64,000 nt of DNA from a virus: positions 23,795 to 87,794 of IMG/VR virus record IMGVR_UViG_3300025122_000009. One strand, given 5' to 3'. The position numbers and the translations under genes were made by a program. The number at the start of each line of letters is the position of its first letter. Position 1 is the stretch's first letter. Positions 1 through 64,000 of this stretch are shown piece after piece. The notes beneath the pieces were generated by a model that worked only from the letters and a program-made list of their open reading frames with translations, had not been told where the DNA came from and made no database searches.

Positions 1-1443
1 GACGAGACACAGGGGATTACAAACGTTATTGGATTACCGACTCCTGAAGTTGAGCGCCTGGAAGGAGAGGATAAAACTAATCCCAATTATGTTCAGTATC
101 AATGGAACTCCGGAGGGCTCACTTTCGAAAACTGGCAGATAGGCCATTTTAGGATCCTGGGCAACGATAAGTACGCTCCTTATGGTACATCGGTTCTGGA
201 GCCGGCGCGCCGGATTTGGCGCCAATTAACTCTTTTAGAAGATGCGATGATGGCCTATCGTATTGTTCGTTCTCCGGAACGTCGTGTATTTTATATTGAT
301 GTGGGCAACATCTCTCCTAATGATGTGGAGCAATATATGCAGCGAGTAATGACGCAAATGAAGCGTAATCAGGTTGTTGATCCGTCAACTGGAAGAGTGG
401 ACTTACGATATAATCCCATGAGTGTAGAAGAAGATTATTTTATTCCGGTGCGTGGGGGAGTTAGCTCTAAGATAGAATCTCTCGCTGGAGGGACCTACAC
501 CGGCGATATCGATGACGTTAAATATTTGAGAGATAAATTGTTTTCTGCGATTAAAATTCCTGCGGCTTATCTCACTTCTACCGAGGAAGCGGCAGAAGAA
601 AAGACCACACTAGCACAAAAAGACATTCGTTTTGCGCGAACAATTCAGCGTCTCCAGCGGTCTGTGGTGACCGAGTTAGAAAAAATTGGCATTATTCATT
701 TGTATACTGTTGGCTTCAGGCAAGAAGATTTAATTTCTTTCAAGCTTAAGTTAAACAACCCGTCCAGAATTGCCGAATTACAAGAGTTAGAGCACTGGAG
801 AACGAAGTTCGAGATCGCAGGGTCGGCAACGGAGGGATTCTTTAGCAAGCGATGGGTGGCTCATAATGTCTTTAACGTTCCTGACGAAGAATTCGTGCGC
901 ATTCAGCGGGAAATGTATCACGATAGAAAGTTTGAAGCACTCCTGGAAAAAGCTGCCGAAGCTGTTACTGCGGGAGGAGAGCCCGGTACCGGGGAAGAGA
1001 TGGGAGACGAGCTTGGTGGCGACTTAGGGGGAGACGAGCTTGGTGGCGACTTAGGGGGAGACGAGCTTGGTGGAGAAGAAATGGGAGGCGAAGAGGCCGG
1101 TGAGGATGAAGGAATGTTGCTCGCTGCACCACCCGCCAAACGAGATGATATTGGAAGAAAAATGTATACATCCCGTGGTGCAAAAGGGAAAGATTATAAA
1201 CCCGTAGTAAGCCGCAACCCAGCCGGGGACAGAAAGAAAAACCATAAAAGCAAGTACGCCGCCGAGATGGGGGGAGGCAACTTAAGAAATATATATAAAG
1301 GTTTTGAGCTATCAAAAGGAATTTATGAAGCGAAAGAACCTAATTATAAAGAAGATGAAAAAAAGATGTTTGAAGTTAATCGGGAAGTGAAAAAATTAAT
1401 AAAAGAATTGGAGTCACGAGATAATGAAGCTAAAGCACAATAA
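1..1443 (+). CDS. 20: Portal vertex protein (T4 gp20 family), 5' end outside the window
   Basis: The reading frame is open from base 1, so the N-terminus lies upstream; 480 residues are visible, against about 520 in T4 gp20. The portal forms the dodecameric ring at the head vertex through which DNA is packaged and ejected. The family signature is clear: a YRIVRSPERRVFYIDVGN segment (from about base 253), then a segment matching gp20 around the DLRYNPMSVEEDYF and GGTYTGDIDDVKYLRDKLF stretches. The C-terminal part differs from T4 by a Gly/Asp/Glu-rich block encoded by a 27-base tandem repeat (bases 1006-1073). It overlaps the next gene by 20 bases and opens a head-gene cluster in T4 order. The family call is secure; the true start cannot be seen. 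Confidence 0.93.
   Translation, partial: DETQGITNVIGLPTPEVERLEGEDKTNPNYVQYQWNSGGLTFENWQIGHFRILGNDKYAPYGTSVLEPARRIWRQLTLLEDAMMAYRIVRSPERRVFYIDVGNISPNDVEQYMQRVMTQMKRNQVVDPSTGRVDLRYNPMSVEEDYFIPVRGGVSSKIESLAGGTYTGDIDDVKYLRDKLFSAIKIPAAYLTSTEEAAEEKTTLAQKDIRFARTIQRLQRSVVTELEKIGIIHLYTVGFRQEDLISFKLKLNNPSRIAELQELEHWRTKFEIAGSATEGFFSKRWVAHNVFNVPDEEFVRIQREMYHDRKFEALLEKAAEAVTAGGEPGTGEEMGDELGGDLGGDELGGDLGGDELGGEEMGGEEAGEDEGMLLAAPPAKRDDIGRKMYTSRGAKGKDYKPVVSRNPAGDRKKNHKSKYAAEMGGGNLRNIYKGFELSKGIYEAKEPNYKEDEKKMFEVNREVKKLIKELESRDNEAKAQ
1006..1073 (+). repeat. 27-base in-frame tandem repeat in the portal gene
   Basis: Two full copies of a 27-base unit (1006-1032 and 1033-1059) and a partial third copy (1060-1073) encode the nonapeptide DELGGDLGG. 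The array makes an acidic, probably disordered linker near the portal C-terminus. In-frame repeats of this sort can change length by slippage. Confidence 0.9.
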
Positions 1444-2245
1444 GAAGAGGAATACCGTTTTTTTATTTGAAACGTTAGTGCGGGAACTTACTAAATCTAT
1501 TATAAGAAAAGACCCCCGTTACAAAGAACAACTAGTTTCTATTATTAAAGAAACTTTTAACAAAGAGAAGATTCTTGGGAAAGAATTGACGTTATATAAA
1601 TCTCTACTTCAAAGACAGAATCTAAAAATCCATTTAGCTGAAAAATTAATTTTTGAGGCACGCAGCCAATATAGGAAACTTGATAAAGATAAGATTTTTG
1701 TAGAGCAAAGTAAATTAATCAAAGAGATTAATCAAAGTTTATCTAAAAAAGTCTTTGCGAACTATATCCCCAATTATAAAAGTATCGCTACCGTTTATCA
1801 AATATTTAATGATGAATTGCTTCCTAGAAAAAGAGTTCTTTTAGAAGATACCGTGGTGGGGTGGCTCACCGGCGTCCCCCACACCGAGGGGAGCAATCTA
1901 CCAAAAGTAGATAATTTAGTAATAAGAAAATTTGTTGACAATTTTAATAGTAGATATGGCGCTGCCATGCTAAGGGAGCAAAAAGAATTATTACAAAAAT
2001 ACATTTTCTCCTTTAGGGATAACGGTGTCGAATTCAAATTATTTTTGAATGAAGAGTTGGGACGCTTAAAGACAGTCATTAAAAATGGGCTCAAGATAGA
2101 AGAAATCGAAAAGGATAGCGTGTTGCAGCGCAAAAGCAAAGAGGTTCTAACTCTCATGGAAACATTTAAAGAGGAACCGCTTTCTAGTGCGATGGTAGAA
2201 AAAATCGTCAAGATTCAACATTTAGCCAGCGAGATAAAAAGCTAA
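1424..2245 (+). CDS. Conserved-looking helical protein between portal and protease, function unknown
   Basis: The 273-residue product is Lys-rich and predicted mostly alpha-helical, with no signal peptide or membrane segment. I recognise no domain. It starts inside the portal gene (20-base overlap) and ends one base into the next start codon, so translation is probably coupled. In T4 the slots between genes 20 and 21 hold the small prohead core proteins gp67 and gp68; this gene and the next occupy the same position. A head-assembly role is an inference from position alone. Confidence 0.75.
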   Translation: MKLKHNKKRNTVFLFETLVRELTKSIIRKDPRYKEQLVSIIKETFNKEKILGKELTLYKSLLQRQNLKIHLAEKLIFEARSQYRKLDKDKIFVEQSKLIKEINQSLSKKVFANYIPNYKSIATVYQIFNDELLPRKRVLLEDTVVGWLTGVPHTEGSNLPKVDNLVIRKFVDNFNSRYGAAMLREQKELLQKYIFSFRDNGVEFKLFLNEELGRLKTVIKNGLKIEEIEKDSVLQRKSKEVLTLMETFKEEPLSSAMVEKIVKIQHLASEIKS

Positions 2246-2799
2246 TGCCGATTACCGTTAATATAGGGAAAGAAGCTGTCGAAGCTTCCGAAGCAGAACA
2301 GAGACCTGTTCAAAGTCGGATAGCTCTAAATGCTCGAAGAAGTTTGGATGGCAATTATATGATTTTTAACCACCCTGAGATTGATATTATTGTAATGCCA
2401 GAGAAAAATAAAGTTGTCTCCTTTTCTAAGGAAAAGGCGAGCAAGAATGTGTATGACGCCCAGGATAGGCTATTCCAGTATTTAATTAGGCGTGGTACGA
2501 TTGAGTTTGATTCTGTACAAGGGGGAAATATTTATAACTCTTTGGAGGCTTCAATTTTAGAATCTAAAATTGAAGGGGTTAATTCCGTTCAGAGCGTGCT
2601 GTATAATATTGGTAAATTTTTAATGGAGGAAAAACCTTACTACGCCTTTCTTAAAAGTTATTTTGAGGAAGAAGAAGATTGGCTTTTGGATCCGGATGCC
2701 AAGCACTCTACCGAACTCGGGGAAGTGCCCCAGGAAGAAATTAAAGGTGATATCCGCCCTGGAATGTTGCCTTATGGCCTATATTACGAGTATTATTAA
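2245..2799 (+). CDS. Unknown protein in the head cluster
   Basis: A 184-residue soluble acidic protein that starts on the last base of the previous stop codon. The middle is a mixed alpha/beta stretch and the C-terminus is very rich in Glu, Asp and Tyr (ending in a YGLYYEYY tail). No family recognised. The tight coupling to the portal and upstream helical gene suggests a head or packaging role; this is inference from context. Confidence 0.72.
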   Translation: MPITVNIGKEAVEASEAEQRPVQSRIALNARRSLDGNYMIFNHPEIDIIVMPEKNKVVSFSKEKASKNVYDAQDRLFQYLIRRGTIEFDSVQGGNIYNSLEASILESKIEGVNSVQSVLYNIGKFLMEEKPYYAFLKSYFEEEEDWLLDPDAKHSTELGEVPQEEIKGDIRPGMLPYGLYYEYY

Positions 2800-2810
2800 C
2801 GGAGGAATAA

Positions 2811-3107
2811 TTGGATCTTTTATATTTTGTTTTAACAGCTTATGGATTAACTCAGCTTTTAGTTTTCGCCTCTATATTCCGCCCCATCCGCCCCCAGCAT
2901 CATTTTTTCCATTGTGCAATGTGCATGGGCTTTTGGGTCGGCGCGTTTTTGTTCGGCATTAATGAGTTTACAGAACTATTTACATTTGACTATAACGTCG
3001 CCAATTTTTTTATTTTGAGTTGGCTTAGTTCTGGAACTTCATATTTTGTTAATATGTTATTAAAGGATGAGGGTATAAGGTATGAACACAAAATCACCAA
3101 AGAATAA
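2811..3107 (+). CDS. Small membrane protein, DUF1360-like
   Basis: A 98-residue protein starting at TTG (2811), which sits 5 bases after a strong GGAGGA ribosome binding site; no ATG is available at a suitable place. It has an N-terminal hydrophobic helix (about residues 3-22), then a CAMCMGFWVG motif (Cys35, Cys38), and a second hydrophobic region (about 66-85). The C-x-x-C-x-G-F-W-V-G pattern is typical of the DUF1360 membrane family, whose function is not known. A membrane protein among capsid genes is odd; it may be an inserted accessory gene. Confidence 0.7.
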   Translation: MDLLYFVLTAYGLTQLLVFASIFRPIRPQHHFFHCAMCMGFWVGAFLFGINEFTELFTFDYNVANFFILSWLSSGTSYFVNMLLKDEGIRYEHKITKE

Positions 3108-3189
3108 AAAATGGCAACTTCAACGAGTTCGACGGTGTTGTAGTGGCTCTTAGCTCACGCGGGTAGTGCCCGCATGAAGGAAAAATAGT
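3108..3189 (+). other. Short intergenic stretch with a small GC hairpin
   Basis: The 82 bases before the protease gene hold a 5-bp stem (GCGGG 3159-3163 with CCCGC 3169-3173, loop TAGTG) just before the ribosome binding site (AAGGA, about 3177-3181). There is no T-run, so it is not a standard terminator. It might affect translation of the protease, but the stem is short. Confidence 0.3.
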
Positions 3190-3789
3190 ATGCCTAAACA
3201 ACTTCTCAGAGAATACTATGAATTGTGTGAGGGTGGAATTTGCCAAGATTTGTTAACAGAGGAAGAAAAGCGCTTTGTTAAAAATGGCGGCATGATTTTG
3301 TCTGGAAAACTTCAAGAAGCCGAGGCTCAAAATGGAAATGGCCGCGTTTATCCGATTGCCACACTTCAGAGAGAAATGAAAAATTACCAAAAAGTAATAG
3401 ACGACCGCCGCGCCCTAGGCGAGTTAGATCATCCGGATGATTCAGTTATTAATTTAAAGAACGCTTCTCACTTGGTCACTGAAGCGTGGTGGGATGGAAA
3501 TAGCGTGATGGGCAAAGTACGAATTTTGGACACTCCTTCTGGGGGTGTGTTAAAATCTCTAGTTAATTCAGGAGTTTCTCTCGGCATTTCCTCCCGAGGC
3601 TTAGGTTCTGTGACCGAAGCTAACGGGCGCACACTGGTGGAAGATGATTTTCAATTGATATGTTTTGATTTTGTTTCAGAACCTTCCACCACCGGCGCTT
3701 ACATGGCTCTTCAAGAGGGGGCTGCTAAACAGATTTTTTCGAAGACAGATAGAATTAATAGGGCGCTCAACAGCGTACTGGAGAAATAG
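3190..3789 (+). CDS. 21: Prohead core protease (T4 gp21 family, peptidase S80)
   Basis: A 199-residue serine protease that in this family cleaves scaffold and capsid proteins after [LI]-x-E during head maturation. The catalytic His lies in GELDHPDD (His81) and the catalytic Ser in LGISSRGLGS (Ser134/135). The early NGRVYP motif, close to NGRIYP of the family, is also present. It lies upstream of the scaffold and capsid genes as in T4, although three small genes separate it from the scaffold gene. Length is close to T4 gp21 (212). The ATG at 3190 has an AAGGA box upstream. Secure. Confidence 0.93.
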   Translation: MPKQLLREYYELCEGGICQDLLTEEEKRFVKNGGMILSGKLQEAEAQNGNGRVYPIATLQREMKNYQKVIDDRRALGELDHPDDSVINLKNASHLVTEAWWDGNSVMGKVRILDTPSGGVLKSLVNSGVSLGISSRGLGSVTEANGRTLVEDDFQLICFDFVSEPSTTGAYMALQEGAAKQIFSKTDRINRALNSVLEK

Positions 3790-4221
3790 ATGAAGAAGTC
3801 GGACCTTAAAAGACTTATTAAACCCATTGTGCAAGAGTGCATACAAGAATCACTTTTGGAAGATGGGGTTTTGTCTCGGGTCATATCTGAAGTAATGATG
3901 GGGCTAGCTCCCCAGGCGCAATTAGTTAGCGAAGACAGGGAAAGGGCGCCCACTCACCAGGCCAAGCCGAGGGGTGAAAGCGAAGTACTGCAGCAACTTA
4001 AACAACAAAGACACCAGATGTTAGATAGCATTGGTACCACGTCCTACAACGGGGTCAATCTGTTTGAAGGTACTGACCCTCTAAGCAGCGCTGGCACACC
4101 TGGAGAGGCGGCATCACCCACGTCACCCCTGTCGGGTATCGACGCACGAGATCCCGGTGTAGATATTTCGTCGTTGGCTGGCGTCTTTGGGAACACATGG
4201 AAGGCAATTGGGAATGGCTAA
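3790..4221 (+). CDS. Small head-cluster protein, possible prohead core component
   Basis: A 143-residue protein that starts immediately after the protease stop codon. The N-terminal 40 residues form an amphipathic helix; the rest is Gln/Ser/Gly/Pro-rich and probably disordered. The N-terminus contains two matches to the gp21 cleavage rule [LI]-x-E (IQE at 18-20, LLE at 22-24), which fits a core protein processed by the adjacent protease. No family recognised; the role is inferred from position and these sites. The last 8 bases overlap the bS21 start. Confidence 0.6.
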   Translation: MKKSDLKRLIKPIVQECIQESLLEDGVLSRVISEVMMGLAPQAQLVSEDRERAPTHQAKPRGESEVLQQLKQQRHQMLDSIGTTSYNGVNLFEGTDPLSSAGTPGEAASPTSPLSGIDARDPGVDISSLAGVFGNTWKAIGNG

Positions 4222-4444
4222 GAACGTGAATGTAAGTGTAGAGAGAAGAGAAGGGGAGACTGTAGAGAGGCTCCTTAGACGGTTTGTGAAGAGAGTGAAA
4301 AAAGAAGGTATTTTAGAAGAATATCGCGAGAGGCAGTATTATGAGAAGCCTTCTGACAAAAAGAGAAGAATTAAAAGTGGACAAAAACGCATCGCCCAGC
4401 GAAAACAAGAAGAACAAAAAAAAGATTTAGAGAGGAAAAATTAA
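4214..4444 (+). CDS. rpsU: Ribosomal protein bS21 homologue
   Basis: A 76-residue, very basic protein starting at ATG 4214, inside the end of the previous gene; the longer frame from 4187 adds nothing conserved. The pattern matches bS21: ERREGETVERLLRRFVKR, then a GILEEYRERQYYEKPSDKKRR segment resembling the bacterial G-x-L-x-E-x-R-R-R-x-[YF]-Y-E-K-P core. bS21 sits at the 30S platform near the anti-Shine-Dalgarno region and affects initiation. Phage copies are known in some large and marine phages and are thought to replace host bS21. It is placed within head genes and abuts the following structural gene, so it is probably made with late proteins. Confidence 0.88.
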   Translation: MAKNVNVSVERREGETVERLLRRFVKRVKKEGILEEYRERQYYEKPSDKKRRIKSGQKRIAQRKQEEQKKDLERKN

Positions 4445-4882
4445 ATGGCTTATTACCAACAAAAGAAGGGGCTAGGAAATGTGGGTTCATACCAAATATC
4501 AAGCATCCCGTATGCCACGTCCTCGATTACGGTTCCCCACTTGTCCGAAGGCACTCCACTAAGAGTTGATTTTCCGATGGTGTCGAAATTTGTAACTGTT
4601 GTCAACTCAGGATCGACTAGCGGCGATGGGCGCATGCGAGTGGGATTTTCGTCTTTAGGAGTGACGGGATCAGAAGTGTCTGTTGGGGGTATTTCGGGTC
4701 AGAATTATTATTTTACTTTAGAGGAAGGAAATTCCTATACGGCCGATTGGCGCGTAGAGAGTCTATATTTGATGATGGATAACGTACACCACGGGGGGAC
4801 AGCCAGTGTTATTGCCGGCCTTACAGGAATTTCAAGCGGCTCAATTTCCGCCAATTGGTCGGGCACCATAGGGGTTGGGTGA
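4445..4882 (+). CDS. Probable virion surface or head protein, beta-rich
   Basis: A 145-residue Ser/Gly/Val-rich protein beginning at the first base after the bS21 stop codon. The composition and alternating pattern suggest an all-beta fold. No cysteine, signal peptide or membrane segment. It lies between the protease and the scaffold/capsid genes, and probably belongs to the virion (for instance a head decoration protein); that is inference from position and composition. Confidence 0.6.
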   Translation: MAYYQQKKGLGNVGSYQISSIPYATSSITVPHLSEGTPLRVDFPMVSKFVTVVNSGSTSGDGRMRVGFSSLGVTGSEVSVGGISGQNYYFTLEEGNSYTADWRVESLYLMMDNVHHGGTASVIAGLTGISSGSISANWSGTIGVG

Positions 4883-4964
4883 TACGACCGCTGTCCCTTA
4901 TATTTAGCAAGCCTTTAGCCTTATAGCTTCTTAAGTTAAAAAACAGTCATTTAACTATTTTAAA

Positions 4965-4976
4965 CACTATTTATAA
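4965..4976 (+). promoter_or_regulatory. Candidate late promoter element (CACTATTTATAA) before the scaffold gene
   Basis: CACTATTTATAA lies 46 bases upstream of the scaffold start in an AT-rich 139-base gap. The same ACTATTTATA core recurs upstream of the tail tube gene and two genes in the 58-62 kb region, always shortly before a start codon. No TTGACA-like box is present. See the separate finding. Confidence 0.5.
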
Positions 4977-5021
4977 ACGATGTAAATTAATTTAGTTTTG
5001 CCAAGTCGAAGGAGCACTAAA

Positions 5022-6044
5022 ATGTCAACAATGTTAGAGCAAGCGATTCTGGATGCGGAAGCCCTTAAAGAGGCTGCTGTCAAGAATGCTGAACAGATTG
5101 TGATCGAAAAATACCAAACGGAAATAAAAGAAGCAGTTGAGACCCTTCTAGAGCAACCTGAAGATGATCCTTTCGGGGACCCCCTCGATCCCCTAGGGGG
5201 GGAAGAAGCAGTCCCGGAAACAGATGAAGAGTTGGCACAGCAGATTCCCCTGGCCTCTACGGAAGGAGAAAAATTATGCCCGTGCCCTGGAGAGGAAGAA
5301 GAAATTGAAATCGATTTCGATCAATTGGCTGCGCAAATGAAAGCCGAAGACGAGGAAGGGGAAGAAGATACGGACGCCGCGCTAGAGATAGGCTCTCCGC
5401 TGATGGAAGGCGAAGAAGAAGTAGAACTTAACGAAGACGAACTTATAGACATTTTAGAAGAATTAACTTTGGACATGGAAGCTACTCAATCCGGATGGAT
5501 GAACCGGCCTACCTATGAAATTGAGCATGAGGTAGACAAATTACAAGCCAAAACGCCTGTAGAACTGGATATCGAGGTGGATGAAGAAGAGGTGGCTAAG
5601 TCTACTACATATTTGAGCGAGTCTTTAGAAGAGGCAAAAAAACAAATTAATAAATTAAAAAATAATATTATGGAACGTACAGAAGAAAACGTGAAATATA
5701 AACAAATACTTTTGCAAATGCGAGATACTTTAAATGAAGTTAATCTTCAAAATGCAAAGTTGCTCTATACAAACCAAGCTTTGGGTGACGACTCCCTGAA
5801 TGAGCGGCAACGTAAAACTATTGCCGAGGCCATCTCAAAAGCCGGTTCTGTAGCAGAGGCTAAGACAATTTTCGAAGCACTTCAGAGCACGGTGGGTAAA
5901 GCTTCCGTTTCAAGGCGAAGAGCGCCAAAATCACTAGGCGAGGCTGTTGAGAGAAGGTCTATAACACTTCCCCATAACAGGGGACAAAAAGCCAAGGCCG
6001 ATCATTTTTCTGATCGGTTGAAGCTTTTAGCTGGTATTAAATAA
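5022..6044 (+). CDS. 22: Prohead scaffold (core) protein, T4 gp22-like
   Basis: A 340-residue, strongly acidic, mostly helical protein directly before the capsid gene, as T4 gp22 is. I choose ATG 5022 (GAAGGAG box upstream) over TTG 4998. It has an N-terminal helix with LxE sites, a central Glu/Asp-rich block (about residues 45-150), then a long coiled-coil region with an NNIMERTEENVKYKQIL segment. The C-terminal part (SLNERQRKTIAEAISKAGSV, then SRRRAPKSLGEAVERRS) resembles gp22 proteins of T4-like phages. Such proteins form the core around which gp23 assembles and are then degraded by gp21. One Cys pair (CPCP) in the acidic block is unusual. Confidence 0.8.
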   Translation: MSTMLEQAILDAEALKEAAVKNAEQIVIEKYQTEIKEAVETLLEQPEDDPFGDPLDPLGGEEAVPETDEELAQQIPLASTEGEKLCPCPGEEEEIEIDFDQLAAQMKAEDEEGEEDTDAALEIGSPLMEGEEEVELNEDELIDILEELTLDMEATQSGWMNRPTYEIEHEVDKLQAKTPVELDIEVDEEEVAKSTTYLSESLEEAKKQINKLKNNIMERTEENVKYKQILLQMRDTLNEVNLQNAKLLYTNQALGDDSLNERQRKTIAEAISKAGSVAEAKTIFEALQSTVGKASVSRRRAPKSLGEAVERRSITLPHNRGQKAKADHFSDRLKLLAGIK

Positions 6045-6065
6045 CTTAATGGAGGATTAAACAAA

Positions 6066-8012
6066 ATGTCAGTATTAGATAGATTAACAGAAGGTGTTGT
6101 TAATCGCAATCTCCAGAAAGAAGGTGCCGCTTTGCTTAATAAGTGGGAAAAGACTGGACTTCTTGAAGGGATGGGCGATGAGAACGCCAAATCGGGTATG
6201 GCCCGACTGCTTGAAAACCAAGCAAAAGAGCTTCTTCGTGAAGCTAGTTCCATGGCAGCGGGCGATGTTCAAGGATTCGCCGCAGTTGCTTTTCCAATCG
6301 TGCGCCGAGTTTTTGGCTCTTTGATTGCAAATGATCTCGTGTCGGTTCAACCAATGAGCTTGCCATCGGGCCTCATTTTCTTCCTTGATTTTACTTTTGC
6401 GAATCGCAAGCTTGATCAGGGTTTGAACACCTCGCTGTATGGCGGTGGCCGTGTGGCTTCCCAAATTACGGGCGGTGTTGTTCTTACCGACCAGAATGCT
6501 GAAAGGAGCTTTTATGCGCTCAATCAGGGCTATTCGTCTCCAACTGGGGCGGGGCGGCAGGATATGGTTCTCATCGCTTCTGGCGTTGTTGGAAGTAATT
6601 TCCGCGACGATGCGCCTATCTCAGCGAGCGGTCCTGTGACAGCCGCCTCTTATGGTGGCGGCAATATTGCTACGAACTTGTCTAAGTTGTGTCAGTATGA
6701 TCCTGACTTGGAAGGTAAATCAGTTGTTGTTTACACGATGCCATCGAACTTAACTGCTGTTGGCAGCGACGGCGACGGCCAATCCGCTACTTTCGCTCAA
6801 TTTAATCGTAATGATATGATCACAATTGACTTTAACGATGGTGGCAATCCTTGGTGTACTGCCGATGGTCAAAACACTGGTGAGGGCGTCGTTTGTCGTC
6901 ATGTCCGACGCTTGACAGATCTCGTGGGAGCGAGTGCAGCAGACGCCGGCTTGGCATTGAATGCGTTGCCTATCAATAGTGCTGCCAGCAACTTGGTTCT
7001 TGTTTTCGAGAGCACCTCTAGTGTCGGCAGCGAAATTATTACAGCAGACATGACGCAATCTATTAATCGTGGCGGCGCCCGTTCTGGCCCCCATAGGCGG
7101 ACTAATTTCGCGACCTGTAGTTTTGCCATTACTGACCAATTTAACAACGTTGGTGCAGGTGCTATTGGTGCTGTCGTGGGTGCGAACGCCTGGGGTTTGG
7201 AAGAACCCAAGCCGTCAACCGGACTGTCCGGTTCCGGCGATGCCAAAAACGTAATTCCTGAGATTGATATCAAAGTGGATAGTGTTGCGGTGACGGCGAT
7301 TACTAAAAAGCTCAAAGCTAAGTGGTCTCCAGAGCTTGGACAGGATCTGCAAGCATATCACAACCTTGATGCCGAAGTCGAACTTACGAGTATTCTTTCT
7401 GAGCAAATTGCTTTGGAAATTGATCGTGAGATTTTGGAAGATCTTATCAAAGGTGCTACTGCTGAAACTTATTATTGGAGTCGGCGTCCCGGTTTATTCG
7501 TAAATCGCAACACCGGAGCGGACACTAGTAATGGGGCCAATCCTCCCGACTTTACGGGTACTGTGTCTGAGTGGTATGAGACACTTCTGGAAACAGTCAA
7601 TGACGTTTCCGCTCAGATTCACCGTAAGACGCTTCGTGGTGGGGCAAACTTCTTGGTTTGCAGCCCCGAAGTGGCGAATCTCCTTGAGTTTACCACCGGT
7701 TTCCGCGCAAGCGTGACCGCTGATACCCCCAAGGGCACAGCCGGGGCAATTAAGGTGGGTCAAATTAGCAAGAAGTGGGACATTTATGTTGATCCGTACT
7801 TCGTGCGTAATGTGATTCTAGTTGGTCGTAAGGGCGGTAGCTTCCTCGAAAGTGGATATGTTTACTCACCCTACGTTCCACTCCAGGTCACTCCCACTAT
7901 CTTTGGTACGGAAGATTTCGTACCGCGTAAAGGGGTTATGACTCGTTACGCTAAGAAGATGGTCCGACCCGATATGTATGGCTTGGTTATTATTCAAAAT
8001 CTTCTTGGCTAA
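6066..8012 (+). CDS. 23: Major capsid protein (T4 gp23 family)
   Basis: A 648-residue HK97-fold capsid protein, about 125 residues longer than T4 gp23 (521). The N-terminus is the helical propeptide; LLRE (56-59) followed by ASSMAAGD matches the gp21 rule, placing maturation after Glu59, close to Glu65 in T4. The family motif PIVRRVFGSLIANDLVSVQP follows. The conserved C-terminal half holds the AYHNLDAEVELTSILSEQ and FVPRKGVMTRYAKKMVRPD stretches. The extra length lies mainly between about residues 110 and 390, suggesting an enlarged insertion domain. Good GGAGG box, and a strong terminator just downstream. The phage also encodes GroEL and a GroES-like protein, and gp23 is the classic GroEL client. 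Confidence 0.95.
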   Translation: MSVLDRLTEGVVNRNLQKEGAALLNKWEKTGLLEGMGDENAKSGMARLLENQAKELLREASSMAAGDVQGFAAVAFPIVRRVFGSLIANDLVSVQPMSLPSGLIFFLDFTFANRKLDQGLNTSLYGGGRVASQITGGVVLTDQNAERSFYALNQGYSSPTGAGRQDMVLIASGVVGSNFRDDAPISASGPVTAASYGGGNIATNLSKLCQYDPDLEGKSVVVYTMPSNLTAVGSDGDGQSATFAQFNRNDMITIDFNDGGNPWCTADGQNTGEGVVCRHVRRLTDLVGASAADAGLALNALPINSAASNLVLVFESTSSVGSEIITADMTQSINRGGARSGPHRRTNFATCSFAITDQFNNVGAGAIGAVVGANAWGLEEPKPSTGLSGSGDAKNVIPEIDIKVDSVAVTAITKKLKAKWSPELGQDLQAYHNLDAEVELTSILSEQIALEIDREILEDLIKGATAETYYWSRRPGLFVNRNTGADTSNGANPPDFTGTVSEWYETLLETVNDVSAQIHRKTLRGGANFLVCSPEVANLLEFTTGFRASVTADTPKGTAGAIKVGQISKKWDIYVDPYFVRNVILVGRKGGSFLESGYVYSPYVPLQVTPTIFGTEDFVPRKGVMTRYAKKMVRPDMYGLVIIQNLLG

Positions 8013-8042
8013 GATTAAGTAATAACTGAGAGTCGTATCTCG

Positions 8043-8077
8043 CCCCACTTTCGCTTGTCGAAAGTGGGGTTTTTTAT
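8043..8077 (+). terminator. Rho-independent terminator after the capsid gene
   Basis: A perfect 11-bp stem (CCCCACTTTCG 8043-8053 with CGAAAGTGGGG 8059-8069) and a 5-base loop are followed by TTTTTTATTT. It would end transcription after the scaffold-capsid unit and separate it from the neck genes. Confidence 0.92.
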
Positions 8078-8098
8078 TTCTATTAATAAAAGCCAAAT

Positions 8099-8108
8099 CT
8101 ATTTACTA
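8099..8108 (+). promoter_or_regulatory. Possible weak late promoter element (CTATTTACTA)
   Basis: CTATTTACTA sits between the capsid terminator and the neck gene, 16 bases before the start codon. It matches the first seven bases of the CTATTTATA element. It is a degenerate copy and could be chance. Confidence 0.3.
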
Positions 8109-8124
8109 GCGGAGGATTATATTT

Positions 8125-9414
8125 ATGGCAGTCCCAACTTTGACACCAGCTAGCGTAGTGAGTGCTGTTGTGTTGCCGGTCACAGGCACATATACCAACG
8201 TTAATTCACCCACCAACCCACTTCCTTTCGGGATTTATTGCCAAAGTGAATTGGAAAGTAGTACTCTGGCGTTTGTTTCGGGCGCCGTAGACCAAGTGGC
8301 ATACGTGTATAAAAAGTTGGGTGGTGATGTATTAGATTTAGAGATAACAGAATATCAAGTTTATGCTGCTTACGAAGAATCTGTTTTAGAATACTCCTAT
8401 ATTATTAATTCGCATCAAGCTAAAAATGTTTTATCCGACGTTTTAGGCAATACTACGGCTTCTTTTAACGAGGACGGCCAGATCATGCCCGGGGATGAAT
8501 TATCAGGCTCCCAGGTGGAACTAAAATATCCTAAGTTCACTTATACCTATTCACGTAGAATTGCTGATGGTATTTCTACAGAGGCCAATATCGGAGGGTC
8601 AGAAAACATTTACTCGGCATCTTTTTTTATGACGGGCGGCATTCAGGATTATGATTTACAGACAATAATTTCAAGTAGTGCAAACAATACTGCACGACCT
8701 TACTACAATTTGGTTAAAAATAATAAAATTACTGTAAGAAAAGTTTATTATAGAACTCCTCGCTCGATGTGGCGATTTTATGGGTATTATGGGGGGATGA
8801 ATGTTGTTGGCAACATGTCCACTTACGGGCAATTTGCCGATGATTCTACTTTTCAGATAGTGCCCGTTTGGCAGAACAAGGCCCAGGCCATGGCCTACGA
8901 AGATGCTATTTATACTCGTGTTTCACATTGGTCCTATGAAATTAAAAATAATAATTTAAGGTTGTTTCCCATTCCTACGAGCAATTACTCCCCGGAGAAA
9001 TTTTGGATTGAATTTACAGTCCAAACAGATGCCTGGGTTGACGACGCAGATTCTAAAACGGGGACTGATGGCATAAACAACATGAATACGATGCCTTTTG
9101 AGAATATTCCATATGTTAACATTAATAGTATCGGGAAACAGTGGATACGTAGATTTGCTTTGGCGTTATCAAAAGAGATGCTAGGACAAGTGAGGAGCAA
9201 ATTTGCTACCATCCCTATCCCTAATGAGTCGGTGACTTTAAATGGGGATGCTTTGGTTACACAAGGAAAAGAAGAGCAAGAGAAATTACGAGAAGAATTA
9301 AAAACATTATTAGATGAACTTACTTACAATAAATTAGCGGAACAAGATGCTGCTTTGGTAGATTCTTCAAATAAAGTAATGCAGCAAATTCCTTTTGGGG
9401 TCTTTGTGGGGTAA
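8125..9414 (+). CDS. 13: Neck protein, T4 gp13-like
   Basis: A 429-residue virion protein in the position of T4 gene 13, which closes the filled head and joins it to the tail. The N-terminal part is unlike T4; the C-terminal third has the recognisable gp13-like stretch (ENIPYVNINSIGKQWIRRFA, then LALSKEMLGQVRSKF) and ends in a Glu/Leu helix. It is longer than T4 gp13 (309), mainly because of an N-terminal and central beta-rich region. The start is ATG 8125 after GGAGGAT. Assignment rests on the C-terminal pattern and gene order. Confidence 0.68.
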   Translation: MAVPTLTPASVVSAVVLPVTGTYTNVNSPTNPLPFGIYCQSELESSTLAFVSGAVDQVAYVYKKLGGDVLDLEITEYQVYAAYEESVLEYSYIINSHQAKNVLSDVLGNTTASFNEDGQIMPGDELSGSQVELKYPKFTYTYSRRIADGISTEANIGGSENIYSASFFMTGGIQDYDLQTIISSSANNTARPYYNLVKNNKITVRKVYYRTPRSMWRFYGYYGGMNVVGNMSTYGQFADDSTFQIVPVWQNKAQAMAYEDAIYTRVSHWSYEIKNNNLRLFPIPTSNYSPEKFWIEFTVQTDAWVDDADSKTGTDGINNMNTMPFENIPYVNINSIGKQWIRRFALALSKEMLGQVRSKFATIPIPNESVTLNGDALVTQGKEEQEKLREELKTLLDELTYNKLAEQDAALVDSSNKVMQQIPFGVFVG

Positions 9415-9419
9415 TATGA

Positions 9420-9938
9420 ATGACACAAAACAAATGGAGCCAGCCCGACCAGCCGCCACCGCCCTTGTTTATGGGGCAAAAGGAACGCAATCTTGTTAAG
9501 CAAGTCAACGATGAACTCATTGAAAGAGTTATCGGGCAACAAGTTTTATATTATCCCATTAGTATAGATCACACGGACTTTCACGATATTTATGGGGAAG
9601 CGATAAGAAAAACATTTCTTCCTCCAATCCGAGTATACGCCCTTGTAGAGTGGAATGGGTATGAAACTGAGAATACTCACATGGGGGTTCACAGGCGCCC
9701 GTCTGTGGTGATCCATTTTCATCATCGAAGACTAACACAAGACCAAGATCTATATGTGCGAGAAGGAGATTTTGTTTTATATGGACAGTCATATTACGAA
9801 ATCGTATCAACGGATGAACCAAAAGAATTATTTGGGCAAAATGCTCACAAGGTGGAAATAAGCGCGCAATGTATTAAAGCCCGTCAAAGTTTGTTTGATG
9901 CTGGTGGAATAATAGGAAACCCCAACTCTTATCCTTAA
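9420..9938 (+). CDS. 14: Neck protein, T4 gp14-like
   Basis: A 172-residue protein starting 5 bases after the gp13-like stop codon. The QVNDELIERVIGQQVLYYPI stretch followed by HDIYGEA matches the start of gp14-type neck proteins (an ELI-x(n)-G-x-x-VYY-[LI]-P pattern). It is shorter than T4 gp14 (256). The central part is a small beta domain with a HFHHRR patch. With gp13 it would complete the head-tail connector. The call depends on the N-terminal pattern and order. Confidence 0.6.
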   Translation: MTQNKWSQPDQPPPPLFMGQKERNLVKQVNDELIERVIGQQVLYYPISIDHTDFHDIYGEAIRKTFLPPIRVYALVEWNGYETENTHMGVHRRPSVVIHFHHRRLTQDQDLYVREGDFVLYGQSYYEIVSTDEPKELFGQNAHKVEISAQCIKARQSLFDAGGIIGNPNSYP

Positions 9939-9953
9939 AGGAAAAAAGTAGAG

Positions 9954-10895
9954 ATGACAAAAACAGTAGAAAATCTCCCCTATCATGTCTCCACAATCGA
10001 GACGATTGATGGTGCTTTCTGGGACCACATTCAAGATATGAATATTCATGTCATTGGGAACCAAGGGTGGAAAAAAATGCCGGTGATATGGGCTTCCGCC
10101 GAACGGGCTTATCAGATCAAGCATAACCAGGACCTTAGAGATCCGGATGGGAGTCTTATCCTTCCTATTTTGACCATCGAGCGAACGGCTGTTGAAAAGA
10201 GCCTGTCTAAAAAAGGGAGCTTCTTTGGCTATGTGCCGTACCTTTATCCTGACGGCAAGCGTGACGGAGTTACGGTCGCTCGACAAATGAACCAAGCTAA
10301 GACGGGCGATTTTGAAAACGCTTTATCCAAATATCATACTACTAAAAGTAATTCTCCTCGCCCTCCGACCAAGACGGTTTACAAATATGCGTCGGTACCG
10401 ATGCCCGTCTATTTATATATCACTTATGCAGTCACAATACGGACTCAATACCAGCAGCAGATGAATCAGGCCATGGCTCCTTTCTGGACGGACACCGGAG
10501 GAATTAATTATTTTACTATTTTTAAAGATGGTCATAATTTTGAAGCCTTCATAGCCGAAAGCTTTGGCCAAGAGAACAATTTTTCTAATATGGGAACTGA
10601 TGAGCGAACCATTGAAACAAAATTCGATATTAATGTTTTGGGATATGTGATTGGAGCAGATGCAAACCAGGAGACCCCCAAGGTGGTAGTGAGAGAAAGC
10701 GTGGTGGACGTTAAATATACTAATGAAAGAGCTATATTTGGGCAAATCCCGCAAGGCATAAGCCAAGCTGAGTGGGGTGCCTATTGTGGGGTTCCAAATC
10801 ACAGATCTGAGAGAGTTAATAATCCGGGAACCGGCAAGAATCCTGGTGCCCCGGGCTTCCCCCTTCCTTGTGAGGATTTTTTGGACGAGGGTTAA
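9954..10895 (+). CDS. 15: Tail sheath stabiliser / tail completion protein, T4 gp15-like
   Basis: A 313-residue protein with the layout of gp15: an early KMPVIWASAERAYQIK segment (T4 has PITYASKEHFMMK), a central VYLYITYAVTIRTQYQQQMN helix with a following FTIFKDGH, and a late TKFDINVLGYVI strand corresponding to the T4 region before its C-terminal tail. gp15 caps the tail tube and sheath and binds the neck. It lies after the neck genes and before the sheath, while in T4 gene 15 also follows 13 and 14. Similarity is at pattern level only. Confidence 0.62.
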   Translation: MTKTVENLPYHVSTIETIDGAFWDHIQDMNIHVIGNQGWKKMPVIWASAERAYQIKHNQDLRDPDGSLILPILTIERTAVEKSLSKKGSFFGYVPYLYPDGKRDGVTVARQMNQAKTGDFENALSKYHTTKSNSPRPPTKTVYKYASVPMPVYLYITYAVTIRTQYQQQMNQAMAPFWTDTGGINYFTIFKDGHNFEAFIAESFGQENNFSNMGTDERTIETKFDINVLGYVIGADANQETPKVVVRESVVDVKYTNERAIFGQIPQGISQAEWGAYCGVPNHRSERVNNPGTGKNPGAPGFPLPCEDFLDEG

Positions 10896-11002
10896 TATAA
10901 AAAACATATTTGTTTAGAGTTTTTGGTCAAGTAAGGAACTAATTATAAGGAGAAATTATTGTAAATAAAGCTATTAGTTGCAGTTAAAAGGAGAACAACA
11001 AG
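10896..11002 (+). other. Leader region of the tail sheath gene with two ribosome-binding-like boxes
   Basis: This 107-base AT-rich gap contains TAAGGAG (about 10948) followed by an ATTGTAAATAA stretch, where TTG-TAA is a start-stop pair, and then the working AAAAGGAG box before the sheath ATG. A CTATTAGTTG sequence (about 10973) is only a partial match to the late-promoter-like element. No gene is seen here. Confidence 0.35.
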
Positions 11003-13966
11003 ATGTCAATTAAGCAATTTAAATTTGTATCCCCGGGTGTTTTTGTCAACGAGATTGACAATTCTTTTCTTCCGGAGATCCCAGACAAGGTTGGCCCTGT
11101 CGTCATCGGCAGAACAGAGCGCGGCCCTGCGATGGAGCCTTATAAGGTTAATTCTTTTGCGGAATTTGTAAATGTTTTCGGCAATCCTATTCCCGGCGGC
11201 TCGGGCAAGGATGTATGGAGATACGGAAACTACACTTCTCCCACCTATGCAGCTTATGCTGCTCAAGCTTATTTGCGAAATAGCGCTCCTGTTACTGTTG
11301 TTCGCCTATTGGGCGATGCCAATCCCGGCGCCACCGCCGCATCCGGAAAAGCTGGGTGGAAAACCAATCACGCATATAATAGCTTCGTCGGCGGCGGCGC
11401 ATTTGGTCTGTGGATAGCCCCCTCGTCTTCCCTCCAAGACAACATTACCGGCACTTTAGCCGCTGTTTGGTATATGGACAGAGGGTCGATCTACTTGAGT
11501 GGCACTAGAGCAGATGAGGGCGATGGCGCCGCAGGCGCCGCCCACGGACAGGGGGTGGCTGTAAAGAGCAGCAATTCCCCCTATGGGTTTAAAGCGATGG
11601 TTTATCAAGGCCCTGCCGGCGTGCACTCGGCCAACGCCGACCTGGCGACCGAGTTTAATTTTAACCCCAATAGCAGCAAGTTCATTCGTAAGGTTTTTAA
11701 CACTAATCCTACTTTGACAAATACTAATATTGGGCCATCGACTACAACAACCGCATCTTATTGGCTTGGCCCGACGTATGAGAACTGGCTTGGTAATCCC
11801 TACGCGGGTCACAACGTCACCTCCTCTGTCGGTTCTTATTGGGGAGTTATTTTACCCTTGAGAAACGCCGCTGAGAGCGTAGACGAATCGGATAACCAAG
11901 TGCAAATGACCACAGCCCAAACTGATTGGGTTTTCTCGCAGGATTTGGGGCAAGGTCCGAGCGCGACTGGTTCATATACATATGGCCAGATGCAAAATTT
12001 ATTTAAATTTTATGCGTTGAATAGCGGGTTGTGGGAAGGACAGCGGTTTAAGATCGCGATTCAAGATATTAAAGCTTCGACTAATAGTGCCTATCCTTAC
12101 GGATCGTTTTCGGTTGTTGTTCGGAACGCGAAAGACAGCGATTCTGCGATTGAATATATAGAAAGATTTTCTCAATGTAGTTTAGATCCCCAATCCCCCA
12201 ATTATATAGCTAGAAAAATTGGGGATGTTTATAAGGTATGGAACTACGAAGAAGGAAGATACAGGGAGTACGGAAACTACAAGAATCGTTCAAAATATAT
12301 CCGAGTTGGAATGAACGAGCAAGTAGATGGCGCCTTTACAAACGAAATGTTTTTGCCTTGGGGATACCGGGGGCCAACCAAATATGGGCCCTGGTTCTTT
12401 TTGAGTGGTGGGGTGGATGCATTTACAACTGCGGGGGGTAGTACCGCAACGACGGTACCTGTCACGGGCGGCCAGACCGTTGCGGGCGAAGCTGAAGGTT
12501 GGACTGGTATCGATGGTCAGTTAATCTCGTATACCCCCCGCGTTGCCGCCGGGGCACAATCAATCATGTTTGTGACTCCTTCGATCTTGGCTCGAACTTC
12601 TAGCTTGACAGCACCGAATCCTTCTAAGGCATATTGGGGTGCCACGGCTCAAGTTCATGGCAAGCCAGCAGAATTTGATTATAATTGGTACGACTATGTG
12701 CGCGCCCTGAACGCGAATGTTGTGGGAGCACAACATTCGGAAACCCATGCGATGTTTAGTGCGCTGACAAGATCATTTATATTTAGTTTGGATGACTTAT
12801 CTGCTTCGGTTAATTATGCCGGAGGTCCCGGACAATCAACCACTTCTCAAGTAAATGATATGGGATGGCAACAAGGTGCTCGTGCGAAAGGAGTGTCCTA
12901 TCGCGGAACCGGATCGTATAGCGAACTTTTGAAGCGTGGATTCGACCAGTTTGTGATACCTCTTTACGGAGGTGCTAATGGGCTTGACATTCATGAAATG
13001 GATCCATTTAGAAACAGTAAGATGGGTGCCACGAGTGTTAACGAGACCACAAGCTATGAATATAATAGTATTAAAAGGGCCATTGAATCGGTGACCGATC
13101 CCGAAGTGGTAGATTGCAATATTATCACGATGCCGGGTCTTACACTTCCAGGGTTAAACCAGAGGTTGCTACGCGCCGCTGAATCCCGAGCGGATTCTTT
13201 GGCTGTTATCGATCTTCCTGGTGGCTATCAGCCAAAAACTGAAGCAGTTGGTAGCGAGCAAGATAGAATGGGCAGTATAGATGGCGTAATCCAGGGACTC
13301 GAAGACATGCAAGAAAATACGAGTTACGGATGTGCGTATTACCCATGGGTTCAGATAAGAGACCCACAAAATAATGCTATGTTTTGGGCACCACCATCTA
13401 TTGCTGCGTTGGGAGTTATGGCCAATACCGAAAAGAAAGCGGAATTGTGGTTTGCTCCTGCGGGCTTTAACCGAGGAGGATTAACAATTGGCGCAGCGGG
13501 CATTCCCATTACCAATGCACGCACAAAGCTTTCTTCAAAGGAGAGAGATAAGCTGTATGAGGCCAATATTAATCCTATTGCGTCTTTCCCAAGTGAAGGT
13601 CTTGTGGTCTTTGGCCAGAAAACTTTACAGGTTCAGACGTCAGCATTAGATAGAATTAATGTGCGTCGTCTCATGAACTTCATTAAGAAAGAAGTATCAC
13701 GCATGGCGGCCACTGTGTTGTTTGACCAAAATGTGCCGGCTACTTGGAATCGCTTCTTAAGCAAAGTTAATCCATTCTTGAGATCTGTTAAAGCTCGTTT
13801 TGGGTTGCAAGATTTTAAAGTTGTTTTGGATAGCACTACTACAACTCCGGAGTTGATTGATAGAAATATTATGTATGCTAAGATTTTCTTGAAACCAACA
13901 CGAGCTATTGAGTTTATTGCTATTGACTTTAATATCTCAAATAGCGGAGCGGCGTTTGCCGATTAA
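11003..13966 (+). CDS. 18: Contractile tail sheath protein (T4 gp18 family)
   Basis: A 987-residue sheath subunit, much longer than T4 gp18 (659). The N-terminus (VSPGVFVNEIDNSFLPEIP, then GPVVIGRTERGPA) and the C-terminus (NVRRLMNFIKKEVSRMA, then FVPATWNRF-like AATVLFDQNVPATWNRF and NIMYAKIFLKPTRAIEFI) are typical. These ends make the conserved core that wraps the tube and carries the interlocking strands. The excess of about 330 residues is in the middle (roughly residues 110-640), where sheath families carry exposed beta domains, so the surface of this tail should be bulkier than that of T4. AAAAGGAG ribosome binding site. Confidence 0.95.
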   Translation: MSIKQFKFVSPGVFVNEIDNSFLPEIPDKVGPVVIGRTERGPAMEPYKVNSFAEFVNVFGNPIPGGSGKDVWRYGNYTSPTYAAYAAQAYLRNSAPVTVVRLLGDANPGATAASGKAGWKTNHAYNSFVGGGAFGLWIAPSSSLQDNITGTLAAVWYMDRGSIYLSGTRADEGDGAAGAAHGQGVAVKSSNSPYGFKAMVYQGPAGVHSANADLATEFNFNPNSSKFIRKVFNTNPTLTNTNIGPSTTTTASYWLGPTYENWLGNPYAGHNVTSSVGSYWGVILPLRNAAESVDESDNQVQMTTAQTDWVFSQDLGQGPSATGSYTYGQMQNLFKFYALNSGLWEGQRFKIAIQDIKASTNSAYPYGSFSVVVRNAKDSDSAIEYIERFSQCSLDPQSPNYIARKIGDVYKVWNYEEGRYREYGNYKNRSKYIRVGMNEQVDGAFTNEMFLPWGYRGPTKYGPWFFLSGGVDAFTTAGGSTATTVPVTGGQTVAGEAEGWTGIDGQLISYTPRVAAGAQSIMFVTPSILARTSSLTAPNPSKAYWGATAQVHGKPAEFDYNWYDYVRALNANVVGAQHSETHAMFSALTRSFIFSLDDLSASVNYAGGPGQSTTSQVNDMGWQQGARAKGVSYRGTGSYSELLKRGFDQFVIPLYGGANGLDIHEMDPFRNSKMGATSVNETTSYEYNSIKRAIESVTDPEVVDCNIITMPGLTLPGLNQRLLRAAESRADSLAVIDLPGGYQPKTEAVGSEQDRMGSIDGVIQGLEDMQENTSYGCAYYPWVQIRDPQNNAMFWAPPSIAALGVMANTEKKAELWFAPAGFNRGGLTIGAAGIPITNARTKLSSKERDKLYEANINPIASFPSEGLVVFGQKTLQVQTSALDRINVRRLMNFIKKEVSRMAATVLFDQNVPATWNRFLSKVNPFLRSVKARFGLQDFKVVLDSTTTTPELIDRNIMYAKIFLKPTRAIEFIAIDFNISNSGAAFAD

Positions 13967-13980
13967 TTAAAAAAATGAAT

Positions 13981-14010
13981 AGTGGAGTGGATATTTTAAT
14001 CCACTCCACT
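13981..14010 (+). terminator. Perfect 10-bp hairpin after the sheath gene, probable terminator or processing site
   Basis: AGTGGAGTGG (13981-13990) pairs perfectly with CCACTCCACT (14001-14010) around a 10-base AT loop. The bases that follow are ATTTATAATA rather than a T-run, so termination may be inefficient. The 3' arm overlaps the late-promoter-like element. Confidence 0.6.
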
Positions 14011-14019
14011 ATTTATAAT
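14007..14019 (+). promoter_or_regulatory. Candidate late promoter element (CACTATTTATAAT) before the tail tube gene
   Basis: CACTATTTATAAT ends 27 bases before the tail tube start and directly abuts the sheath hairpin. It shares CACTATTTATAA with the scaffold-gene element. A separate promoter for the tube gene makes sense because tube protein is needed in many copies. Confidence 0.5.
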
Positions 14020-14045
14020 ACACTTCAGTAAGGAGACATAATGAA

Positions 14046-14642
14046 ATGGCAGGTTTTTGGACAGACATAAATATTGAACCAAAAAGAGCGTATAGATGGT
14101 TGGCGTACATCGGAGGAATGGACCCCTTTCTTTGTAAGAAATTTACAAAGCCGAAGGTAACAATTAGTGAAACTTCACACAAGTTTCTTAATCATACTTT
14201 TTGGTATCCCGGTCGAGCGGAATGGGATACGGTCTCCTTTACACTTGCTGACCCCGTTAATCCCGATGCTGCTGCCATTATGTTTGGCAAACTGATGATG
14301 TCTGGGTACAAATATCCAGACAACTTTAGCAATAGCGTGTCCACCATTTCCAAAGCCAAGTCCACAGCAGGACTTGGTGAAGTGAGAGTGGTCCAGTTGG
14401 GTTCTCAGGCATCTAGTGCTGATAATGCCAACCCCATTGAACAATGGACGTTGGTTAATGCCTGGATCAAAGACATCGGGTTTGGCGAACTGGATTATGA
14501 ATCTGAAGATATGGTTAACATTGAAGTGACTTTGCGGTATGATTATGCTGTGTTGGATCCATTTGATCCGGAAACCGCCGCCAAGGACCAAGATGGGGCT
14601 CCGGCTCCGACACCCCAACAGTTAGCTGATACTTTGGGTTAA
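14046..14642 (+). CDS. 19: Tail tube protein (T4 gp19 family)
   Basis: A 198-residue tube subunit (T4 gp19 has 163). Typical features are the N-terminal PKRAYRWLAYI strand, a GRAEWDTVSFTLADPV segment, and the C-terminal LVNAWIKDIGFGELDYESED followed by NIEVTLRYDYAVLD. It forms the inner tube of the contractile tail. The start is ATG 14046 rather than the out-of-frame ATG at 14041. A short Asp/Ala/Pro-rich tail is added at the C-terminus. Confidence 0.93.
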   Translation: MAGFWTDINIEPKRAYRWLAYIGGMDPFLCKKFTKPKVTISETSHKFLNHTFWYPGRAEWDTVSFTLADPVNPDAAAIMFGKLMMSGYKYPDNFSNSVSTISKAKSTAGLGEVRVVQLGSQASSADNANPIEQWTLVNAWIKDIGFGELDYESEDMVNIEVTLRYDYAVLDPFDPETAAKDQDGAPAPTPQQLADTLG

Positions 14643-14673
14643 CAGAATTTTAGGAGAAACAAATAGGTGATAT

Positions 14674-15552
14674 ATGGCGATTCGAAACAACGAAGAAAGA
14701 ATGGGAGCCCGACAGCGAAATAGTGGCGACCCACCCCCCCTCCAAGTAGAAGACCAAAAAGTAGAAAACACAAAGGAGGCACCCCCGCCTCCCATCGCTT
14801 TTTCAACCCCAACAGAATTTGTAGACCTACCTTCAAAGGGAATGTTCTATGCCGAGGGTCACCCACTCCATGGGAAGGATTCAATTGAAATTCGTTACAT
14901 GACAGCGAGGGACGAGGATATTCTAACCTCTAAATCCCTTTTGAAAAAGGGAATAGCTATTGACAGGCTATTGCAAAATGTTATTGTTGATAAGAATGTT
15001 GAAGTTGAACAGTTATTGATTGGCGACAAAAATGCCTTAGTGATTGCTGCAAGGATTACGGGGTATGGTGCGGATTACAGCACGAAGCTTATGTGCCCTG
15101 CTTGCGGCACCCATACCCAGACATCTATTGATCTGGGAGAAGTACCCCATGCAGAGGTAGAGTTCCCAGAAGAGGTGGATCGCACAGCAAACGGGACATT
15201 TATAATTATTCCTCCTCGTACCGAAGCACAGGTGGAAGTAAAATTGTTAACAGGGGTAGATGAGAAAAAGTTGGCTAAAACAATCGCGTTTAAAAAGAAG
15301 AAGAACCTTCCCGAGTCTACTCTAACAGATCAACTTAGATTGAGCATCGTATCAGTAAACGGAACAAAAGAACCTAATATGATTAATCTTTTTATTGGTG
15401 CGTTGCCCGCTTCAGACGCTCGTTATATTCGCGATCTTTATTCAAAAATCATGCCGAATGTAGATATGAAACATGAATTCGAATGTCCTGCCTGTGGTTA
15501 TGAACAGGAAGCGGAGGTGCCGTTCACAACGGACTTTTTTTGGCCTAAGTGA
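14674..15552 (+). CDS. 26: T4 gp26-type baseplate/tail assembly protein with zinc-binding Cys pairs
   Basis: A 292-residue protein. The TEFVDLPSKGMFYAEGHPLHG stretch (in two parts: FVDLPSKGMFY and HPLHGKDSIEIRYMTARDED) and the LTSKSLLKKGIAIDRLL helix match the T4 base plate protein family of Pfam (gp26). Two CxxC pairs (CPAC about 145-148 and CPACGYE near the C-terminus) form a probable zinc ribbon. It lies between the tube gene and the tape measure, the usual place of tail assembly chaperones. A T7 run 6 codons before the stop borders a second open frame; see the frameshift entry. Confidence 0.7.
   Translation: MAIRNNEERMGARQRNSGDPPPLQVEDQKVENTKEAPPPPIAFSTPTEFVDLPSKGMFYAEGHPLHGKDSIEIRYMTARDEDILTSKSLLKKGIAIDRLLQNVIVDKNVEVEQLLIGDKNALVIAARITGYGADYSTKLMCPACGTHTQTSIDLGEVPHAEVEFPEEVDRTANGTFIIIPPRTEAQVEVKLLTGVDEKKLAKTIAFKKKKNLPESTLTDQLRLSIVSVNGTKEPNMINLFIGALPASDARYIRDLYSKIMPNVDMKHEFECPACGYEQEAEVPFTTDFFWPK
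15534..15545 (+). other. Candidate programmed frameshift site at a T7 run
   Basis: The upstream frame reads GAC-TTT-TTT-TGG-CCT-AAG-TGA. A +1 (or -2) slip on the seven T residues (15535-15541) would enter the frame GGC-CTA-AGT-GAT-AAG and continue to 15763. A -1 slip meets TAA at once. The downstream frame has no convincing start codon of its own. This is inference from sequence and gene position. Confidence 0.45.
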
Positions 15553-15763
15553 TAAGTACATCGAACATGTTTATGAACAATTTTTTGTCCTCAAATACCA
15601 CGGAGGATGGAGTTTCTTTGAGGCATACAATCTTCCGGTGAAGTTGCGTAGCTGGTTTTTACTTCGTTTGCAGAAGCAGTTGGAACAGGAAAAGCAGCAA
15701 ATGGATGAGGCATCCAGAAAAGCTAAGAGCAAAGGTGGCTCTCGTTCCCTCCCGCGCCGATGA
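15542..15763 (+). CDS. Small tail/baseplate assembly ORF, probably expressed as a frameshift extension
   Basis: The conserved-looking part starts near SDKYIEHVYEQFFVLKYHG (from 15548) and includes a WSFFEAYNLPVKLRSWFLLR stretch, then a charged Lys/Arg/Gln tail. This pattern (YEQFF-x-L-x-Y-H-G-x-W-S-F-x-E-x-Y-x-L-P) recurs in T4-like phages next to gp26-type genes and is often labelled gp51-like or baseplate assembly; I recall this from general knowledge and cannot check it. An ATG exists at 15473 but has no ribosome binding site and would translate 25 residues of an unrelated frame. Either frameshifting from the gp26-like gene or a non-standard start is needed. Confidence 0.6.
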   Translation, partial: GLSDKYIEHVYEQFFVLKYHGGWSFFEAYNLPVKLRSWFLLRLQKQLEQEKQQMDEASRKAKSKGGSRSLPRR

Positions 15764-15839
15764 TAAATTAAACATTCCTTCCTTATTTTAATACAATAAC
15801 TAATTATAATGAACCACTATATCCGTTGGAGGAGAAATA

Positions 15840-16205
15840 ATGGACAGTAAGATGCCTGATGAAACCCCTATTGTTATTGACTTGAGCGCAGCTAATAAAG
15901 TTGAGGTTAGTGAACGCCTCAACTATTTACAGAAGTTGGCTATTTCATCCCCCGAATTTTTGGGCAGTTGGATAGGCAGTATTATGCATCGTATGTTCGG
16001 GGGCCCTGCGATTCCCGTTACCGTGCGCGGCACTCGTTCCCAGATTAAAACTTTCGCCAATACCCTCCAAAAAGAAAAGCGTTATATTGAGAATTATAAT
16101 AAATATGGTTTAAATGATCCCAATACTTATAAATCCAAGGCTAAACTCCAAAATGCTGTCTCTAAATTTGAGCGAGCAACGGGTATAAGGTGGCCCTTCA
16201 AATAG
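15840..16205 (+). CDS. Unknown 121-residue protein before the tape measure
   Basis: A soluble basic protein with GGAGGAG ribosome binding site and clear ATG. It has a helical N-terminal half (NYLQKLAISSPEFLGSWIGS), then a beta-like IPVTVRGTRSQIKTFANTLQ segment and a Lys/Tyr/Asn-rich C-terminus ending in RWPFK. No family recognised. Being between tail assembly genes and the tape measure, it is probably a tail or assembly protein; this is positional inference. A partial CACTATATC sequence (15815) lies upstream. Confidence 0.7.
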   Translation: MDSKMPDETPIVIDLSAANKVEVSERLNYLQKLAISSPEFLGSWIGSIMHRMFGGPAIPVTVRGTRSQIKTFANTLQKEKRYIENYNKYGLNDPNTYKSKAKLQNAVSKFERATGIRWPFK

Positions 16206-16219
16206 AGAGGAATCTATAG

Positions 16220-19200
16220 GTGACGAACGGACCACAAGACGAAGCTGCTGCTCAAAGAGCCGCCGATTTAGCCGCCCTTAATTTGGAACGCGCTAAGGCG
16301 CTATCTAAAATAAACGCAGAAAATCTTACCTTAGCGGAAGCCGCACAGAAAGCCAACGAAGGCACTATTAGAGCGCTCGAAAGACAGACTATGCACATGG
16401 AGCGTGAACTAGAACTGGCCATAGAGAAGGGCGACAAAGACCAAGACGAACTTGACGCCCTCCTAAAAAAAATCGATGCCAACAAAAGACTTGTGGGTCT
16501 GGCCCAGGATAATTTAGACCTTGCCAATAGGCGCGTTGAAGCACAAGGCAAACTACGCGATATAGGTGGGGACATTTTACGCTCTAGTATGGGTATTAAT
16601 ACTGCCTGGAAAGATAGTACAATGTTGGGCACCCTGGTATCCGCCGCCGAGTCTGGAGAAGACTTTGCTGATAACTTAAATCTAATTGCTGATGGCTTCG
16701 AAGATATGATACAGCCTCTCAACGTTGCGGGGATGGCTATTACCAAATTATTTGACACAACCAAACAGATGGTGTTGAGCCTCGACGGCGCTTTCGCTTC
16801 TTTCAACGCAGCAACTGGCCAAGCCGGAAAATATAATGAAACAATTGTTGCAACAGCCGATGCGGCAGCGAAGTTTGGCATAGATGCCGCCGGTGCTGGC
16901 GAAGCCGCACAAGCGCTTTTCGTAAACATGTCGAGCTATACAGATCTTGCCCCCGACGTAGCAGCCCAATTGGGCACAACGGCTGCCGGCTTGGAGAAAA
17001 TGGGGTTTGGGGCAGCCAACGCCGGCAAAATAATGGATCACGCCATGAAGGGGTGGGGCATGAGCGTTGGTGAGGCCGAACAAATGACAATGGACTTAGC
17101 AGCATCGGCCCAAGCCCTGGGCATGGATATAACACAATATGGAGCCCAATTTCAGACCGCCATGAAAGAGCTGGGCAAATATGGGCCTGAAGCCGTAGAC
17201 ATATTTAAGGATTTGGCCGCTGTTTCGAAAACGGCGGGTGTTGAAATGGATACGCTAATGGGAATAGCTGATCAGTTTGACACCATCGATAAAGCGGCAG
17301 AGGCATCCTCCAAACTTAATATGATTATGGGAGGAAATTTATTTAACAGCATGGAACTGTTGAATTTAAAAGAGCATGAAAGAATAAAGGTAGTCCAAAA
17401 GCGTATTGCTCAATCGGGTCGTTCGTGGTCAGCGATGGATCAACATGAAAGACAGGCTCTGGCGGCCACTCTTCAAATTAGCGATATGGCGGAAGCCAAT
17501 AGACTCTTCGGCATGAGCGCTTCGGCTTATGAAGAAAACGCCAAGAAATCGGCAGAAGCTACAATGCATCAAGAACAATTGGCAGAAGCTACTAAAGCCT
17601 CTACGTCCATGGGAGAGAAGTTTGCCCTTATTATGGAACGAATGGCTATTGGAGCGTCGTTTATTGTCGAGGGAATTAATTGGATTCTAGATGGGCTCTT
17701 AGAGTTGGGCGACGCGGCAGGATGGATACTATTTGGCGTATTGATTCTCGGGCTCTGGGCGCTCTCGGCTGTAATAAGAATTGTCGCAAAGAAAATGGGC
17801 CAATATATAGGGGAAGGGATGGGCGAAGCCATTCGGGGTGTAATGGACGCCACCGGTGAGGGAGCAGAGCAGCTAGGGGAGAGTATTCAAAAAATGGGAC
17901 AATCTATTCGAGCCGTCTGGCCTTCCATTTTGGCCATCGGCGCAGCTTTCTTGATGATGGGGCTCGCTCTCTTTTTGGTTGTATATGGTATTGTGCTCTT
18001 GGCCCGGGCCATAGGTGAATTATCGGGTGGTCAAATGTTCTTATTGGCAGGGATACTTATTGGAATTGGGGTGGGGCTATATTTTGCCATTCCCGCGTTA
18101 CTTTCATTTGCCGCAGCGTCTGCGGCATCCGCCGTCCCCATTCTTATGCTAGGAGCCGCTTTTGCCCTCTTCGGCCTCGCTGTATTATTGGCCGGTGTGG
18201 GATTATGGATTGTAGCTAATGCTATTCTAATGTTGGTACCCCATGTCGCTTCCGTTTTCCTTCTGGTGGTTGCTTTGGGACTTTTAGCAGCCGTATTGTG
18301 GGGCCTTTCTCTAGTTGCCTTTCCTATTTTCTTGGGCATGATCCTCATCTCTAGTGCTTTGGTGATACTAGGGGTGGGTATTGCAGCTGTCGCCATACCC
18401 ATGATGCTTTTCTCGTTGGCTGTTACCATGTTGGCGGCTGGTATAAAGGCCATGGCCGCCGGGATGTGGGCCTTTGCGGACGCTCTCTTCGCAATTGTTC
18501 CTCTGATCCCACAGGTAATGTTACTCGCAGGCTCGATGATGCTTCTGGGAATGTCTGCCATGCTATTGACTGTGTTTGGACCTTTAGCTGGAATTGGACT
18601 CGGAATTATGGCGCTTGGTGTAGGGTATCTGGCCGCTGCTTTGTTGCTGATTAAGACCAAAGATCTTATAGCATTGGGAGTAATAATGACAGGCTTTGCT
18701 GCAGCTGCCAAAAATATGGATAAGGTAAAGTCGGCTGCGGGTTATATTGATGATATGAACGACTCTCTACTAGATGGTCTCCCCGTTTATGAAGACGCGA
18801 TTCCTCTCCTAGCCATGCTTGGAACTTCTTTCGTTACTTTTGGTGGGGATGTATTAATGGGGGTGGCGGCTCTAGAATTATTTGGTGGTGTGTTATCATT
18901 TCTTACCCCAATAATGGAACTTTTCACGCAAACTTTTGACCATTTGGCTTTCGCAGTACTGCCACAATTTTTTAGCATGACTCCGATGTGGCTTGAGTTG
19001 GCTGCGGTATGGCTTACTTTCATGCCTATTGCTATGATGTTGGCCGCCGTTATACGAGAATTCGCGCTGTGGAGTATGATTGCTGCGTATGGCATGATGT
19101 CGCTGGGGGCCTCACTATTTTGGGCCGGGGCAGCTATCAATAGTATTCAGGCGGAGACCCTCAACGCGCTAGCGGAATTTTTCAAGGCCCTCGTTTTAGC

Positions 19201-19621
19201 TCTTCAAGGCGGTATTGCAGGGATGATGGACGACATTAGTTGGTCGTTGTGGCAAGTTAGCTGGGCGACCAATTTGCTTGATGAATCCGCGACGGCTAGT
19301 TTGGGGCACATGTTTCATGGATTGGCAGTCGCGTTCCCGGAAATTGCTAAACCAGAGGCCCCGGAGCAGTTGGAAAAAGTAGTTCAAGCGCTAAATTCGG
19401 TAGAAACTTCATGGATGGATAAAATTGGCGACGTGCTTGATCCCTTCGGTATTTACGGAGGCATTTTTGATGCGATGACTGGTGGGGGTGGTAAAAAAGA
19501 AGCTGCTGCAGGAACCGCCGGCGCCGGTAACCAGACCATTATATTAAAGGTGGATGGCCGAGAATTGGGTAGGGCCGTAACTAAGTCACTAAACCAAGTG
19601 AACAACTTGCAGCTAGGGTAA
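16220..19621 (+). CDS. Tail tape measure protein
   Basis: A 1133-residue protein starting at GTG 16220 with an AGAGGAA box. The N-terminal 115 residues are charged and coiled-coil-like. An Ala/Gly-rich helical region (about 200-470) resembles phage tape measure domains with repeated FGAANAGKIMD- and MDLAASAQALGMD-type turns. Then comes a very long stretch of many hydrophobic segments (about 490-960), as expected for a tape measure that forms a membrane channel during DNA entry. The C-terminus ends with a soluble strand (IILKVDGRELGRAVTKSL). In the family it sets tail length and fills the tube lumen. T4's equivalent (gp29) is shorter and not clearly similar. Confidence 0.85.
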   Translation: MTNGPQDEAAAQRAADLAALNLERAKALSKINAENLTLAEAAQKANEGTIRALERQTMHMERELELAIEKGDKDQDELDALLKKIDANKRLVGLAQDNLDLANRRVEAQGKLRDIGGDILRSSMGINTAWKDSTMLGTLVSAAESGEDFADNLNLIADGFEDMIQPLNVAGMAITKLFDTTKQMVLSLDGAFASFNAATGQAGKYNETIVATADAAAKFGIDAAGAGEAAQALFVNMSSYTDLAPDVAAQLGTTAAGLEKMGFGAANAGKIMDHAMKGWGMSVGEAEQMTMDLAASAQALGMDITQYGAQFQTAMKELGKYGPEAVDIFKDLAAVSKTAGVEMDTLMGIADQFDTIDKAAEASSKLNMIMGGNLFNSMELLNLKEHERIKVVQKRIAQSGRSWSAMDQHERQALAATLQISDMAEANRLFGMSASAYEENAKKSAEATMHQEQLAEATKASTSMGEKFALIMERMAIGASFIVEGINWILDGLLELGDAAGWILFGVLILGLWALSAVIRIVAKKMGQYIGEGMGEAIRGVMDATGEGAEQLGESIQKMGQSIRAVWPSILAIGAAFLMMGLALFLVVYGIVLLARAIGELSGGQMFLLAGILIGIGVGLYFAIPALLSFAAASAASAVPILMLGAAFALFGLAVLLAGVGLWIVANAILMLVPHVASVFLLVVALGLLAAVLWGLSLVAFPIFLGMILISSALVILGVGIAAVAIPMMLFSLAVTMLAAGIKAMAAGMWAFADALFAIVPLIPQVMLLAGSMMLLGMSAMLLTVFGPLAGIGLGIMALGVGYLAAALLLIKTKDLIALGVIMTGFAAAAKNMDKVKSAAGYIDDMNDSLLDGLPVYEDAIPLLAMLGTSFVTFGGDVLMGVAALELFGGVLSFLTPIMELFTQTFDHLAFAVLPQFFSMTPMWLELAAVWLTFMPIAMMLAAVIREFALWSMIAAYGMMSLGASLFWAGAAINSIQAETLNALAEFFKALVLALQGGIAGMMDDISWSLWQVSWATNLLDESATASLGHMFHGLAVAFPEIAKPEAPEQLEKVVQALNSVETSWMDKIGDVLDPFGIYGGIFDAMTGGGGKKEAAAGTAGAGNQTIILKVDGRELGRAVTKSLNQVNNLQLG

Positions 19622-19641
19622 ATAAAGGAGGGTAGTGAAAA

Positions 19642-20499
19642 ATGGCGTTTGAGTGGTGGAACATGAAGTTGGGTCCGAAGCCGGAAAGTCGGAGCGTGGC
19701 ATATGATGATGAGAGTTCCGCTTACGCCAATTATCGCAACTTATATATTAATTTTTTAGGAGTGGGGACAGGCCGCGCCGTTCGTTTTAAAGCATTCTTA
19801 ACGGACTTTTCTGATGACTTCTCTTCAAATTGGAACGAAGAAGAAGTATATGGAAGGATGGACCCTATTCTTACTTTCCAATCAACAAAGCGTGCTTTGA
19901 CTTTTGCTTTTGATGTCCCTTCCGCTAACTATGCTGAAGCGGTTGCTAATTTTCGACGCCTTTCGCTACTGATCGGCCTGTTATATCCCGGGTATTCCGG
20001 AGGGGGTGCTAACGCACTTTCCACCGCACCGCTGTTCAAAGTTTCCTTTACCAATTGGGTGAACACAGGTACTGGAGGAGCGGTCCAGGAGAGCGGACTC
20101 GTGGGAGGCATCAAAGGATTCAATTTTACGCCGGATTTAGAAGCGGGAGTGTGGGACGATCCGGGCTTTGTTACGCCCAAAATATTTAGTGTTAGTTGTG
20201 ACATGACTGTGTTACATACTGAAGCTTTGGGGTGGTCAGGCAGTAGCTGGAGAGGCCGAGGACCCGGGACGCAGTTCCCTTATGGTGCACCCTTTATGGA
20301 ACAGCCGGAGGGAATGGAATTGCCGGATAAAGAGGTCACGCAACAGAACGATGCGGGGTCATCGGGAACGGATGAAATGGTGGAGGCGGCTGAAGAGATT
20401 ATTTTGGAGGGTGGAATGTCAATGGACCCGAACCAAGCCGGCGCACCGATGACCTCGGCAGACGAAACCGCTGACTACACTGTTAACACTTTAGACTAG
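19642..20499 (+). CDS. Tail tube initiator / baseplate hub protein (gp48/gp54-type role)
   Basis: A 285-residue virion protein directly after the tape measure. A characteristic layout is visible: RAVRFKAFLTDFSDDFSSNW, then VYGRMDPILTFQSTKRALTF, then FRRLSLLIGLLYPGYSG and a PLFKVSFTNWV strand. This pattern occurs in myophage baseplate proteins that cap the central hub below the tube and start tube growth. The C-terminal 70 residues are acidic and probably disordered. T4 gp48/gp54 equivalence is inferred from position and pattern, not from close similarity. Confidence 0.6.
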   Translation: MAFEWWNMKLGPKPESRSVAYDDESSAYANYRNLYINFLGVGTGRAVRFKAFLTDFSDDFSSNWNEEEVYGRMDPILTFQSTKRALTFAFDVPSANYAEAVANFRRLSLLIGLLYPGYSGGGANALSTAPLFKVSFTNWVNTGTGGAVQESGLVGGIKGFNFTPDLEAGVWDDPGFVTPKIFSVSCDMTVLHTEALGWSGSSWRGRGPGTQFPYGAPFMEQPEGMELPDKEVTQQNDAGSSGTDEMVEAAEEIILEGGMSMDPNQAGAPMTSADETADYTVNTLD

Positions 20500-20515
20500 G
20501 AAGGTATATAATAAA

Positions 20516-20854
20516 ATGGCATCAAGATATATAAATCGTAAAATTACGAGAAACGATAATAAACTTTACAAATCGGTGTTTGAGGATAGAAATGTTAAGT
20601 ATATTAGACAGTTTCGTTCACCGGTTCTGGCTTATCCTACAGCAGATCAGATGCGTCTCGTTCAAAAGGTTGGCCATATTTGGACACTGGGTGACAGATA
20701 TTATAAATTAGCGCATAAACATTACGGAGAATCTCAGTATTGGTGGGTAATTGCTTGGTTTAATAAAAAGCCCACGGAAGCACACGTCGCGCTGGGTGAT
20801 ACCATTTATGTGCCGCTTCCTTTACACGCAATTTTAGGCATGCTACAGGTATAA
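20516..20854 (+). CDS. LysM-like baseplate protein
   Basis: A 112-residue protein with the C-terminal pattern GDRYYKLAHKHYGESQYWWV followed by IAWFNKKPTEAHVALGDTIYVP. This LysM-like unit (G-D-x-x-x-x-L-A-x-x-x-Y-G...W-x-I-x-x-x-N...G-x-x-I-x-[VI]-P) is standard in hub and wedge proteins of contractile tails, including gp53-type wedge proteins. Here it more probably joins hub parts than binds peptidoglycan from outside. It sits between the tube initiator and a large hub-like gene. Confidence 0.7.
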   Translation: MASRYINRKITRNDNKLYKSVFEDRNVKYIRQFRSPVLAYPTADQMRLVQKVGHIWTLGDRYYKLAHKHYGESQYWWVIAWFNKKPTEAHVALGDTIYVPLPLHAILGMLQV

Positions 20855-20858
20855 AAGA

Positions 20859-23465
20859 ATGAGTACTGAGCCCACAGTCACTACCGATGCGGATCAAAAT
20901 CCAGCCGGTCAACCAAGATTTGCAGAACAGTGTTACTTATTATGGAATTGGTCAACCTTCCATAAACAAAATTTGAGTCAGACCTATAGTAATTTTACTG
21001 TTTTAATGGGTGAACCCTCGATGATTATTAACCGCCTTCTGTCTAAAAAAGGAATAGAGAGGCTCTTTGAACTGAAGCCTGTTGAAGTATCTGCTCTGGT
21101 CCCTAAAATTCGCATCTTCAAATCTCGTCCCGGAGGAGGGGCAGATCAAGAATTAATATTTCAGGACCATACCTCCCGCTCTTCGATTGAAAACATTATG
21201 AAAAGTGGTTATGGCCGTGGCGACGGTATTGGCATTAAAGGTTTTGATTATGAACTAGAGGGGGGTGCACCAAAGGGCGGCGCCGCGATGGTCCAAAAGG
21301 GATCTACCAAGCTTAATTTTAAATTTTTATTTCAAAATTTGGAAATGTTAGTTCACCGAAGCGAAGGTCACCCCGCTTTAATTGATTTACTTACATTACC
21401 TCCCGCAAGCGATCAGCCGCCCCTCAATTGCCCCGAAGGGGGCGCTGTAAATATTTCTCATTTATGGGATACAAAAGAGTTTGTCATGAAGGTGGTGTAT
21501 GGGTGGGCGGTCCCCAACGGGTCTTTGATTAGTAATGACCTCAAGGCCGCGATTCGCGGCGCTGCTACCACTTTGATGGTAAACACTACCGGGCACGATC
21601 TAGATTTTCAACTAGACGGAAGCGTTCAGTTGAGTGTGGATGCCACGGGATATGCCGATGCCGTCCTGCGTGATCCGCTTTCTGATGTTTTGTGGCTCGA
21701 CAAGAAACGATCTAAAAATCAGGATATGAAAAAAACGGAGATAGAGGACACTAAAAAAGAGTTGGATGAGGCCAAAAAATTAAAGGAAGAGGGTGAAAAA
21801 GAAGAGGCGACAGCAGAGAAGGAGCAGAGTGGTTGGCAAGACCTCGGTGACATGGTTGGTCTGGGCAGCGATGCAAACCAAGACGCCGAGAAAAAAATTG
21901 AGGATGCGGAAGCGGTCATAGATAAAAAAGAAGAGGAGGTGAAGGCCGCAGCGAAAGCTTATGATAAAGATGCGGCGGCCAATAAAGTGTTTGTATATCA
22001 GAGATTATTGAATGCCCTTAACACGTCGGGGCGAATACTTTATTTCGATTTAACACCGGAACAAATTACCGCTTATGAGGCCGATGTGGCCGCCACTCTT
22101 AAGGCGCGTTCTGGAGCCGGCGCCAAAGCTCCAGCCCCGGCCTCTCCAGAAGCATCAGATACCAAAGGGCCCGAAGAGAAGGAGAAGGAGATAGCCGAAG
22201 CCAAACCAGCAGAGCAGGAGGAGTTAGAAAAGAAGGATGTAGAGGGAAACGAGTCCACCCAGCCTGAAATAAAGCCTCAGACCGCTGACCCTGGAGAGAC
22301 ACCTGTTGGAGATAATAACACTGCCGTGGAAAAGGCTGTTGAAAAAACCGTCGAAGACCCCGAAGGGGCCAAAAAGGACTTGGAGAAGCATATAGAAACA
22401 AATTTAGTCCAAACAGGCGGCCAGTCTCCCATTAACAGAGTCTTTTATTTCTACTATGGCGACCTTTTGGACGTAGTATTTGGAGTGTTAAATGACAACC
22501 CCGCTGCTATAAATATAAGATCAATGTTAGGGCCGATTTCTTTTACTGATGCCAAAACTAACGTTAAAACGATTTGTAATTTGGCTGACATTCCTATTTC
22601 GTTAAATAAGTTTTTAGAGTGGTTTAACCGTAACGTGGTGGGGGAAGGGGTGACGGAATATCTTTTAGAAAAGTTTGTGAAGGATACTATTAAAGGGCTA
22701 TTGATGTCGGCACTAGGGGATGATTGCTGGGAAAGTCAAGGTGCCCCCACACCGTCGCCCACTGTGGCCATGATTCCCTTGATTGTGCCGGGGACAGGCG
22801 AGGGCGGCCAGGAAGCTAGAATCCCGAAAGGGGGGCGCCTCAACGTAGGGGACATATCGTCTGTGAACATTAAAGAATTGGTTCCTGGCACCGAAGACCG
22901 CAGCGCCACTGGCCTTCATACTTATATTTACATATACTCATATGCATGGTCGGCGGGAGATTTAAACGGGGATCCTGCAGCCGATTATGACAAAGGCATC
23001 TATCATCTTAATATTGGAGGAGACCGAGGGCTTGTTAAAAGTATGAAGTTCAGTAAAATAAGCATGCCCCACATAGAGGCTTCCCGGGCGCTCAAACAAA
23101 GTTGTGATTTGAGACACCTACAACAAGCGTATAAAATTGTAGTAGAGATGATTGGCAATTCGATATTTAAGCCCGGGCAAATGGTCTATATTAATCCCTC
23201 CACTATGGGCAGCGGAGATCCTCAGTCGCGTCGTCTTATCACAGAGAAACTGGGCTTGGGTGGGTATTACACGATACAGAAAGTGTCTGGCGATATTACT
23301 GCGGCGGGATTTCGCACTACCATAGAGGGTGTGCGCGAGCACGGAAGCGAGAATAGTGATCCTAAAACCCAACCTCCTACTGATGGCGCCGCTGCAACGG
23401 AACCACCTGTGGATGCCATACCTGACAATATGACTCTTCCGAAGGGCATAACCCCGGACCAATAA
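20859..23465 (+). CDS. Large baseplate/hub structural protein
   Basis: An 868-residue protein following the LysM-like gene. Residues 1-285 and 515-840 look folded; the middle (about 288-515) is a highly charged Lys/Glu/Ala/Pro-rich stretch with coiled-coil segments. The C-terminal domain has hub-like features (KIVVEMIGNSIFKPGQMVYI, then GLGGYYTIQKVSGDI), which resemble the oligosaccharide-binding-fold and phage-late-control type hubs where a final domain reads K-[IV]-x-x-x-x-[GN]-x-P-x-x-x-P-G-x-x-[IV]-x-[IV]. It may therefore be the gp27-type hub scaffold. The long internal disordered insert is unusual. Confidence 0.65.
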   Translation: MSTEPTVTTDADQNPAGQPRFAEQCYLLWNWSTFHKQNLSQTYSNFTVLMGEPSMIINRLLSKKGIERLFELKPVEVSALVPKIRIFKSRPGGGADQELIFQDHTSRSSIENIMKSGYGRGDGIGIKGFDYELEGGAPKGGAAMVQKGSTKLNFKFLFQNLEMLVHRSEGHPALIDLLTLPPASDQPPLNCPEGGAVNISHLWDTKEFVMKVVYGWAVPNGSLISNDLKAAIRGAATTLMVNTTGHDLDFQLDGSVQLSVDATGYADAVLRDPLSDVLWLDKKRSKNQDMKKTEIEDTKKELDEAKKLKEEGEKEEATAEKEQSGWQDLGDMVGLGSDANQDAEKKIEDAEAVIDKKEEEVKAAAKAYDKDAAANKVFVYQRLLNALNTSGRILYFDLTPEQITAYEADVAATLKARSGAGAKAPAPASPEASDTKGPEEKEKEIAEAKPAEQEELEKKDVEGNESTQPEIKPQTADPGETPVGDNNTAVEKAVEKTVEDPEGAKKDLEKHIETNLVQTGGQSPINRVFYFYYGDLLDVVFGVLNDNPAAINIRSMLGPISFTDAKTNVKTICNLADIPISLNKFLEWFNRNVVGEGVTEYLLEKFVKDTIKGLLMSALGDDCWESQGAPTPSPTVAMIPLIVPGTGEGGQEARIPKGGRLNVGDISSVNIKELVPGTEDRSATGLHTYIYIYSYAWSAGDLNGDPAADYDKGIYHLNIGGDRGLVKSMKFSKISMPHIEASRALKQSCDLRHLQQAYKIVVEMIGNSIFKPGQMVYINPSTMGSGDPQSRRLITEKLGLGGYYTIQKVSGDITAAGFRTTIEGVREHGSENSDPKTQPPTDGAAATEPPVDAIPDNMTLPKGITPDQ

Positions 23466-23480
23466 TGAGGGAAAAAATAT

Positions 23481-24893
23481 ATGAAAGATAGAAAACCTCT
23501 TAACAATAAAATTTTCACCCCTCAAGGGAAAAATGGCCTTAATGCGATTGCGTCCTATAAATTCCGGAAGTTTTACAAGGATAAGTATCTTCAAATGCAC
23601 AAGCCATTTGAAAAAGCTTTAATAGATTTGTGGTACGATAAACCCTTGTTTGGAAAAGTTAGTGCGGAGGGAGACGCCATTTTTCTTTCGGAAACAAATT
23701 TGAAGCAGCTTAGGGTGGAGGGAGACAAAACTCTTTTTGCGGTTGATTTTGTAGCCGATGCGTTTAGCGATCTGCAAACACACTTTGTGGAAGCTGCTTT
23801 TCAGAGAAGAATAAAAACAGAAGACACCCCCTATGTTTCCCTAGATCCTCAGATAGCATGGGCTCCAATTGGCAATATGTACCACAATTATTTGACCTCT
23901 ATTTATAAGAGTTTCGTGTCCAATTATATAACGTCCCGAGGCGCCGAAAGAAAAATAGGAAATTTTGACGCCTTTGTACAATTGTTTATTATGTTCTTGC
24001 GTGATGTAGGAGTAGATTTTCCCTTTACTCGAACAGGTTTTATATTATCTAACCGATGTCCCAATACGGTGTCTGGGTTGATGATTGATCTAGCGGGAGC
24101 AGCCCATGGCGCCGACTTAAAAAAGGTAAATAGTTTTATAAAAGATCGCAATTTTAGATTTTTTCGTGATTCCGCTAAAAATTTTGGTTTTATGGTAGAT
24201 CGGAACGCCCCTTGGCGTTTGGTAGCAGATCTATCATCGCCCAAGATGCAGGAGTACATAGCACGCTATGGCTTGTGGGATAGTAGCAGCGATATGATAG
24301 ATAAATATTATTATAAGTCTCATCGCTTGGATATAGAGACGATGAAGGCGTATTTGGTTGAGTTTTACAACTCTTTTGCCCTCGAACTCCCCTATACGGA
24401 TTGCCCCACTCAGATTGTATCTTGGGATACGCCCGGGACAACCGGGAACAAAGAAAGAATTTCTCGAAGGAGAATTTTTAGACAAAAGGTGACACGACAG
24501 CAAGTAGATGCGGCTTACGGGCCTACATTTTGGCTGAAAACATATTTATTAATACGCATGTATGAAAGTGGCGCCGCAGTTACTTGGAGCCGGGATCGTT
24601 TTAAAAATAAAACAAAGCAAGTGTTTGAATATTACAAAGTGTTTGACTTTGAGACCGCAATAGGGTATATTAATGATTGGGCGAAGAAAGAGATGAAACT
24701 CAATCTTGCTAAAATGCTAGCTACGGATAAGTCTTTAGGAGTATCGGCATCCGACATACAAAAAGCACAGGATCAATATCCACAGACAGGACCAAGCGTA
24801 AATGACATTATTTCAGGTTATCAAGAGCCAAAAGAGAAGCCAAAAGAAACCAACATCGGCAAATCTACTGTATTTGACCCCCCACTTGACTAA
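23481..24893 (+). CDS. Virion structural protein, probably baseplate
   Basis: A 470-residue protein, rich in Tyr, Phe and Lys, with no signal peptide or clear membrane segment. No domain is recognised with confidence. It is the last gene of the tail block, after the large hub gene. Several motifs (WAPIGNMYHNYLTSIYKSF; TGFILSNRCPNTVSGLMID) look like those in unclassified structural proteins of aquatic T4-like phages, but I cannot confirm this. Its tail overlaps the polymerase-like frame that follows. Confidence 0.65.
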   Translation: MKDRKPLNNKIFTPQGKNGLNAIASYKFRKFYKDKYLQMHKPFEKALIDLWYDKPLFGKVSAEGDAIFLSETNLKQLRVEGDKTLFAVDFVADAFSDLQTHFVEAAFQRRIKTEDTPYVSLDPQIAWAPIGNMYHNYLTSIYKSFVSNYITSRGAERKIGNFDAFVQLFIMFLRDVGVDFPFTRTGFILSNRCPNTVSGLMIDLAGAAHGADLKKVNSFIKDRNFRFFRDSAKNFGFMVDRNAPWRLVADLSSPKMQEYIARYGLWDSSSDMIDKYYYKSHRLDIETMKAYLVEFYNSFALELPYTDCPTQIVSWDTPGTTGNKERISRRRIFRQKVTRQQVDAAYGPTFWLKTYLLIRMYESGAAVTWSRDRFKNKTKQVFEYYKVFDFETAIGYINDWAKKEMKLNLAKMLATDKSLGVSASDIQKAQDQYPQTGPSVNDIISGYQEPKEKPKETNIGKSTVFDPPLD

Positions 24894-26010
24894 TACGGTA
24901 CCTACTAGCGGTCGGACTTGGCGACATCACCCTTGTTTGGAGGAGGGCTCTTATGAATACGCTAACCTTTATTGCGAGGGCAAGACTTTAGATGAAGTGT
25001 GCCCTGCAGCGCTGCGTGACAAGTGGGAAATTCAAACTAAACGCTTGAAGGCTTTTTATCGCGCTTTTAGGGAGGCTAAGGTTGATCTGACAGAACATTG
25101 TTTTTATGAGCAACTCCCTCCTGGTTTGTTAAAAGAATATTTGGAGTTGAAAAACCAGATTACTACTCACGTCTTTGATACTTATCCAAAACCTGCGAAT
25201 TATGATTTTTTGTTTGAGTTAACAAAAGTAGTAGAAGAAATAAAAGAAAGAAAAATAAATGTTGATCCTTCTATTTTAAAGAAGCGCTTTGCAGAATATA
25301 AAGTGCGCCAATTTTATAAAAAAATCTCCCACACCTATCCTTCCATTTCTTATAATATTTTTGGAACAAAAACAGGACGCCTTACTACCACCAAGGGTAG
25401 TTTTCCCATCTTAACGATAGATAAAAGTTATCGTTCTATAATCAGACCACAAAATGATTTTTTTGTCGAATTGGATTTCAACGCAGCGGAATTGAGGACG
25501 CTGCTTGCATTGGGAGAACACGAACAGCCGGTGGAGGATTTACACGACTGGAATGCGGAACATGTTTATCGGGGATTGTTATCCCGAGAGGAATCAAAGA
25601 AGAGAATTTTTTCTTGGCTCTATAATCCTTCATCGAAAGATTATTTGTCGGCCCGGGCCTATGACAGAAAGAAAGTGCTTGAAAAATACTGGGATGGTAA
25701 AGTTGTAAGAACTCCTCTTGGGAGAGAGATCGATGCTGACCAGCACCACGCTCTCAACTATATTATTCAAAGTACCACGAGTGATTTATTTTTGGATAGA
25801 ATGATAGCGGTACATAAATTTTTGGCAGACAGAAAATCCTTTATTTCTTTTTCAATACATGATAGCCTAGTAATTGATTTTGCTGAAAGCGAGCGCAACT
25901 TGATTTCCGACATTGCTCAAATTTTTTCGCAGACAATTTTTTCAGATTTTTTGACTAATGTTCGAGAAGGTCAAAATTATGGAGATATGGACGTAAGATG
26001 CAAACTGTAA
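24802..26010 (+). CDS. Family A DNA polymerase domain (Pol I-like), polymerase part only
   Basis: A protein of up to 402 residues with the palm motifs of PolA. Motif A is ELDFNAAELRTLLAL, with the metal-binding Asp. Motif C is FSIHDSLVID, with the His-Asp pair. The helix before motif C (ALNYIIQSTTSDLFLDRMI) matches N-x-x-[IV]-Q-x-[ST]-x-x-D. The O-helix (motif B) around SKKRIFSWLYNPSSKDYL is degenerate relative to R-x-x-x-K-x-x-x-F-x-x-Y-G. There is no 3'-5' exonuclease domain. The start is unsure: ATG 24802 overlaps the previous gene by 92 bases; TTG 24886 would remove most of the overlap. It is separate from the C-family polymerase at 44.9 kb. Confidence 0.8.
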   Translation: MTLFQVIKSQKRSQKKPTSANLLYLTPHLTNTVPTSGRTWRHHPCLEEGSYEYANLYCEGKTLDEVCPAALRDKWEIQTKRLKAFYRAFREAKVDLTEHCFYEQLPPGLLKEYLELKNQITTHVFDTYPKPANYDFLFELTKVVEEIKERKINVDPSILKKRFAEYKVRQFYKKISHTYPSISYNIFGTKTGRLTTTKGSFPILTIDKSYRSIIRPQNDFFVELDFNAAELRTLLALGEHEQPVEDLHDWNAEHVYRGLLSREESKKRIFSWLYNPSSKDYLSARAYDRKKVLEKYWDGKVVRTPLGREIDADQHHALNYIIQSTTSDLFLDRMIAVHKFLADRKSFISFSIHDSLVIDFAESERNLISDIAQIFSQTIFSDFLTNVREGQNYGDMDVRCKL

Positions 26011-26864
26011 TTGGATTGGGCCAAGCCGGTTTTAATATCGCGACGGGTTTCGCGAAATACCCTCAGTATAATGTTTATACGCTGGATTCCGAGGCGCAGC
26101 ACACTCCTAACCACTTTCTTCTTCCCAAGTGTGCGAACCATGAGGAGTACGAGTCGCGTACTCCAGATTTGTCAGGATACTTTAAAGAAATCCCAGAGGG
26201 GGAAGAGGTATTATTTATTATTGGGGGCGGAGGAACTGTAAGTGGTGCTTCTCTTGCGATTTTGCAGCAACTTCAAAAGTGCAAAATTCACCTCCTTTAT
26301 ATTAAGCCCGATATCTCTCTAGTGAGTGAACAAAGGATGAAGCAGGAACGTGTGGTCTTCAATATTCTCCAAGAATATGCGCGATCTAGTGTTTTTGAAC
26401 GCATTATTTTAATTGACAATATGGAACTAGATAGAATAGCGGGAGGGGCTCCGGTAATAGGATATTATAAGGAATTGAATAAAATTTTAATTTCTGCTCT
26501 TCACATGATAAACGTCTTTACCCACTCTGAAGCTGTTATGAACACAATCGCCAAACCGCTTGAAATGACGCGCATTACAACGGTTGGCGTTCTAGATGTG
26601 GAAAAAAACGAAGAGAAGTTGTTTTTTCCCTTGACAGCGACTAGGGAAAAGAGTTATTATTATGCAGTGAACAACGAAACGTTAAAAACGGATCGCGAGC
26701 TATTTAAAACTATTACTGGACAACTGAAAGAAAAAATTATTGAGGATAAACTGAAAATCTCATACGGAATTTATTCAACTCAGTATAAAAAGAATTATGG
26801 TTTTTTAATCGCTCGAAGTTCTATGGTGCAAGGCATTATCTTAGAAAAAACCGAGGAGGAATAA
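25998..26864 (+). CDS. Tubulin/FtsZ-like protein with degenerate T7 loop
   Basis: A 288-residue protein. The N-terminus VIGLGQAGFNIATGF matches the first glycine-rich loop of tubulins (tubulin has VGQAG, FtsZ GVGGGG). GGGGTVSGASLAIL (76-89) matches the tubulin signature GGGTGSG with one change, Gly to Val81. The following strand (HLLYIKPDISLVSEQRMKQE) aligns with the FtsZ TKPF...EG-x-x-R segment, and LIDNMEL with IPNDKL. A KELNKIL Asn fits the base-contacting T6 residue. The T7 loop that should read N-x-D-x-x-[ED] is MNTIAKPLEM, without the catalytic acids. So GTP binding looks retained and hydrolysis doubtful. It is shorter than FtsZ (about 380) and PhuZ (about 315). Starts inside the polymerase gene end. 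Confidence 0.7.
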   Translation: MQTVIGLGQAGFNIATGFAKYPQYNVYTLDSEAQHTPNHFLLPKCANHEEYESRTPDLSGYFKEIPEGEEVLFIIGGGGTVSGASLAILQQLQKCKIHLLYIKPDISLVSEQRMKQERVVFNILQEYARSSVFERIILIDNMELDRIAGGAPVIGYYKELNKILISALHMINVFTHSEAVMNTIAKPLEMTRITTVGVLDVEKNEEKLFFPLTATREKSYYYAVNNETLKTDRELFKTITGQLKEKIIEDKLKISYGIYSTQYKKNYGFLIARSSMVQGIILEKTEEE

Positions 26865-26865
26865 T

Positions 26866-27129
26866 ATGTCTATTCGTATACGTGCGTATGTGGGAACATT
26901 TGAGAAAAAAAATGGCCAAGAGCGAGCTATGAAATTTGCTCGGCTGGAGGATTTACCAGAGGGGTTTGTGGAACAAAAAACTAAAGGGACTAACAAAACT
27001 CGCAAACTCGTGGAGGGCAATGAATTGGTGTGGGATCTTGATGAGAAGAGTTTCCGCGTTTTTAATTGGAATACCGCGAAGGGGGATGTTTCACAAATCG
27101 AAAATTTTTCTCTTGACAGCCTAGACTAG
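26866..27129 (+). CDS. Small conserved-type phage protein, unknown
   Basis: An 87-residue acidic protein one base after the tubulin-like stop codon, with a GGAGGAA box. It has a beta-strand start (IRIRAYVGTFEKKNG), a short loop with KTKGTNKTRKL, and ends FSLDSLD. It reads like a small single-domain beta protein. No function can be assigned. The promoter for gp32 begins within its last codons. Confidence 0.65.
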   Translation: MSIRIRAYVGTFEKKNGQERAMKFARLEDLPEGFVEQKTKGTNKTRKLVEGNELVWDLDEKSFRVFNWNTAKGDVSQIENFSLDSLD

Positions 27130-27141
27130 GTATGTTAATAT
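27113..27141 (+). promoter_or_regulatory. Sigma-70-like promoter before gp32
   Basis: TTGACA (27113-27118), 17-base spacer, TAATAT (27136-27141). It overlaps the end of the upstream gene and leaves a leader of about 50 bases before the gp32 start. Confidence 0.8.
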
Positions 27142-27198
27142 TAGTGTCAGATGTTCAGAAAATTTGCTGGGCATACTCTAACTATAAGGAAAAAAATA

Positions 27199-27939
27199 AT
27201 GGGTATTGATCTTAAGAAAATTAAAGCAAGAAAAATGGCGTTGGACAACAGAGGAGGTAACAGTAACTTTTGGCGTCCTCAAGATGGCGACCAAACCATT
27301 CGTATTGTACCAACTCCAGATGGAGATCCCTTCAAGGATTTCTTTTTTCATTATAACGTAGGCAAAAATTCGGGTTTTGTGTGCCCCAAAAAGAATTTTG
27401 GTGATGACTGTCCTGTATGCGGATTTGCTACAAAGCTTTATAATGAAGGGACTGACGACAGCATCAAGATGGCAAAGTCTCTCTTTGCTCGTCAACGCTT
27501 CTTCTCTCCCGTAGTTGTGCGTGGTGAAGAGGCGGATGGGGTGCGCATTTGGGGTTATGGGAAGATGGCGTATGAGTCACTTCTTAACTTGGTGTTGAAT
27601 CCTGAGTATGGCGATATCACCGATGCTGAAGAAGGCACCGATCTTATTCTTACGTATGGGAAGCCTCCCGGTGCTACCTTCCCACAGACAAAGCTCCAAC
27701 CTCGGAGACAATCATCTCCGCTTTGTCAGGACGGTCCAGAAAAGTGTGCTGAAATGATGGAAAGCATTCCAGAATTTGAGGGGCTTTTTGAGCGCAAAAC
27801 TACAGAACAAGTGGGCGCGATGTTAGACGAGTTTTTGGCTGACGAAGATAGTGCTGAAGACAGTTCTGTAGAAACTTCTAAGTATAACGCCAAGGAAACA
27901 TCATCAGTTGATGATGCTTTCAGCGAATTGCTTAGTTAG
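27199..27939 (+). CDS. 32: Single-stranded DNA-binding protein (T4 gp32 family)
   Basis: A 246-residue protein; I choose ATG 27199 (GGAAAAAAATA before it) and not 27151, because the gp32 N-terminus normally begins with the short basic LAST-type arm, here IDLKKIKARKMALDN. The OB fold includes NSNFWRPQDGDQTIRIVPTP and the zinc region with Cys residues in GFVCPKKNFGDDCPVCGF. The acidic C-terminal tail ends with DDAFSELLS, as gp32 proteins use to bind other replication proteins. It covers single strands during replication and recombination, and lies before uvsX. Own sigma-70-like promoter upstream. Confidence 0.9.
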   Translation: MGIDLKKIKARKMALDNRGGNSNFWRPQDGDQTIRIVPTPDGDPFKDFFFHYNVGKNSGFVCPKKNFGDDCPVCGFATKLYNEGTDDSIKMAKSLFARQRFFSPVVVRGEEADGVRIWGYGKMAYESLLNLVLNPEYGDITDAEEGTDLILTYGKPPGATFPQTKLQPRRQSSPLCQDGPEKCAEMMESIPEFEGLFERKTTEQVGAMLDEFLADEDSAEDSSVETSKYNAKETSSVDDAFSELLS

Positions 27940-28007
27940 TAAATGCCCGCAGGGAGGCATGGGGTTACAGATGTCTCAACTTACATTAATCAATACGAGG
28001 AAGAAGA

Positions 28008-29117
28008 ATGGCAAAAGCAAAAAAAGCTGGCAAGCTTTCGATTGCGGACATGCGTAGTTTAATTAACCGAAAAGCCGGCATGCCGGTGGCTCACAATTTA
28101 AGCGAAGAAAATCCCACCCAAGTTGCCGATTGGATTCCAACAGGTTCGCGGTGGCTCGATTCTATTGTTTGTCGAGGTAAGCTGGCAGGAATTCCGGTGG
28201 GGAAAGTCTCCGAGATCGCTGGCCTCGAATCTACTGGGAAATCATACATGGCAGCTCAAGTCGCAGCAAATGCCCAGAAAATGGGTATCGATGTGATTTA
28301 TTTTGATTCCGAATCAGCGATTGATCCGAGCTTCTTGGAGCGCGCCGGTTGTGATTTGGATACTCTTCTTTATGTTCAGGCGCAATCTGTTGAATTTGTG
28401 CTAGAGACTATTGAGGATCTGCTGGGCTCCAATGAAAACAGAATGCTGTTTATTTGGGATTCGTTGGCCTTAACCCCAGCTATTTCTGATATCGAGGGAG
28501 ATTTTAATCCTCTTTCATCAATGGCGGTCAAGGCTAGGATTTTGGCCAAGGGAATGTCTAAGTTGACCGTTCCTATTGCCAATACTCAATCAACTTTTTT
28601 GGTTCTCAACCAATTGAAAACCAACATCACCCGCAGCCCTTCTGAGGCAATGACCACACCTTATATGACTCCTGGTGGTAAGGCGATGATTTATTCTTAT
28701 TCGCTGCGCGTGTGGCTGACAGGGCGTAAAGCCAAAGCGTCATATATCATCGATGATAAGGGATATCGCATCGGTTCCGAAGTGAAGGTTCGGTTGGAAA
28801 AGAGCCGATTTGGTACACAGGGAAGACAATGTAATTTTAAAATTTTGTGGGGTGAGGAAATTGGTGTTCAAGACGAGGAGAGTTGGTTTGAGGCCGTTAA
28901 AGGTTCTAAGCATTTGGCCTCATCGGGAGCGTGGTATACTCTTGCACATGCGGACGGCACCGAAGAAAAATTTCAACCTTCTAAGTGGCCTGAAAAAATT
29001 CAAGATGAGAAGTTTAGGACCAGAATTTTAGAAATCATGGATGAAGAAGTGATTTTAAAATTTGACAAGCGGGAGGTAGACGCCGACCAGTTCTACAATT
29101 CTGAAGAAGCGGTCTAG
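28008..29117 (+). CDS. uvsX: UvsX, RecA-like recombinase
   Basis: A 369-residue recombinase. Walker A is GLESTGKS (72-79), Walker B is RMLFIWDSLA, and the L2-type region has TYMTPGGKAMIYS-like PYMTPGGKAMIYSYSLRVWL. It forms filaments on gp32-coated DNA for strand exchange and recombination-dependent replication. The length fits T4 UvsX (about 390). The gene follows gp32 with a 68-base gap and has a GAGGAAGAAG box. No UvsY gene is recognised in the window. Confidence 0.92.
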   Translation: MAKAKKAGKLSIADMRSLINRKAGMPVAHNLSEENPTQVADWIPTGSRWLDSIVCRGKLAGIPVGKVSEIAGLESTGKSYMAAQVAANAQKMGIDVIYFDSESAIDPSFLERAGCDLDTLLYVQAQSVEFVLETIEDLLGSNENRMLFIWDSLALTPAISDIEGDFNPLSSMAVKARILAKGMSKLTVPIANTQSTFLVLNQLKTNITRSPSEAMTTPYMTPGGKAMIYSYSLRVWLTGRKAKASYIIDDKGYRIGSEVKVRLEKSRFGTQGRQCNFKILWGEEIGVQDEESWFEAVKGSKHLASSGAWYTLAHADGTEEKFQPSKWPEKIQDEKFRTRILEIMDEEVILKFDKREVDADQFYNSEEAV

Positions 29118-29136
29118 TTACTTATAAGGAGATAGA

Positions 29137-29886
29137 ATGAGTCCACAATTTAGAAAGTATTATGCTATAACGGTCATGATTATTCTGGCACTATTGATCG
29201 TAGAAGCATTATGTTGCCAATGTGCGAACGCGAAAGAAAAGCTCACTTACGACATTAATGTTTTAAGTGCGAATGTGGCAAAGGCTGTTATGGTTTATAA
29301 GCCGGATAAGCATGAGAACAAAGAAGTCCTAAAACTGTTTGGTACTTTGGAGACTAAAGAAAACTGGGCTAAGTTTTATTCTGTCCAACACAAGGTGGCA
29401 TCTATCGTGCTGGAGGATGATTTTCCTATTTTATCCGAGATGCATCTTAACAAAAACAACAACAAAAAGCGCTATACCTTACATTTTGGACCTGAAGGGA
29501 TTGCCGGCTCAAAGAAGGTAAAGGGTAAAAAAGAAAGAGCTATTATCCAACCCACCACTGTACCTACTCACGACTTATTAAGCTGGATAAATTATCTTAG
29601 GAATCATGATTTGGAAGTTGGTAAACCTTTTAGGTTTAAAATATTTAGTGGCAATCATTTTTATATGGTGGAATGCTTCCCCGGCAAAGTAGAAGATGTA
29701 TGGACTAAAATGGGAATCATCCCAGCACATAAAATAGATGCGTCTATCCAGGGCCTTGGAAGGAAGAAGAAGTTTAAGAAAGAGGTAAAGGCGTGGATTA
29801 GCGCAGATAGAAAAAAATTACCATTAAAAATGATTTTTGGCTTGACTTTTGGTGAGATTAGGGTTATTCTATCTAACGTAGACTGA
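29137..29886 (+). CDS. Secreted DUF3108-like protein
   Basis: A 249-residue protein with a clear signal peptide: MSPQFRKYY, then a hydrophobic helix (10-26), Cys-rich CCQCANA and a probable cleavage site near residue 32. The body matches the DUF3108 pattern: THDLLSWINYLRNHDLEVGK, then PFRFKIFSGNHFYMVE, then AWISADRKKLPLKMIFGLTF and FGEIRVIL. DUF3108 proteins are periplasmic beta proteins of unknown function in Gram-negative bacteria. Its place between uvsX and the polycation gene suggests an accessory insertion taken from a host. Family call is by pattern only. Confidence 0.65.
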   Translation: MSPQFRKYYAITVMIILALLIVEALCCQCANAKEKLTYDINVLSANVAKAVMVYKPDKHENKEVLKLFGTLETKENWAKFYSVQHKVASIVLEDDFPILSEMHLNKNNNKKRYTLHFGPEGIAGSKKVKGKKERAIIQPTTVPTHDLLSWINYLRNHDLEVGKPFRFKIFSGNHFYMVECFPGKVEDVWTKMGIIPAHKIDASIQGLGRKKKFKKEVKAWISADRKKLPLKMIFGLTFGEIRVILSNVD

Positions 29887-29911
29887 AATTTTTATTAAGG
29901 AGAGAGAGAAA

Positions 29912-31510
29912 ATGAAAAAAGCAATTATTACAATTTTGGGTCTGGCGATCCTCTTGGCTTTGGTAGCCACGATGCTCGATATCGCTAGCGCCGATGCATG
30001 CGAGCCTCAAAGCACTCAAGTGGCTCATTATGACCATGATGACTATGGGTATGATAATCATCACTATGACGATGATTACGGGGATAACAGCTATTACGAT
30101 GATGGCTATAGTTCTGGTGATTATGCGTACACCAATACCAACTATGCTCGAAACCAGTATGTGCCGGTAATCGTTTACGATCATGTTTATGACTATCGAC
30201 TTGGGCGATGGACGTGGGTTAACAGCCACACCAACATGATGAGTTGCCACCGCGCCGGAAAGATCGTATTGTCGGCTTATAACCGGGGCTTAAACGTCCA
30301 CTATGAAGGGTATCGCGGATGCCCCACCCGTGTTACTTATAACACGTATCATCGGGCCACTCAGACATACTTGACCTATCCCGCATTTCATGTTTATTGG
30401 GGAACCACCTTCAATTGGATGCATACTGCTTTTCACCACCATGGATCGCTGTATGCCCATCACTACAACCCGCACCAGATCTACCAGCAACCTTATACGA
30501 TGAGACACCACCATCACTCACAGTATGCGCACTACACTAACAATCAGCACCATACGTGGAAAACGAAACAGTGGCACACAGGACACTGGAAGAAGAATAG
30601 TTATAACAAGAAAGTGGTGGTTAACAAGATTGTCAATAACAATAACGTGACTGTTAACGTGAGCAAGCATTACCGATCTAGTGATTGGAAGAAAAATAAG
30701 AAGTCTTCTAAGAAAAACTGGAAGAAGAAGGGTGGCAAGAAGGGCCAACATTCTGATTTGAGAAAGAACGGTAAAATGGGATCTCAACATTATCGACAAC
30801 AGGAGAATCGCAAAAAGCGTGAGAACCAGTCGGCTTCTTCCCCTCGCGTCAATAATAATAAGAAGCGCTCTAACAACAAGGGTGTTAATAAGAACAAGAA
30901 GCGCCAGAACAATAATGGACAGGCCCATCGCGGCAACCATAGCGCCCACAACAACAAGCGCCATCACCGTCAAGGAAAAAACGTGCCGAAGCGAAGTGAT
31001 TTCCGAAATGGTGCGAACAAGCGTAAAAGCATGCCTAAGCGTGGTAATGTTCAAAGGCGTGGGAACCAACGACCACAAAAGGCAAACGCCCAGCGTCCCT
31101 TTCAGCGGTCCCCGAAGCGTTCTGCCCGAGCCCCCCAGCGCAACCATCAAAAGCGGCAGGTTCAGCAGCAGCGCCCTCGTCAGAACAAGCGCGTGACACG
31201 TCCTTCTCAAAGGCAGACACAGCGCCCCCGCGTTTCTCAAAGGCAGACACAGCGCCCCCGCGTTTCTCAAAGGCAGACACAGCGCCCCCGCGTGACCCAA
31301 CGGCGCACCGCTCCGCAAAACCGGCAGGTTCAGCAGCAGCGCCGTACCCCTCGTCGCTCCAACGTGCATCAGGGTCGCACCGCTCCTCAAAAGCGACAAG
31401 TTGCCCCGTCTAAGAGAGGAAACTCTAAGCGACACGCCAGTGCGAGTCGTCCCCACAACTCCCGACGTAGTGCGCCCGCACGCCCTCAGAATCGTCGGTC
31501 TACTCGTTAA
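29912..31510 (+). CDS. Secreted low-complexity protein: acidic Tyr/Asp head, His-rich middle, polybasic tail
   Basis: A 532-residue protein. The first 28 residues are a signal peptide (MKKAIITILGLAILLALVATM). Residues about 40-75 are Asp/Tyr/His-rich; a small folded part with three or so Cys (MSCHRAG, GYRGCPTRV) follows; about 130-230 is His/Tyr/Thr-rich; from about 250 on the chain is Lys/Arg/Asn/Gln-rich with almost no acidic residues. Near the end a decapeptide SQRQTQRPRV is repeated. No family recognised. The basic tail could bind DNA, RNA or cell-surface polymers; this is speculation. GGAGAGAG ribosome binding site; a terminator follows the gene. Base composition is richer in C than its neighbours at the 3' end. 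Confidence 0.75.
   Translation: MKKAIITILGLAILLALVATMLDIASADACEPQSTQVAHYDHDDYGYDNHHYDDDYGDNSYYDDGYSSGDYAYTNTNYARNQYVPVIVYDHVYDYRLGRWTWVNSHTNMMSCHRAGKIVLSAYNRGLNVHYEGYRGCPTRVTYNTYHRATQTYLTYPAFHVYWGTTFNWMHTAFHHHGSLYAHHYNPHQIYQQPYTMRHHHHSQYAHYTNNQHHTWKTKQWHTGHWKKNSYNKKVVVNKIVNNNNVTVNVSKHYRSSDWKKNKKSSKKNWKKKGGKKGQHSDLRKNGKMGSQHYRQQENRKKRENQSASSPRVNNNKKRSNNKGVNKNKKRQNNNGQAHRGNHSAHNNKRHHRQGKNVPKRSDFRNGANKRKSMPKRGNVQRRGNQRPQKANAQRPFQRSPKRSARAPQRNHQKRQVQQQRPRQNKRVTRPSQRQTQRPRVSQRQTQRPRVSQRQTQRPRVTQRRTAPQNRQVQQQRRTPRRSNVHQGRTAPQKRQVAPSKRGNSKRHASASRPHNSRRSAPARPQNRRSTR
31205..31294 (+). repeat. Three 30-base tandem repeats encoding SQRQTQRPRV
   Basis: Three copies (31205-31234, 31235-31264, 31265-31294) of a 30-base unit, differing only in the last base of the third. 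They keep the reading frame of the polybasic protein. The near identity points to recent expansion. Confidence 0.92.
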
Positions 31511-31526
31511 CTAATAAAATTTACTG

Positions 31527-31555
31527 TTGACTTTCCAACCCTCCTCGGTTATACT
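31527..31555 (+). promoter_or_regulatory. Sigma-70-like promoter overlapping a terminator, before RNase H
   Basis: TTGACT (31527-31532), 17-base spacer, TATACT (31550-31555). The -10 box lies in the loop of the terminator hairpin. Transcription from it would start at about 31562, inside the 3' arm, so the terminator would not act on its own transcripts. Confidence 0.7.
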
Positions 31556-31569
31556 GGGGAGGGTTTTTT
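31539..31569 (+). terminator. Rho-independent terminator after the polycation gene
   Basis: CCCTCC (31539-31544) pairs with GGAGGG (31558-31563), followed by TTTTTTA. The 13-base loop contains the -10 box of the next promoter. It insulates the secreted-protein genes from the replication genes downstream. Confidence 0.75.
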
Positions 31570-31582
31570 ACGTAGAGGAATT

Positions 31583-32542
31583 ATGAAAAGAGTAGTATTG
31601 ATTGATGCCCTAAACATGCTTTACAGGGCGTATATTGTGGACCCAAGCCTTTCTACCAACGGTTATCCAATCGGAGGAATTAAAGGCTTTCTTAAGATTT
31701 TACAGAAAATGGTGAGGGAAATGAAGCCAGACCGCGTTATTATCGCGTGGGATGGCATCGGTGGCTCAAAACGACGGAAATTGGTTCAAAAGGATTATAA
31801 AGCGGGAAGGAAGCCGATCCGGCTGAATCGGGACATTAGGAATATGTCCGAGAATGAAGAAATAGAGAATAAAATTTGGCAACAAACTCGTCTGACACAA
31901 TATTTAAATGAGTTGCCTGTTATCCAAACCATGGTACCTCACATCGAGGCTGATGACATCATCGCGTATGCGGTTCAGATGAATTGTTTTAAGGGTTGGC
32001 AAAAGATTATTATCTCTAGCGATAAGGACTTTATTCAGCTTTGTGATGACGAAACAGTGTTGTATAGGCCGATACAGAAGGTCTTTCTCAACAGCAAAAG
32101 GGTGGTGGAAGAGTACGGCATCCATCCGGCTAATTTCGCCCTCGCACGCGCCATTTCTGGTGATAAGAGTGATAATCTCAAGGGTGTTGGAGGCGTTGGG
32201 ATGAAGACAGTAGCCAAGAGATTCCCTTTTTTAAGCGAAGAAAAGACCCATTATATAAGCAGTCTTATCGACCATTGTGGGGAGATGAAAGAAGAAAAGG
32301 CAAAGGTTTATCAGACTATTCAGGAGAACGTGGACGTTATCGAACAGAATTATAAACTAATGCAGCTGTATTCCCCCAATATCCCAATTAACGGGAAACA
32401 AACTGTGCGGCATGCTATTGAAGATTTTGTGCCTGAATTTAATAAGACAGGCACGGTTAAGATGATGACTGAGGATGGCTTTGGAGCTTTTGACTGGTCA
32501 TCCCTGTTCCAAAACATGAAACGTATCACGACGGAGAAATAA
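31583..32542 (+). CDS. rnh: RNase H / 5'-3' flap exonuclease (T4 Rnh, FEN family)
   Basis: A 319-residue nuclease that removes RNA primers from lagging strands. The FEN acidic residues are seen in order: LIDALNMLYRAY (Asp8), AWDGIGGSKRRK, HIEADDIIAYA, SSDKDFIQL and SGDKSDNLKGVGGVGMKTV, the last forming the helix-hairpin-helix that binds duplex DNA. Length is near T4 RNase H (305). It ends one base into the helicase start and forms the start of the replication operon with its own promoter. Confidence 0.9.
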   Translation: MKRVVLIDALNMLYRAYIVDPSLSTNGYPIGGIKGFLKILQKMVREMKPDRVIIAWDGIGGSKRRKLVQKDYKAGRKPIRLNRDIRNMSENEEIENKIWQQTRLTQYLNELPVIQTMVPHIEADDIIAYAVQMNCFKGWQKIIISSDKDFIQLCDDETVLYRPIQKVFLNSKRVVEEYGIHPANFALARAISGDKSDNLKGVGGVGMKTVAKRFPFLSEEKTHYISSLIDHCGEMKEEKAKVYQTIQENVDVIEQNYKLMQLYSPNIPINGKQTVRHAIEDFVPEFNKTGTVKMMTEDGFGAFDWSSLFQNMKRITTEK

Positions 32543-33903
32543 TGGAAAAAGTTGATTTTTCTAAATATGGGAAAGCTTTCCAAGAGGACCTGGCACAATT
32601 AATCCTGGAGGATAGATCCTTTTCAGATCAAATGCAAGAGGTTTTGAAGCTCGAATTCTTTGAATTTAGATATCTTCAAGTATTTATTGAAAAGATATTT
32701 GATTATCGCAACAAGTATGGCGTTCATCCCACCAGCAAGATAATGATTACTCTCCTCCGCGCTTCTTTAGATGAGGAGAATGACGCGGTTAAGAAACAGG
32801 TTAGGGATTATTTTGCGCGTATCCATAAAGCAGGATTCGGCGTCGATGGCGATGAATATATTAAGGAGACTTCGCTTGATTTTTGTCGAAAACAAAAGCT
32901 CAAGGAGGCAATGCTTGAATCGGTTAAGCTTTTAAAAAGTTCGTCTTTTGACGAGATTAGCGAAGTTATTAATCAGGCTCTAAAGCTGGGGAGTGATAAT
33001 AAGTTTGGATACGATTATAAAGTAGACTTTGAAAAGCGATTTGAAATTAAAGCTCGCAATGCCGTCAGTACTGGGTGGAAAGAAGTTGATGACTTATGTA
33101 AGGGGGGCTTGGGAGAGGGAGAACTGGGAGTGGTTATTGCTCCTACCGGAGCGGGAAAATCAATGGCTTTGGTACACTTGGGGGCCGAGGCTGTAAAAGA
33201 AGGTAAAACTGTCATACACTATACTTTGGAATTGGGATCTACTATAATTGCATCGAGGTATGATAGTTGTATTACAGGCGTTCACTTGAAAGACCTCTTT
33301 TCTTTTAAAGAACAAATATTTGAAACTGTCCAAGAGTTGGAAGGAAATTTAATTATTAAGGAATACCCAACAAAATCAGCTTCGCCCACCACAATCAAGA
33401 CTCATTTGGAGAAGCTTCGCCACCGGGGCATACCCATTGATATGATTATTGTTGATTATGGAGATTTATTGCGACCAAATGTGATAAGAAAAGAGAAAAG
33501 GCACGAACTGGAAACTATTTACGAAGATTTGAGAGCCCTCGCTCAAGAATTTAAGTGTCCTTGTTATACGGCTAGTCAAACTAACAGGAGCGGCTTGAAC
33601 GCGGAAGTAATTACAATGGAATCTATTTCAGAAGCTTTTAATAAATGCTTTGTAGCAGATTTTATCTTCTCCTTATCGCGCACCATCCAAGATAAAAACA
33701 CCAACAGTGGGCGCCTTTTTATAGCTAAAAATAGAAATGGCCCGGACGGATTAATTTATCCTATATTTATGGACACGAGCAATGTGAAGATAAAGGTGCT
33801 TCCTTCGACTGGAGAAACGATGGATAGCGTTGTATCTAAAACGTCCAAAGAGCAGGGAGAACTTCTCAAAGAAAAATATAAGCAATTTAAAAAAGGTAAA
33901 TAA
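32542..33903 (+). CDS. 41: Replicative DnaB-type helicase (T4 gp41 family)
   Basis: A 453-residue hexameric helicase. The N-terminal helical domain (1-150) is followed by the RecA-like core: STGWKEVDDLCKGGLGEGEL, Walker A APTGAGKS (200-207), Walker B MIIVDYGDLL, and ASQTNRSG (motif III-like). Near the C-terminus IAKNRNGPDG matches the DnaB arginine-finger region (K-x-R-x-G). It unwinds the fork and works with a primase that is not in this window. Overlaps the RNase H stop codon by one base and is followed 3 bases later by the reductase gene. Confidence 0.93.
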   Translation: MEKVDFSKYGKAFQEDLAQLILEDRSFSDQMQEVLKLEFFEFRYLQVFIEKIFDYRNKYGVHPTSKIMITLLRASLDEENDAVKKQVRDYFARIHKAGFGVDGDEYIKETSLDFCRKQKLKEAMLESVKLLKSSSFDEISEVINQALKLGSDNKFGYDYKVDFEKRFEIKARNAVSTGWKEVDDLCKGGLGEGELGVVIAPTGAGKSMALVHLGAEAVKEGKTVIHYTLELGSTIIASRYDSCITGVHLKDLFSFKEQIFETVQELEGNLIIKEYPTKSASPTTIKTHLEKLRHRGIPIDMIIVDYGDLLRPNVIRKEKRHELETIYEDLRALAQEFKCPCYTASQTNRSGLNAEVITMESISEAFNKCFVADFIFSLSRTIQDKNTNSGRLFIAKNRNGPDGLIYPIFMDTSNVKIKVLPSTGETMDSVVSKTSKEQGELLKEKYKQFKKGK

Positions 33904-33906
33904 AGG

Positions 33907-36324
33907 ATGTATAACGAAGAGGAAGTTGGGAGTGCCACTCTAGAATATTTTAGGGGGGACGAATTAGCAAAAAATGTTTTTATGACCAAATATTGTCTTA
34001 AAGACAAGAAAGGCGCCTTGTTGGAGAAAACGCCTGATGACATGCACCGCCGGCTGGCTAAAGAATTTGCTCGGATAGAAAAAAAGTTCGGAGGCAAAAG
34101 GGCTCTCTCTGAAAAAGAAGTTTATAGTTTTCTTAAAGACTTTAAATATATTGTACCTCAAGGTTCTCCGATGATGGGCATCGGAAATGATCATGTAAAC
34201 GTTTCTTTGTCTAATTGTGTTGTGGTGGACTCTCCTGCCGATACTATTTCATCGATTATGGATGCGGGAAAAGACTTGGCTAACCTTTTTAAGAGGAGAT
34301 GTGGCGTAGGGTTAGACATCTCCGAATTGCGTCCGGAAAACGCTATTGTTAATAATGCGGCTGGCACCACCACAGGAGCATGGAGCTTTGCTGATTTTTA
34401 CTCATATGTGTGTCGGATGGTGGGACAAAATGGGAGACGCGGCGCACTCATGATTTCTATGGATGTGCGGCATCCCGACATAGAACAATTCGTTGAAATG
34501 AAACACGATTTAGCTAAAGTTACCGGTGCAAATGTCTCTGTAAAGATAAATAATTCTTTTGCAAAAGCTGTCGAAAATAAAGAGTCATTTACTTTACAGT
34601 TTCCTGTGGGATCCTCCAACCCCACTCACACAAAAGAAATTCAAGCGGAGGAGCTTTGGAATAAAATTGTAGAATCAGCAACCAAAACAGCAGAGCCCGG
34701 GCTCTTAATGTGGGATAACATAATTAATAATCTCCCAGCTCATTGTTATAAAGAGGATGGGTTTGAAACGCTCACCACCAACCCCTGTGGGGAAATACCC
34801 CTTTCAGCTTATGATTCATGTCGGTTGATCTCTATTAACTTAAAGCATCTGGTAAAAAGTTCTTTCACCTCTCACGCCTATTTTGACTTTGAAGAATTTG
34901 AGAGAGTAGTTTCAGTAGCGATGCGACTTTCTGATGATTTGATTGAGCTTGAGATAGAAAAACTAGAAAATATTATTGCTGTTTGTGACACGGCTGATGA
35001 GAAAGTGTTATGGGAAAAATTGTTGAAAGCGTGTAGGGAGGGCCGACGCACCGGACTCGGGACTCATGGTTTGGCAGATGCAATTGCTCGTCTTCAAACC
35101 TCATATGATTCTGAACCGGCTTACAAAGTGATACACGGTATTTACGAAACTTTGCGTGATGCTGCGTACTCCGAAAGCGTACAATTGGCGCAAGAACGCG
35201 GAGCTTTTCCGATATTTAAATGGGAGAAAGAAGCGACTAACGAATTTATAGGGAGGCTTCCCGAGCAGCTGCGAGAGGCCATTAAAAAATTTGGTCGAAG
35301 AAATATTTCCATCTTAACTAACGCGCCTACCGGGAGTGTTTCCATCATGTCACAAACTAGCTCGGGCCTGGAGCCAGTTTTTCGCAACTCTTATACACGA
35401 CGAAGAAAATTAAGCCACAACGAACAGCATTTGGTACCCGATTTTGTGGACGATCTGGGAGACAAGTGGATAGAATATGAGGTTTTTCACCACAACGTGC
35501 AAGAATGGCTGGAGGCGAATAGGGGAAAAGAAGTGCCTGATTTTTTTACCACCTCCGATCAGATCGATTGGAAGAGGCGCGTGGAGATTCAAGCCGTTAT
35601 CCAACAAAGTATCGACCATTCTATCAGTTCTACCATTAATCTCCCCAAGGGGACCGACCCTTCGGTCGTGGGAGAATTATATTTGTTGGGATGGAGTTTG
35701 GGTCTTAAAGGTATAACGGTTTATGTAGACGGGTCACGCTCGGGAGTGCTGCTTACCAAAAAAGAAGAGGGTAATTTCCCTCAGAACGGGGCCCCCAAGC
35801 GCCCCAATGAACTACCTTGCGCCATTCATCACACTACCATTCAGGGAGAAAAGTGGGTCGTGCTGGTGGGCCTCCTACAGGGTAAGCCTTATGAGGTAAT
35901 GGGGGGTCTATCTAATTTGGTGGAAATCCCAAAAAAGTACAGTGACGGAGCTTTAATTAAAAATAGTTTTAAAACTAAAGACAGTCGCTATGATTTAAAA
36001 TTTGGCGATAACGGAGACGAAGTGGTAATTCGTGATATTGTAAAAGTATTTGATAATGCAAACAATTCTGCTTTTACGCGAATGATTTCTTTGGCCCTTC
36101 GTCATGGAGCAAAGCCGAGCTTTTTGGTTGAACAGCTTTATAAAGATCGGGATAGTGACATGTTCTCGTTTTCTAAATGTATTGCCCGTATCTTAAAGAA
36201 CTATATTCAGGATGGGGAGAGGGCGAACGGGGACAAGACATGTGTAGAGTGTGGTGAAGAAGGAATGATATACCAAGATGGTTGTGTTACATGCCAAAAA
36301 TGTGGTTTTGCAAAATGTGGTTAA
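33907..36324 (+). CDS. nrdJ: Class II (adenosylcobalamin-dependent) ribonucleotide reductase
   Basis: An 805-residue single-chain reductase. Key elements are LSNCVVVDSP (first active-site Cys), RRCGVGLDIS, the NPCGEIPLSAYDSCRL loop with catalytic Cys and Glu, and APTGSVSIMSQTSSGLEP. No ATP-cone or small-subunit gene is seen nearby. The C-terminus has a Cys-rich tail (CVECGEEGMI and CQKCGFAKCG) that takes electrons from glutaredoxin or thioredoxin; a glutaredoxin-like gene lies at 60.0 kb. It would supply deoxynucleotides with host-derived vitamin B12, with or without oxygen. T4 itself has class I and III enzymes. Confidence 0.92.
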   Translation: MYNEEEVGSATLEYFRGDELAKNVFMTKYCLKDKKGALLEKTPDDMHRRLAKEFARIEKKFGGKRALSEKEVYSFLKDFKYIVPQGSPMMGIGNDHVNVSLSNCVVVDSPADTISSIMDAGKDLANLFKRRCGVGLDISELRPENAIVNNAAGTTTGAWSFADFYSYVCRMVGQNGRRGALMISMDVRHPDIEQFVEMKHDLAKVTGANVSVKINNSFAKAVENKESFTLQFPVGSSNPTHTKEIQAEELWNKIVESATKTAEPGLLMWDNIINNLPAHCYKEDGFETLTTNPCGEIPLSAYDSCRLISINLKHLVKSSFTSHAYFDFEEFERVVSVAMRLSDDLIELEIEKLENIIAVCDTADEKVLWEKLLKACREGRRTGLGTHGLADAIARLQTSYDSEPAYKVIHGIYETLRDAAYSESVQLAQERGAFPIFKWEKEATNEFIGRLPEQLREAIKKFGRRNISILTNAPTGSVSIMSQTSSGLEPVFRNSYTRRRKLSHNEQHLVPDFVDDLGDKWIEYEVFHHNVQEWLEANRGKEVPDFFTTSDQIDWKRRVEIQAVIQQSIDHSISSTINLPKGTDPSVVGELYLLGWSLGLKGITVYVDGSRSGVLLTKKEEGNFPQNGAPKRPNELPCAIHHTTIQGEKWVVLVGLLQGKPYEVMGGLSNLVEIPKKYSDGALIKNSFKTKDSRYDLKFGDNGDEVVIRDIVKVFDNANNSAFTRMISLALRHGAKPSFLVEQLYKDRDSDMFSFSKCIARILKNYIQDGERANGDKTCVECGEEGMIYQDGCVTCQKCGFAKCG

Positions 36325-36331
36325 ATTTTAC

Positions 36332-36360
36332 TTGACAACTATGTTTAGGTATGATAGCAT
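36332..36360 (+). promoter_or_regulatory. Sigma-70-like promoter before the metabolic block
   Basis: TTGACA (36332-36337), 17-base spacer, TAGCAT (36355-36360), right after the reductase stop codon. It could drive the genes from 36385 through malate synthase and isocitrate lyase, since no terminator is seen between them. Confidence 0.65.
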
Positions 36361-36384
36361 GTGGGTTGTTAAGGAAAAAGGGTT

Positions 36385-36621
36385 ATGGATTTAACACATT
36401 TAGTCTCGGGGCCAAATCGAAAATCTGTATGTAATGCTAGTGTCACCCACTATTGGGTGACAATAGGAGAAGCACAGGCTAGTGCTGGCAACAATATTAC
36501 AGTTCAACTTGAATGTAAGCATTGTAAAAAGAGAATATATGAATTTTTAACCAGAGAAGAATATTTTTTATGTGAAAATCAACTTAAAAGGAGTCAAAAT
36601 GAAACCAGTTCCCGTAATTGA
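36385..36621 (+). CDS. Small unknown protein with a Cys pair
   Basis: A 78-residue protein with ATG at 36385. A CKHCKKRIYEF stretch in the middle and an earlier Cys could hold a zinc ion, but only one CxxC is present. No family recognised. The last 23 bases overlap the next gene, whose ribosome binding site (AAAAGGAG) is inside this frame. Confidence 0.55.
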   Translation: MDLTHLVSGPNRKSVCNASVTHYWVTIGEAQASAGNNITVQLECKHCKKRIYEFLTREEYFLCENQLKRSQNETSSRN

Positions 36622-36889
36622 GGTTGTCATGGAGCAAAAACAAACGGACATTCAAAAAAAAGAAGAGCACATTACCAACTATATTAAATCGCTAGCTACT
36701 GTCGAAGAAGAGATGGAACCCTTTAAAGAACATAAGCGAGATTTGAAAAAGAGCTATGTAGAAAATGGGTGGCTCTCCAAAGAGGAAATCAGCATGGCGG
36801 TGAAGGCATATCGCCTCATGAAAGACGATGTTGATGTAGAACAATTGATGGATTTTTATGACCGTGTTTCTAAAACTGTGAGCAAATGA
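36599..36889 (+). CDS. Small helical protein, DUF2312/GapR-like pattern
   Basis: A 96-residue protein; ATG 36599 with AAAAGGAG fits better than 36572. Nearly all alpha-helical: an EHITNYIKSLATVEEEMEPF helix, a short linker, then YVENGWLSKEEISMAVKAYR and a last helix ending FYDRVSKTV. The arrangement (paired helices, then a short helix with L-[KR]-x-[AI]-[IV]-[KR]) resembles GapR/DUF2312, an AT-rich DNA-binding family in Alphaproteobacteria, but the match is weak and could be a common helical layout. Confidence 0.5.
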   Translation: MKPVPVIEVVMEQKQTDIQKKEEHITNYIKSLATVEEEMEPFKEHKRDLKKSYVENGWLSKEEISMAVKAYRLMKDDVDVEQLMDFYDRVSKTVSK

Positions 36890-36896
36890 GGTTGAA

Positions 36897-37214
36897 ATGA
36901 ACTTTTATCCCTGTAGCAGATATCTGCTGGTAAAGACTATCCGCGAAGAGAGTGTTGAAGAAGAGCAGCGTGTATTGTTGCCGGAAGGCTACACTCCCTC
37001 GAAGAAGGAATTCGGGGCTTATATGGTTGTATCAGCAGCCCCCGAAGTAGCACTTAGTGTATTTCCTGGCGAGGTGGTTGTGGTAGAAGAAAGCATGGTG
37101 AGAGAAATTAATTTTCAGGGGGAGACCCACCTTATTGTATTAGAAAATTATGTATGTGGAGTTCTTTCGCCGGATGGGAAGGAAGAGTTCTGGGAAGACT
37201 GTGAAACGGTATAG
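36897..37214 (+). CDS. GroES-like co-chaperonin (gp31-type role)
   Basis: A 105-residue beta-rich protein. MNFYPCSRYLLVKTI aligns with the GroES start (MNIRPLHDRVIVK); RVLLPEG corresponds to the mobile-loop hydrophobic triplet that binds GroEL; VFPGEVVVVEESMVREINF matches [20 protein letters not shown]; and HLIVLENYVCGVL matches the last EVLIMSESDILAIV strand. Length fits GroES (97) and T4 gp31 (111). A phage GroEL gene lies at 57.2 kb, so the two may form a phage chaperonin. It abuts malate synthase downstream. Confidence 0.62.
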   Translation: MNFYPCSRYLLVKTIREESVEEEQRVLLPEGYTPSKKEFGAYMVVSAAPEVALSVFPGEVVVVEESMVREINFQGETHLIVLENYVCGVLSPDGKEEFWEDCETV

Positions 37215-37240
37215 CTGATTATAATTAAAAAAGGAGTAGG

Positions 37241-38773
37241 ATGCTAAAAGTAAGAGATCGTGAAAAATATAAAAACATTTTAACCAATGAGGCATTATCT
37301 TTTGTGGAAGATCTGTCTCATCTGTTTGATGCCCGAATACATTCTGTATTAGAGTCTAGGGAATATACTCAGTTTTATTTTGATGCGGGTGAGAAACCTA
37401 ATTTTTTATCTGAAACCCGAGAGATCCGCGAGAGCGATTGGATGGTGGGGGAAATCCCTGCCGAGATTATGGACAGGCGTGTTGAAATCACCGGTCCAGT
37501 TAACCGCAAAATGGTTATTAACGCCCTCAACTCAGGCGCCCGAGTTTTTATGGCCGATTTCGAAGATTCCAATTCCCCTACGTGGGAGAATTGTGTGGAA
37601 GGGCAGAACAATTTGTATGATGCTATTCGCGGGACTATTGACTATAGGGATCCCAAGACTGGCAAACACTACGCCCTTAATGACAACCCTGCGGTTTTGT
37701 TCGTGCGCCCGAGAGGACTTCATCTGGAAGAAAAAAATATATTGTGGAATGACAAGCCTATGCGTGCCAGTTTGTTTGATTTTGGCATGTATGTTTTCCA
37801 TAATGCGCGCCACTTGGTAGAAAACGGTTCACGTCCTTATTTTTATCTACCGAAATTGGAGCACTATGCGGAAGCTAAAATTTGGGCTGATATTTTCCGT
37901 CATACCGAGAATTATTTTGGTATTCCAGAGGGGACGATTAAAGCCACAGTTCTCATAGAAACCCTCCCTGCTGCTTTTCAAATGGATGAAATTTTGTTTG
38001 CTCTTAAAGATCATTCTGCTGGACTGAATTGTGGACGATGGGACTATATTTTTAGCTTTATAAAGACTTGCAAGAACGACCCTCAGAGCGTGATGCCTGA
38101 TAGAGATCAAGTAACAATGACCCAGCATTTTATGAGAAGCTATACCCAACTTCTTATTTCTACCTGCCACCGCCGTGGTGCACATGCGATGGGAGGTATG
38201 GCGGCTCAAATTCCAATTAAAAATGATCCTGAAGCGAATGCGTCTGCCTTGGCGAAGGTCCGAGAGGATAAAATGCGGGAGGTGTGCGATGGACATGACG
38301 GGACGTGGGTGGCTCACCCGGGCCTGATCCCCATCGCTATGGAAGTTTTTGATACTCACATGAAAGAGTCTAATCAAATTCATAAACATTTGGATAATCT
38401 TAATGGACCAATTGAAGCGCAGGATCTTTTGTGTGTCCCCAAAGGAACATGCACAGAGGCGGCTTTAAGAAAAAATATTAAAATTGGATTTGAGTATTTG
38501 AAGGCGTGGGTGAACGGTAACGGATGCGTGCCCCTTAATAATTTGATGGAGGATGCGGCTACTGCTGAAATTTCCCGCGCTCAAATTTGGCAATGGAGGA
38601 GGCATAATGTTCAACTAGATAATGGACATAAAGTAACCTCTTCTTATTTGCGCCAGGTTTTAAAGGAGGAGTTGTCTGACGAAGAGGGTCAAGCTCGCAA
38701 CTTGTTTGAGTCGCTTTGCCTTTCAGAAAAGTTGAGCGATTTTTTAACCCTAGAGGCGTATAAGGAGCTTTAA
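37241..38773 (+). CDS. aceB: Malate synthase A
   Basis: A full-length 510-residue enzyme (bacterial AceB has about 530) that joins glyoxylate and acetyl-CoA to malate in the cytoplasm. Recognisable parts are the [20 protein letters not shown] start of the TIM barrel, [33 protein letters not shown] with the catalytic Arg/Glu environment, [14 protein letters not shown], and the C-terminal [19 protein letters not shown], which carries the catalytic Asp. All expected blocks are present, with no frameshift. ATG with AAAAGGAG box. Isocitrate lyase follows 2 bases after the stop codon, so the pair must be cotranscribed. Confidence 0.95.
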
Positions 38774-38775
38774 AA

Positions 38776-39996
38776 ATGATTAAACGACCATATACTGAAG
38801 AAGATGTATCACTTTTGCGGGGCTCTTTAAGAGAGGAGCATACTTTGGCTAAAAGGGCAGCTAAGACTTTGAGGCGCCTGTTGAAAGAGGAAGACTATGT
38901 TCATGCTATGGGGGCATTAACAGGGGGTCAAGCAATGCAGATGGTTAAAGCGGGCACCAAAGCAATTTATTGTTCGGGATGGCAAGTGGCCGCTGACGCC
39001 AACGATTCTCATGAAATGTACCCTGATCAGAGTTTGTACGCGGTACACAGTGTTCCCATGTTAGTCCAGAAGATTAACAATACGCTTCGCCGTGCCGACC
39101 AAGTTGAGTGGAGTGAAAACGACCGCATCCCCACACGGGATTGGTTTGCCCCTATTGTGGCTGATGCCGAAGCTGGCTTCGGAGGATCTTTGAACGCTTT
39201 TGAATTAATGAAGGCTATGATCCGCGCCGGCGCAGCCGGCGTTCATTTTGAAGATCAGCTGTCTTCCGCGAAGAAGTGTGGCCATCTGGGTGGAAAGGTG
39301 CTGGTGCCAGCTTCCGAGTTTATTAAGAAGCTTGTTGCTGCGCGGCTAGCTGCTGACGTGATGGGCACTCCTACGGTTATCATCGCTCGCACGGATGCTG
39401 ATAGTGCTCGTTTGTTGACGTCTGATATCGATGAAGTTGATAAGCCTTTTATTGAGAGCAGAAATCGAACTTCAGAAGGATTTCATAGGATCACGGGCGG
39501 AATTGATATGGCTATTGCGAGGGGTCTTCAATATGCTCCGTATGCTGACTTGTTGTGGTGCGAAACCAGCACTCCAGACTTGGAAGAGGCTAAAAAATTC
39601 GCTGATGCGATCCACAAAAAATTTCCTGGTAAAATGCTAGCATACAATTGCTCTCCATCCTTTAATTGGCGCAAAAATTTAGACGATAAAACTATCGCCA
39701 AATTTCAGCGTGAGTTAGGAAAAATGGGATATAAATTTCAATTCATTACTTTGGCCGGTTTCCACAATCTCAACCATCACATGTTCCAGCTTGCGCTAGA
39801 TTATAACAAGCGCGATATGTTGGCTTATGCTGATTTGCAGGATGCGGAATTTGCCGCGCAGGAAATGGGCTATACGGCTCACAAGCACCAGAGGGAGGTG
39901 GGAACGGGATATTTTGACGCTGTTTCGCAGGTTATTTCATCCGGGGACCCCTCCACTCTAGCGTTGAAGAACTCTACCGAAGAGGATCAGTTTTAG
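38776..39996 (+). CDS. aceA: Isocitrate lyase
   Basis: A 406-residue enzyme that splits isocitrate into glyoxylate and succinate. The signature [11 protein letters not shown] carries the catalytic Cys (Cys168). Other conserved blocks are [64 protein letters not shown] and the C-terminal [10 protein letters not shown] with a final STEEDQF, almost as in E. coli AceA. The N-terminus is about 25-30 residues shorter than E. coli's, but starts at the conserved RPY-x-x-E-D-V. All catalytic residues I can check are intact. With aceB next to it, the phage carries the complete glyoxylate bypass. Confidence 0.96.
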
Positions 39997-40012
39997 GAGT
40001 CTTTGATGATCT

Positions 40013-40267
40013 TTGAAGCCTTTGACGCGGATTGCCGCCCTCTTGTTTGTATTGGGGAAAATATTTTGTTTTTTTACTATATTTTCTGTCTTTATAAACA
40101 GGGGGGCGGCAGAGGTTTGCCTCTTTATTTATATTGCATGTATAATTGGAGCCATTGTTTTATCTCTTGTAGATATGAGCCGAATTAAAAGAGAAGAACA
40201 AACTCCTCCGGTTGAAGAAGTAAAGAGATGGGCCCGTGAGCATGGCCTAAAATTGGGTGATGAGTGA
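40013..40267 (+). CDS. Small two-helix membrane protein, unknown
   Basis: An 84-residue protein with two hydrophobic helices (about 7-28 and 35-53) and a charged C-terminal tail with KRWAREHGLKLGDE. It starts at TTG 40013, preceded by TAGGAGT; another short frame from 40003 overlaps but encodes an implausible Cys/Tyr mix. It ends 4 bases into thyX, suggesting translational coupling. No family recognised. Confidence 0.55.
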   Translation: MKPLTRIAALLFVLGKIFCFFTIFSVFINRGAAEVCLFIYIACIIGAIVLSLVDMSRIKREEQTPPVEEVKRWAREHGLKLGDE

Positions 40268-40974
40268 AAAAGAAAATAGATTTATATGGAGATGATATCG
40301 GGTTTGTACAACTGGTTGATAGTCTTGGCGATGATCTTTCCGTGGTCAATAGCGCTCGTGTTTCTTTTGGCAAGCATAAGGCGCAACTGGAAGAACAAGA
40401 TAAAAAATTAATTAGTTATCTTATTGCACATCGCCACACCAGCACATTAGAACATTGTGTTATGACGCTTCGATTCAAGGTACCATTATTTATTTCCAAG
40501 CAGCACATGCGTCACCGAACGTGGAGCTACAATGAAATTAGTAGAAGGTACACCAATTTTAATATAGAATTTTATGAACCTCAAGCTTTCCGGGCTCAAC
40601 ACGAATCAAACCGACAAGCGAGCACGAGCGCACTAGTGGACCCCAAAGTGATTTATCATTCTGTTCCTAATGGGGCATCGAGCACGGCGAGCCAGTTGGT
40701 GAAAAATCACAATGGGGCTAGTTTGCGCCTATATGAGGCGCTCTTGGATGCTGGGGTGTGCCGGGAACAAGCGCGAGGGGTTTTACCCCAAAATATTTAT
40801 ACTGAATATTATGGAACAGCTAATTTAAATAATATTCTTAAATTTATTGCGTTGCGCACCCATCCCGGTGCACAGTGGGAAATCCAGCAAGTAGCCAACG
40901 CTGTTTTGGATATTGCTAAAGATTTGTTTCCGGTTACAGTTAAGGCTTTTATAAAGGAGAAAAATGTGGTATAA
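40264..40974 (+). CDS. thyX: Flavin-dependent thymidylate synthase ThyX
   Basis: A 236-residue enzyme making dTMP from dUMP with FAD, NADPH and methylene-tetrahydrofolate. The ThyX motif is intact: RHRTWSYNEISRRY (R-H-R-x-x-S-x-N-E-x-S-x-R-Y). An earlier HTSTLEHCVMTLRFKVP block with the FAD-binding His and a late ALRTHPGAQWEIQQ block complete the fold. The start is GTG 40264, overlapping the upstream stop codon. It works together with the reductase and the dUTPase in this window. Confidence 0.95.
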   Translation: MKKKIDLYGDDIGFVQLVDSLGDDLSVVNSARVSFGKHKAQLEEQDKKLISYLIAHRHTSTLEHCVMTLRFKVPLFISKQHMRHRTWSYNEISRRYTNFNIEFYEPQAFRAQHESNRQASTSALVDPKVIYHSVPNGASSTASQLVKNHNGASLRLYEALLDAGVCREQARGVLPQNIYTEYYGTANLNNILKFIALRTHPGAQWEIQQVANAVLDIAKDLFPVTVKAFIKEKNVV

Positions 40975-41143
40975 TATTCGAGCACGGTCCATTTCGCTGG
41001 ACCGAATGATAGAATTTTGGCTGTTTGCGGAAGACAGAGAAAAATTAGATGAAATTTTAAATAAAAAGGAATATGATAATATTGAATGGATTAAAGAAGC
41101 CACCCCCCCGTGGGAGCGAAAAACAAAAAGGAGTATACGATGA
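40964..41143 (+). CDS. Short 59-residue ORF coupled to thyX and metK
   Basis: This small frame starts at ATG 40964, ten bases before the thyX stop codon ends, behind an AAAGGAG box. It ends at TGA 41141-41143, which overlaps the metK ATG as ATGA. The product is MWYNIRARSI-initiated, charged and helical (LDRMIEFWLFAEDREKLDEI), rich in Trp and Arg/Lys/Glu. The tidy overlaps at both ends and the ribosome binding site support a real gene. No function recognised. Confidence 0.6.
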   Translation: MWYNIRARSISLDRMIEFWLFAEDREKLDEILNKKEYDNIEWIKEATPPWERKTKRSIR

Positions 41144-42108
41144 TTAGAACAGCGGAGTGTATAACACCCAAACATCCCGATAAAATTTGCGACAGGATTT
41201 CAGATGCTATTTTAGATGAATGCCTACGACAGGACCCTTCTTCTCGCGTAGCGGTGGAAACTTGTGGAGGGCATGGAAAAATATATATTACAGGGGAGAT
41301 TACCACTAGCGCAACAGTTGACATTCCAGTCATCGCTAAAGAAGTTTACGGGAAGCCTATCGAGGTTGAAACTAATATTGTCCAGCAGAGTAATTTCATC
41401 GCTCAAGGTGTTGACACAGGAGGGGCTGGGGACCAAGGCATTATGGTGGGGTATGCGTGCAATGAAAATGACGCTTTAATTCCGCAAGAGTTGTTTTTGG
41501 CGCGTCAGCTTTGTCGATTACTATATGATAAATACCCTCATGACGGCAAGACACAGGTGACTTTGGAAGATGATCGGATTGTTGCCGTGGTGGCCAGCTT
41601 CCAAAATGCACCAGCGGAAGATCTTCATGCGATGGTAAAGGAGTGGCTCGGCCTTCCGTGGCTGGATGGGCGACGAGAGCCTGAAATTCATTGCAATCCA
41701 GCGGGGGATTGGGAGATGGGCGGCTTTGATGCCGATGCTGGTGTGACAGGTCGCAAGCTCGTGGTGGATAATTATGGCCCTCGCATCCCGATTGGAGGGG
41801 GCGCGTTTAGTGGTAAAGACGCATCCAAAGTGGACCGGAGCGCTGCATATATGGCACGCCGTATAGCAGTAGATATTTTGGGGGATCATCAAGCCGATGA
41901 AGTGTATGTCTATTTGGCGTATGCGATTGGACATGATCAGCCAGTTCAAGCCACAGCAATAGTTGATGGTGTTGAGGTCCAATTGGGCTTGCTAGGCAAA
42001 TATGACTTAACTCCCCGTGGCATTAAATCATATTTAAAATTAACAGAACCAGTCTTTGAACAGAGTGCCACATGGGGGCATTTTGGCAACGGCTTTGAAT
42101 GGAGGTAA
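41140..42108 (+). CDS. metK: Compact S-adenosylmethionine synthetase
   Basis: A 322-residue enzyme (bacterial MetK about 384) that makes SAM from methionine and ATP. Start chosen at ATG 41140 (AAAGGAGTAT box) instead of 41110. Motifs present: HPDKICDRISDAILD (ATP-binding His and Asp), GGEITT-like ITGEITTSATVDI, GAGDQGIMVGYA, GLTGRK-like GVTGRKLVVDNYG and GGGAFSGKDASKVDRSAAYM. The part equivalent to the active-site mobile loop is shorter and the final helix after YGHFG (here WGHFGNGFEWR) is missing. It may feed the methyltransferase at 48.4 kb or offset SAM loss. Confidence 0.92.
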   Translation: MIRTAECITPKHPDKICDRISDAILDECLRQDPSSRVAVETCGGHGKIYITGEITTSATVDIPVIAKEVYGKPIEVETNIVQQSNFIAQGVDTGGAGDQGIMVGYACNENDALIPQELFLARQLCRLLYDKYPHDGKTQVTLEDDRIVAVVASFQNAPAEDLHAMVKEWLGLPWLDGRREPEIHCNPAGDWEMGGFDADAGVTGRKLVVDNYGPRIPIGGGAFSGKDASKVDRSAAYMARRIAVDILGDHQADEVYVYLAYAIGHDQPVQATAIVDGVEVQLGLLGKYDLTPRGIKSYLKLTEPVFEQSATWGHFGNGFEWR

Positions 42109-42110
42109 AG

Positions 42111-42683
42111 ATGATTAAAGTATTATTAACAGTTCTAGCACTACTCATGACGACTGCAGCATTCGCACAAGAAGCGCCGCAGCCGCCCAATAACATATAC
42201 GGCTTTATGGGCGCTTTTAAGGGCGCAGTACCGGGCTTTGCCAAGAAGCCTCGTTACTTTAATGCTAAACGAGCGGAAGAAAATTTACGCTTCCTTTACG
42301 ACAAAAAGGGGGTAAGGCTCGTGTTTAGTTTGGATCATTGTAACGATGTGAACAAAGTCATTAGAAAAATGAATGTTAATTTGGACCCTCCTATCGAACA
42401 TATCTGCAGAAAGATATATCGAAGCGGCAAGCATTATGGCAAAAATATCACCTTGTTTGAAGAAATCGCGTCTGCTATTGGAAGTGAGCCTTTTTATATT
42501 CATTGTCGATACGGAGCCCACCGCGCAGTAACTGCCCTAACCGGTGGGTGGATAGCACGACTACGATTAAGTTTTGAGGAAGCCTTTGAGAGGACAGGTG
42601 GCAAAAAACGAGCCTTCAGGAGCAAGGGTCAAAAAGAGCTTTTGAACCAGGCCAAGAAGTACGCTGCTGATAGAATCGAATGA
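42111..42683 (+). CDS. Secreted dual-specificity/tyrosine phosphatase-like protein
   Basis: A 190-residue protein with a signal peptide (MIKVLLTVLALLMTTAAFAQ, cleavage likely after AFA) starting at ATG 42111 behind GGAGG. The P-loop of Cys-based phosphatases is present as HCRYGAHR (131-138): Cys132, Arg138 in C-x5-R. The preceding strand PFYIHC and the earlier VRLVFSLDHC strand fit the fold; the general-acid Asp is not certain. Target unknown; a periplasmic substrate is implied by the signal peptide. The next gene, also secreted, overlaps by 4 bases (ATGA). Confidence 0.78.
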   Translation: MIKVLLTVLALLMTTAAFAQEAPQPPNNIYGFMGAFKGAVPGFAKKPRYFNAKRAEENLRFLYDKKGVRLVFSLDHCNDVNKVIRKMNVNLDPPIEHICRKIYRSGKHYGKNITLFEEIASAIGSEPFYIHCRYGAHRAVTALTGGWIARLRLSFEEAFERTGGKKRAFRSKGQKELLNQAKKYAADRIE

Positions 42684-43129
42684 TAGCCCAACTCTTATGC
42701 GCCACAGTCGTGGCCCTCTCTTTCCCTAGAGCAGATGTAGCTTGTAAATATATGCCAACCTTGGTAGAAGCCTCAGAGAAATATAATTTAGAGCCATCGC
42801 TGATGATTGCTATGATACGGGTAGAAAGCAATTGGAAGACGACTGCTGTGAGTCGTTCGCGTGCTTGTGGCTTGACACAGGTATTGGTTAAATATTCTAA
42901 ATATTCGTGCCGTACTTTAACTCGGAATCCTAAGATTTCAATCATGGAAGGAGCTAAGAAGCTTAACTATTGGATTTATAAATATGGGAAAGGCAATATA
43001 AAAGTGGGCCTATGTGGGTACAATGCTGGCTTTAGGTGTAAGGGAAAAAACAAAAACAAGCGTGGTTTTCGCTATGCTAAAAAAGTTTTAAAGTATCAAA
43101 AGTTAGTGGATGAGAAAAATAGTTCTTGA
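42680..43129 (+). CDS. Secreted lytic transglycosylase (SLT family)
   Basis: A 149-residue enzyme that cleaves the glycan chain of peptidoglycan. A short signal sequence (1-21) precedes the SLT core: LMIAMIRVESNWKTTAVS with catalytic Glu49, then ACGLTQVL (the GLMQ-type motif), and LCGYNAGFRC (the A-YNAG motif). Two Cys pairs may form disulfides. Being secreted and separate from the endolysin, it may act in lysis or local wall opening. Its start overlaps the phosphatase stop codon as ATGA. Confidence 0.88.
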   Translation: MIAQLLCATVVALSFPRADVACKYMPTLVEASEKYNLEPSLMIAMIRVESNWKTTAVSRSRACGLTQVLVKYSKYSCRTLTRNPKISIMEGAKKLNYWIYKYGKGNIKVGLCGYNAGFRCKGKNKNKRGFRYAKKVLKYQKLVDEKNSS

Positions 43130-44021
43130 TAAGGTTGTTATTGGAACGCGCCTCGATGCTCTCATTTATGCCTTTTTAAATGACCTTCCTCTATTGTTAG
43201 CTGACATTAAAAAGCCATCTCAAGTAGAATATTTAGAAGAAACATCTCTGCCGGTTATTGGAGATTTCCCCTCTACTCAATTGAAAACCGCTACTGTCGT
43301 TAAAACAGTTGGGCCCAACAAGCTTGAAGTGTGGAACCGCTTGTCTTTTTTGCTGTCGATAAGAGGAAAGATTCCATTTGCAGATAAAATTTCCTTTATC
43401 AGAGTCGATGAGGAAAAAAAAGAATTAAAAATTGTGACTCACAATTCACGCTCAATAATAATTCATTGTAACCGAGTTGTAATTTTTGATGATAAAAATG
43501 TAAATGGTCTTCCGGCTGCTGTTAAGACGTGCGGGGATGATACAAAGCGCACGGTGTTGGATTGGATTGATGTAAGGTCAGGGATGGTACACCCCTACGA
43601 TGTCATCGAAGCCGAACTCCCATTCGTGAACTCGGTTCATTTTTATCCCTCTAACCGGATTGATGGGAATCATGACCGTAAGGATTTGGTAGCCGTCTCG
43701 TATTTGACTAGAGACCAATTAAATAATATAAATTATTCTGACTTGCTTGTTCGCTACAGGGTTTTAGAGATGATGAAGGAAGTGGGTATTCGGGGAAGAC
43801 GGAACGGCAAAGATAGCAACAATCCCGCAAAATATAAACATTATGCTATAAAACTAGAAATGAATAAAAGAGAGGTTGACTTGGAGGAAAAAAATTTGTA
43901 TAATAATACATCTTTTATTAAATTTAAGTACGACACCGCAGAGGAATTATTGAAAAATGCTGCCACTGTTTCTTCTCCCCTTTTTGAATTGTATTCTAGC
44001 TTGAAAGGGGCACCCCCATGA
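43110..44021 (+). CDS. Unknown 303-residue protein with Rossmann-like start
   Basis: The N-terminus KIVLDKVVIGTRLDALIYAF followed by LNDLPLLLADIKKP looks like a nucleotide-binding beta-alpha-beta unit with a degenerate glycine loop. The remainder is mixed alpha/beta with no recognised motif. It overlaps the transglycosylase end by 20 bases and the next gene by 4 bases (ATGA). The grouping with the following nucleotidyltransferase-like gene and the polymerase suggests a linked role, but none can be named. Confidence 0.7.
   Translation: MRKIVLDKVVIGTRLDALIYAFLNDLPLLLADIKKPSQVEYLEETSLPVIGDFPSTQLKTATVVKTVGPNKLEVWNRLSFLLSIRGKIPFADKISFIRVDEEKKELKIVTHNSRSIIIHCNRVVIFDDKNVNGLPAAVKTCGDDTKRTVLDWIDVRSGMVHPYDVIEAELPFVNSVHFYPSNRIDGNHDRKDLVAVSYLTRDQLNNINYSDLLVRYRVLEMMKEVGIRGRRNGKDSNNPAKYKHYAIKLEMNKREVDLEEKNLYNNTSFIKFKYDTAEELLKNAATVSSPLFELYSSLKGAPP
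43876..43904 (+). promoter_or_regulatory. Internal sigma-70-like promoter
   Basis: TTGACT (43876-43881), 17-base spacer, perfect TATAAT (43899-43904), inside the 43110 gene and about 115 bases before the next start codon. It could give extra transcription of the polymerase gene cluster. Confidence 0.55.
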
Positions 44022-44890
44022 GCGCTTTTCATTTGGCCGGTATCGTGCCCGTGGCGGGTCAAAAATTAGATTTTAATTTTCCGTGGCATGACGCCCTTCA
44101 GCCTATTGGCAAAGACTATTTAGCAGTAGAAAGAGCAGTTGTGGAATGCGCGTATGCGGGGTGCGAAACAATATGGGTGGTATGTAACGATGATATGCAG
44201 CCTCTGATTCGCTATAGGTTGGGAGAGTATGTTCAAGATCCAATATTTTTAAACAGAAGACATCACTTCGGTGCAACTCAAGTGCATAAACAAATACCGA
44301 TTTACTACGTTCCCATTCACGTTAAAGACTTGGGTAAAAGAGATTGTCTTGCATGGAGTGTCTTGTATGGAGCCCTCACCTCCTATCATATAAGTAAGAA
44401 AATAAGTAAGTGGGTGGTTCCCTCTAAATATTATGCAGCTTTCCCATATGGGATATATGAGCCGGCAAGTGTGCGCGAGCATCGCAAAGAGATTTCAAGC
44501 CATAAAAGGTTTTATGTTACTTATCGGGGAAAAACAGTACGAGATAACGAATATCTAGGTTTTACATTTGACGAAGAAGACTATAAAGAATATGTGCGCG
44601 TTATCAGACGAGAAGGAACTGGCTTAAGAAGGCCCGGACAAACGATAGGAAATTCTATGGAAAACCTGCCCATTCAAGAAAGGTGGAGCGGAAGGCATTT
44701 TCCACTTGACAAAGTTTTTGGGGGTGCTATACTGGATGGTGCCAAGGTGGTGGAAGTCCCGTGGTACCAAAAGGTTGACAGTTGGGAGGGATTGAGGTAT
44801 TATTTGTCCGGTGATAAGCAAGTGGAGCGACCCACTAAAGACCTGTTTTCGTATAAAGAATGGAATCCAATAGGAGAGGATAACGAATGA
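44018..44890 (+). CDS. Nucleotidyltransferase-like protein, function unknown
   Basis: A 290-residue protein. The start HLAGIVPVAGQKLDFNFPWH followed by AVERAVVECAYAGCETIWVV and CNDDMQPLIRYRLG resembles the sugar-nucleotide transferase fold (G-I-[IV]-x-A-G at the NTP site, then A-V-x-x-[AC]-x-x-A-G-[CV]-x-x-I-x-[IV]-[VI]-x). The glycine-rich loop is degenerate, so catalytic ability is uncertain. It overlaps both neighbours by 4 bases and lies directly before the DNA polymerase. Confidence 0.6.
   Translation: MSAFHLAGIVPVAGQKLDFNFPWHDALQPIGKDYLAVERAVVECAYAGCETIWVVCNDDMQPLIRYRLGEYVQDPIFLNRRHHFGATQVHKQIPIYYVPIHVKDLGKRDCLAWSVLYGALTSYHISKKISKWVVPSKYYAAFPYGIYEPASVREHRKEISSHKRFYVTYRGKTVRDNEYLGFTFDEEDYKEYVRVIRREGTGLRRPGQTIGNSMENLPIQERWSGRHFPLDKVFGGAILDGAKVVEVPWYQKVDSWEGLRYYLSGDKQVERPTKDLFSYKEWNPIGEDNE
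44706..44733 (+). promoter_or_regulatory. Internal sigma-70-like promoter before the DNA polymerase
   Basis: TTGACA (44706-44711), 16-base spacer, TATACT (44728-44733), within the upstream gene and about 150 bases before the polymerase start. Confidence 0.5.
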
Positions 44891-47800
44891 AAAAATCTAG
44901 CATACCTTTTGTGGGCCTCCACGCGCATAGCGTTGCGGGCTCTATATTTGATGGTCTCGGGTATCCTCAAGAACATATGGACTATGCTTTCGAAAATGGA
45001 AGCGAAGCACTGGCGCTTACTGACCATGGAAACATGAACGGATTAAGTTATCAGATTATGCACGCTCGCACGATGCGAGAAGACGGGAAAAACTTTAAGC
45101 CTATTTTTGGTGTAGAAGCGTATTTTTTACCCTCGGTAAAAAAGTGGAAACAGGAATACGAGGCTGTCAAAGCGGATAAAAAACGCCAAAAGGAGATTGA
45201 AAAGAGTAGCGGACTTGTTATTGAAAACGAAGGAGCTTCCAAGGCCCGTGCTAAAAATATCCTCAATAGACGACGCCACTTGATTTTACTGGCTCAAAAT
45301 CAGGAGGGTTTGAATAATATTTTTCGTATGATATCCACCTCATATCAAGGGGATAATTTTTATCGATATCCTCGTCTTGACTACGCCGCTCTTAAACAAC
45401 GCAACACGGGGGTTATAGCCGCAAGTGCATGTTTGGGCGGCGTATATGCTGGAGATTATTGGGAAAATAGAGAACGTGGTAAAGATGCTATTGCGGATGC
45501 TATGCGTAACACCACACACAACATGCTGGATATTTTTGGAGATCGCTGGTACGGGGAACTCCAATGGAATAATATTCCAGAACAACACGAATTGAATCAA
45601 TTTATTATTCAGATGCATCACGAGTTTGGTATTGAATTAATTTCAACAGCCGACAGTCATTACCCCAACCCTGATGCATGGAAGGATAGAGAACTTTATA
45701 AACGCCTCGGGTGGCTTGGGAAGTCTCGACCCGACTACCTTTCAGCCGACTTGCCAGCAGATGTAGATGAGATTGGTTATGAACTTTATCCAAAAAACGG
45801 CGATCAAATGTGGGAAGCATACAAGACATATTCCCAAAAAGTGGGGGCGTCTTATAATGATAATATGATTGCCGATTCAATTATGCGAACTCATGATATC
45901 GCTATGAATAGGATAGGCAGCTTTATGCCTGACAACAAGGTGCGGCTGCCGGATTTTGTAGTTCCCACGGGGATGACAGCAGACGCTGCGCTGGCCAAAT
46001 TAGGTATGGGAGGTCTGCAGGAGCGAGGGCTTTTGGATAATGAATATCTTGAACGTCTTCGATACGAAACCGATGTTATTAGTGAACGAGGATTCGCCAA
46101 GTATTTTCTCACTATGAAAAGTGTAGCCGACACTGCGACTGACAGTCAATTGGTGGGTTCGGGACGCGGAAGCGCCGCCGGGTCGTTGTTGGCATACGCG
46201 CTGGGAATTACGCAAGTAGACCCCATTAGGTATAATCTTCAGTTTGAGAGATTTATGCGCAAGGAGCAGAAAGATTATCCCGATATTGATTATGATGTTT
46301 CCGATCCGATGGAGTTAAAAGAAGAGTTGATGGAGGAGTGGGGCCAGACTACAGTAGTGCCCATCTCTAATTTTAATACTCTTCAATTGCGCTCGCTTAT
46401 TAAGGACGTTTCTAAATTTTATGGAGTGCCGTTCACCGAAGTGAATCCAGTTACCTCCAAGATGATTAGAGAAGCAACTCCAATCGCGAAGAAAAAACAT
46501 GGCATCAAAGCGGGGGTGTACGCTCCCACCTTTGAAGAATTAATGGAATATTCAGAATCCTTGAAGACCTTTCTAGCCAAATATCCTCATATCGCGGACC
46601 ATATTAACGTCCTTTTCGGGCAGTCGCGATCCGTTAGTAGGCACGCGGGGGGTGTTGTTGTTGGGGAGGATTTAGATAAGCACATGCCCCTTATCAATAG
46701 CGGTGGAGTGGTTCAAACGCCGTGGAGCGAGGGTCAAAATGTCAGGCACTTAGAGCCTATGGGTTTCATTAAATTTGATATCCTGGGGCTGGCGTCACTC
46801 CGTATGATGGAGGGCGCAATCCGGCACATCTTAAAGCGTCATCACGGGGTTGACGAGCCGCGCTTTGAGGACGTAAAACAATTTTACGATGAAAATTTGC
46901 ATCCTGATAAGATTAATTTTGACGATCAGAAGGTTTATAAGAATATCTTTCACAAGGGAAAGTGGGCCGGCATATTCCAGTTCACGGAGAAGGGAGCGCA
47001 AGACTTTTGCAAGAAAGCAAAGCCGCGCAGCATCATCGATATCGCAGCCATTACAAGTATTTACCGACCAGGACCACTGAGTGCTGGGGTGGATAAGATG
47101 TATGTCAAGGCAAAGAGTACCCCTGCAGATATCGAATACCCTCATCGCCTTTTTAGGGAAGCAACGGAAGAGACGTATGGGTTCTTGATCTTCCAGGAGC
47201 AAATCGCCATGCTTGCCCACAAGCTTGGAAAGGACATCACTCTAGACGAGGGGAATGCTCTAAGAAAGCTGTTGGTTAAAAAAGGGACAGGCAAAAAGGA
47301 TGACAAGAAAGAGGACATTAAAAGGCGCTTTGTTGAAGGGTGTAAGCTTAATGGGCTTACGCGAGGAGACGCCGAAGAAATGTGGGCGAAGTTTGAATAC
47401 TTCTCAGGCTATGGCTTCAATAAGTCGCATGCAGTTAGTTATAGCATACTTAGTTATCAGTGCGGTTGGCTTTACAACTATTATCCTGCTGAGTGGATGG
47501 CTGCTTTCTTAGACAAAGAGCCCGAGGGAAGAAAAGAAAAGGCTATTGGTATTGCCAAGCAGTTTGGATTTAAAATCAAGCCACTTAACATCAACCAATC
47601 TGGGAAGGTGTGGGAGATATCAGAGGACGGCAAGACTTTGATCCAGCCTCTCACATCGATCAAGGGACTTGGGGACGCAGCCATGCAACAGATCATGGAG
47701 CATCGACCTTTCAACAATATAGAGGAGTTCTTGTTTCACGAAGAGATTGTATATGGCAAACTCAACAAGCGCGCCCTTGATGTGTTGGTTCGAAGTGAGG

Positions 47801-48306
47801 CTTTGGAGTGCTTGATGGATAAACGCTTTAGTGGTGGAAAACATTTCTGGAGCGCGGTTGCTGTGGACCGCCCGCGCAAGGAGAAAAATCTGTTGGAGAA
47901 TATTGATTCATATGTGGAAGAGGGAGATTTCACAAACGAAGAAAAGATTGAGCACCTCTCTTCTTTGACAGGGGTATTCCCCATGGACCTTGTGATGGAT
48001 GAGCATATTTTGAGACGGTTGAACGAGAACCACATCCCGCCTATTTCAGAGTATGACCCCGACCTTTTGGTTACGTGGTTTATACCCAGGAAAACCACGC
48101 TGCGGAAAACTAAAAATGGGAAGGACTATTATATTGTTGAAGTGATTGACAACAACAGTGTCCAAACATCTATCAAGTGCTGGGGGGTTGACCCGACGCG
48201 AGATAGAATATATAATAATAGACCTTACATGGCAAAGTTGAGTTACGATGAGCAGTGGGGTTTTAGTACAAGATCAGTTCGACACACATTTAAATTGCTA
48301 GCGTAG
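44887..48306 (+). CDS. dnaE: C-family DNA polymerase (DNA polymerase III alpha, DnaE-like)
   Basis: An 1139-residue polymerase, close to bacterial DnaE (1160). The PHP domain starts with VGLHAHSVAGSIFDGLGYP and ALALTDHGNMNG, with further metal-site residues in STADSHYPNP. The palm motif GSGRGSAAGSLLAYALGI is followed by DYPDIDYDVSD with two catalytic Asp, and IKFDILGLASLRMM carries the third. The ITSIYRPGPL and GYGFNKSHAVSYS motifs follow, then a tandem helix-hairpin-helix region and a C-terminal OB fold. All core catalytic residues are present. This may be the main replicase, in place of the T4 B-family gp43, which is absent from this window. Confidence 0.95.
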   Translation: MKKSSIPFVGLHAHSVAGSIFDGLGYPQEHMDYAFENGSEALALTDHGNMNGLSYQIMHARTMREDGKNFKPIFGVEAYFLPSVKKWKQEYEAVKADKKRQKEIEKSSGLVIENEGASKARAKNILNRRRHLILLAQNQEGLNNIFRMISTSYQGDNFYRYPRLDYAALKQRNTGVIAASACLGGVYAGDYWENRERGKDAIADAMRNTTHNMLDIFGDRWYGELQWNNIPEQHELNQFIIQMHHEFGIELISTADSHYPNPDAWKDRELYKRLGWLGKSRPDYLSADLPADVDEIGYELYPKNGDQMWEAYKTYSQKVGASYNDNMIADSIMRTHDIAMNRIGSFMPDNKVRLPDFVVPTGMTADAALAKLGMGGLQERGLLDNEYLERLRYETDVISERGFAKYFLTMKSVADTATDSQLVGSGRGSAAGSLLAYALGITQVDPIRYNLQFERFMRKEQKDYPDIDYDVSDPMELKEELMEEWGQTTVVPISNFNTLQLRSLIKDVSKFYGVPFTEVNPVTSKMIREATPIAKKKHGIKAGVYAPTFEELMEYSESLKTFLAKYPHIADHINVLFGQSRSVSRHAGGVVVGEDLDKHMPLINSGGVVQTPWSEGQNVRHLEPMGFIKFDILGLASLRMMEGAIRHILKRHHGVDEPRFEDVKQFYDENLHPDKINFDDQKVYKNIFHKGKWAGIFQFTEKGAQDFCKKAKPRSIIDIAAITSIYRPGPLSAGVDKMYVKAKSTPADIEYPHRLFREATEETYGFLIFQEQIAMLAHKLGKDITLDEGNALRKLLVKKGTGKKDDKKEDIKRRFVEGCKLNGLTRGDAEEMWAKFEYFSGYGFNKSHAVSYSILSYQCGWLYNYYPAEWMAAFLDKEPEGRKEKAIGIAKQFGFKIKPLNINQSGKVWEISEDGKTLIQPLTSIKGLGDAAMQQIMEHRPFNNIEEFLFHEEIVYGKLNKRALDVLVRSEALECLMDKRFSGGKHFWSAVAVDRPRKEKNLLENIDSYVEEGDFTNEEKIEHLSSLTGVFPMDLVMDEHILRRLNENHIPPISEYDPDLLVTWFIPRKTTLRKTKNGKDYYIVEVIDNNSVQTSIKCWGVDPTRDRIYNNRPYMAKLSYDEQWGFSTRSVRHTFKLLA

Positions 48307-48313
48307 AAAGTTC

Positions 48314-48342
48314 TTGACTTTTTGTGTGTAATCCCTTATTAT
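48314..48342 (+). promoter_or_regulatory. Sigma-70-like promoter before the methyltransferase
   Basis: TTGACT (48314-48319), 17-base spacer, TATTAT (48337-48342) in the gap after the polymerase gene; the methyltransferase start lies about 40 bases downstream. Confidence 0.7.
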
Positions 48343-48382
48343 TGGAGTTGAGTTTGTGGCTTATTGTTTCAAAGGAAAAAAT

Positions 48383-49246
48383 ATGAAAATTGATTTGTTT
48401 GAAGGCGATTGCCTTGAGGTTATGAAAGAAATAAAAGACAACTCAGTTGATTTAATTTTAGCTGATTTACCATATGGAACAACTGATAGGGCCGGGAAAA
48501 AAGGATCTCGAATTTTTAAGTGGGATTCTGTTATCCCGCTGGACGAGCTTTGGGCTCAGTACAAAAGAATACTGCGAAGAAATGGAGCGGTGGTGTTAAC
48601 TGCTGATCAACCCTTTACTGCACAATTGGTGATGTCTAATTTGGAATGGTTCAAGTACGAATGGATTTGGAAGAAATCTCGAACTACAGGATTTTTTACA
48701 GCAAATTATCGACCCATGAAATCTACAGAGGACATTCTAGTTTTTTCAGAGGGAGGAGCCGCTGCAGCATCAGCTAACTCGAAAAAGGGTAATATGACTT
48801 ATAACCCTCAAGGTCTAATCGAAAAGCGTGTTAAAAAAAGAAATAGTAGAAAAAGACTTGGCAAGTTGTTGGGCGTCGAAGAGTTCGTAGGTAAAAACAA
48901 TAAAATGCTGGGTGATAGCGAATACGAACAAAAGTATACGAATTATCCTACAGAGATGTTAGAATTTAAGATAGAAAGCGATACGATACACCCTACTCAA
49001 AAACCAATACCATTAATGGAGTACTTAATAAATACTTATTCTAATGAGGGCGAAACCGTATTGGATAATGTGATGGGGTCTGGCACAACTGGCATCGCAG
49101 CCATCAAGACTAATAGAAATTTTATCGGGATAGAAAATGACGAACAATATTTTCAGCTAGCAACAGACAGGATTAAAGCGACATTGAATAATAATGAGGA
49201 GAGGGTCAGCAACAACCAATTGGAGATTTACTCAAATGAAAAATAA
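48383..49246 (+). CDS. Beta-class DNA methyltransferase (N6-adenine or N4-cytosine)
   Basis: A 287-residue enzyme from ATG 48383 (AAAGGA box; GTG 48356 is less likely). Motif IV LADLPYGTT (DLPY variant of DPPY, 28-31) comes before motif I, VMGSGTTGIAAI near the C-terminus, which is the beta-class order. HPTQKPIPLMEYLI is the usual block before motif I. It transfers a methyl group from SAM to DNA; a phage SAM synthetase is encoded 6 kb upstream. The DLPY form is common in adenine methylases of phages. Overlaps the next gene by 11 bases. Confidence 0.92.
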   Translation: MKIDLFEGDCLEVMKEIKDNSVDLILADLPYGTTDRAGKKGSRIFKWDSVIPLDELWAQYKRILRRNGAVVLTADQPFTAQLVMSNLEWFKYEWIWKKSRTTGFFTANYRPMKSTEDILVFSEGGAAAASANSKKGNMTYNPQGLIEKRVKKRNSRKRLGKLLGVEEFVGKNNKMLGDSEYEQKYTNYPTEMLEFKIESDTIHPTQKPIPLMEYLINTYSNEGETVLDNVMGSGTTGIAAIKTNRNFIGIENDEQYFQLATDRIKATLNNNEERVSNNQLEIYSNEK

Positions 49247-49859
49247 TAATTTATTGCAAGAGAAGTGTCTATCTGGTGTCAGGTCTTTTTATGATGAGGG
49301 TGTTGGTCTCCGCAGCAAGGAGTTGAAAAATTATACTTCTGGAGACGGCAAGAACAAGGGAATGGAGGAACTAGTAAAAGAGTTAGTCGATGCCGTGGCC
49401 GATCATTTGGGTTTGAGCGAACGGATCAAGATCGATCAAAAATATTTTAATCCCGAAGATACTGAAGAGTGGGATCCTCAACGAATGGATTTGCACGTAT
49501 GGGTGGATGACAAAGTGGCGCTAGTGATTGAAACCCGTGCATGGGTAGATAAGCCTTTTTATACTCTTAAACGGGCAGTAGTAAAAAACTTTATGGAACT
49601 CCCCTACGTCAGCGAGAAATTACATGAGGACGTAGAATTCATTCTGGTAGCGCTAGCTATCGACATCAAACCGAGACTGGTGCGGACTATGGACCGGGTA
49701 CTAGGGTATGGGGATATTATTCATACTTTTAAATTTTCCCCTCATAGAAGGGGCTACAAAGGTGGAAACTATTTTGATCATGGAGTCAGCGAGGCGGGGG
49801 TTGAAAAGTTTATTACCCTGTTGGTAACAAAGCTTTCTAAACATACTGAAAAGGAGTAA
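49236..49859 (+). CDS. Possible PD-(D/E)XK-type nuclease next to the methyltransferase
   Basis: A 207-residue protein from ATG 49236. A DLHVWVDDKVALVIETRAW stretch (Asp85, Glu99, Arg101) has the spacing of the PD-(D/E)XK core (D-x(9-20)-E-x-K) but with Arg in place of Lys; MEELVKELVDAVADHLGL could be the preceding helix. Overlap with the methylase by 11 bases suggests they act as a pair, like restriction and modification. The homology is inferred from pattern and neighbourhood; it could be non-catalytic or unrelated. Confidence 0.55.
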   Translation: MKNNNLLQEKCLSGVRSFYDEGVGLRSKELKNYTSGDGKNKGMEELVKELVDAVADHLGLSERIKIDQKYFNPEDTEEWDPQRMDLHVWVDDKVALVIETRAWVDKPFYTLKRAVVKNFMELPYVSEKLHEDVEFILVALAIDIKPRLVRTMDRVLGYGDIIHTFKFSPHRRGYKGGNYFDHGVSEAGVEKFITLLVTKLSKHTEKE

Positions 49860-49862
49860 CAA

Positions 49863-50333
49863 ATGAATCTTAAGTTTATGAAAATTAGAGAAGATGCCAA
49901 ATTGCCCGTGCGGGCCCACCTCACTGACGCCGGTATGGACATTTTTTATTGCCCGGATCCGGAAGCCCCCGCGTTGGAGGAGAGAGGAGAATTTTGGATT
50001 CCTCCTCGCGAAACGTGCGTTTTAGCCACTGGGTTGAGAGGTGAAGTCCCTCCGGGCTATATGCTTGAAATCAAAAACAAATCGGGGATTGCTTCAAAGC
50101 GCCAACTTGTGGTGGGAGCTTGTGTGATTGACCCGGGTTATGATGGGGAGATATTTGTCAATCTTCACAATATTGGCAATCAAACACAGATTATTGAAGC
50201 AGGTGAAAAAATTGCTCAAGCCGTACTAGTCCCCGTGGTCCACTGTGGTGTGGAAGAAGTGTTTGCGGAGGGAGATTTGAACTCGGAGACTAAACGGGGC
50301 CCGGGGGGCTTTGGTTCTACAGGAAGGTTTTAA
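49863..50333 (+). CDS. dut: dUTP pyrophosphatase
   Basis: A 156-residue trimeric dUTPase hydrolysing dUTP to dUMP, which keeps uracil out of phage DNA and supplies ThyX. All five motifs are seen: DAGMDIFY (1), NKSGIASK (2), GACVIDPGYDGEIFVNLHN (3), GEKIAQAVLVPV (4), and the C-terminal RGPGGFGSTG (5). Complete and full length. ATG with AAAGGAG box; overlaps the next gene by one base. Confidence 0.96.
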   Translation: MNLKFMKIREDAKLPVRAHLTDAGMDIFYCPDPEAPALEERGEFWIPPRETCVLATGLRGEVPPGYMLEIKNKSGIASKRQLVVGACVIDPGYDGEIFVNLHNIGNQTQIIEAGEKIAQAVLVPVVHCGVEEVFAEGDLNSETKRGPGGFGSTGRF

Positions 50334-50611
50334 TGAGTATCAAAAGAAAAATAAAACGCCAAGCTGATAAAGAGGCCGACAAAGAATTCGAGGCAAAGGT
50401 TGCTTTATTCGGCCAATTAAAAGATAATTGCCTTGTATGTGATAAACCCTTTGATAAAAAAGACAAAGAAATGGTCATGTCATGGTATGTAACCGTGCGC
50501 AAAGAAGAGGATCTGGTTAATTTATATTGCCCTGAATGTTGGGAGCGGGGCATATCTTTGGTGCAAAAGTTTAAGGAGGAATTGAGTGAGCGAGCGAAAA
50601 AGCAAGACTAA
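50333..50611 (+). CDS. Small zinc-ribbon-like protein
   Basis: A 92-residue protein with a Lys/Glu-rich helical start and two Cys pairs, CLVCDKPF and YCPECWERG, spaced about 35 residues apart as in zinc ribbons. The ends are highly charged. No family recognised; single-zinc-ribbon proteins of this size often bind DNA or RNA polymerase. Starts on the last base of the dUTPase stop codon. Confidence 0.6.
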   Translation: MSIKRKIKRQADKEADKEFEAKVALFGQLKDNCLVCDKPFDKKDKEMVMSWYVTVRKEEDLVNLYCPECWERGISLVQKFKEELSERAKKQD

Positions 50612-50978
50612 GTTTAAAGAATTTTGTGAGAATAATAAGTTGCGTTACAAATTAAATGAAGTGGGAGAGCCTATCAGCCCTTCCCGCATTCGCAAGTTTG
50701 GCGATGACCATTTGTGGTGGACGGGCCTCGATGACGGCAGAATTGGAGTCTCGGTGAGGCGCCCTACAGAGACCACTTATAACAAGGTCAAGAAGAAACT
50801 TATTTCTATGGGATGTGCGTTGTCGCAAGATGGAGACACAGAGGGGAATTTTTTTGTAGCAGAAAAGGATGCTGTTAAGGTGGCTAAATTTCTTCACACC
50901 AATAAGCGCAAAGGCTCTTCTAAGCGCAGCCAACAAATGAAAGAATTTTGGGCCAAGCGCAAACAAGAGGTGGCTTGA
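50586..50978 (+). CDS. Unknown basic protein
   Basis: A 130-residue protein starting at GTG 50586 behind AAGGAGG, inside the previous frame. Strongly basic; the N-terminal part is helical (KTKFKEFCENNKLRYKL), a central WWTGLDDGRIGVSVRRP region is beta-like, and the C-terminus is a Lys/Arg/Ser tail. Probably nucleic-acid binding by composition, but no domain is recognised. The stop codon overlaps the next ATG (TGATG). Confidence 0.55.
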   Translation: MSERKSKTKFKEFCENNKLRYKLNEVGEPISPSRIRKFGDDHLWWTGLDDGRIGVSVRRPTETTYNKVKKKLISMGCALSQDGDTEGNFFVAEKDAVKVAKFLHTNKRKGSSKRSQQMKEFWAKRKQEVA

Positions 50979-51994
50979 TGAAAGAAGCTTTAAGTTTTGA
51001 TGATGTGTTGTTGGTTCCCAAATGTTCCCATATTGAAAGCAGACGTCATATCGATATCGGCAACCATTTGGATGACAATATTGCTCTAAGTCTGCCGGTT
51101 ATTTCAAGCCCCATGGACACGGTGACACAATCAAAGATGGCAATCGCTATGCGCAAATCCGGTGGCCTAGGCATCATCCATAGATATAATTCTATTGAAA
51201 CACAGGTTAACCTTGTTTTGTCTGCTCAGTGGGACGGAGTGCCCACCGCTGGCGCTGCTATTGGCGCCACGGGAGATTTTGAAGAACGTGCATGCGCCCT
51301 TTACGACGCCGGCGCCCGCGTTATTTGTATTGACGTTGCTCACGGGCATCACGTTTCGGTAAAAAAAGCTCTAGAGACTTTGAGAGATGTCCTGGGAGAT
51401 GCTGTCCACATTATGGCGGGGAATGTTGCAACACTAGAAGGCTTTAATGATTTAGCAGATTGGGGAGCCGATAGCATTCGAGTGGGGATAGGAGGTGGAT
51501 CTATTTGTTCCACTCGTATCCAAACTGGGCATGGGGTACCCACTTTTCAGTCTATTTTAGATTGCGCCCACTCGGATCGAGATGCTAAACTGATTGCTGA
51601 TGGGGGAATAAAAAACAACGGTGATATTGTTAAAGCCCTCGCAGCGGGAGCAGATTTTGTGATGTTGGGCTCCATGTTGGCTGGCACCAGCGAATCACCA
51701 GGGGAAATATTTCATAGTAAGAGCAAAAAATATAAGGTATATCGCGGGATGGCCAGCAAGGCGGCTCAAGACGATTGGCGTGGCAAATCATCTGCGCCCG
51801 AAGGGGTTTCAACCACCATTCCTTTTAAAGGTGACGTTAAGAATATTCTTGTAGCTATGAAGGGGAATATCCAGAGCGGCTTTTCCTATACCGGCGCGAA
51901 GTGCATCGAGGAACTGTGGATGAAGGCTGATTTTATTCGCCAGACGGGAGCCGGTCAGGTGGAAAGTTCTACACATATCATGCGGGGCCAATAA
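50978..51994 (+). CDS. GMP reductase / IMP dehydrogenase family enzyme
   Basis: A 338-residue TIM-barrel enzyme from ATG 50978. [40 protein letters not shown] and the catalytic loop [20 protein letters not shown] are typical of the family. It lacks CBS domains, and after [10 protein letters not shown] the flap is short with [13 protein letters not shown] and no Arg-Tyr dyad of IMP dehydrogenase, so GMP reductase (GMP to IMP, with NADPH) is more likely. The GGG where most members have GPGS is a small oddity. It would shift guanine to adenine nucleotides. Confidence 0.85.
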
Positions 51995-52323
51995 TGGTGA
52001 AGTACGGAAAGGGGGGAAAGAAAATTGTTTTTTATGATTCCGACAAGAGGCATGCGGATTTAAAAATTCGCCTCCACTATGATGGGCTTACTCAATCTGC
52101 GTTTTTTCGCGGGATGGTATCGGGCTATTTAAATCAAGACGAAGATCTCATGTTTTACATAAACAAGTTGAAAGATAATAACGAAAATCAGAGCGCGTCA
52201 AAGAAGCACAAAATGAAGAAAATGGCCGAAGGTCGTCAAGAAACAATAGATAAATTTGCTTTGAAGGGGGACGAGATTGAAAGCATATTTGATATACTAG
52301 AGGAGGAACATCCAGACTTATGA
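51994..52323 (+). CDS. Small ribbon-helix-helix-like protein
   Basis: A 109-residue charged protein. KKIVFYDSDKRHADLKIRLH followed by YDGLTQSAFFRGMVSGYLNQ fits a beta strand plus two helices as in ribbon-helix-helix DNA-binding proteins (K-[IV]-R-L-x-x-[DE]-G-L-[TS]-x-S-x-F-[FL]-R). The C-terminal half is Lys/Asp/Glu-rich. It overlaps its neighbours by 1 and 4 bases. A regulatory DNA-binding role is inferred. Confidence 0.6.
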   Translation: MVKYGKGGKKIVFYDSDKRHADLKIRLHYDGLTQSAFFRGMVSGYLNQDEDLMFYINKLKDNNENQSASKKHKMKKMAEGRQETIDKFALKGDEIESIFDILEEEHPDL

Positions 52324-52556
52324 AAAAATGTGCCGAGGAATGTAAGTTAAAACAGAAATGTTGTGCGCAGGAGGAGTGCCGTTATTGGATAAAGTACAAG
52401 GATGATTTTAATTGTTCGTTGTTGGCGATTCACAAAAATGGTAACATGACGTTGAGAGAAGTGGCGGATAGATTACATATTAGTTTTGTGAGGGTTAAAC
52501 AAATTGAAGATAAGGCCCTCAAAAAATTGACCAAAATAAAATCTATTGATTTTTAA
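52320..52556 (+). CDS. Small protein with a Cys cluster and a sigma-region-4-like helix-turn-helix
   Basis: A 78-residue protein. Residues 4-20 contain five Cys (CAEECKLKQKCCAQEEC), enough for a zinc or iron-sulfur site. The rest, NMTLREVADRLHISFVRVKQ followed by IEDKALKKLTKI, reads like sigma-70 region 4.2 (T-L-x-E-[IV]-[AG]-x-x-[LF]-x-[IV]-[ST]-x-x-R-[IV]-[RK]-Q-I-E-x-K-A-L-x-K-L). No region 2 is present. It could be an adaptor that contacts the polymerase beta flap as T4 gp33 does, or a DNA-binding regulator. The match to region 4.2 is strong; the role is inference. Confidence 0.72.
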   Translation: MKKCAEECKLKQKCCAQEECRYWIKYKDDFNCSLLAIHKNGNMTLREVADRLHISFVRVKQIEDKALKKLTKIKSIDF

Positions 52557-52578
52557 TAGTACTTTTTATGCTTTGTTT

Positions 52579-52590
52579 AACTATTTAAAG
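52579..52590 (+). promoter_or_regulatory. Possible late promoter element (AACTATTTAAAG)
   Basis: AACTATTTAAAG is 37 bases upstream of the acidic core protein gene. It matches ACTATTTA of the recurring element but not the final TA. Weak alone; considered only as part of the set. Confidence 0.35.
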
Positions 52591-52627
52591 TAAGTGAAAA
52601 AACTTTCTTTTTCAAAGGAGATAAACG

Positions 52628-53191
52628 ATGAGCAACGGTAAAAAGAAAACCCTACTTCAGGAAAACACTATTCGACGCTTTATGAAGCTTGCAAACATGG
52701 AGGCCCTCCAAGAAAATTATTTTGATCATTATGGGCTGGAAGAGCAAGAAGAAGAAGAGATGGAAATGGAAGACGAAGTGGAAATGGGTGATGAAGGCGA
52801 CGAAATGGAATTTGGCGCCGAAGAAGAAGTAGAAATGGGTGATGAAGAACTTGGCGATGAAGGAGGTGATGTAGACGAAGCCGCCATTAGAGATCTAGTT
52901 GATACAATTGCTACCGCGATTGAAGACAAGTACGATATTCCCATGTCCGTAGAGGGCGGTGAAGAAGAAGTAGAAATGGGCGCAGAAGAAGAAGAGGTTG
53001 GCTTAGGCGGCGAAGAAGAAGTAGAAATGGGCGGTGAAGAAGAAGAAGTAGAAATGGGCGGTGAAGAAGAACTCATGGAACTTTTAGATGATGCCGGTAT
53101 TGAGATAGTCGATAATGAGCCTATTGTACAAGAGGTATTGAAGCGCGTAGCCAAACGACTAATCCGCGAAAAGATGAATGTCTCTAAATAA
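52628..53191 (+). CDS. Very acidic repeat protein, probable prohead core/internal protein
   Basis: A 187-residue protein, about half Glu, Asp and Gly. The N-terminus TLLQENTIRRFMKLANMEAL followed by QENYF holds two matches to the gp21 cleavage rule (LQE at 10-12 and 27-29). The middle is made of GGEEEEVEMG-type repeats, and a short folded-looking helix (AIRDLVDTIATAIEDKYDI) and a basic end (EVLKRVAKRLIREKM) remain. T4 gp67, a small acidic prohead core protein, is a reasonable comparison but no sequence similarity is claimed. A weak late element lies upstream. Confidence 0.62.
   Translation: MSNGKKKTLLQENTIRRFMKLANMEALQENYFDHYGLEEQEEEEMEMEDEVEMGDEGDEMEFGAEEEVEMGDEELGDEGGDVDEAAIRDLVDTIATAIEDKYDIPMSVEGGEEEVEMGAEEEEVGLGGEEEVEMGGEEEEVEMGGEEELMELLDDAGIEIVDNEPIVQEVLKRVAKRLIREKMNVSK
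52955..53072 (+). repeat. Degenerate 24-base-type repeats encoding Glu/Gly/Met units
   Basis: Several imperfect copies of GGCGGTGAAGAAGAAGTAGAAATG and shortened forms follow one another in frame. They encode GGEEEVEMG-like units. Related units occur earlier in the same gene (52770-52850). Confidence 0.75.
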
Positions 53192-53238
53192 TATGTTGCT
53201 CGCATTTGTTTTTATTTCCCTCCTGCCTTAGAAAACAA

Positions 53239-53267
53239 TTCACATTTTACATTAAATATGCTATCCT
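53239..53267 (+). promoter_or_regulatory. Sigma-70-like promoter before 53300
   Basis: TTCACA (53239-53244), 17-base spacer, TATCCT (53262-53267). It lies in the 108-base gap after the acidic protein gene; no other feature is seen there except AT-rich sequence. Weaker than the others. Confidence 0.45.
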
Positions 53268-53299
53268 ATGGATAGCTTTATTTCATAGAGGAGAAAATT

Positions 53300-53689
53300 A
53301 TGGAAGCTTTGTTTACCCCTGAAGCATTATGGTTTTTTGTGGGAGTTATATCTCATAAAGTTATGAGCATGTTATTGGGATATGGTAGAGTTGCCCTGTT
53401 TGCACAAGACGTCGTAAGGTGCTCATTGCGACTGCTAGTATCCTTGGCCGAAGATGTTGCCCACCTACGAGAGTTAAAATATCTTCAAATGAAAAAGGGG
53501 GGCGCAACGACTGATGCCGTCCAACTCGCAAAAGAAATGGATGAAAGAACTTTTGACAATTGGAAGACATCCATTATTTATAAATTCCACAGCGCTTGGC
53601 CACGGCAGATGGGTGGAGTGGTCAAATTTCAAACATGGGCTGACGCACTTGAAGTACTTACAAAAGAAATGAAAAAAAGGAAATTTTGA
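53300..53689 (+). CDS. Unknown protein with hydrophobic N-terminus
   Basis: A 129-residue protein. Residues 8-28 are hydrophobic (LWFFVGVISHKVMSMLLGYG) and may be an uncleaved membrane anchor; the rest is a soluble helical domain with SLAEDVAHLRELKYLQMK. A GAGGAGA box precedes ATG 53300. No family recognised. Confidence 0.6.
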   Translation: MEALFTPEALWFFVGVISHKVMSMLLGYGRVALFAQDVVRCSLRLLVSLAEDVAHLRELKYLQMKKGGATTDAVQLAKEMDERTFDNWKTSIIYKFHSAWPRQMGGVVKFQTWADALEVLTKEMKKRKF

Positions 53690-53719
53690 GAGTAATTACT
53701 AGGAGGGAAAAAGAAAGCC

Positions 53720-54022
53720 ATGTTAGAAATAGAAGAGATGAAAAGTTCGTTGAGAAAGATTGTTTTAGAGCGTGATGAAGAATATTATGAGGAGGGAAAC
53801 GTGGTTCATGCGAAAAATGCGTTTTTAATTAATTCCGTTCTAGCATGGTATTTTGACCAAGAGGCGGCTTTCAACATCAGCCACATTAGTTCTGTCCTAG
53901 ATTTATTAGACAAACACATTAACAAAGAAGTAGTGCTTTCCTGGGAAGAAGGGAGCCTCCAGATCTTAAGTCCAAAAACATCAATTAAAAAAGAGGAATC
54001 ATGGAAAGCCAAGAAAAAATAG
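53720..54022 (+). CDS. Small helical acidic protein, unknown
   Basis: A 100-residue acidic helical protein with an AGGAGGG box. The INSVLAWYFDQEAAFNISHI stretch and a Lys-rich end are its only notable parts. It overlaps the ClpP-like gene by 22 bases and may be translated together with it. No function recognised. Confidence 0.55.
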   Translation: MLEIEEMKSSLRKIVLERDEEYYEEGNVVHAKNAFLINSVLAWYFDQEAAFNISHISSVLDLLDKHINKEVVLSWEEGSLQILSPKTSIKKEESWKAKKK

Positions 54023-54630
54023 AAAACGAAACAGTCGAACGTTCCCGTGAGGAGGGGCCACAAGCAGAATTATCTTTGTTGCTGAGTGCAGAACAAGCAG
54101 AAGATGATTTAAAACTCATAAGCCTCTATGGAGATGTGGATGAAGAAAAATGTTTAGAAGTAATTCAAGCGATGCGAATTTTAGCCGCCATGAAAGAGGA
54201 GGAGGAAGAAGAGAAACCAGAGTTCGAATTTTTAATTTCTACGATGGGGGGCTCGGCTTCTGATATGTTTGCTATTTATGATACGATGCGCATGGTAAAA
54301 AAGGACCGCCATATCACCACTCGTGGTCTAGGTAAAGTAATGTCAGCCGGCGTTTTATTGTTGGCGGCTGGCACCAAAGGGAGGCGCTTGATTGGAGAGA
54401 ATTGTCGCCTCATGCTTCACTCTGTCGTCTCTGGCCACATGGGGGAGCTTTATAATCTAGAGAATGAATTGGAGGAAGTTCAATGGACACAGAGTCAATA
54501 TATCAAGGCCCTGGCCGATGAAACTAACATGACACAAAAATATATTAAAAATTTATTAAATCGCAAAGTGAACGTATATTTGACAGCACAAGAGGCTGTA
54601 GAGTATGGAATCGCAGATGAGGTATTTTAA
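54001..54630 (+). CDS. clpP: ClpP-like serine protease, third catalytic residue apparently Asn
   Basis: A 209-residue ClpP-fold protein. The oxyanion and serine region STMGGSASDMFAIYDTM and GKVMSAGVLLLAAGTKGRR contain the nucleophile Ser; RLMLHSV has the catalytic His. In ClpP the catalytic Asp comes just before the [FY]-[LM]-[ST]-x-x-E-A-x-x-Y-G motif (DRFLSAPEAVEYG in E. coli); here the same place reads NVYLTAQEAVEYG, so Asp is replaced by Asn. Residues 1-30 are a non-conserved acidic leader. Some phage ClpP homologues act in head maturation, but gp21 is present here, so the role is unclear. It overlaps the endolysin by one base. Confidence 0.82.
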   Translation: MESQEKIENETVERSREEGPQAELSLLLSAEQAEDDLKLISLYGDVDEEKCLEVIQAMRILAAMKEEEEEEKPEFEFLISTMGGSASDMFAIYDTMRMVKKDRHITTRGLGKVMSAGVLLLAAGTKGRRLIGENCRLMLHSVVSGHMGELYNLENELEEVQWTQSQYIKALADETNMTQKYIKNLLNRKVNVYLTAQEAVEYGIADEVF

Positions 54631-55526
54631 TGGATATAGAGGGCAAAATATTTTACAATCAAGGGAGCGCCGCCAAACTCGGTTGGAACCCTTCGTGGTT
54701 CGGTGTGGAAGATTTTGATGAAGAACTAATCGATCAAATTCAAGAATTCCAAACAGAGCACGATCTCGCTTCAGATGGGTTATGTGGTCCTCGAACTTAT
54801 CGGCGTCTTCGCACCGATAGGGAGGCCGCCTTTGAGATGAGCCGCCCTTCTGGGATTATTGCGAACGGGAAGGAGGTCCCTATTGAATGGCCCAAGACAG
54901 TTAATTTAACGGGTGATGACAACTTGGCTCTCCCCGACAACTGTTATCGTAACATAAAGAGAGAAAGAAATCCTACGATGGTTGTTACACACTGGGATGC
55001 CGCTTTATCTGCCAAGTCTTGCTACACTATCTTGAAAAAAAGGGGCATATCTAGTCATTTTGTTATTGATAATGACGGCACAATTTATCAGATGGTAGAC
55101 ACCCAGCACATTGCATGGCACGCAGGTAACAGAAAAGTTAATAACGTTTCTGTGGGAATCGACTTTAGTAACGCTTATTACCTCAAATATCAAGGGTATT
55201 ACCGTAAAAAGGGATTTGGCAATCGTCCTATTTTAAGCGATTCGAGAGTCCATGGCCATAAATTGAAACCTCACTTGGGTTATTACCCTGTGCAAATTGA
55301 AGCATACAAAGCGCTTTTGAAGTGCCTTGATGCTCATTACGGAATAGAGTTAAAATGCCCTCTAGAGGTGGGAGGTCAAATGCTGTGTGGCGTATCGGAG
55401 GAAGCTGCTGACGGAAAATTTAAAGGGGTGGTGAGCCATTACCATTTGACCACACGTAAAATTGATTGTGCTGGTTTGGAGATAGATGAAATTATACAAG
55501 AAATCAAAGAAGAAAAAAATGCGTAA
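54630..55526 (+). CDS. Endolysin: peptidoglycan-binding domain plus N-acetylmuramoyl-L-alanine amidase
   Basis: A 298-residue cytoplasmic lysin without signal peptide. Residues 10-65 form a PG_binding_1 domain (IDQIQEFQTEHDLASDGLCG then PRTYRRL). The amidase_2 domain follows: MVVTHWDAALSAKSCYTIL with zinc His, ISSHFVIDNDGTIYQMVD, and HIAWHAGNRKVNNVSVGIDF; a further zinc-ligand region lies later in SHYHLTTRKIDCAGL. It cuts the bond between glycan and stem peptide at lysis. It neighbours ClpP and the cytochrome gene. Holin candidates are discussed at 58839. Confidence 0.92.
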   Translation: MDIEGKIFYNQGSAAKLGWNPSWFGVEDFDEELIDQIQEFQTEHDLASDGLCGPRTYRRLRTDREAAFEMSRPSGIIANGKEVPIEWPKTVNLTGDDNLALPDNCYRNIKRERNPTMVVTHWDAALSAKSCYTILKKRGISSHFVIDNDGTIYQMVDTQHIAWHAGNRKVNNVSVGIDFSNAYYLKYQGYYRKKGFGNRPILSDSRVHGHKLKPHLGYYPVQIEAYKALLKCLDAHYGIELKCPLEVGGQMLCGVSEEAADGKFKGVVSHYHLTTRKIDCAGLEIDEIIQEIKEEKNA

Positions 55527-55839
55527 TATTTTTTTTGGGATTATTTTGATTGGTCTGCTGCCTCCGTCATTGATGGTGGCTAAAGAACCACCACCCATTT
55601 TTATGAAAAAGTGTAAGACATGTCATGGTACAAAGGGGGTGGCAACTAAGGTAGGGCTAAAGCGCGGGGCGCCCCCAGATCTTTTTAAGGCGGTCCACTC
55701 TCAAAGCATTGAAGAGATTAAAGATATTATTCTGAATGGGGTGTTTATGAGAGAGGGAAAAAAGAAAATGCCGGCATATAAAAATAAGTTGACTGTACAA
55801 GAAGTCGATGAAATTATTAAATATATCAAAGAGGGTTAA
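55519..55839 (+). CDS. Small periplasmic c-type cytochrome
   Basis: A 106-residue protein from ATG 55519 (overlapping the amidase end by 8 bases). A signal peptide (MRNIFFGIILIGLLPPSLMVA) precedes a class I cytochrome c fold: heme-binding KCKTCHGTKG (Cys32, Cys35, His36), and a distal Met84 ligand in KKMPAYKNKLT followed by the C-terminal helix VQEVDEIIKYIKEG. All ligands needed for covalent heme and Met axial ligation are present. It would carry electrons in the host periplasm and requires host Ccm maturation. Phage-encoded c cytochromes are unusual. Confidence 0.9.
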   Translation: MRNIFFGIILIGLLPPSLMVAKEPPPIFMKKCKTCHGTKGVATKVGLKRGAPPDLFKAVHSQSIEEIKDIILNGVFMREGKKKMPAYKNKLTVQEVDEIIKYIKEG

Positions 55840-55842
55840 ATT

Positions 55843-57171
55843 ATGAGCGTAAATTGGGATCTCTTAATAGAAAATCATTTTAAAGAAAAGGACAAAATAA
55901 ACTTTTGCGAGTTAATTGAGATAGTGTCAGAACAAATGGAGGCATCTCCTATTCTCAAAGAAGGTAAAAAAGGAAAAATGGCTTCTATAAAGTCCGAGCA
56001 GTTTCTTCTTTCACTCCCCAAGTTCACACCTTCTGAGGCATGGGGAAGGCCGAATTCTGAAGCCCGTACCGAAATAGAACGATTCTTTAAGAGAGTGGGG
56101 GGGAGAGGCTTAAAAGGGAAACTGGACTGGATAGCTCGAATTCAGCAACCGCCGGGGAAGAATCCTCCGCACGTCCAGCGGGTTATTACTACCCTCGTCA
56201 TCCTCGAAAGTTTGGCCTCCTGTGTTAATGATTTTTCAGAGCCCAGTGCAGGTTTTGTGTTTGAAGGGTTCTTAGCGGCCCTGTTGGGAGGTCGCCAAGT
56301 TGCTGATCCTGTAGGAGGAAATCTCCCCATTGAAGATATCATCGCGTTTGAATTAGAGGAAGGCGCCGGAGGCGGAGTACCCATGAGCTTAAAGCTGTTG
56401 CGAGGAGGTAAGAAAGGCAAAGGGGGTGCTGAAACGGGCGGCGGAGCAATCAAAGGAAGTTATACTAATTTGATTGACGCGATGAATAAATACCCCAGGA
56501 TGGTTTATGTTATTGCATATAAAAAAGGCGGCGGTGGTAAAACGGGTGCTCTAACAATTGGAGAGTTTGAAATAACACGAGAAAATATTGTAGAAATTGT
56601 TAATCATCGAAATTCAGATCTTTTAAAGGTGGAGACTGGCACCGACTATGAACTAACCCCCGATCTTCTGATCGGCATGGCGCGGGAAGGTCGGTGGGAA
56701 GAACTATACCCCATTCTCCAACGAACAGCCGGATATAGTCGTACACCCCAGGAAGCAGAGCTTGAGCCCGAAGAGGATCCGGAGATGATGCAAGAAGGTC
56801 TCTATCCCCTTGTTCATATTCCAGGGCCCTCTCTACTCACAGAGGGCAAAACGGACATTCAATGGCATTTAACCCAAGCTGACCTTACCAAAGGGGAGTG
56901 GGGCGCCTGGAAAGAATTGGCCGTGTTAGATATAGATCCGGAAAATCTGAAAGGAGTCGTGGAACAATATTCTGATGTTTTGAAAGATGAGATAATGACT
57001 TTGTTTGAGACAGTTAAGGACCTATCGGAAAATATAAATTCATATTATATTTATGAAAATCGAAAAGCCGGCATCCAGCGAGGTCAAGAAGCCGTTGGAA
57101 ATGCCGAGGATATTAAAACACAGACGAGCAAACAAGTGGCAGCAGAAGCATCAGATACAAATAGCCCTTGA
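55843..57171 (+). CDS. Unknown 442-residue protein, possible nuclease-like core
   Basis: A soluble protein beginning 3 bases after the cytochrome stop codon. A stretch with AGFVFEGFLAALLGGRQVAD, IEDIIAFELEEG and PMSLKLLRGG keeps the spacing E-x(n)-D-x(n)-S-x-K seen in PD-(D/E)XK nucleases, and a Gly-rich KGKGGAETGGGAIKGSYTNL loop follows. C-terminal third is helical and acidic. The nuclease idea is a weak pattern match; no family is recognised with confidence. Confidence 0.5.
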   Translation: MSVNWDLLIENHFKEKDKINFCELIEIVSEQMEASPILKEGKKGKMASIKSEQFLLSLPKFTPSEAWGRPNSEARTEIERFFKRVGGRGLKGKLDWIARIQQPPGKNPPHVQRVITTLVILESLASCVNDFSEPSAGFVFEGFLAALLGGRQVADPVGGNLPIEDIIAFELEEGAGGGVPMSLKLLRGGKKGKGGAETGGGAIKGSYTNLIDAMNKYPRMVYVIAYKKGGGGKTGALTIGEFEITRENIVEIVNHRNSDLLKVETGTDYELTPDLLIGMAREGRWEELYPILQRTAGYSRTPQEAELEPEEDPEMMQEGLYPLVHIPGPSLLTEGKTDIQWHLTQADLTKGEWGAWKELAVLDIDPENLKGVVEQYSDVLKDEIMTLFETVKDLSENINSYYIYENRKAGIQRGQEAVGNAEDIKTQTSKQVAAEASDTNSP

Positions 57172-57196
57172 CAAATACTGCAAAATAGATTATATT
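57168..57196 (+). promoter_or_regulatory. Sigma-70-like promoter before groEL
   Basis: TTGACA (57168-57173), 17-base spacer, TATATT (57191-57196). The first six bases lie across the stop codon of the upstream gene. The leader to the groEL start is about 20 bases. No heat-shock CIRCE-type inverted repeat is seen. Confidence 0.8.
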
Positions 57197-57221
57197 ATCC
57201 ATACAACACTATGAGGTTTTA

Positions 57222-58793
57222 ATGCCAAGGCAATATGATTCTAATCACTCTCTACAACAAAAGATTCTTGAAGGAATAGACATCCTCGCAGATAACGTCG
57301 CCTCTACCATGGGTCCGCGAGGTAGAAACGTTATCCTCCACCAAAAAGGCACGAACCCTTTTATTACCAAAGACGGGGTGACAGTAGCTAAATTCGTTGA
57401 GTTGGAAGACCCAGTACAAAATGCGGGTGTACAGATTCTACGCCAAGCTGCCGAACGCACTAATAGTTCAGCTGGGGATGGCACCACTACAGCTACCGTG
57501 TTGGCCCGGGCCATCCTCAAACACGCACAGAAGTATATTATTGCAGGGAGTTCCCCCATCGAGCTTAAGCGAGGAATCGATAAGGCAGTACAGGATGTAC
57601 TGGTGTACCTCAAAACCAATTCACAGCCCATCACTTCGGAACAAGACATCTCGCATATCGCCACCATCTCTGCTAACAACGACCCCACTATCGGAGAAAT
57701 GGTGGGAACGGCTGTAGACCGCGTAGGCAAAGACGGCTCTATTACTATTGAGGAAGCGCGCTCGGTGGAAACTAGCCTAAGCGTGGTAGAGGGCTTTAGA
57801 TTTGATGCTGGGTATTTGTCGCCACAGTTTGTGACCGATGAGAGGCGCAATTTGGTGAAATATGAGGACTTACTTATTTTAGTCACCGATTCTAAAATAG
57901 AAATGGTTGATGATATTTTGCCCGTTCTCGAAGTGGTTGCGCGGGAAGGACGCCCTTTTTTAATTGTGGCCGAGGATATTGAAGGACAAGCATTGGCGGC
58001 CTTGATCATGAATGCCATGCGGGGCACAATGAGGATAGCTGCCGTTAAGGCCCCACGCTATGGGGAAGAGCGGCGCAATATCCTTAAAGATCTGGCGATC
58101 TCAGTTGGTGCGACTTTTGTCTCTAGAGAGTCGGGGACACGCTTGGCTGATGTTAAATTAAGCGATTTGGGCGTGGCTAAAAATGTAGAAGTTTCTAAAG
58201 GCATGACCACTATTGTGGATGGTGCCGGTGATTACGAGGAGGTAGAAAAACGCATAGAGGATCTAAAGCAGGAGATAGGACAAACCGAATCACTTCACGA
58301 TTGTGAGCGACTTCAAGAGCGTATTGTGCGCCTAGCTAGCGGGATTGCTATTATTTATGTCGGCGCGCCTACCGAGGTTGAGATGATAGAGAAGAAACAT
58401 CGCCTAGAAGATGCTCTGGAGGCGGTGCGGTCAGCCCAAGAAGAGGGTGTTATTGCCGGTGGTGGAACCGCCCTCGTACAGGCGAGTACTACTCTAGACT
58501 CCACCAACGCCGAAAACGCCGATCAACGCTTCGGGTACGAAATTATTAAAGAGGCCATTAAAGAGCCCTTTCGCCAGATGGCCATAAATTCGGGGATCTC
58601 TGCGGATATAATGTTGGATGAAATAGAAAACAGCGAAACGGGCGTAGGTTATAATTTTGTGTCTAAGGAGATAACAGACATGTATTGCGACGGGATTATT
58701 GATCCGGCGAAGGTGACGCGAGTGGCGCTCCAAAATGCTGCTTCGGTGGCCGCTGCGTTAATTTTAGCTAATTTTGCCATCGTAGAAACTTAA
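57222..58793 (+). CDS. groEL: Chaperonin GroEL, full length
   Basis: A 523-residue chaperonin (E. coli GroEL 548). Motifs include STMGPRGRNVIL, TKDGVTVAKFVELEDPVQN, GDGTTTATVLARAI (ATP site), and GAPTEVEMIEKKHRLEDALE with the ATP-hydrolysis Asp in the LEDAL element, then EEGVIAGGGTALV. The C-terminal GGM repeat tail is missing. GroEL is essential for folding T4 gp23; here the phage carries its own copy with a GroES-like partner 20 kb away. Own sigma-70-like promoter upstream suggests early or middle expression. Known in some large phages but not common. Confidence 0.96.
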   Translation: MPRQYDSNHSLQQKILEGIDILADNVASTMGPRGRNVILHQKGTNPFITKDGVTVAKFVELEDPVQNAGVQILRQAAERTNSSAGDGTTTATVLARAILKHAQKYIIAGSSPIELKRGIDKAVQDVLVYLKTNSQPITSEQDISHIATISANNDPTIGEMVGTAVDRVGKDGSITIEEARSVETSLSVVEGFRFDAGYLSPQFVTDERRNLVKYEDLLILVTDSKIEMVDDILPVLEVVAREGRPFLIVAEDIEGQALAALIMNAMRGTMRIAAVKAPRYGEERRNILKDLAISVGATFVSRESGTRLADVKLSDLGVAKNVEVSKGMTTIVDGAGDYEEVEKRIEDLKQEIGQTESLHDCERLQERIVRLASGIAIIYVGAPTEVEMIEKKHRLEDALEAVRSAQEEGVIAGGGTALVQASTTLDSTNAENADQRFGYEIIKEAIKEPFRQMAINSGISADIMLDEIENSETGVGYNFVSKEITDMYCDGIIDPAKVTRVALQNAASVAAALILANFAIVET

Positions 58794-58805
58794 TCGCCAG
58801 CGCCC

Positions 58806-58817
58806 CACTATTTATAG
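58806..58817 (+). promoter_or_regulatory. Candidate late promoter element (CACTATTTATAG)
   Basis: CACTATTTATAG lies in the 45-base gap after groEL, ending 21 bases before the next start codon. It matches the scaffold and tube elements in 11 of 12 bases. Confidence 0.5.
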
Positions 58818-58838
58818 AAAGCCTAAGAGGAATCTTTA

Positions 58839-59192
58839 ATGCCTACACACGATACTGATTTAGCAGTTGTGATCGCTGAACTGAATAATAAAATCGGCAC
58901 TTTGATTGAAAAACAAGAAGAAGTGGCTGAAAATATTTCTAAAATTAAAGAAGCCATTTATGACCCCCAGCAAGGTTTGTTCTCCAGAATACGAGAGGTG
59001 GAGATGTGGAGAACAAACTTTACTGAAAATATCCAGGAAAAAATCTCTTATCATACCATTAAAGACGGGGAACTGCGGATGACACAAATAGAAGAAATGA
59101 TCAAGGCTATTAAAAAAATTCAATGGCTTGTCATCGGCACCGCAGTCACCACAATCACCACTTTAATAATAAAACATTTTGTGTTAACATAA
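58839..59192 (+). CDS. Coiled-coil protein with C-terminal membrane helix, possible holin/XhlA-like
   Basis: A 117-residue protein: helical charged residues 1-85, then one hydrophobic helix at the end (about 94-113). The N-terminal HDTDLAVVIAELNNKIGTLI helix, a central YDPQQGLFSRIREVEMWR element, and the tail-anchored topology resemble XhlA-type proteins seen in phage lysis cassettes. It lies 3 kb from the endolysin. A role in lysis or membrane attachment is inferred. Confidence 0.6.
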   Translation: MPTHDTDLAVVIAELNNKIGTLIEKQEEVAENISKIKEAIYDPQQGLFSRIREVEMWRTNFTENIQEKISYHTIKDGELRMTQIEEMIKAIKKIQWLVIGTAVTTITTLIIKHFVLT

Positions 59193-59201
59193 AAATATCT
59201 C

Positions 59202-59230
59202 TTGACAAATCTATATAAAACAGATAATAT
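59202..59230 (+). promoter_or_regulatory. Sigma-70-like promoter before 59237
   Basis: TTGACA (59202-59207), 17-base spacer, TAATAT (59225-59230). The start codon ATG 59237 lies only 6 bases past the -10 box, so transcripts from this promoter would be leaderless or would start translation at a later gene. Confidence 0.65.
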
Positions 59231-59236
59231 AAGAAT

Positions 59237-59527
59237 ATGAGAGTAAAGATTAGTTATACAGTTGACCTAGAAGAAGTGCCCGAGAAGGTCCACACCCTTG
59301 TTGATCAGGCGGTGGAGGCTGCCATTTCGCGCTTAGAAGAAACCAATCACACATTTAAGGCCCACCTCCTGGAGAAAGGGAACCTACAGAGTTCAATTGA
59401 TACTTTAAATTCTTTGCGGGAATTCCTTTTTAAGGCTGACCAGCAATTATCTGATTGTGCGAACCTTCTTAGTAACTTACAACAAGCCTACATTACGATT
59501 AACCAAGATGAGGCTTCGGATGAATAA
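59237..59527 (+). CDS. Small conserved-type protein, unknown
   Basis: A 96-residue acidic helical protein (KISYTVDLEEVPEKVHTLVD at the start, LREFLFKADQQLSDCANLLS in the middle). The start ATG 59237 has no ribosome binding site and sits right after the -10 box. This helical pattern occurs in small proteins of other T4-like phages, from memory only. Overlaps the next gene by 8 bases. Confidence 0.6.
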   Translation: MRVKISYTVDLEEVPEKVHTLVDQAVEAAISRLEETNHTFKAHLLEKGNLQSSIDTLNSLREFLFKADQQLSDCANLLSNLQQAYITINQDEASDE

Positions 59528-59732
59528 CGGTGATCTTGTTTGGCTCCCGGCATCGACTTCCCTCCTTCAGTTTGATGACGATGGGGCTGTTTGTCGGCAC
59601 AAGAATACGAAACGCCCTCTAAACGTGCTGGTGGTGGCTCGGCATGATTATGCATATTGGAAAATATTATATGAGGGTGAACAATGGTGTGTGCCGGATA
59701 ATTTATTATTTCCTGCGCTTAAAGAGGAGTAA
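59520..59732 (+). CDS. Small SH3-like or beta protein, unknown
   Basis: A 70-residue protein; I prefer ATG 59520, overlapping the previous stop codon, though ATG 59508 is also possible. Beta-rich (GDLVWLPASTSLLQF, then PLNVLVVARHDYAYWKIL and EGEQWCVPDNLLFP), like a small SH3-type barrel. No function recognised. Confidence 0.55.
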   Translation: MNNGDLVWLPASTSLLQFDDDGAVCRHKNTKRPLNVLVVARHDYAYWKILYEGEQWCVPDNLLFPALKEE

Positions 59733-59734
59733 AA

Positions 59735-60025
59735 ATGGTGGTAAAATTAGTAGAAATATATGAAGAGCATGCTTTTGGTCGTAAAGATTACAAGTTGCGC
59801 GAGGTATTTATTAATCCAGAGCATGTGGTGTGTTTAAGGGATGCGCCTCGATTTACTCAACTATTGAAAGAAGGCCGGCTACCAGACGGAATTGATGCCC
59901 GACAAGAATTCACACGCATTCAGTTAACGCGGGGACAGTTAGGACTCGATGTGGTGGTAGTAGGTCCCCCCCAAAGTGTGGAAGAAAAAATGGGCAAAGC
60001 AAAGAAAAAAATTCTAAAAGGATAA
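59735..60025 (+). CDS. Small conserved-type phage protein, unknown
   Basis: A 96-residue protein with GAGGAG box. Beta start (VVKLVEIYEEHA), YKLREVFINPEHVVCLRDAP, then RQEFTRIQLTRGQLGLDVVV and a Lys-rich end. The layout (REV-[FY]-I-N-P-x-H-V-V...F-T-R-I) is typical of a short family of unknown function in T4-like phages, as far as I recall. No catalytic residues can be named. Confidence 0.62.
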   Translation: MVVKLVEIYEEHAFGRKDYKLREVFINPEHVVCLRDAPRFTQLLKEGRLPDGIDARQEFTRIQLTRGQLGLDVVVVGPPQSVEEKMGKAKKKILKG

Positions 60026-60036
60026 AGGAGAATAAA

Positions 60037-60336
60037 ATGGAATATTATCATTTGTTTACAAAAAATAGGTGTCCTCATTGTAAAGAGGCCGTCAAAATGT
60101 TGCGGGAGAATAAGCTCGAACATGTAGTCTCTGCGATGGACAAGGCTCCCGGGGCTTTGGCCAGGTTGAAGGAGAGTGCAGGGCACACAACTGTCCCTAT
60201 TATTTTTAAAGTAAATGACGAGAATGAGTATAGGTTTATTGGTGGGTGTGACGATCTTAAAGGGAGTTTGACCGATGGTGAGACCGAGACGAACGAAGAA
60301 GAGAACAACCCGTCGCTCGAATTCGGCGGCGAGTAA
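60037..60336 (+). CDS. Glutaredoxin-like protein
   Basis: A 99-residue thioredoxin-fold protein with the active site RCPHCKEAV (Cys-Pro-His-Cys), the cis-Pro segment HTTVPIIFKV and the glutathione-site GGCDDLKG. The last 25 residues are an acidic extension. It probably reduces the class II ribonucleotide reductase at 33.9 kb. GGAG box upstream. Overlaps the next frame by 62 bases, which is long. Confidence 0.88.
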   Translation: MEYYHLFTKNRCPHCKEAVKMLRENKLEHVVSAMDKAPGALARLKESAGHTTVPIIFKVNDENEYRFIGGCDDLKGSLTDGETETNEEENNPSLEFGGE

Positions 60337-60763
60337 ACCGTTAACTACTAAAATACTTCCCTGTTCCTTACGGCTGATGCCCGAGTGGACTCACTTGAAA
60401 AGCGAAGGAGAGGTTCCAAAAAAATCTGGCAGATATCACGGCTCATTTTTTGCTGACGTCCCAGCGTATGGGCGCGCTCGATGGGTGGTTCTCTGTGAGA
60501 TCGACGTAGATTTTAGTGCTTGCAGCACCGAAGAGATGTCAGAGCGTGAAGTGGTGGAAGCGTGTGTGAACTATTTAAATCTTCCCCCTCCACGTAAAAA
60601 GTATGCTAAACGCGAGCCCCAGCCGCCCTATGGAATACTGGAACTATATAAATATTATGTAAAAGAAAAAGATATTATTACTAAAAAAACAAGGGTTCAA
60701 ATTCTTCTTTTGACCGATCAAAGAAAGAATAAGAATTTTTGGAGGGAAGGCGTTGTACGGTGA
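60275..60763 (+). CDS. Unknown protein with basic N-terminus
   Basis: A 162-residue protein starting at ATG 60275 inside the glutaredoxin gene. The first 25 residues are very rich in Arg, Lys, Thr and Ser; the body has LMPEWTHLKSEGEVPKKSGR, ARWVVLCEIDVDF and PPYGILELYKYYVKEKD. The long overlap makes the start uncertain; a later start near residue 35 (ATG 60377) is possible. No family recognised. Confidence 0.55.
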   Translation: MVRPRRTKKRTTRRSNSAASKPLTTKILPCSLRLMPEWTHLKSEGEVPKKSGRYHGSFFADVPAYGRARWVVLCEIDVDFSACSTEEMSEREVVEACVNYLNLPPPRKKYAKREPQPPYGILELYKYYVKEKDIITKKTRVQILLLTDQRKNKNFWREGVVR

Positions 60764-61143
60764 ATGACGAATTACCCAAAAGCATTTTTCTTTTAAGTAA
60801 AAAACAATGTCTCGAATTTATTGAGGAGGCCGGAGAGCACGCAAGGCTAACCGCATCTCTCCTCCAAAATTATGATATTATTACCCATCTAGAGGAAAGT
60901 GTAGAACCCGAACATTCCTTGTTGCTGCGTAAATTGTGCGAGTATTATATGTGTAATGCGGGCATTAGAGAATTACTAGAAAGTTTTGAAGAGTCTCGCC
61001 CTGCGCAGTATAATGAGGAGCGTGACGAATATGATTATGTTGTAAGTCGTGAGGATGGTCGCAGTTTACAATTAATAATTTCGGCCACCGACCTCTTGAA
61101 AGTGGAGTTGGAGATCTATAATATTTCTTTTACTGTTCATTAA
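60760..61143 (+). CDS. Small helical protein, unknown
   Basis: A 127-residue protein from GTG 60760, which overlaps the previous stop codon (GTGA); GGAGGGAAGG lies upstream. TTG 60739 is less likely. Acidic, with SIFLLSKKQCLEFIEEAGEH and LLLRKLCEYYMCNAGIRELL helices. No function recognised. Confidence 0.55.
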   Translation: MNDELPKSIFLLSKKQCLEFIEEAGEHARLTASLLQNYDIITHLEESVEPEHSLLLRKLCEYYMCNAGIRELLESFEESRPAQYNEERDEYDYVVSREDGRSLQLIISATDLLKVELEIYNISFTVH

Positions 61144-61173
61144 AAATAATTTAACAATTAATGGGGGGGGTCG

Positions 61174-61186
61174 CTACTATTTATAG
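61174..61186 (+). promoter_or_regulatory. Candidate late promoter element (CTACTATTTATAG)
   Basis: CTACTATTTATAG follows a run of eight G residues (61163-61170). The first ATG is only 6 bases beyond the element, but TTG 61234, with an AGAGGA box, is an alternative start that would leave a normal leader. Confidence 0.48.
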
Positions 61187-61191
61187 GACAT

Positions 61192-61632
61192 ATGATATGC
61201 GTTGTACAAATACCATCTAAAGAGGATATAAAATTGAATGACGAAAAACAGGCTAGCCTAGCGGTAGGAGAGAAAAGTGATTTAAAGCCGCGCCCTCCGG
61301 CAAAATTAGCGCCTCAAGGTATTAGAACTTTTACGGTGTTCCGAGGGCATGACGAAACAGGAGTATCCGGAGATGGTATTGTGATCGAGGGTGTGGTCCT
61401 AGCTACGGGTCAGTGTATCGCTCACTGGCTCTACCCACCACCCCGGGGAAGTATCGCTGTTTTTGACTCTATCAACGATTTTATCAAAGTGCACATTCGC
61501 CCTCATCCGACTAACCAAACAATCATCACCTACGAGGACGGAGAACAACAAACTTTTAAACCCGAGAACGATGATGAGGAAAAAGCTCTTGACAAAAAGG
61601 AAGTTCAGCCTCTTGCTATTGAGATATCATAA
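61192..61632 (+). CDS. Unknown protein with acidic C-terminus
   Basis: Up to 146 residues from ATG 61192, or 132 from TTG 61234 (better ribosome binding site, AGAGGA about 10 bases upstream). The conserved-looking part is RTFTVFRGHDETGVSGDGIV followed by GVVLATGQCIAHWLYPPPRG and SIAVFDSINDFIKVHIRPH, an alpha/beta domain. The tail is Asp/Glu/Lys-rich. Small proteins of this type (VFRG-x-D-x-x-G-x-SG-x-G-x-[VI]) occur in other phages; function unknown. Confidence 0.6.
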   Translation: MICVVQIPSKEDIKLNDEKQASLAVGEKSDLKPRPPAKLAPQGIRTFTVFRGHDETGVSGDGIVIEGVVLATGQCIAHWLYPPPRGSIAVFDSINDFIKVHIRPHPTNQTIITYEDGEQQTFKPENDDEEKALDKKEVQPLAIEIS

Positions 61633-61659
61633 ATTCTTTATTTTATTAGTGTAAAGAAC

Positions 61660-61695
61660 AAAGGCGTTAAGGTAGAAACTTTAGCGCCTTTTGTG
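61660..61695 (+). terminator. Probable rho-independent terminator
   Basis: AAAGGCGTTAA (from 61660) pairs with TTTAGCGCCTTTT (to 61692), with one G-T pair, around a 9-base loop; the stem ends in a short T-run (TTTTGTG). It would end the transcript of the 61192 gene before the last promoter element. Confidence 0.72.
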
Positions 61696-61703
61696 TATAA
61701 AAA

Positions 61704-61714
61704 CACTATTTACC
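61704..61714 (+). promoter_or_regulatory. Possible late promoter element (CACTATTTACC)
   Basis: CACTATTTACC lies 22 bases before the 61737 start and just after a terminator. It agrees with CACTATTTA of the element and departs at the end. Confidence 0.4.
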
Positions 61715-61736
61715 TTATACTTTAAAGGTCTTTCAT

Positions 61737-62678
61737 ATGATAAAAACACTATTTGAAAATTGGCGCGAATATCTTTCGGAGGTGAGTACTGAAACTTCCA
61801 AGAAAATGGGCGGCCTCCACAAGGATTTGGCCAATACGAGCAAAGACCGGGAAGCTTCCCAGAGAAAGCTTTCTCAAGCTCGACAAAAAATGGCTGATAT
61901 TGAGGGGGCCTCCAAAGAGAGAGCCGCTGCCGAACAGGCTTTGGCCGCAGCAAGCCAAAAGGTGGCGGCTATAGATAGCATGATTGATCAAGCAGCCGAC
62001 GCCCAGGAAGCTCTGGCCGCAGCGCAAGCTGATGCTGCCAAAGTTAACGATGCGATACAAAGACTAGCCGCAGATAAAGGAAAAGCGGCAGAATTAGCGC
62101 GTAAGGCCGAAGAGACGGCCATTAAAGTGGCAGCAGACGAAGAGAAAGTTGCTGATTCTAGAGGGAAAGTGGAAGCAGCCCTGGGCAAAGCCCAAGATGC
62201 CCTCGCATCCACCACCACTGACAGGGCCGCAGCAGAAAAAGAGCGAGCGGCAGCAGAAAAAGAGATGGGTCGAGCCCGGGAGGAAGCGGTGGCTAGTTAT
62301 GAAGCTGGCGCTGCCGCTGAAAATGAGAGGTCCGACGCCGAGGCAGAATTGGCCAAAGCTCAAGAAGAGGCAGCAGCTATTGCGGATGCTTATGCCAAGA
62401 CACACGACGAATTTTCCCGAGCGAGAGAAGATGCTGCACGCGAGGGAGAGGAAGAAAAATCTGCGCAAGAGGAAGAAGAAAAAGATAAGGGCGACGAAGA
62501 GGCCAAAAAAGCGGCTACTGAAAAGGAACGCATGGCATCACAAGCGGAAATGGATAAGAAAGCTGAAAAGGAACGCGATGAAGTAGAGGCTACTAGAGAA
62601 GAAGAGCCGGAAGGCGAAAAGCCCGTTGCTGAAATAAATAATATATTTACTGGCTGGAGAAGATTTATAAGAGGGTAA
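61737..62678 (+). CDS. Ala/Glu-rich coiled-coil protein with capsid-targeting-like N-terminus
   Basis: A 313-residue protein. The N-terminus LFENWREYLSE ends in L-S-E (13-15), matching the gp21 rule and resembling the T4 capsid-targeting sequence (MKTYQEFIxE). From residue 20 to 290 it is one long heptad-rich coiled coil of Ala, Glu, Lys and Asp with no Cys. The C-terminus has a second tryptophan motif (NIFTGWRRFIRG). I infer an internal head protein packaged with the DNA. Late element upstream agrees. Confidence 0.65.
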   Translation: MIKTLFENWREYLSEVSTETSKKMGGLHKDLANTSKDREASQRKLSQARQKMADIEGASKERAAAEQALAAASQKVAAIDSMIDQAADAQEALAAAQADAAKVNDAIQRLAADKGKAAELARKAEETAIKVAADEEKVADSRGKVEAALGKAQDALASTTTDRAAAEKERAAAEKEMGRAREEAVASYEAGAAAENERSDAEAELAKAQEEAAAIADAYAKTHDEFSRAREDAAREGEEEKSAQEEEEKDKGDEEAKKAATEKERMASQAEMDKKAEKERDEVEATREEEPEGEKPVAEINNIFTGWRRFIRG

Positions 62679-62682
62679 TAAA

Positions 62683-62958
62683 ATGAGGATGATATTTGGC
62701 ATCATTTATATGTTGCTTTTGGCTTTTGTGTTTGCGGTTGTTCTATCTTTTTTTGTAAGGAATGTTAAAGGCGCACCCCCGGAGTCGAAATCAAAATTTT
62801 ATGATTTTTCGGAGCAAGTAATTGATGGTCAAATTAAAAAACCTACGGCCCTATATACTGATTCTCGTCAGAAAGTAAAATTTAATAGGCTCTTGAAGCT
62901 TAAAAAATCATTTTTGCCAGCCATACTACAAACGGCAAAGGACCCGGTGTTTAAATGA
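62683..62958 (+). CDS. Small membrane-anchored protein, unknown
   Basis: A 91-residue protein with one N-terminal hydrophobic helix (MRMIFGIIYMLLLAFVFAVV, residues 1-24) and a basic soluble part. It may be an anchor or an uncleaved signal peptide. It overlaps the next start by 4 bases (ATGA). No family recognised. Confidence 0.55.
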   Translation: MRMIFGIIYMLLLAFVFAVVLSFFVRNVKGAPPESKSKFYDFSEQVIDGQIKKPTALYTDSRQKVKFNRLLKLKKSFLPAILQTAKDPVFK

Positions 62959-64000
62959 ATTATAATAATATGATGAAAAATTGGAAGAACTTTTTAAATG
63001 AGAGTTCTTCGCCCTCACTTTTGCAAGAATCATTATTAAATGAGATGTCGCCCGAACTAGCTGATCGCATTAAAGAGTTCGGAGAGCGCCCGATGGAAGA
63101 GTACACCTTTGGCAACCTCTTTGGAGATAAGCGAAGAAAAGTAATTTTCATGGAGGTGAGACCAGATGGAACAATCTTTGACATTATTGAATTTTTTGAG
63201 GAGAACGGCTGGACTGTAAACTTTGGTGAAGGTATTGTTACAAAAGTGCTGGAGACCGCACACGGTGAGAAACCTGTAACGCTTCCCATAATGAAGGCGA
63301 TGTTGAAAGTAAAATCAGCCATAGAAGCCAAAATGGTGAAGCCGAAAGCCTTTTATGATAAAAATTGGCAGTCGTGGTCACCTTATATCGTCCACAACAC
63401 CGCCCGTCTAGAGGCGGATGCTCCGAAAAAAGCAAGAAATTTACATGCCGAATACGAAAAGATTCAAGTAAATGGGGACAAAACATATGACCGACTACTC
63501 TATGGACAGTCTCTTATGTTTTGGATTGCTGAAATAAAAGATGATAAATTTGGGGGGAAGGCGGTTTTTAAAGGGCGAGACTTCAAGGGAAAAGAAATGG
63601 AAGTTACCGTGGAGAACAGCAGCCCCGTTTGGAAAGCAGATGACAAGCTCAGAGAGATATTTGGACCATCACTATACAGGGTTCATAGCGTAAATGGGAT
63701 AAATCCATACACCGGGAAGCAATCGCAGGGCTTAAGAGTGGCTGTTCAGCAGGGTGGGGAATTTCCACACCTGGCTCGGTTTCATTTACACCAGTCTCCT
63801 TATGGCGATGTCTCTGGTGCCCCCGGGGGAAATAAAATTGACACCTGGATTAAATATTTGAATACGCCGGTCCCTGGTGTCAAGAAAAGCGGACCAGCTT
63901 TAGACTACTTTCAAAGAAATCCTGGCGTCCTAGAAGCGATGGACACCAAGCCGGTTATCATTAGTCGGGATCCTATAGATGTCGCAAGACAGTCTGATTT
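62955..64000 (+). CDS. Unknown protein with capsid-targeting-like N-terminus, 3' end outside the window
   Basis: The frame from ATG 62955 is open to the last base (348 codons), so the C-terminus is missing. The N-terminus MMKNWKNFLNESSSPSLLQE followed by SLLNEMSPEL contains three gp21-type [LI]-x-E sites (LNE 14-16, LQE 23-25, LNE 28-30) after a W-K-x-F motif like that of the 61737 protein. The body is a mixed alpha/beta protein with YTFGNLFGDKRRKVIFMEVR, then WFGPS-like REIFGPSLYRVHSVNG and FPHLARFHLHQSPYG. I recognise no family. It is a candidate internal head protein by its leader. Confidence 0.75.
   Translation, partial: MNYNNMMKNWKNFLNESSSPSLLQESLLNEMSPELADRIKEFGERPMEEYTFGNLFGDKRRKVIFMEVRPDGTIFDIIEFFEENGWTVNFGEGIVTKVLETAHGEKPVTLPIMKAMLKVKSAIEAKMVKPKAFYDKNWQSWSPYIVHNTARLEADAPKKARNLHAEYEKIQVNGDKTYDRLLYGQSLMFWIAEIKDDKFGGKAVFKGRDFKGKEMEVTVENSSPVWKADDKLREIFGPSLYRVHSVNGINPYTGKQSQGLRVAVQQGGEFPHLARFHLHQSPYGDVSGAPGGNKIDTWIKYLNTPVPGVKKSGPALDYFQRNPGVLEAMDTKPVIISRDPIDVARQSD

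What the first reader, a model, noticed from the sequence alone, without database searches (positions are those of the whole stretch)
44887..48306. C-family (DnaE-like) replicase in an otherwise T4-like replication set
The gene encodes a near full-length Pol III alpha with intact catalytic Asp residues and PHP domain, while helicase, SSB, UvsX and RNase H are T4-type. T4 uses the B-family gp43, not seen here. Together with the separate family A polymerase domain at 24.8 kb this suggests the replicase was exchanged. It is unclear which clamp and proofreading subunit it uses.
Basis: partly seen in the sequence, partly recalled or inferred. Interest (0 to 1): 0.78.

Follow-up and report, generated by a model that had tools for sequence, protein, structure and literature searches.

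The report
Phage with swapped-in bacterial-type replicase
This T4-related, probably marine phage copies its DNA with a bacterial-type (family C) polymerase instead of T4's own type and carries a second, shortened family A polymerase; the gene is real and conserved in hundreds of related viral contigs, but phages of this exact kind were described in 2024.

Summary
Window 44887-48306 encodes an intact 1,139-aa family C (DnaE-like Pol III alpha) polymerase inside a phage with T4-type terminase, portal, sheath, helicase, UvsX, SSB and RNase H. All three catalytic Asp and all nine PHP metal ligands are conserved in (nearly) all of 81 relatives. No family B polymerase, T4 clamp-loader subunit, DnaN or DnaQ-type exonuclease was found in 15 related contigs of up to 193 kb.

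The "family A domain at 24.8 kb" is a separate ~400-aa polymerase with motifs A, B and C. It is homologous to divPolA1 of Flavobacterium phage immuto, which Yutin et al. 2024 (PMC11348598) found in 14 phages of 155-190 kb that also carry a regular polymerase of family A, B or C. This genome belongs to that group, in its family C form. Relatives with the same backbone carry family A (immuto) or family B plus clamp loader (Mel-JY01), so the replicase was exchanged.

Added here: the C form is abundant and always co-occurs with divPolA1 where contigs reach both loci; the DnaE clamp-binding motif is missing; PHP is the only proofreader found; the two genes upstream look like nucleotide or DNA-modification enzymes, not clamps.

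Not categorically new; interest low to moderate.

The parts
44887..48306 (+). family C DNA polymerase (DnaE-like Pol III alpha), 1,139 aa
   Evidence: 80 IMG/VR relatives at 66-75% identity over full length kept out of 531
44917..45666 (+). PHP domain (residues ~11-260) with all nine metal-ligand positions; predicted 3'-5' proofreading exonuclease
   Evidence: ligand set per PMC5636811
46015..46788 (+). palm/NTPase domain with catalytic D468 (46288-46290), D470 (46294-46296), D631 (46777-46779)
46870..47346 (+). fingers domain
47566..47826 (+). helix-hairpin-helix (HHH_6)
47827..48303 (+). C-terminal region, OB-like by comparison with DnaE; interval aligned with the E. coli QADMF clamp motif is deleted; no QxxL/MF motif in any of 81 relatives
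24802..26010 (+). divPolA1: short family A polymerase (~400 aa, no exonuclease domain) with motifs A, B, C; start codon uncertain
   Evidence: PMC11348598
27151..27939 (+). single-strand DNA-binding protein (gp32-like, phrog_1192/224)
28008..29117 (+). UvsX/RecA-like recombinase (phrog_97)
31583..32542 (+). 5'-3' exonuclease / RNase H (T4 Rnh family phrog_107; 5_3_exonuc)
32542..33903 (+). DnaB/gp41-like replicative helicase (phrog_19)
43110..44021 (+). conserved upstream gene, FAD-dependent oxidoreductase fold (AlphaFold pLDDT 93); not a clamp
44018..44890 (+). conserved upstream gene, nucleotidyltransferase/GT-A fold (AlphaFold pLDDT 89); not a clamp
57222..58793 (+). GroEL; chaperonin genes also mark the neighbourhood of the regular polymerase in divPolA1 phages

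Best explanation
This is a member of the divPolA1 group of T4-superfamily phages in which the main replicase is a family C polymerase. In the lineage leading to this clade the usual T4-type gp43, and with it the gp44/62 clamp loader, was replaced by a phage-type DnaE-like polymerase; helicase, primase, SSB, UvsX and RNase H stayed. The family C enzyme most likely does the bulk of genome synthesis and proofreads with its own PHP domain. The small divPolA1 lacks an exonuclease and, being in one operon with SSB, UvsX, the 5' nuclease and helicase, most likely fills gaps or finishes Okazaki fragments (a Pol I-like job split over two genes) or extends recombination intermediates. Processivity is either intrinsic, given by a host clamp bound through a non-canonical site, or given by an unrecognised phage factor. 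Shown: gene content, conservation, co-occurrence, homology of divPolA1, different polymerase families in relatives. Inferred: direction of the swap, division of labour, proofreading activity, clamp use.
For: Intact catalytic and PHP residues in 81 relatives. No PolB, no gp62, no DnaN, no DnaQ-type exonuclease in contigs up to 193 kb; the gp44-like hits examined are a MoxR ATPase and ClpX. 14 of 15 PolC contigs carry divPolA1, and the one negative starts too close to PolC to include that locus. Of 12 divPolA1 contigs 8 carry PolC; in the other 4 the contig ends before PolC would be reached. Same operon in immuto (regular PolA with exonuclease) and Mel-JY01 (PolB with gp44/gp62). T4 PHROGs shared for terminase, portal, sheath, gp13, gp41, UvsX, gp32, Rnh. 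Group with A, B or C main polymerase reported in PMC11348598.
Against: No biochemistry. The clamp search is weak: the gp45 profile also misses Mel-JY01, which has the T4 loader, so a diverged phage clamp is not excluded. Yutin et al. note that the context of divPolA1 looks more replicative than that of the regular polymerase. The long stem of the family C clade leaves its donor unresolved.
Confidence: 0.7

Rival explanations
1. divPolA1, in the conserved replication operon, is the true replicase and the family C enzyme is auxiliary (repair or late synthesis).
For: divPolA1 lies directly upstream of SSB-UvsX-5' nuclease-helicase and is kept while the other polymerase changes family.
Against: divPolA1 is short, lacks a proofreading domain and diverges strongly between immuto and this clade (19-25% identity), whereas PolC is highly conserved (66-75%) with intact exonuclease and polymerase sites; each relative examined has a full-length proofreading polymerase of some family.
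Confidence: 0.15
2. Family C is ancestral in this lineage and relatives with family A or B are the ones that swapped.
For: The C form is the commonest one seen in the virus contigs searched.
Against: T4 and Mel-JY01, which share the structural and replication set, use family B with its clamp loader; abundance in one collection says nothing about ancestry.
Confidence: 0.25
3. Recent capture of the host's dnaE by the phage.
For: PHP-intact DnaE architecture resembles bacterial DnaE1.
Against: Closest bacterial hits are 27-32% identical; in both trees the bacterial sequences are separated from this clade on a long stem with 99-100% support, though long branches are present.
Confidence: 0.03
4. 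A phage-encoded clamp and loader exist but are too diverged to recognise.
For: The gp45 profile is insensitive in this group; many conserved genes remain unannotated.
Against: The gp62 profile works in Mel-JY01 but finds nothing here, and Mel-JY01's own gp44 and gp62 have no homologue in G000, G004 or G012; the gp44-profile hits examined are other ATPases; the two conserved genes next to PolC have other folds.
Confidence: 0.25

Closest known systems
divPolA1 phage group (Flavobacterium phage immuto and 13 others), Yutin et al. 2024 Virol J 21:200, PMC11348598
   Same: T4-like backbone, divPolA1 upstream of the SSB-UvsX-5' exonuclease-helicase set, a second regular polymerase of family A, B or C near GroEL/GroES, genomes of 155-190 kb.
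   Different: Immuto's regular polymerase is family A with an exonuclease; here it is family C. The paper does not discuss clamps. The GOV_bin records of that paper, possibly the nearest published ones, are not held in the collections, so identity to them could not be measured.
Microcystis phage Mel-JY01 (PP395634)
   Same: Nearest isolates by terminase (45%) together with immuto (47%); same SSB-UvsX-exonuclease-helicase order.
   Different: Uses family B gp43 with gp44/gp62; the gene at the syntenic place is not a detectable divPolA1 homologue.
Family C polymerases of other phages (phrog_405: Bixzunavirus, Stanwilliamsviridae, Bacillus phages PS1 and Andromeda, SPbeta-like)
   Same: DnaE-like domain order; 1,305 phage records match.
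   Different: At most about 29-31% identical; whether any of them has a T4-type backbone was not tested.
Escherichia phage T4 replisome
   Same: gp41, UvsX, gp32, Rnh and structural PHROGs shared.
   Different: No gp43, gp44/62 or recognisable gp45 found.

Membership tests
C-family DNA polymerase (DnaE-like) | PHP, palm, fingers and HHH domains in order | tested here: met
C-family DNA polymerase (DnaE-like) | three catalytic Asp | tested here: met
   81 of 81
C-family DNA polymerase (DnaE-like) | beta-clamp binding motif between HHH and OB domains (typical of cellular DnaE, not required for family C) | tested here: not met
   interval deleted relative to E. coli QADMF; no QxxL/MF in 81. Also absent in other phage DnaE in the alignment, so it does not exclude family C
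C-family DNA polymerase (DnaE-like) | polymerase activity | not testable with these tools
   needs purified enzyme
divPolA1 phage group | short divergent PolA homologous to that of immuto | tested here: met
   phmmer 2e-10 with immuto short PolA; catalytic D257 and D401 (immuto numbering) invariant
divPolA1 phage group | divPolA1 upstream of the SSB, UvsX, 5' exonuclease, helicase genes | tested here: met
divPolA1 phage group | a second, regular polymerase of family A, B or C with chaperonin nearby | tested here: met
   PolC 44887, GroEL 57222
T4-like replisome (Straboviridae) | family B gp43 | tested here: not met
T4-like replisome (Straboviridae) | gp44/gp62 clamp loader | tested here: not met
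T4-like replisome (Straboviridae) | gp45 clamp | tested here: inconclusive
   one weak hit only, in an unrelated AAA-type frame of G006, but the profile also misses Mel-JY01
T4-like replisome (Straboviridae) | gp41, UvsX, gp32, Rnh families | tested here: met

The most novel reading that the evidence does not exclude
The phage replisome is a clamp-loader-free, two-polymerase machine: a PHP-proofreading family C enzyme that has lost the clamp-binding motif works with a proofreading-deficient divPolA1 and T4-type helicase and recombinase, without any sliding clamp of its own.
Probability: 0.2. Interest if true: 0.6.

Novelty: new member of a known kind. Interest (0 to 1): 0.33.

Why it matters
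It makes concrete, testable questions of how a T4-type helicase works with a bacterial-type polymerase, and whether a family C replicase can work without the usual clamp.

Tried and rejected
Clamp loader: phrog_168 hits in 13 of 15 contigs looked like gp44. The two examined directly, both in G012, proved to be a MoxR-type ATPase (phrog_1297, followed by a VWA partner) and ClpX; the hits of similar length in other contigs were taken to be the same and not each checked. Clamp in the conserved genes upstream of PolC: AlphaFold models (pLDDT 93 and 89) matched FAD oxidoreductases and sugar nucleotidyltransferases, not clamps. Separate DnaQ proofreader: none in 18 contigs; an 'exonuclease' PHROG in G012 is PD-(D/E)XK. 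Donor phylogeny: the clade is monophyletic but on a long stem, so its sister group is not resolved. GOV_bin MK892584 and LR796625 of Yutin et al. are not in the collections. Alignment A4 included a 10-base reference by mistake and was replaced by A5.

Full report
Observation. The ORF at 44887-48306 is a complete 1,139-aa DnaE-like family C polymerase. Aligned with E. coli DnaE and other phage enzymes it keeps the catalytic triad (D468, D470, D631) and all nine PHP metal positions, of which E. coli has lost several; across 81 relatives these positions are unchanged apart from one N-terminally gapped row. Mtb DnaE1 uses this nine-residue site as its proofreading exonuclease (PMC5636811), so the phage enzyme probably proofreads itself. 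No RNase_T/DnaQ-family exonuclease was found in 18 contigs.

The genome. The window lies in an 87.8 kb virus record; relatives with the same gene order reach 190 kb, so the record is about half a genome. Terminase, portal, sheath, gp13, gp41-type helicase, UvsX, SSB and RNase H fall in the same PHROGs as the T4 proteins. A DnaG/gp61-like primase lies just outside the window. There is no family B polymerase in 15 contigs, no gp62 and no DnaN. The gp44-like hits that were examined are a MoxR ATPase and ClpX. The gp45 negative carries little weight, because the same profile misses Mel-JY01, which has the rest of the T4 loader.

The second polymerase. The 'family A domain' at 24802-26010 is a ~400-aa gene present in 14 of 15 large PolC contigs. 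The exception, G001, begins only about 10 kb upstream of PolC, short of where this gene lies about 20 kb upstream in the window. Motifs A, B and C are conserved and the protein is homologous to the short polymerase of Flavobacterium phage immuto (2e-10). In the reverse direction, 8 of 12 divPolA1-bearing contigs carry PolC; in the other four divPolA1 lies near the contig end on the side where PolC would be expected. None of the 12 has PolB.

Comparison with relatives. By terminase the nearest isolates are immuto (47%) and Microcystis phage Mel-JY01 (45%), ahead of cyanophages (36%). Immuto has short PolA, SSB, UvsX, 5' exonuclease and helicase in the same order, and a 777-aa family A polymerase with 3'-5' exonuclease beside GroES/GroEL. 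Mel-JY01 has SSB, UvsX, exonuclease and helicase in the same order, but a family B polymerase with gp44 and gp62. Neither of these polymerases has a homologue here.

Prior work. Yutin et al. 2024 (PMC11348598; preprint PMC11188092) described polymerase swapping among tailed phages and named divPolA1 in 14 phages of 155-190 kb that also carry a regular polymerase of family A, B or C, with chaperonin genes near the regular one. They inferred that divPolA1 has an active palm and no working exonuclease. The present genome fits every feature of that group that could be tested here. The paper does not mention clamps.

What is added. (1) Size: the family C form has at least 531 relatives in IMG/VR, 80 of them held here at 66-75% identity. 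(2) The C polymerase has lost the interval that carries the clamp-binding motif in E. coli DnaE, and no such motif is present in the C-terminal region of any of 81 members; other phage DnaE in the alignment lack it too, so this is not unique. (3) The conserved genes directly upstream are not replication factors: confident models match a nucleotidyltransferase fold and an FAD oxidoreductase fold, the latter including a phage FAD lyase that acts on modified thymidine in DNA. (4) The family C clade is monophyletic and set apart from cellular DnaE on a long stem, so recent host capture is unlikely; the donor is unresolved.

Mechanism. Most likely the family C enzyme is the main, self-proofreading replicase driven by the T4-type helicase and primase, and divPolA1 with the separate 5' nuclease acts like a split Pol I in gap filling or Okazaki maturation, or in UvsX-linked synthesis. 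These roles are inferred; none was assayed. Clamp use is open.

Verdict. Real, well conserved, and correctly read in outline, but it is a new member of a published kind. Interest is low to moderate, resting on the scale of the clade and the clamp question. That the clade is marine is an inference from the published relatives (Baltic Sea and GOV records) and was not tested on sample data.

Noticed in passing
window 37241-39996 (+): Adjacent malate synthase (510 aa) and isocitrate lyase (406 aa) genes, a glyoxylate-shunt pair, flanked by phage genes; not found in G004 or G012. aceA/aceB in environmental marine viral genomes have been reported (PMC5332604).
   Followed up: partly
window 43110-44890 (+): FAD-oxidoreductase-fold and nucleotidyltransferase-fold genes directly upstream of the polymerase; could be a DNA base modification pair.
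   Followed up: partly
window 25998-26864 (+): 288-aa gene next to divPolA1 with a GGGGTVSGA motif and a weak tubulin/FtsZ match (E 0.006), conserved in G004 and G012 at 38-45%.
   Followed up: no
L001 12185-15337 (just outside the window): gp47 and gp46 (SbcD and SbcC) appear fused in one 1,050-aa protein, kept in G004 and G012.
   Followed up: no
window 40264-40974 and 41110-42108 (+): ThyX and S-adenosylmethionine synthetase genes between the helicase operon and the polymerase.
   Followed up: no
L118 7727-10179 (G012): Conserved MoxR-type ATPase followed by a VWA/metallopeptidase-like protein (DUF2201) in the ~190 kb relatives; easily mistaken for a clamp loader.
   Followed up: partly
window 54001-54630 (+): ClpP-like or head-maturation-type protease between the polymerase and GroEL; G012 also encodes ClpX.
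   Followed up: no
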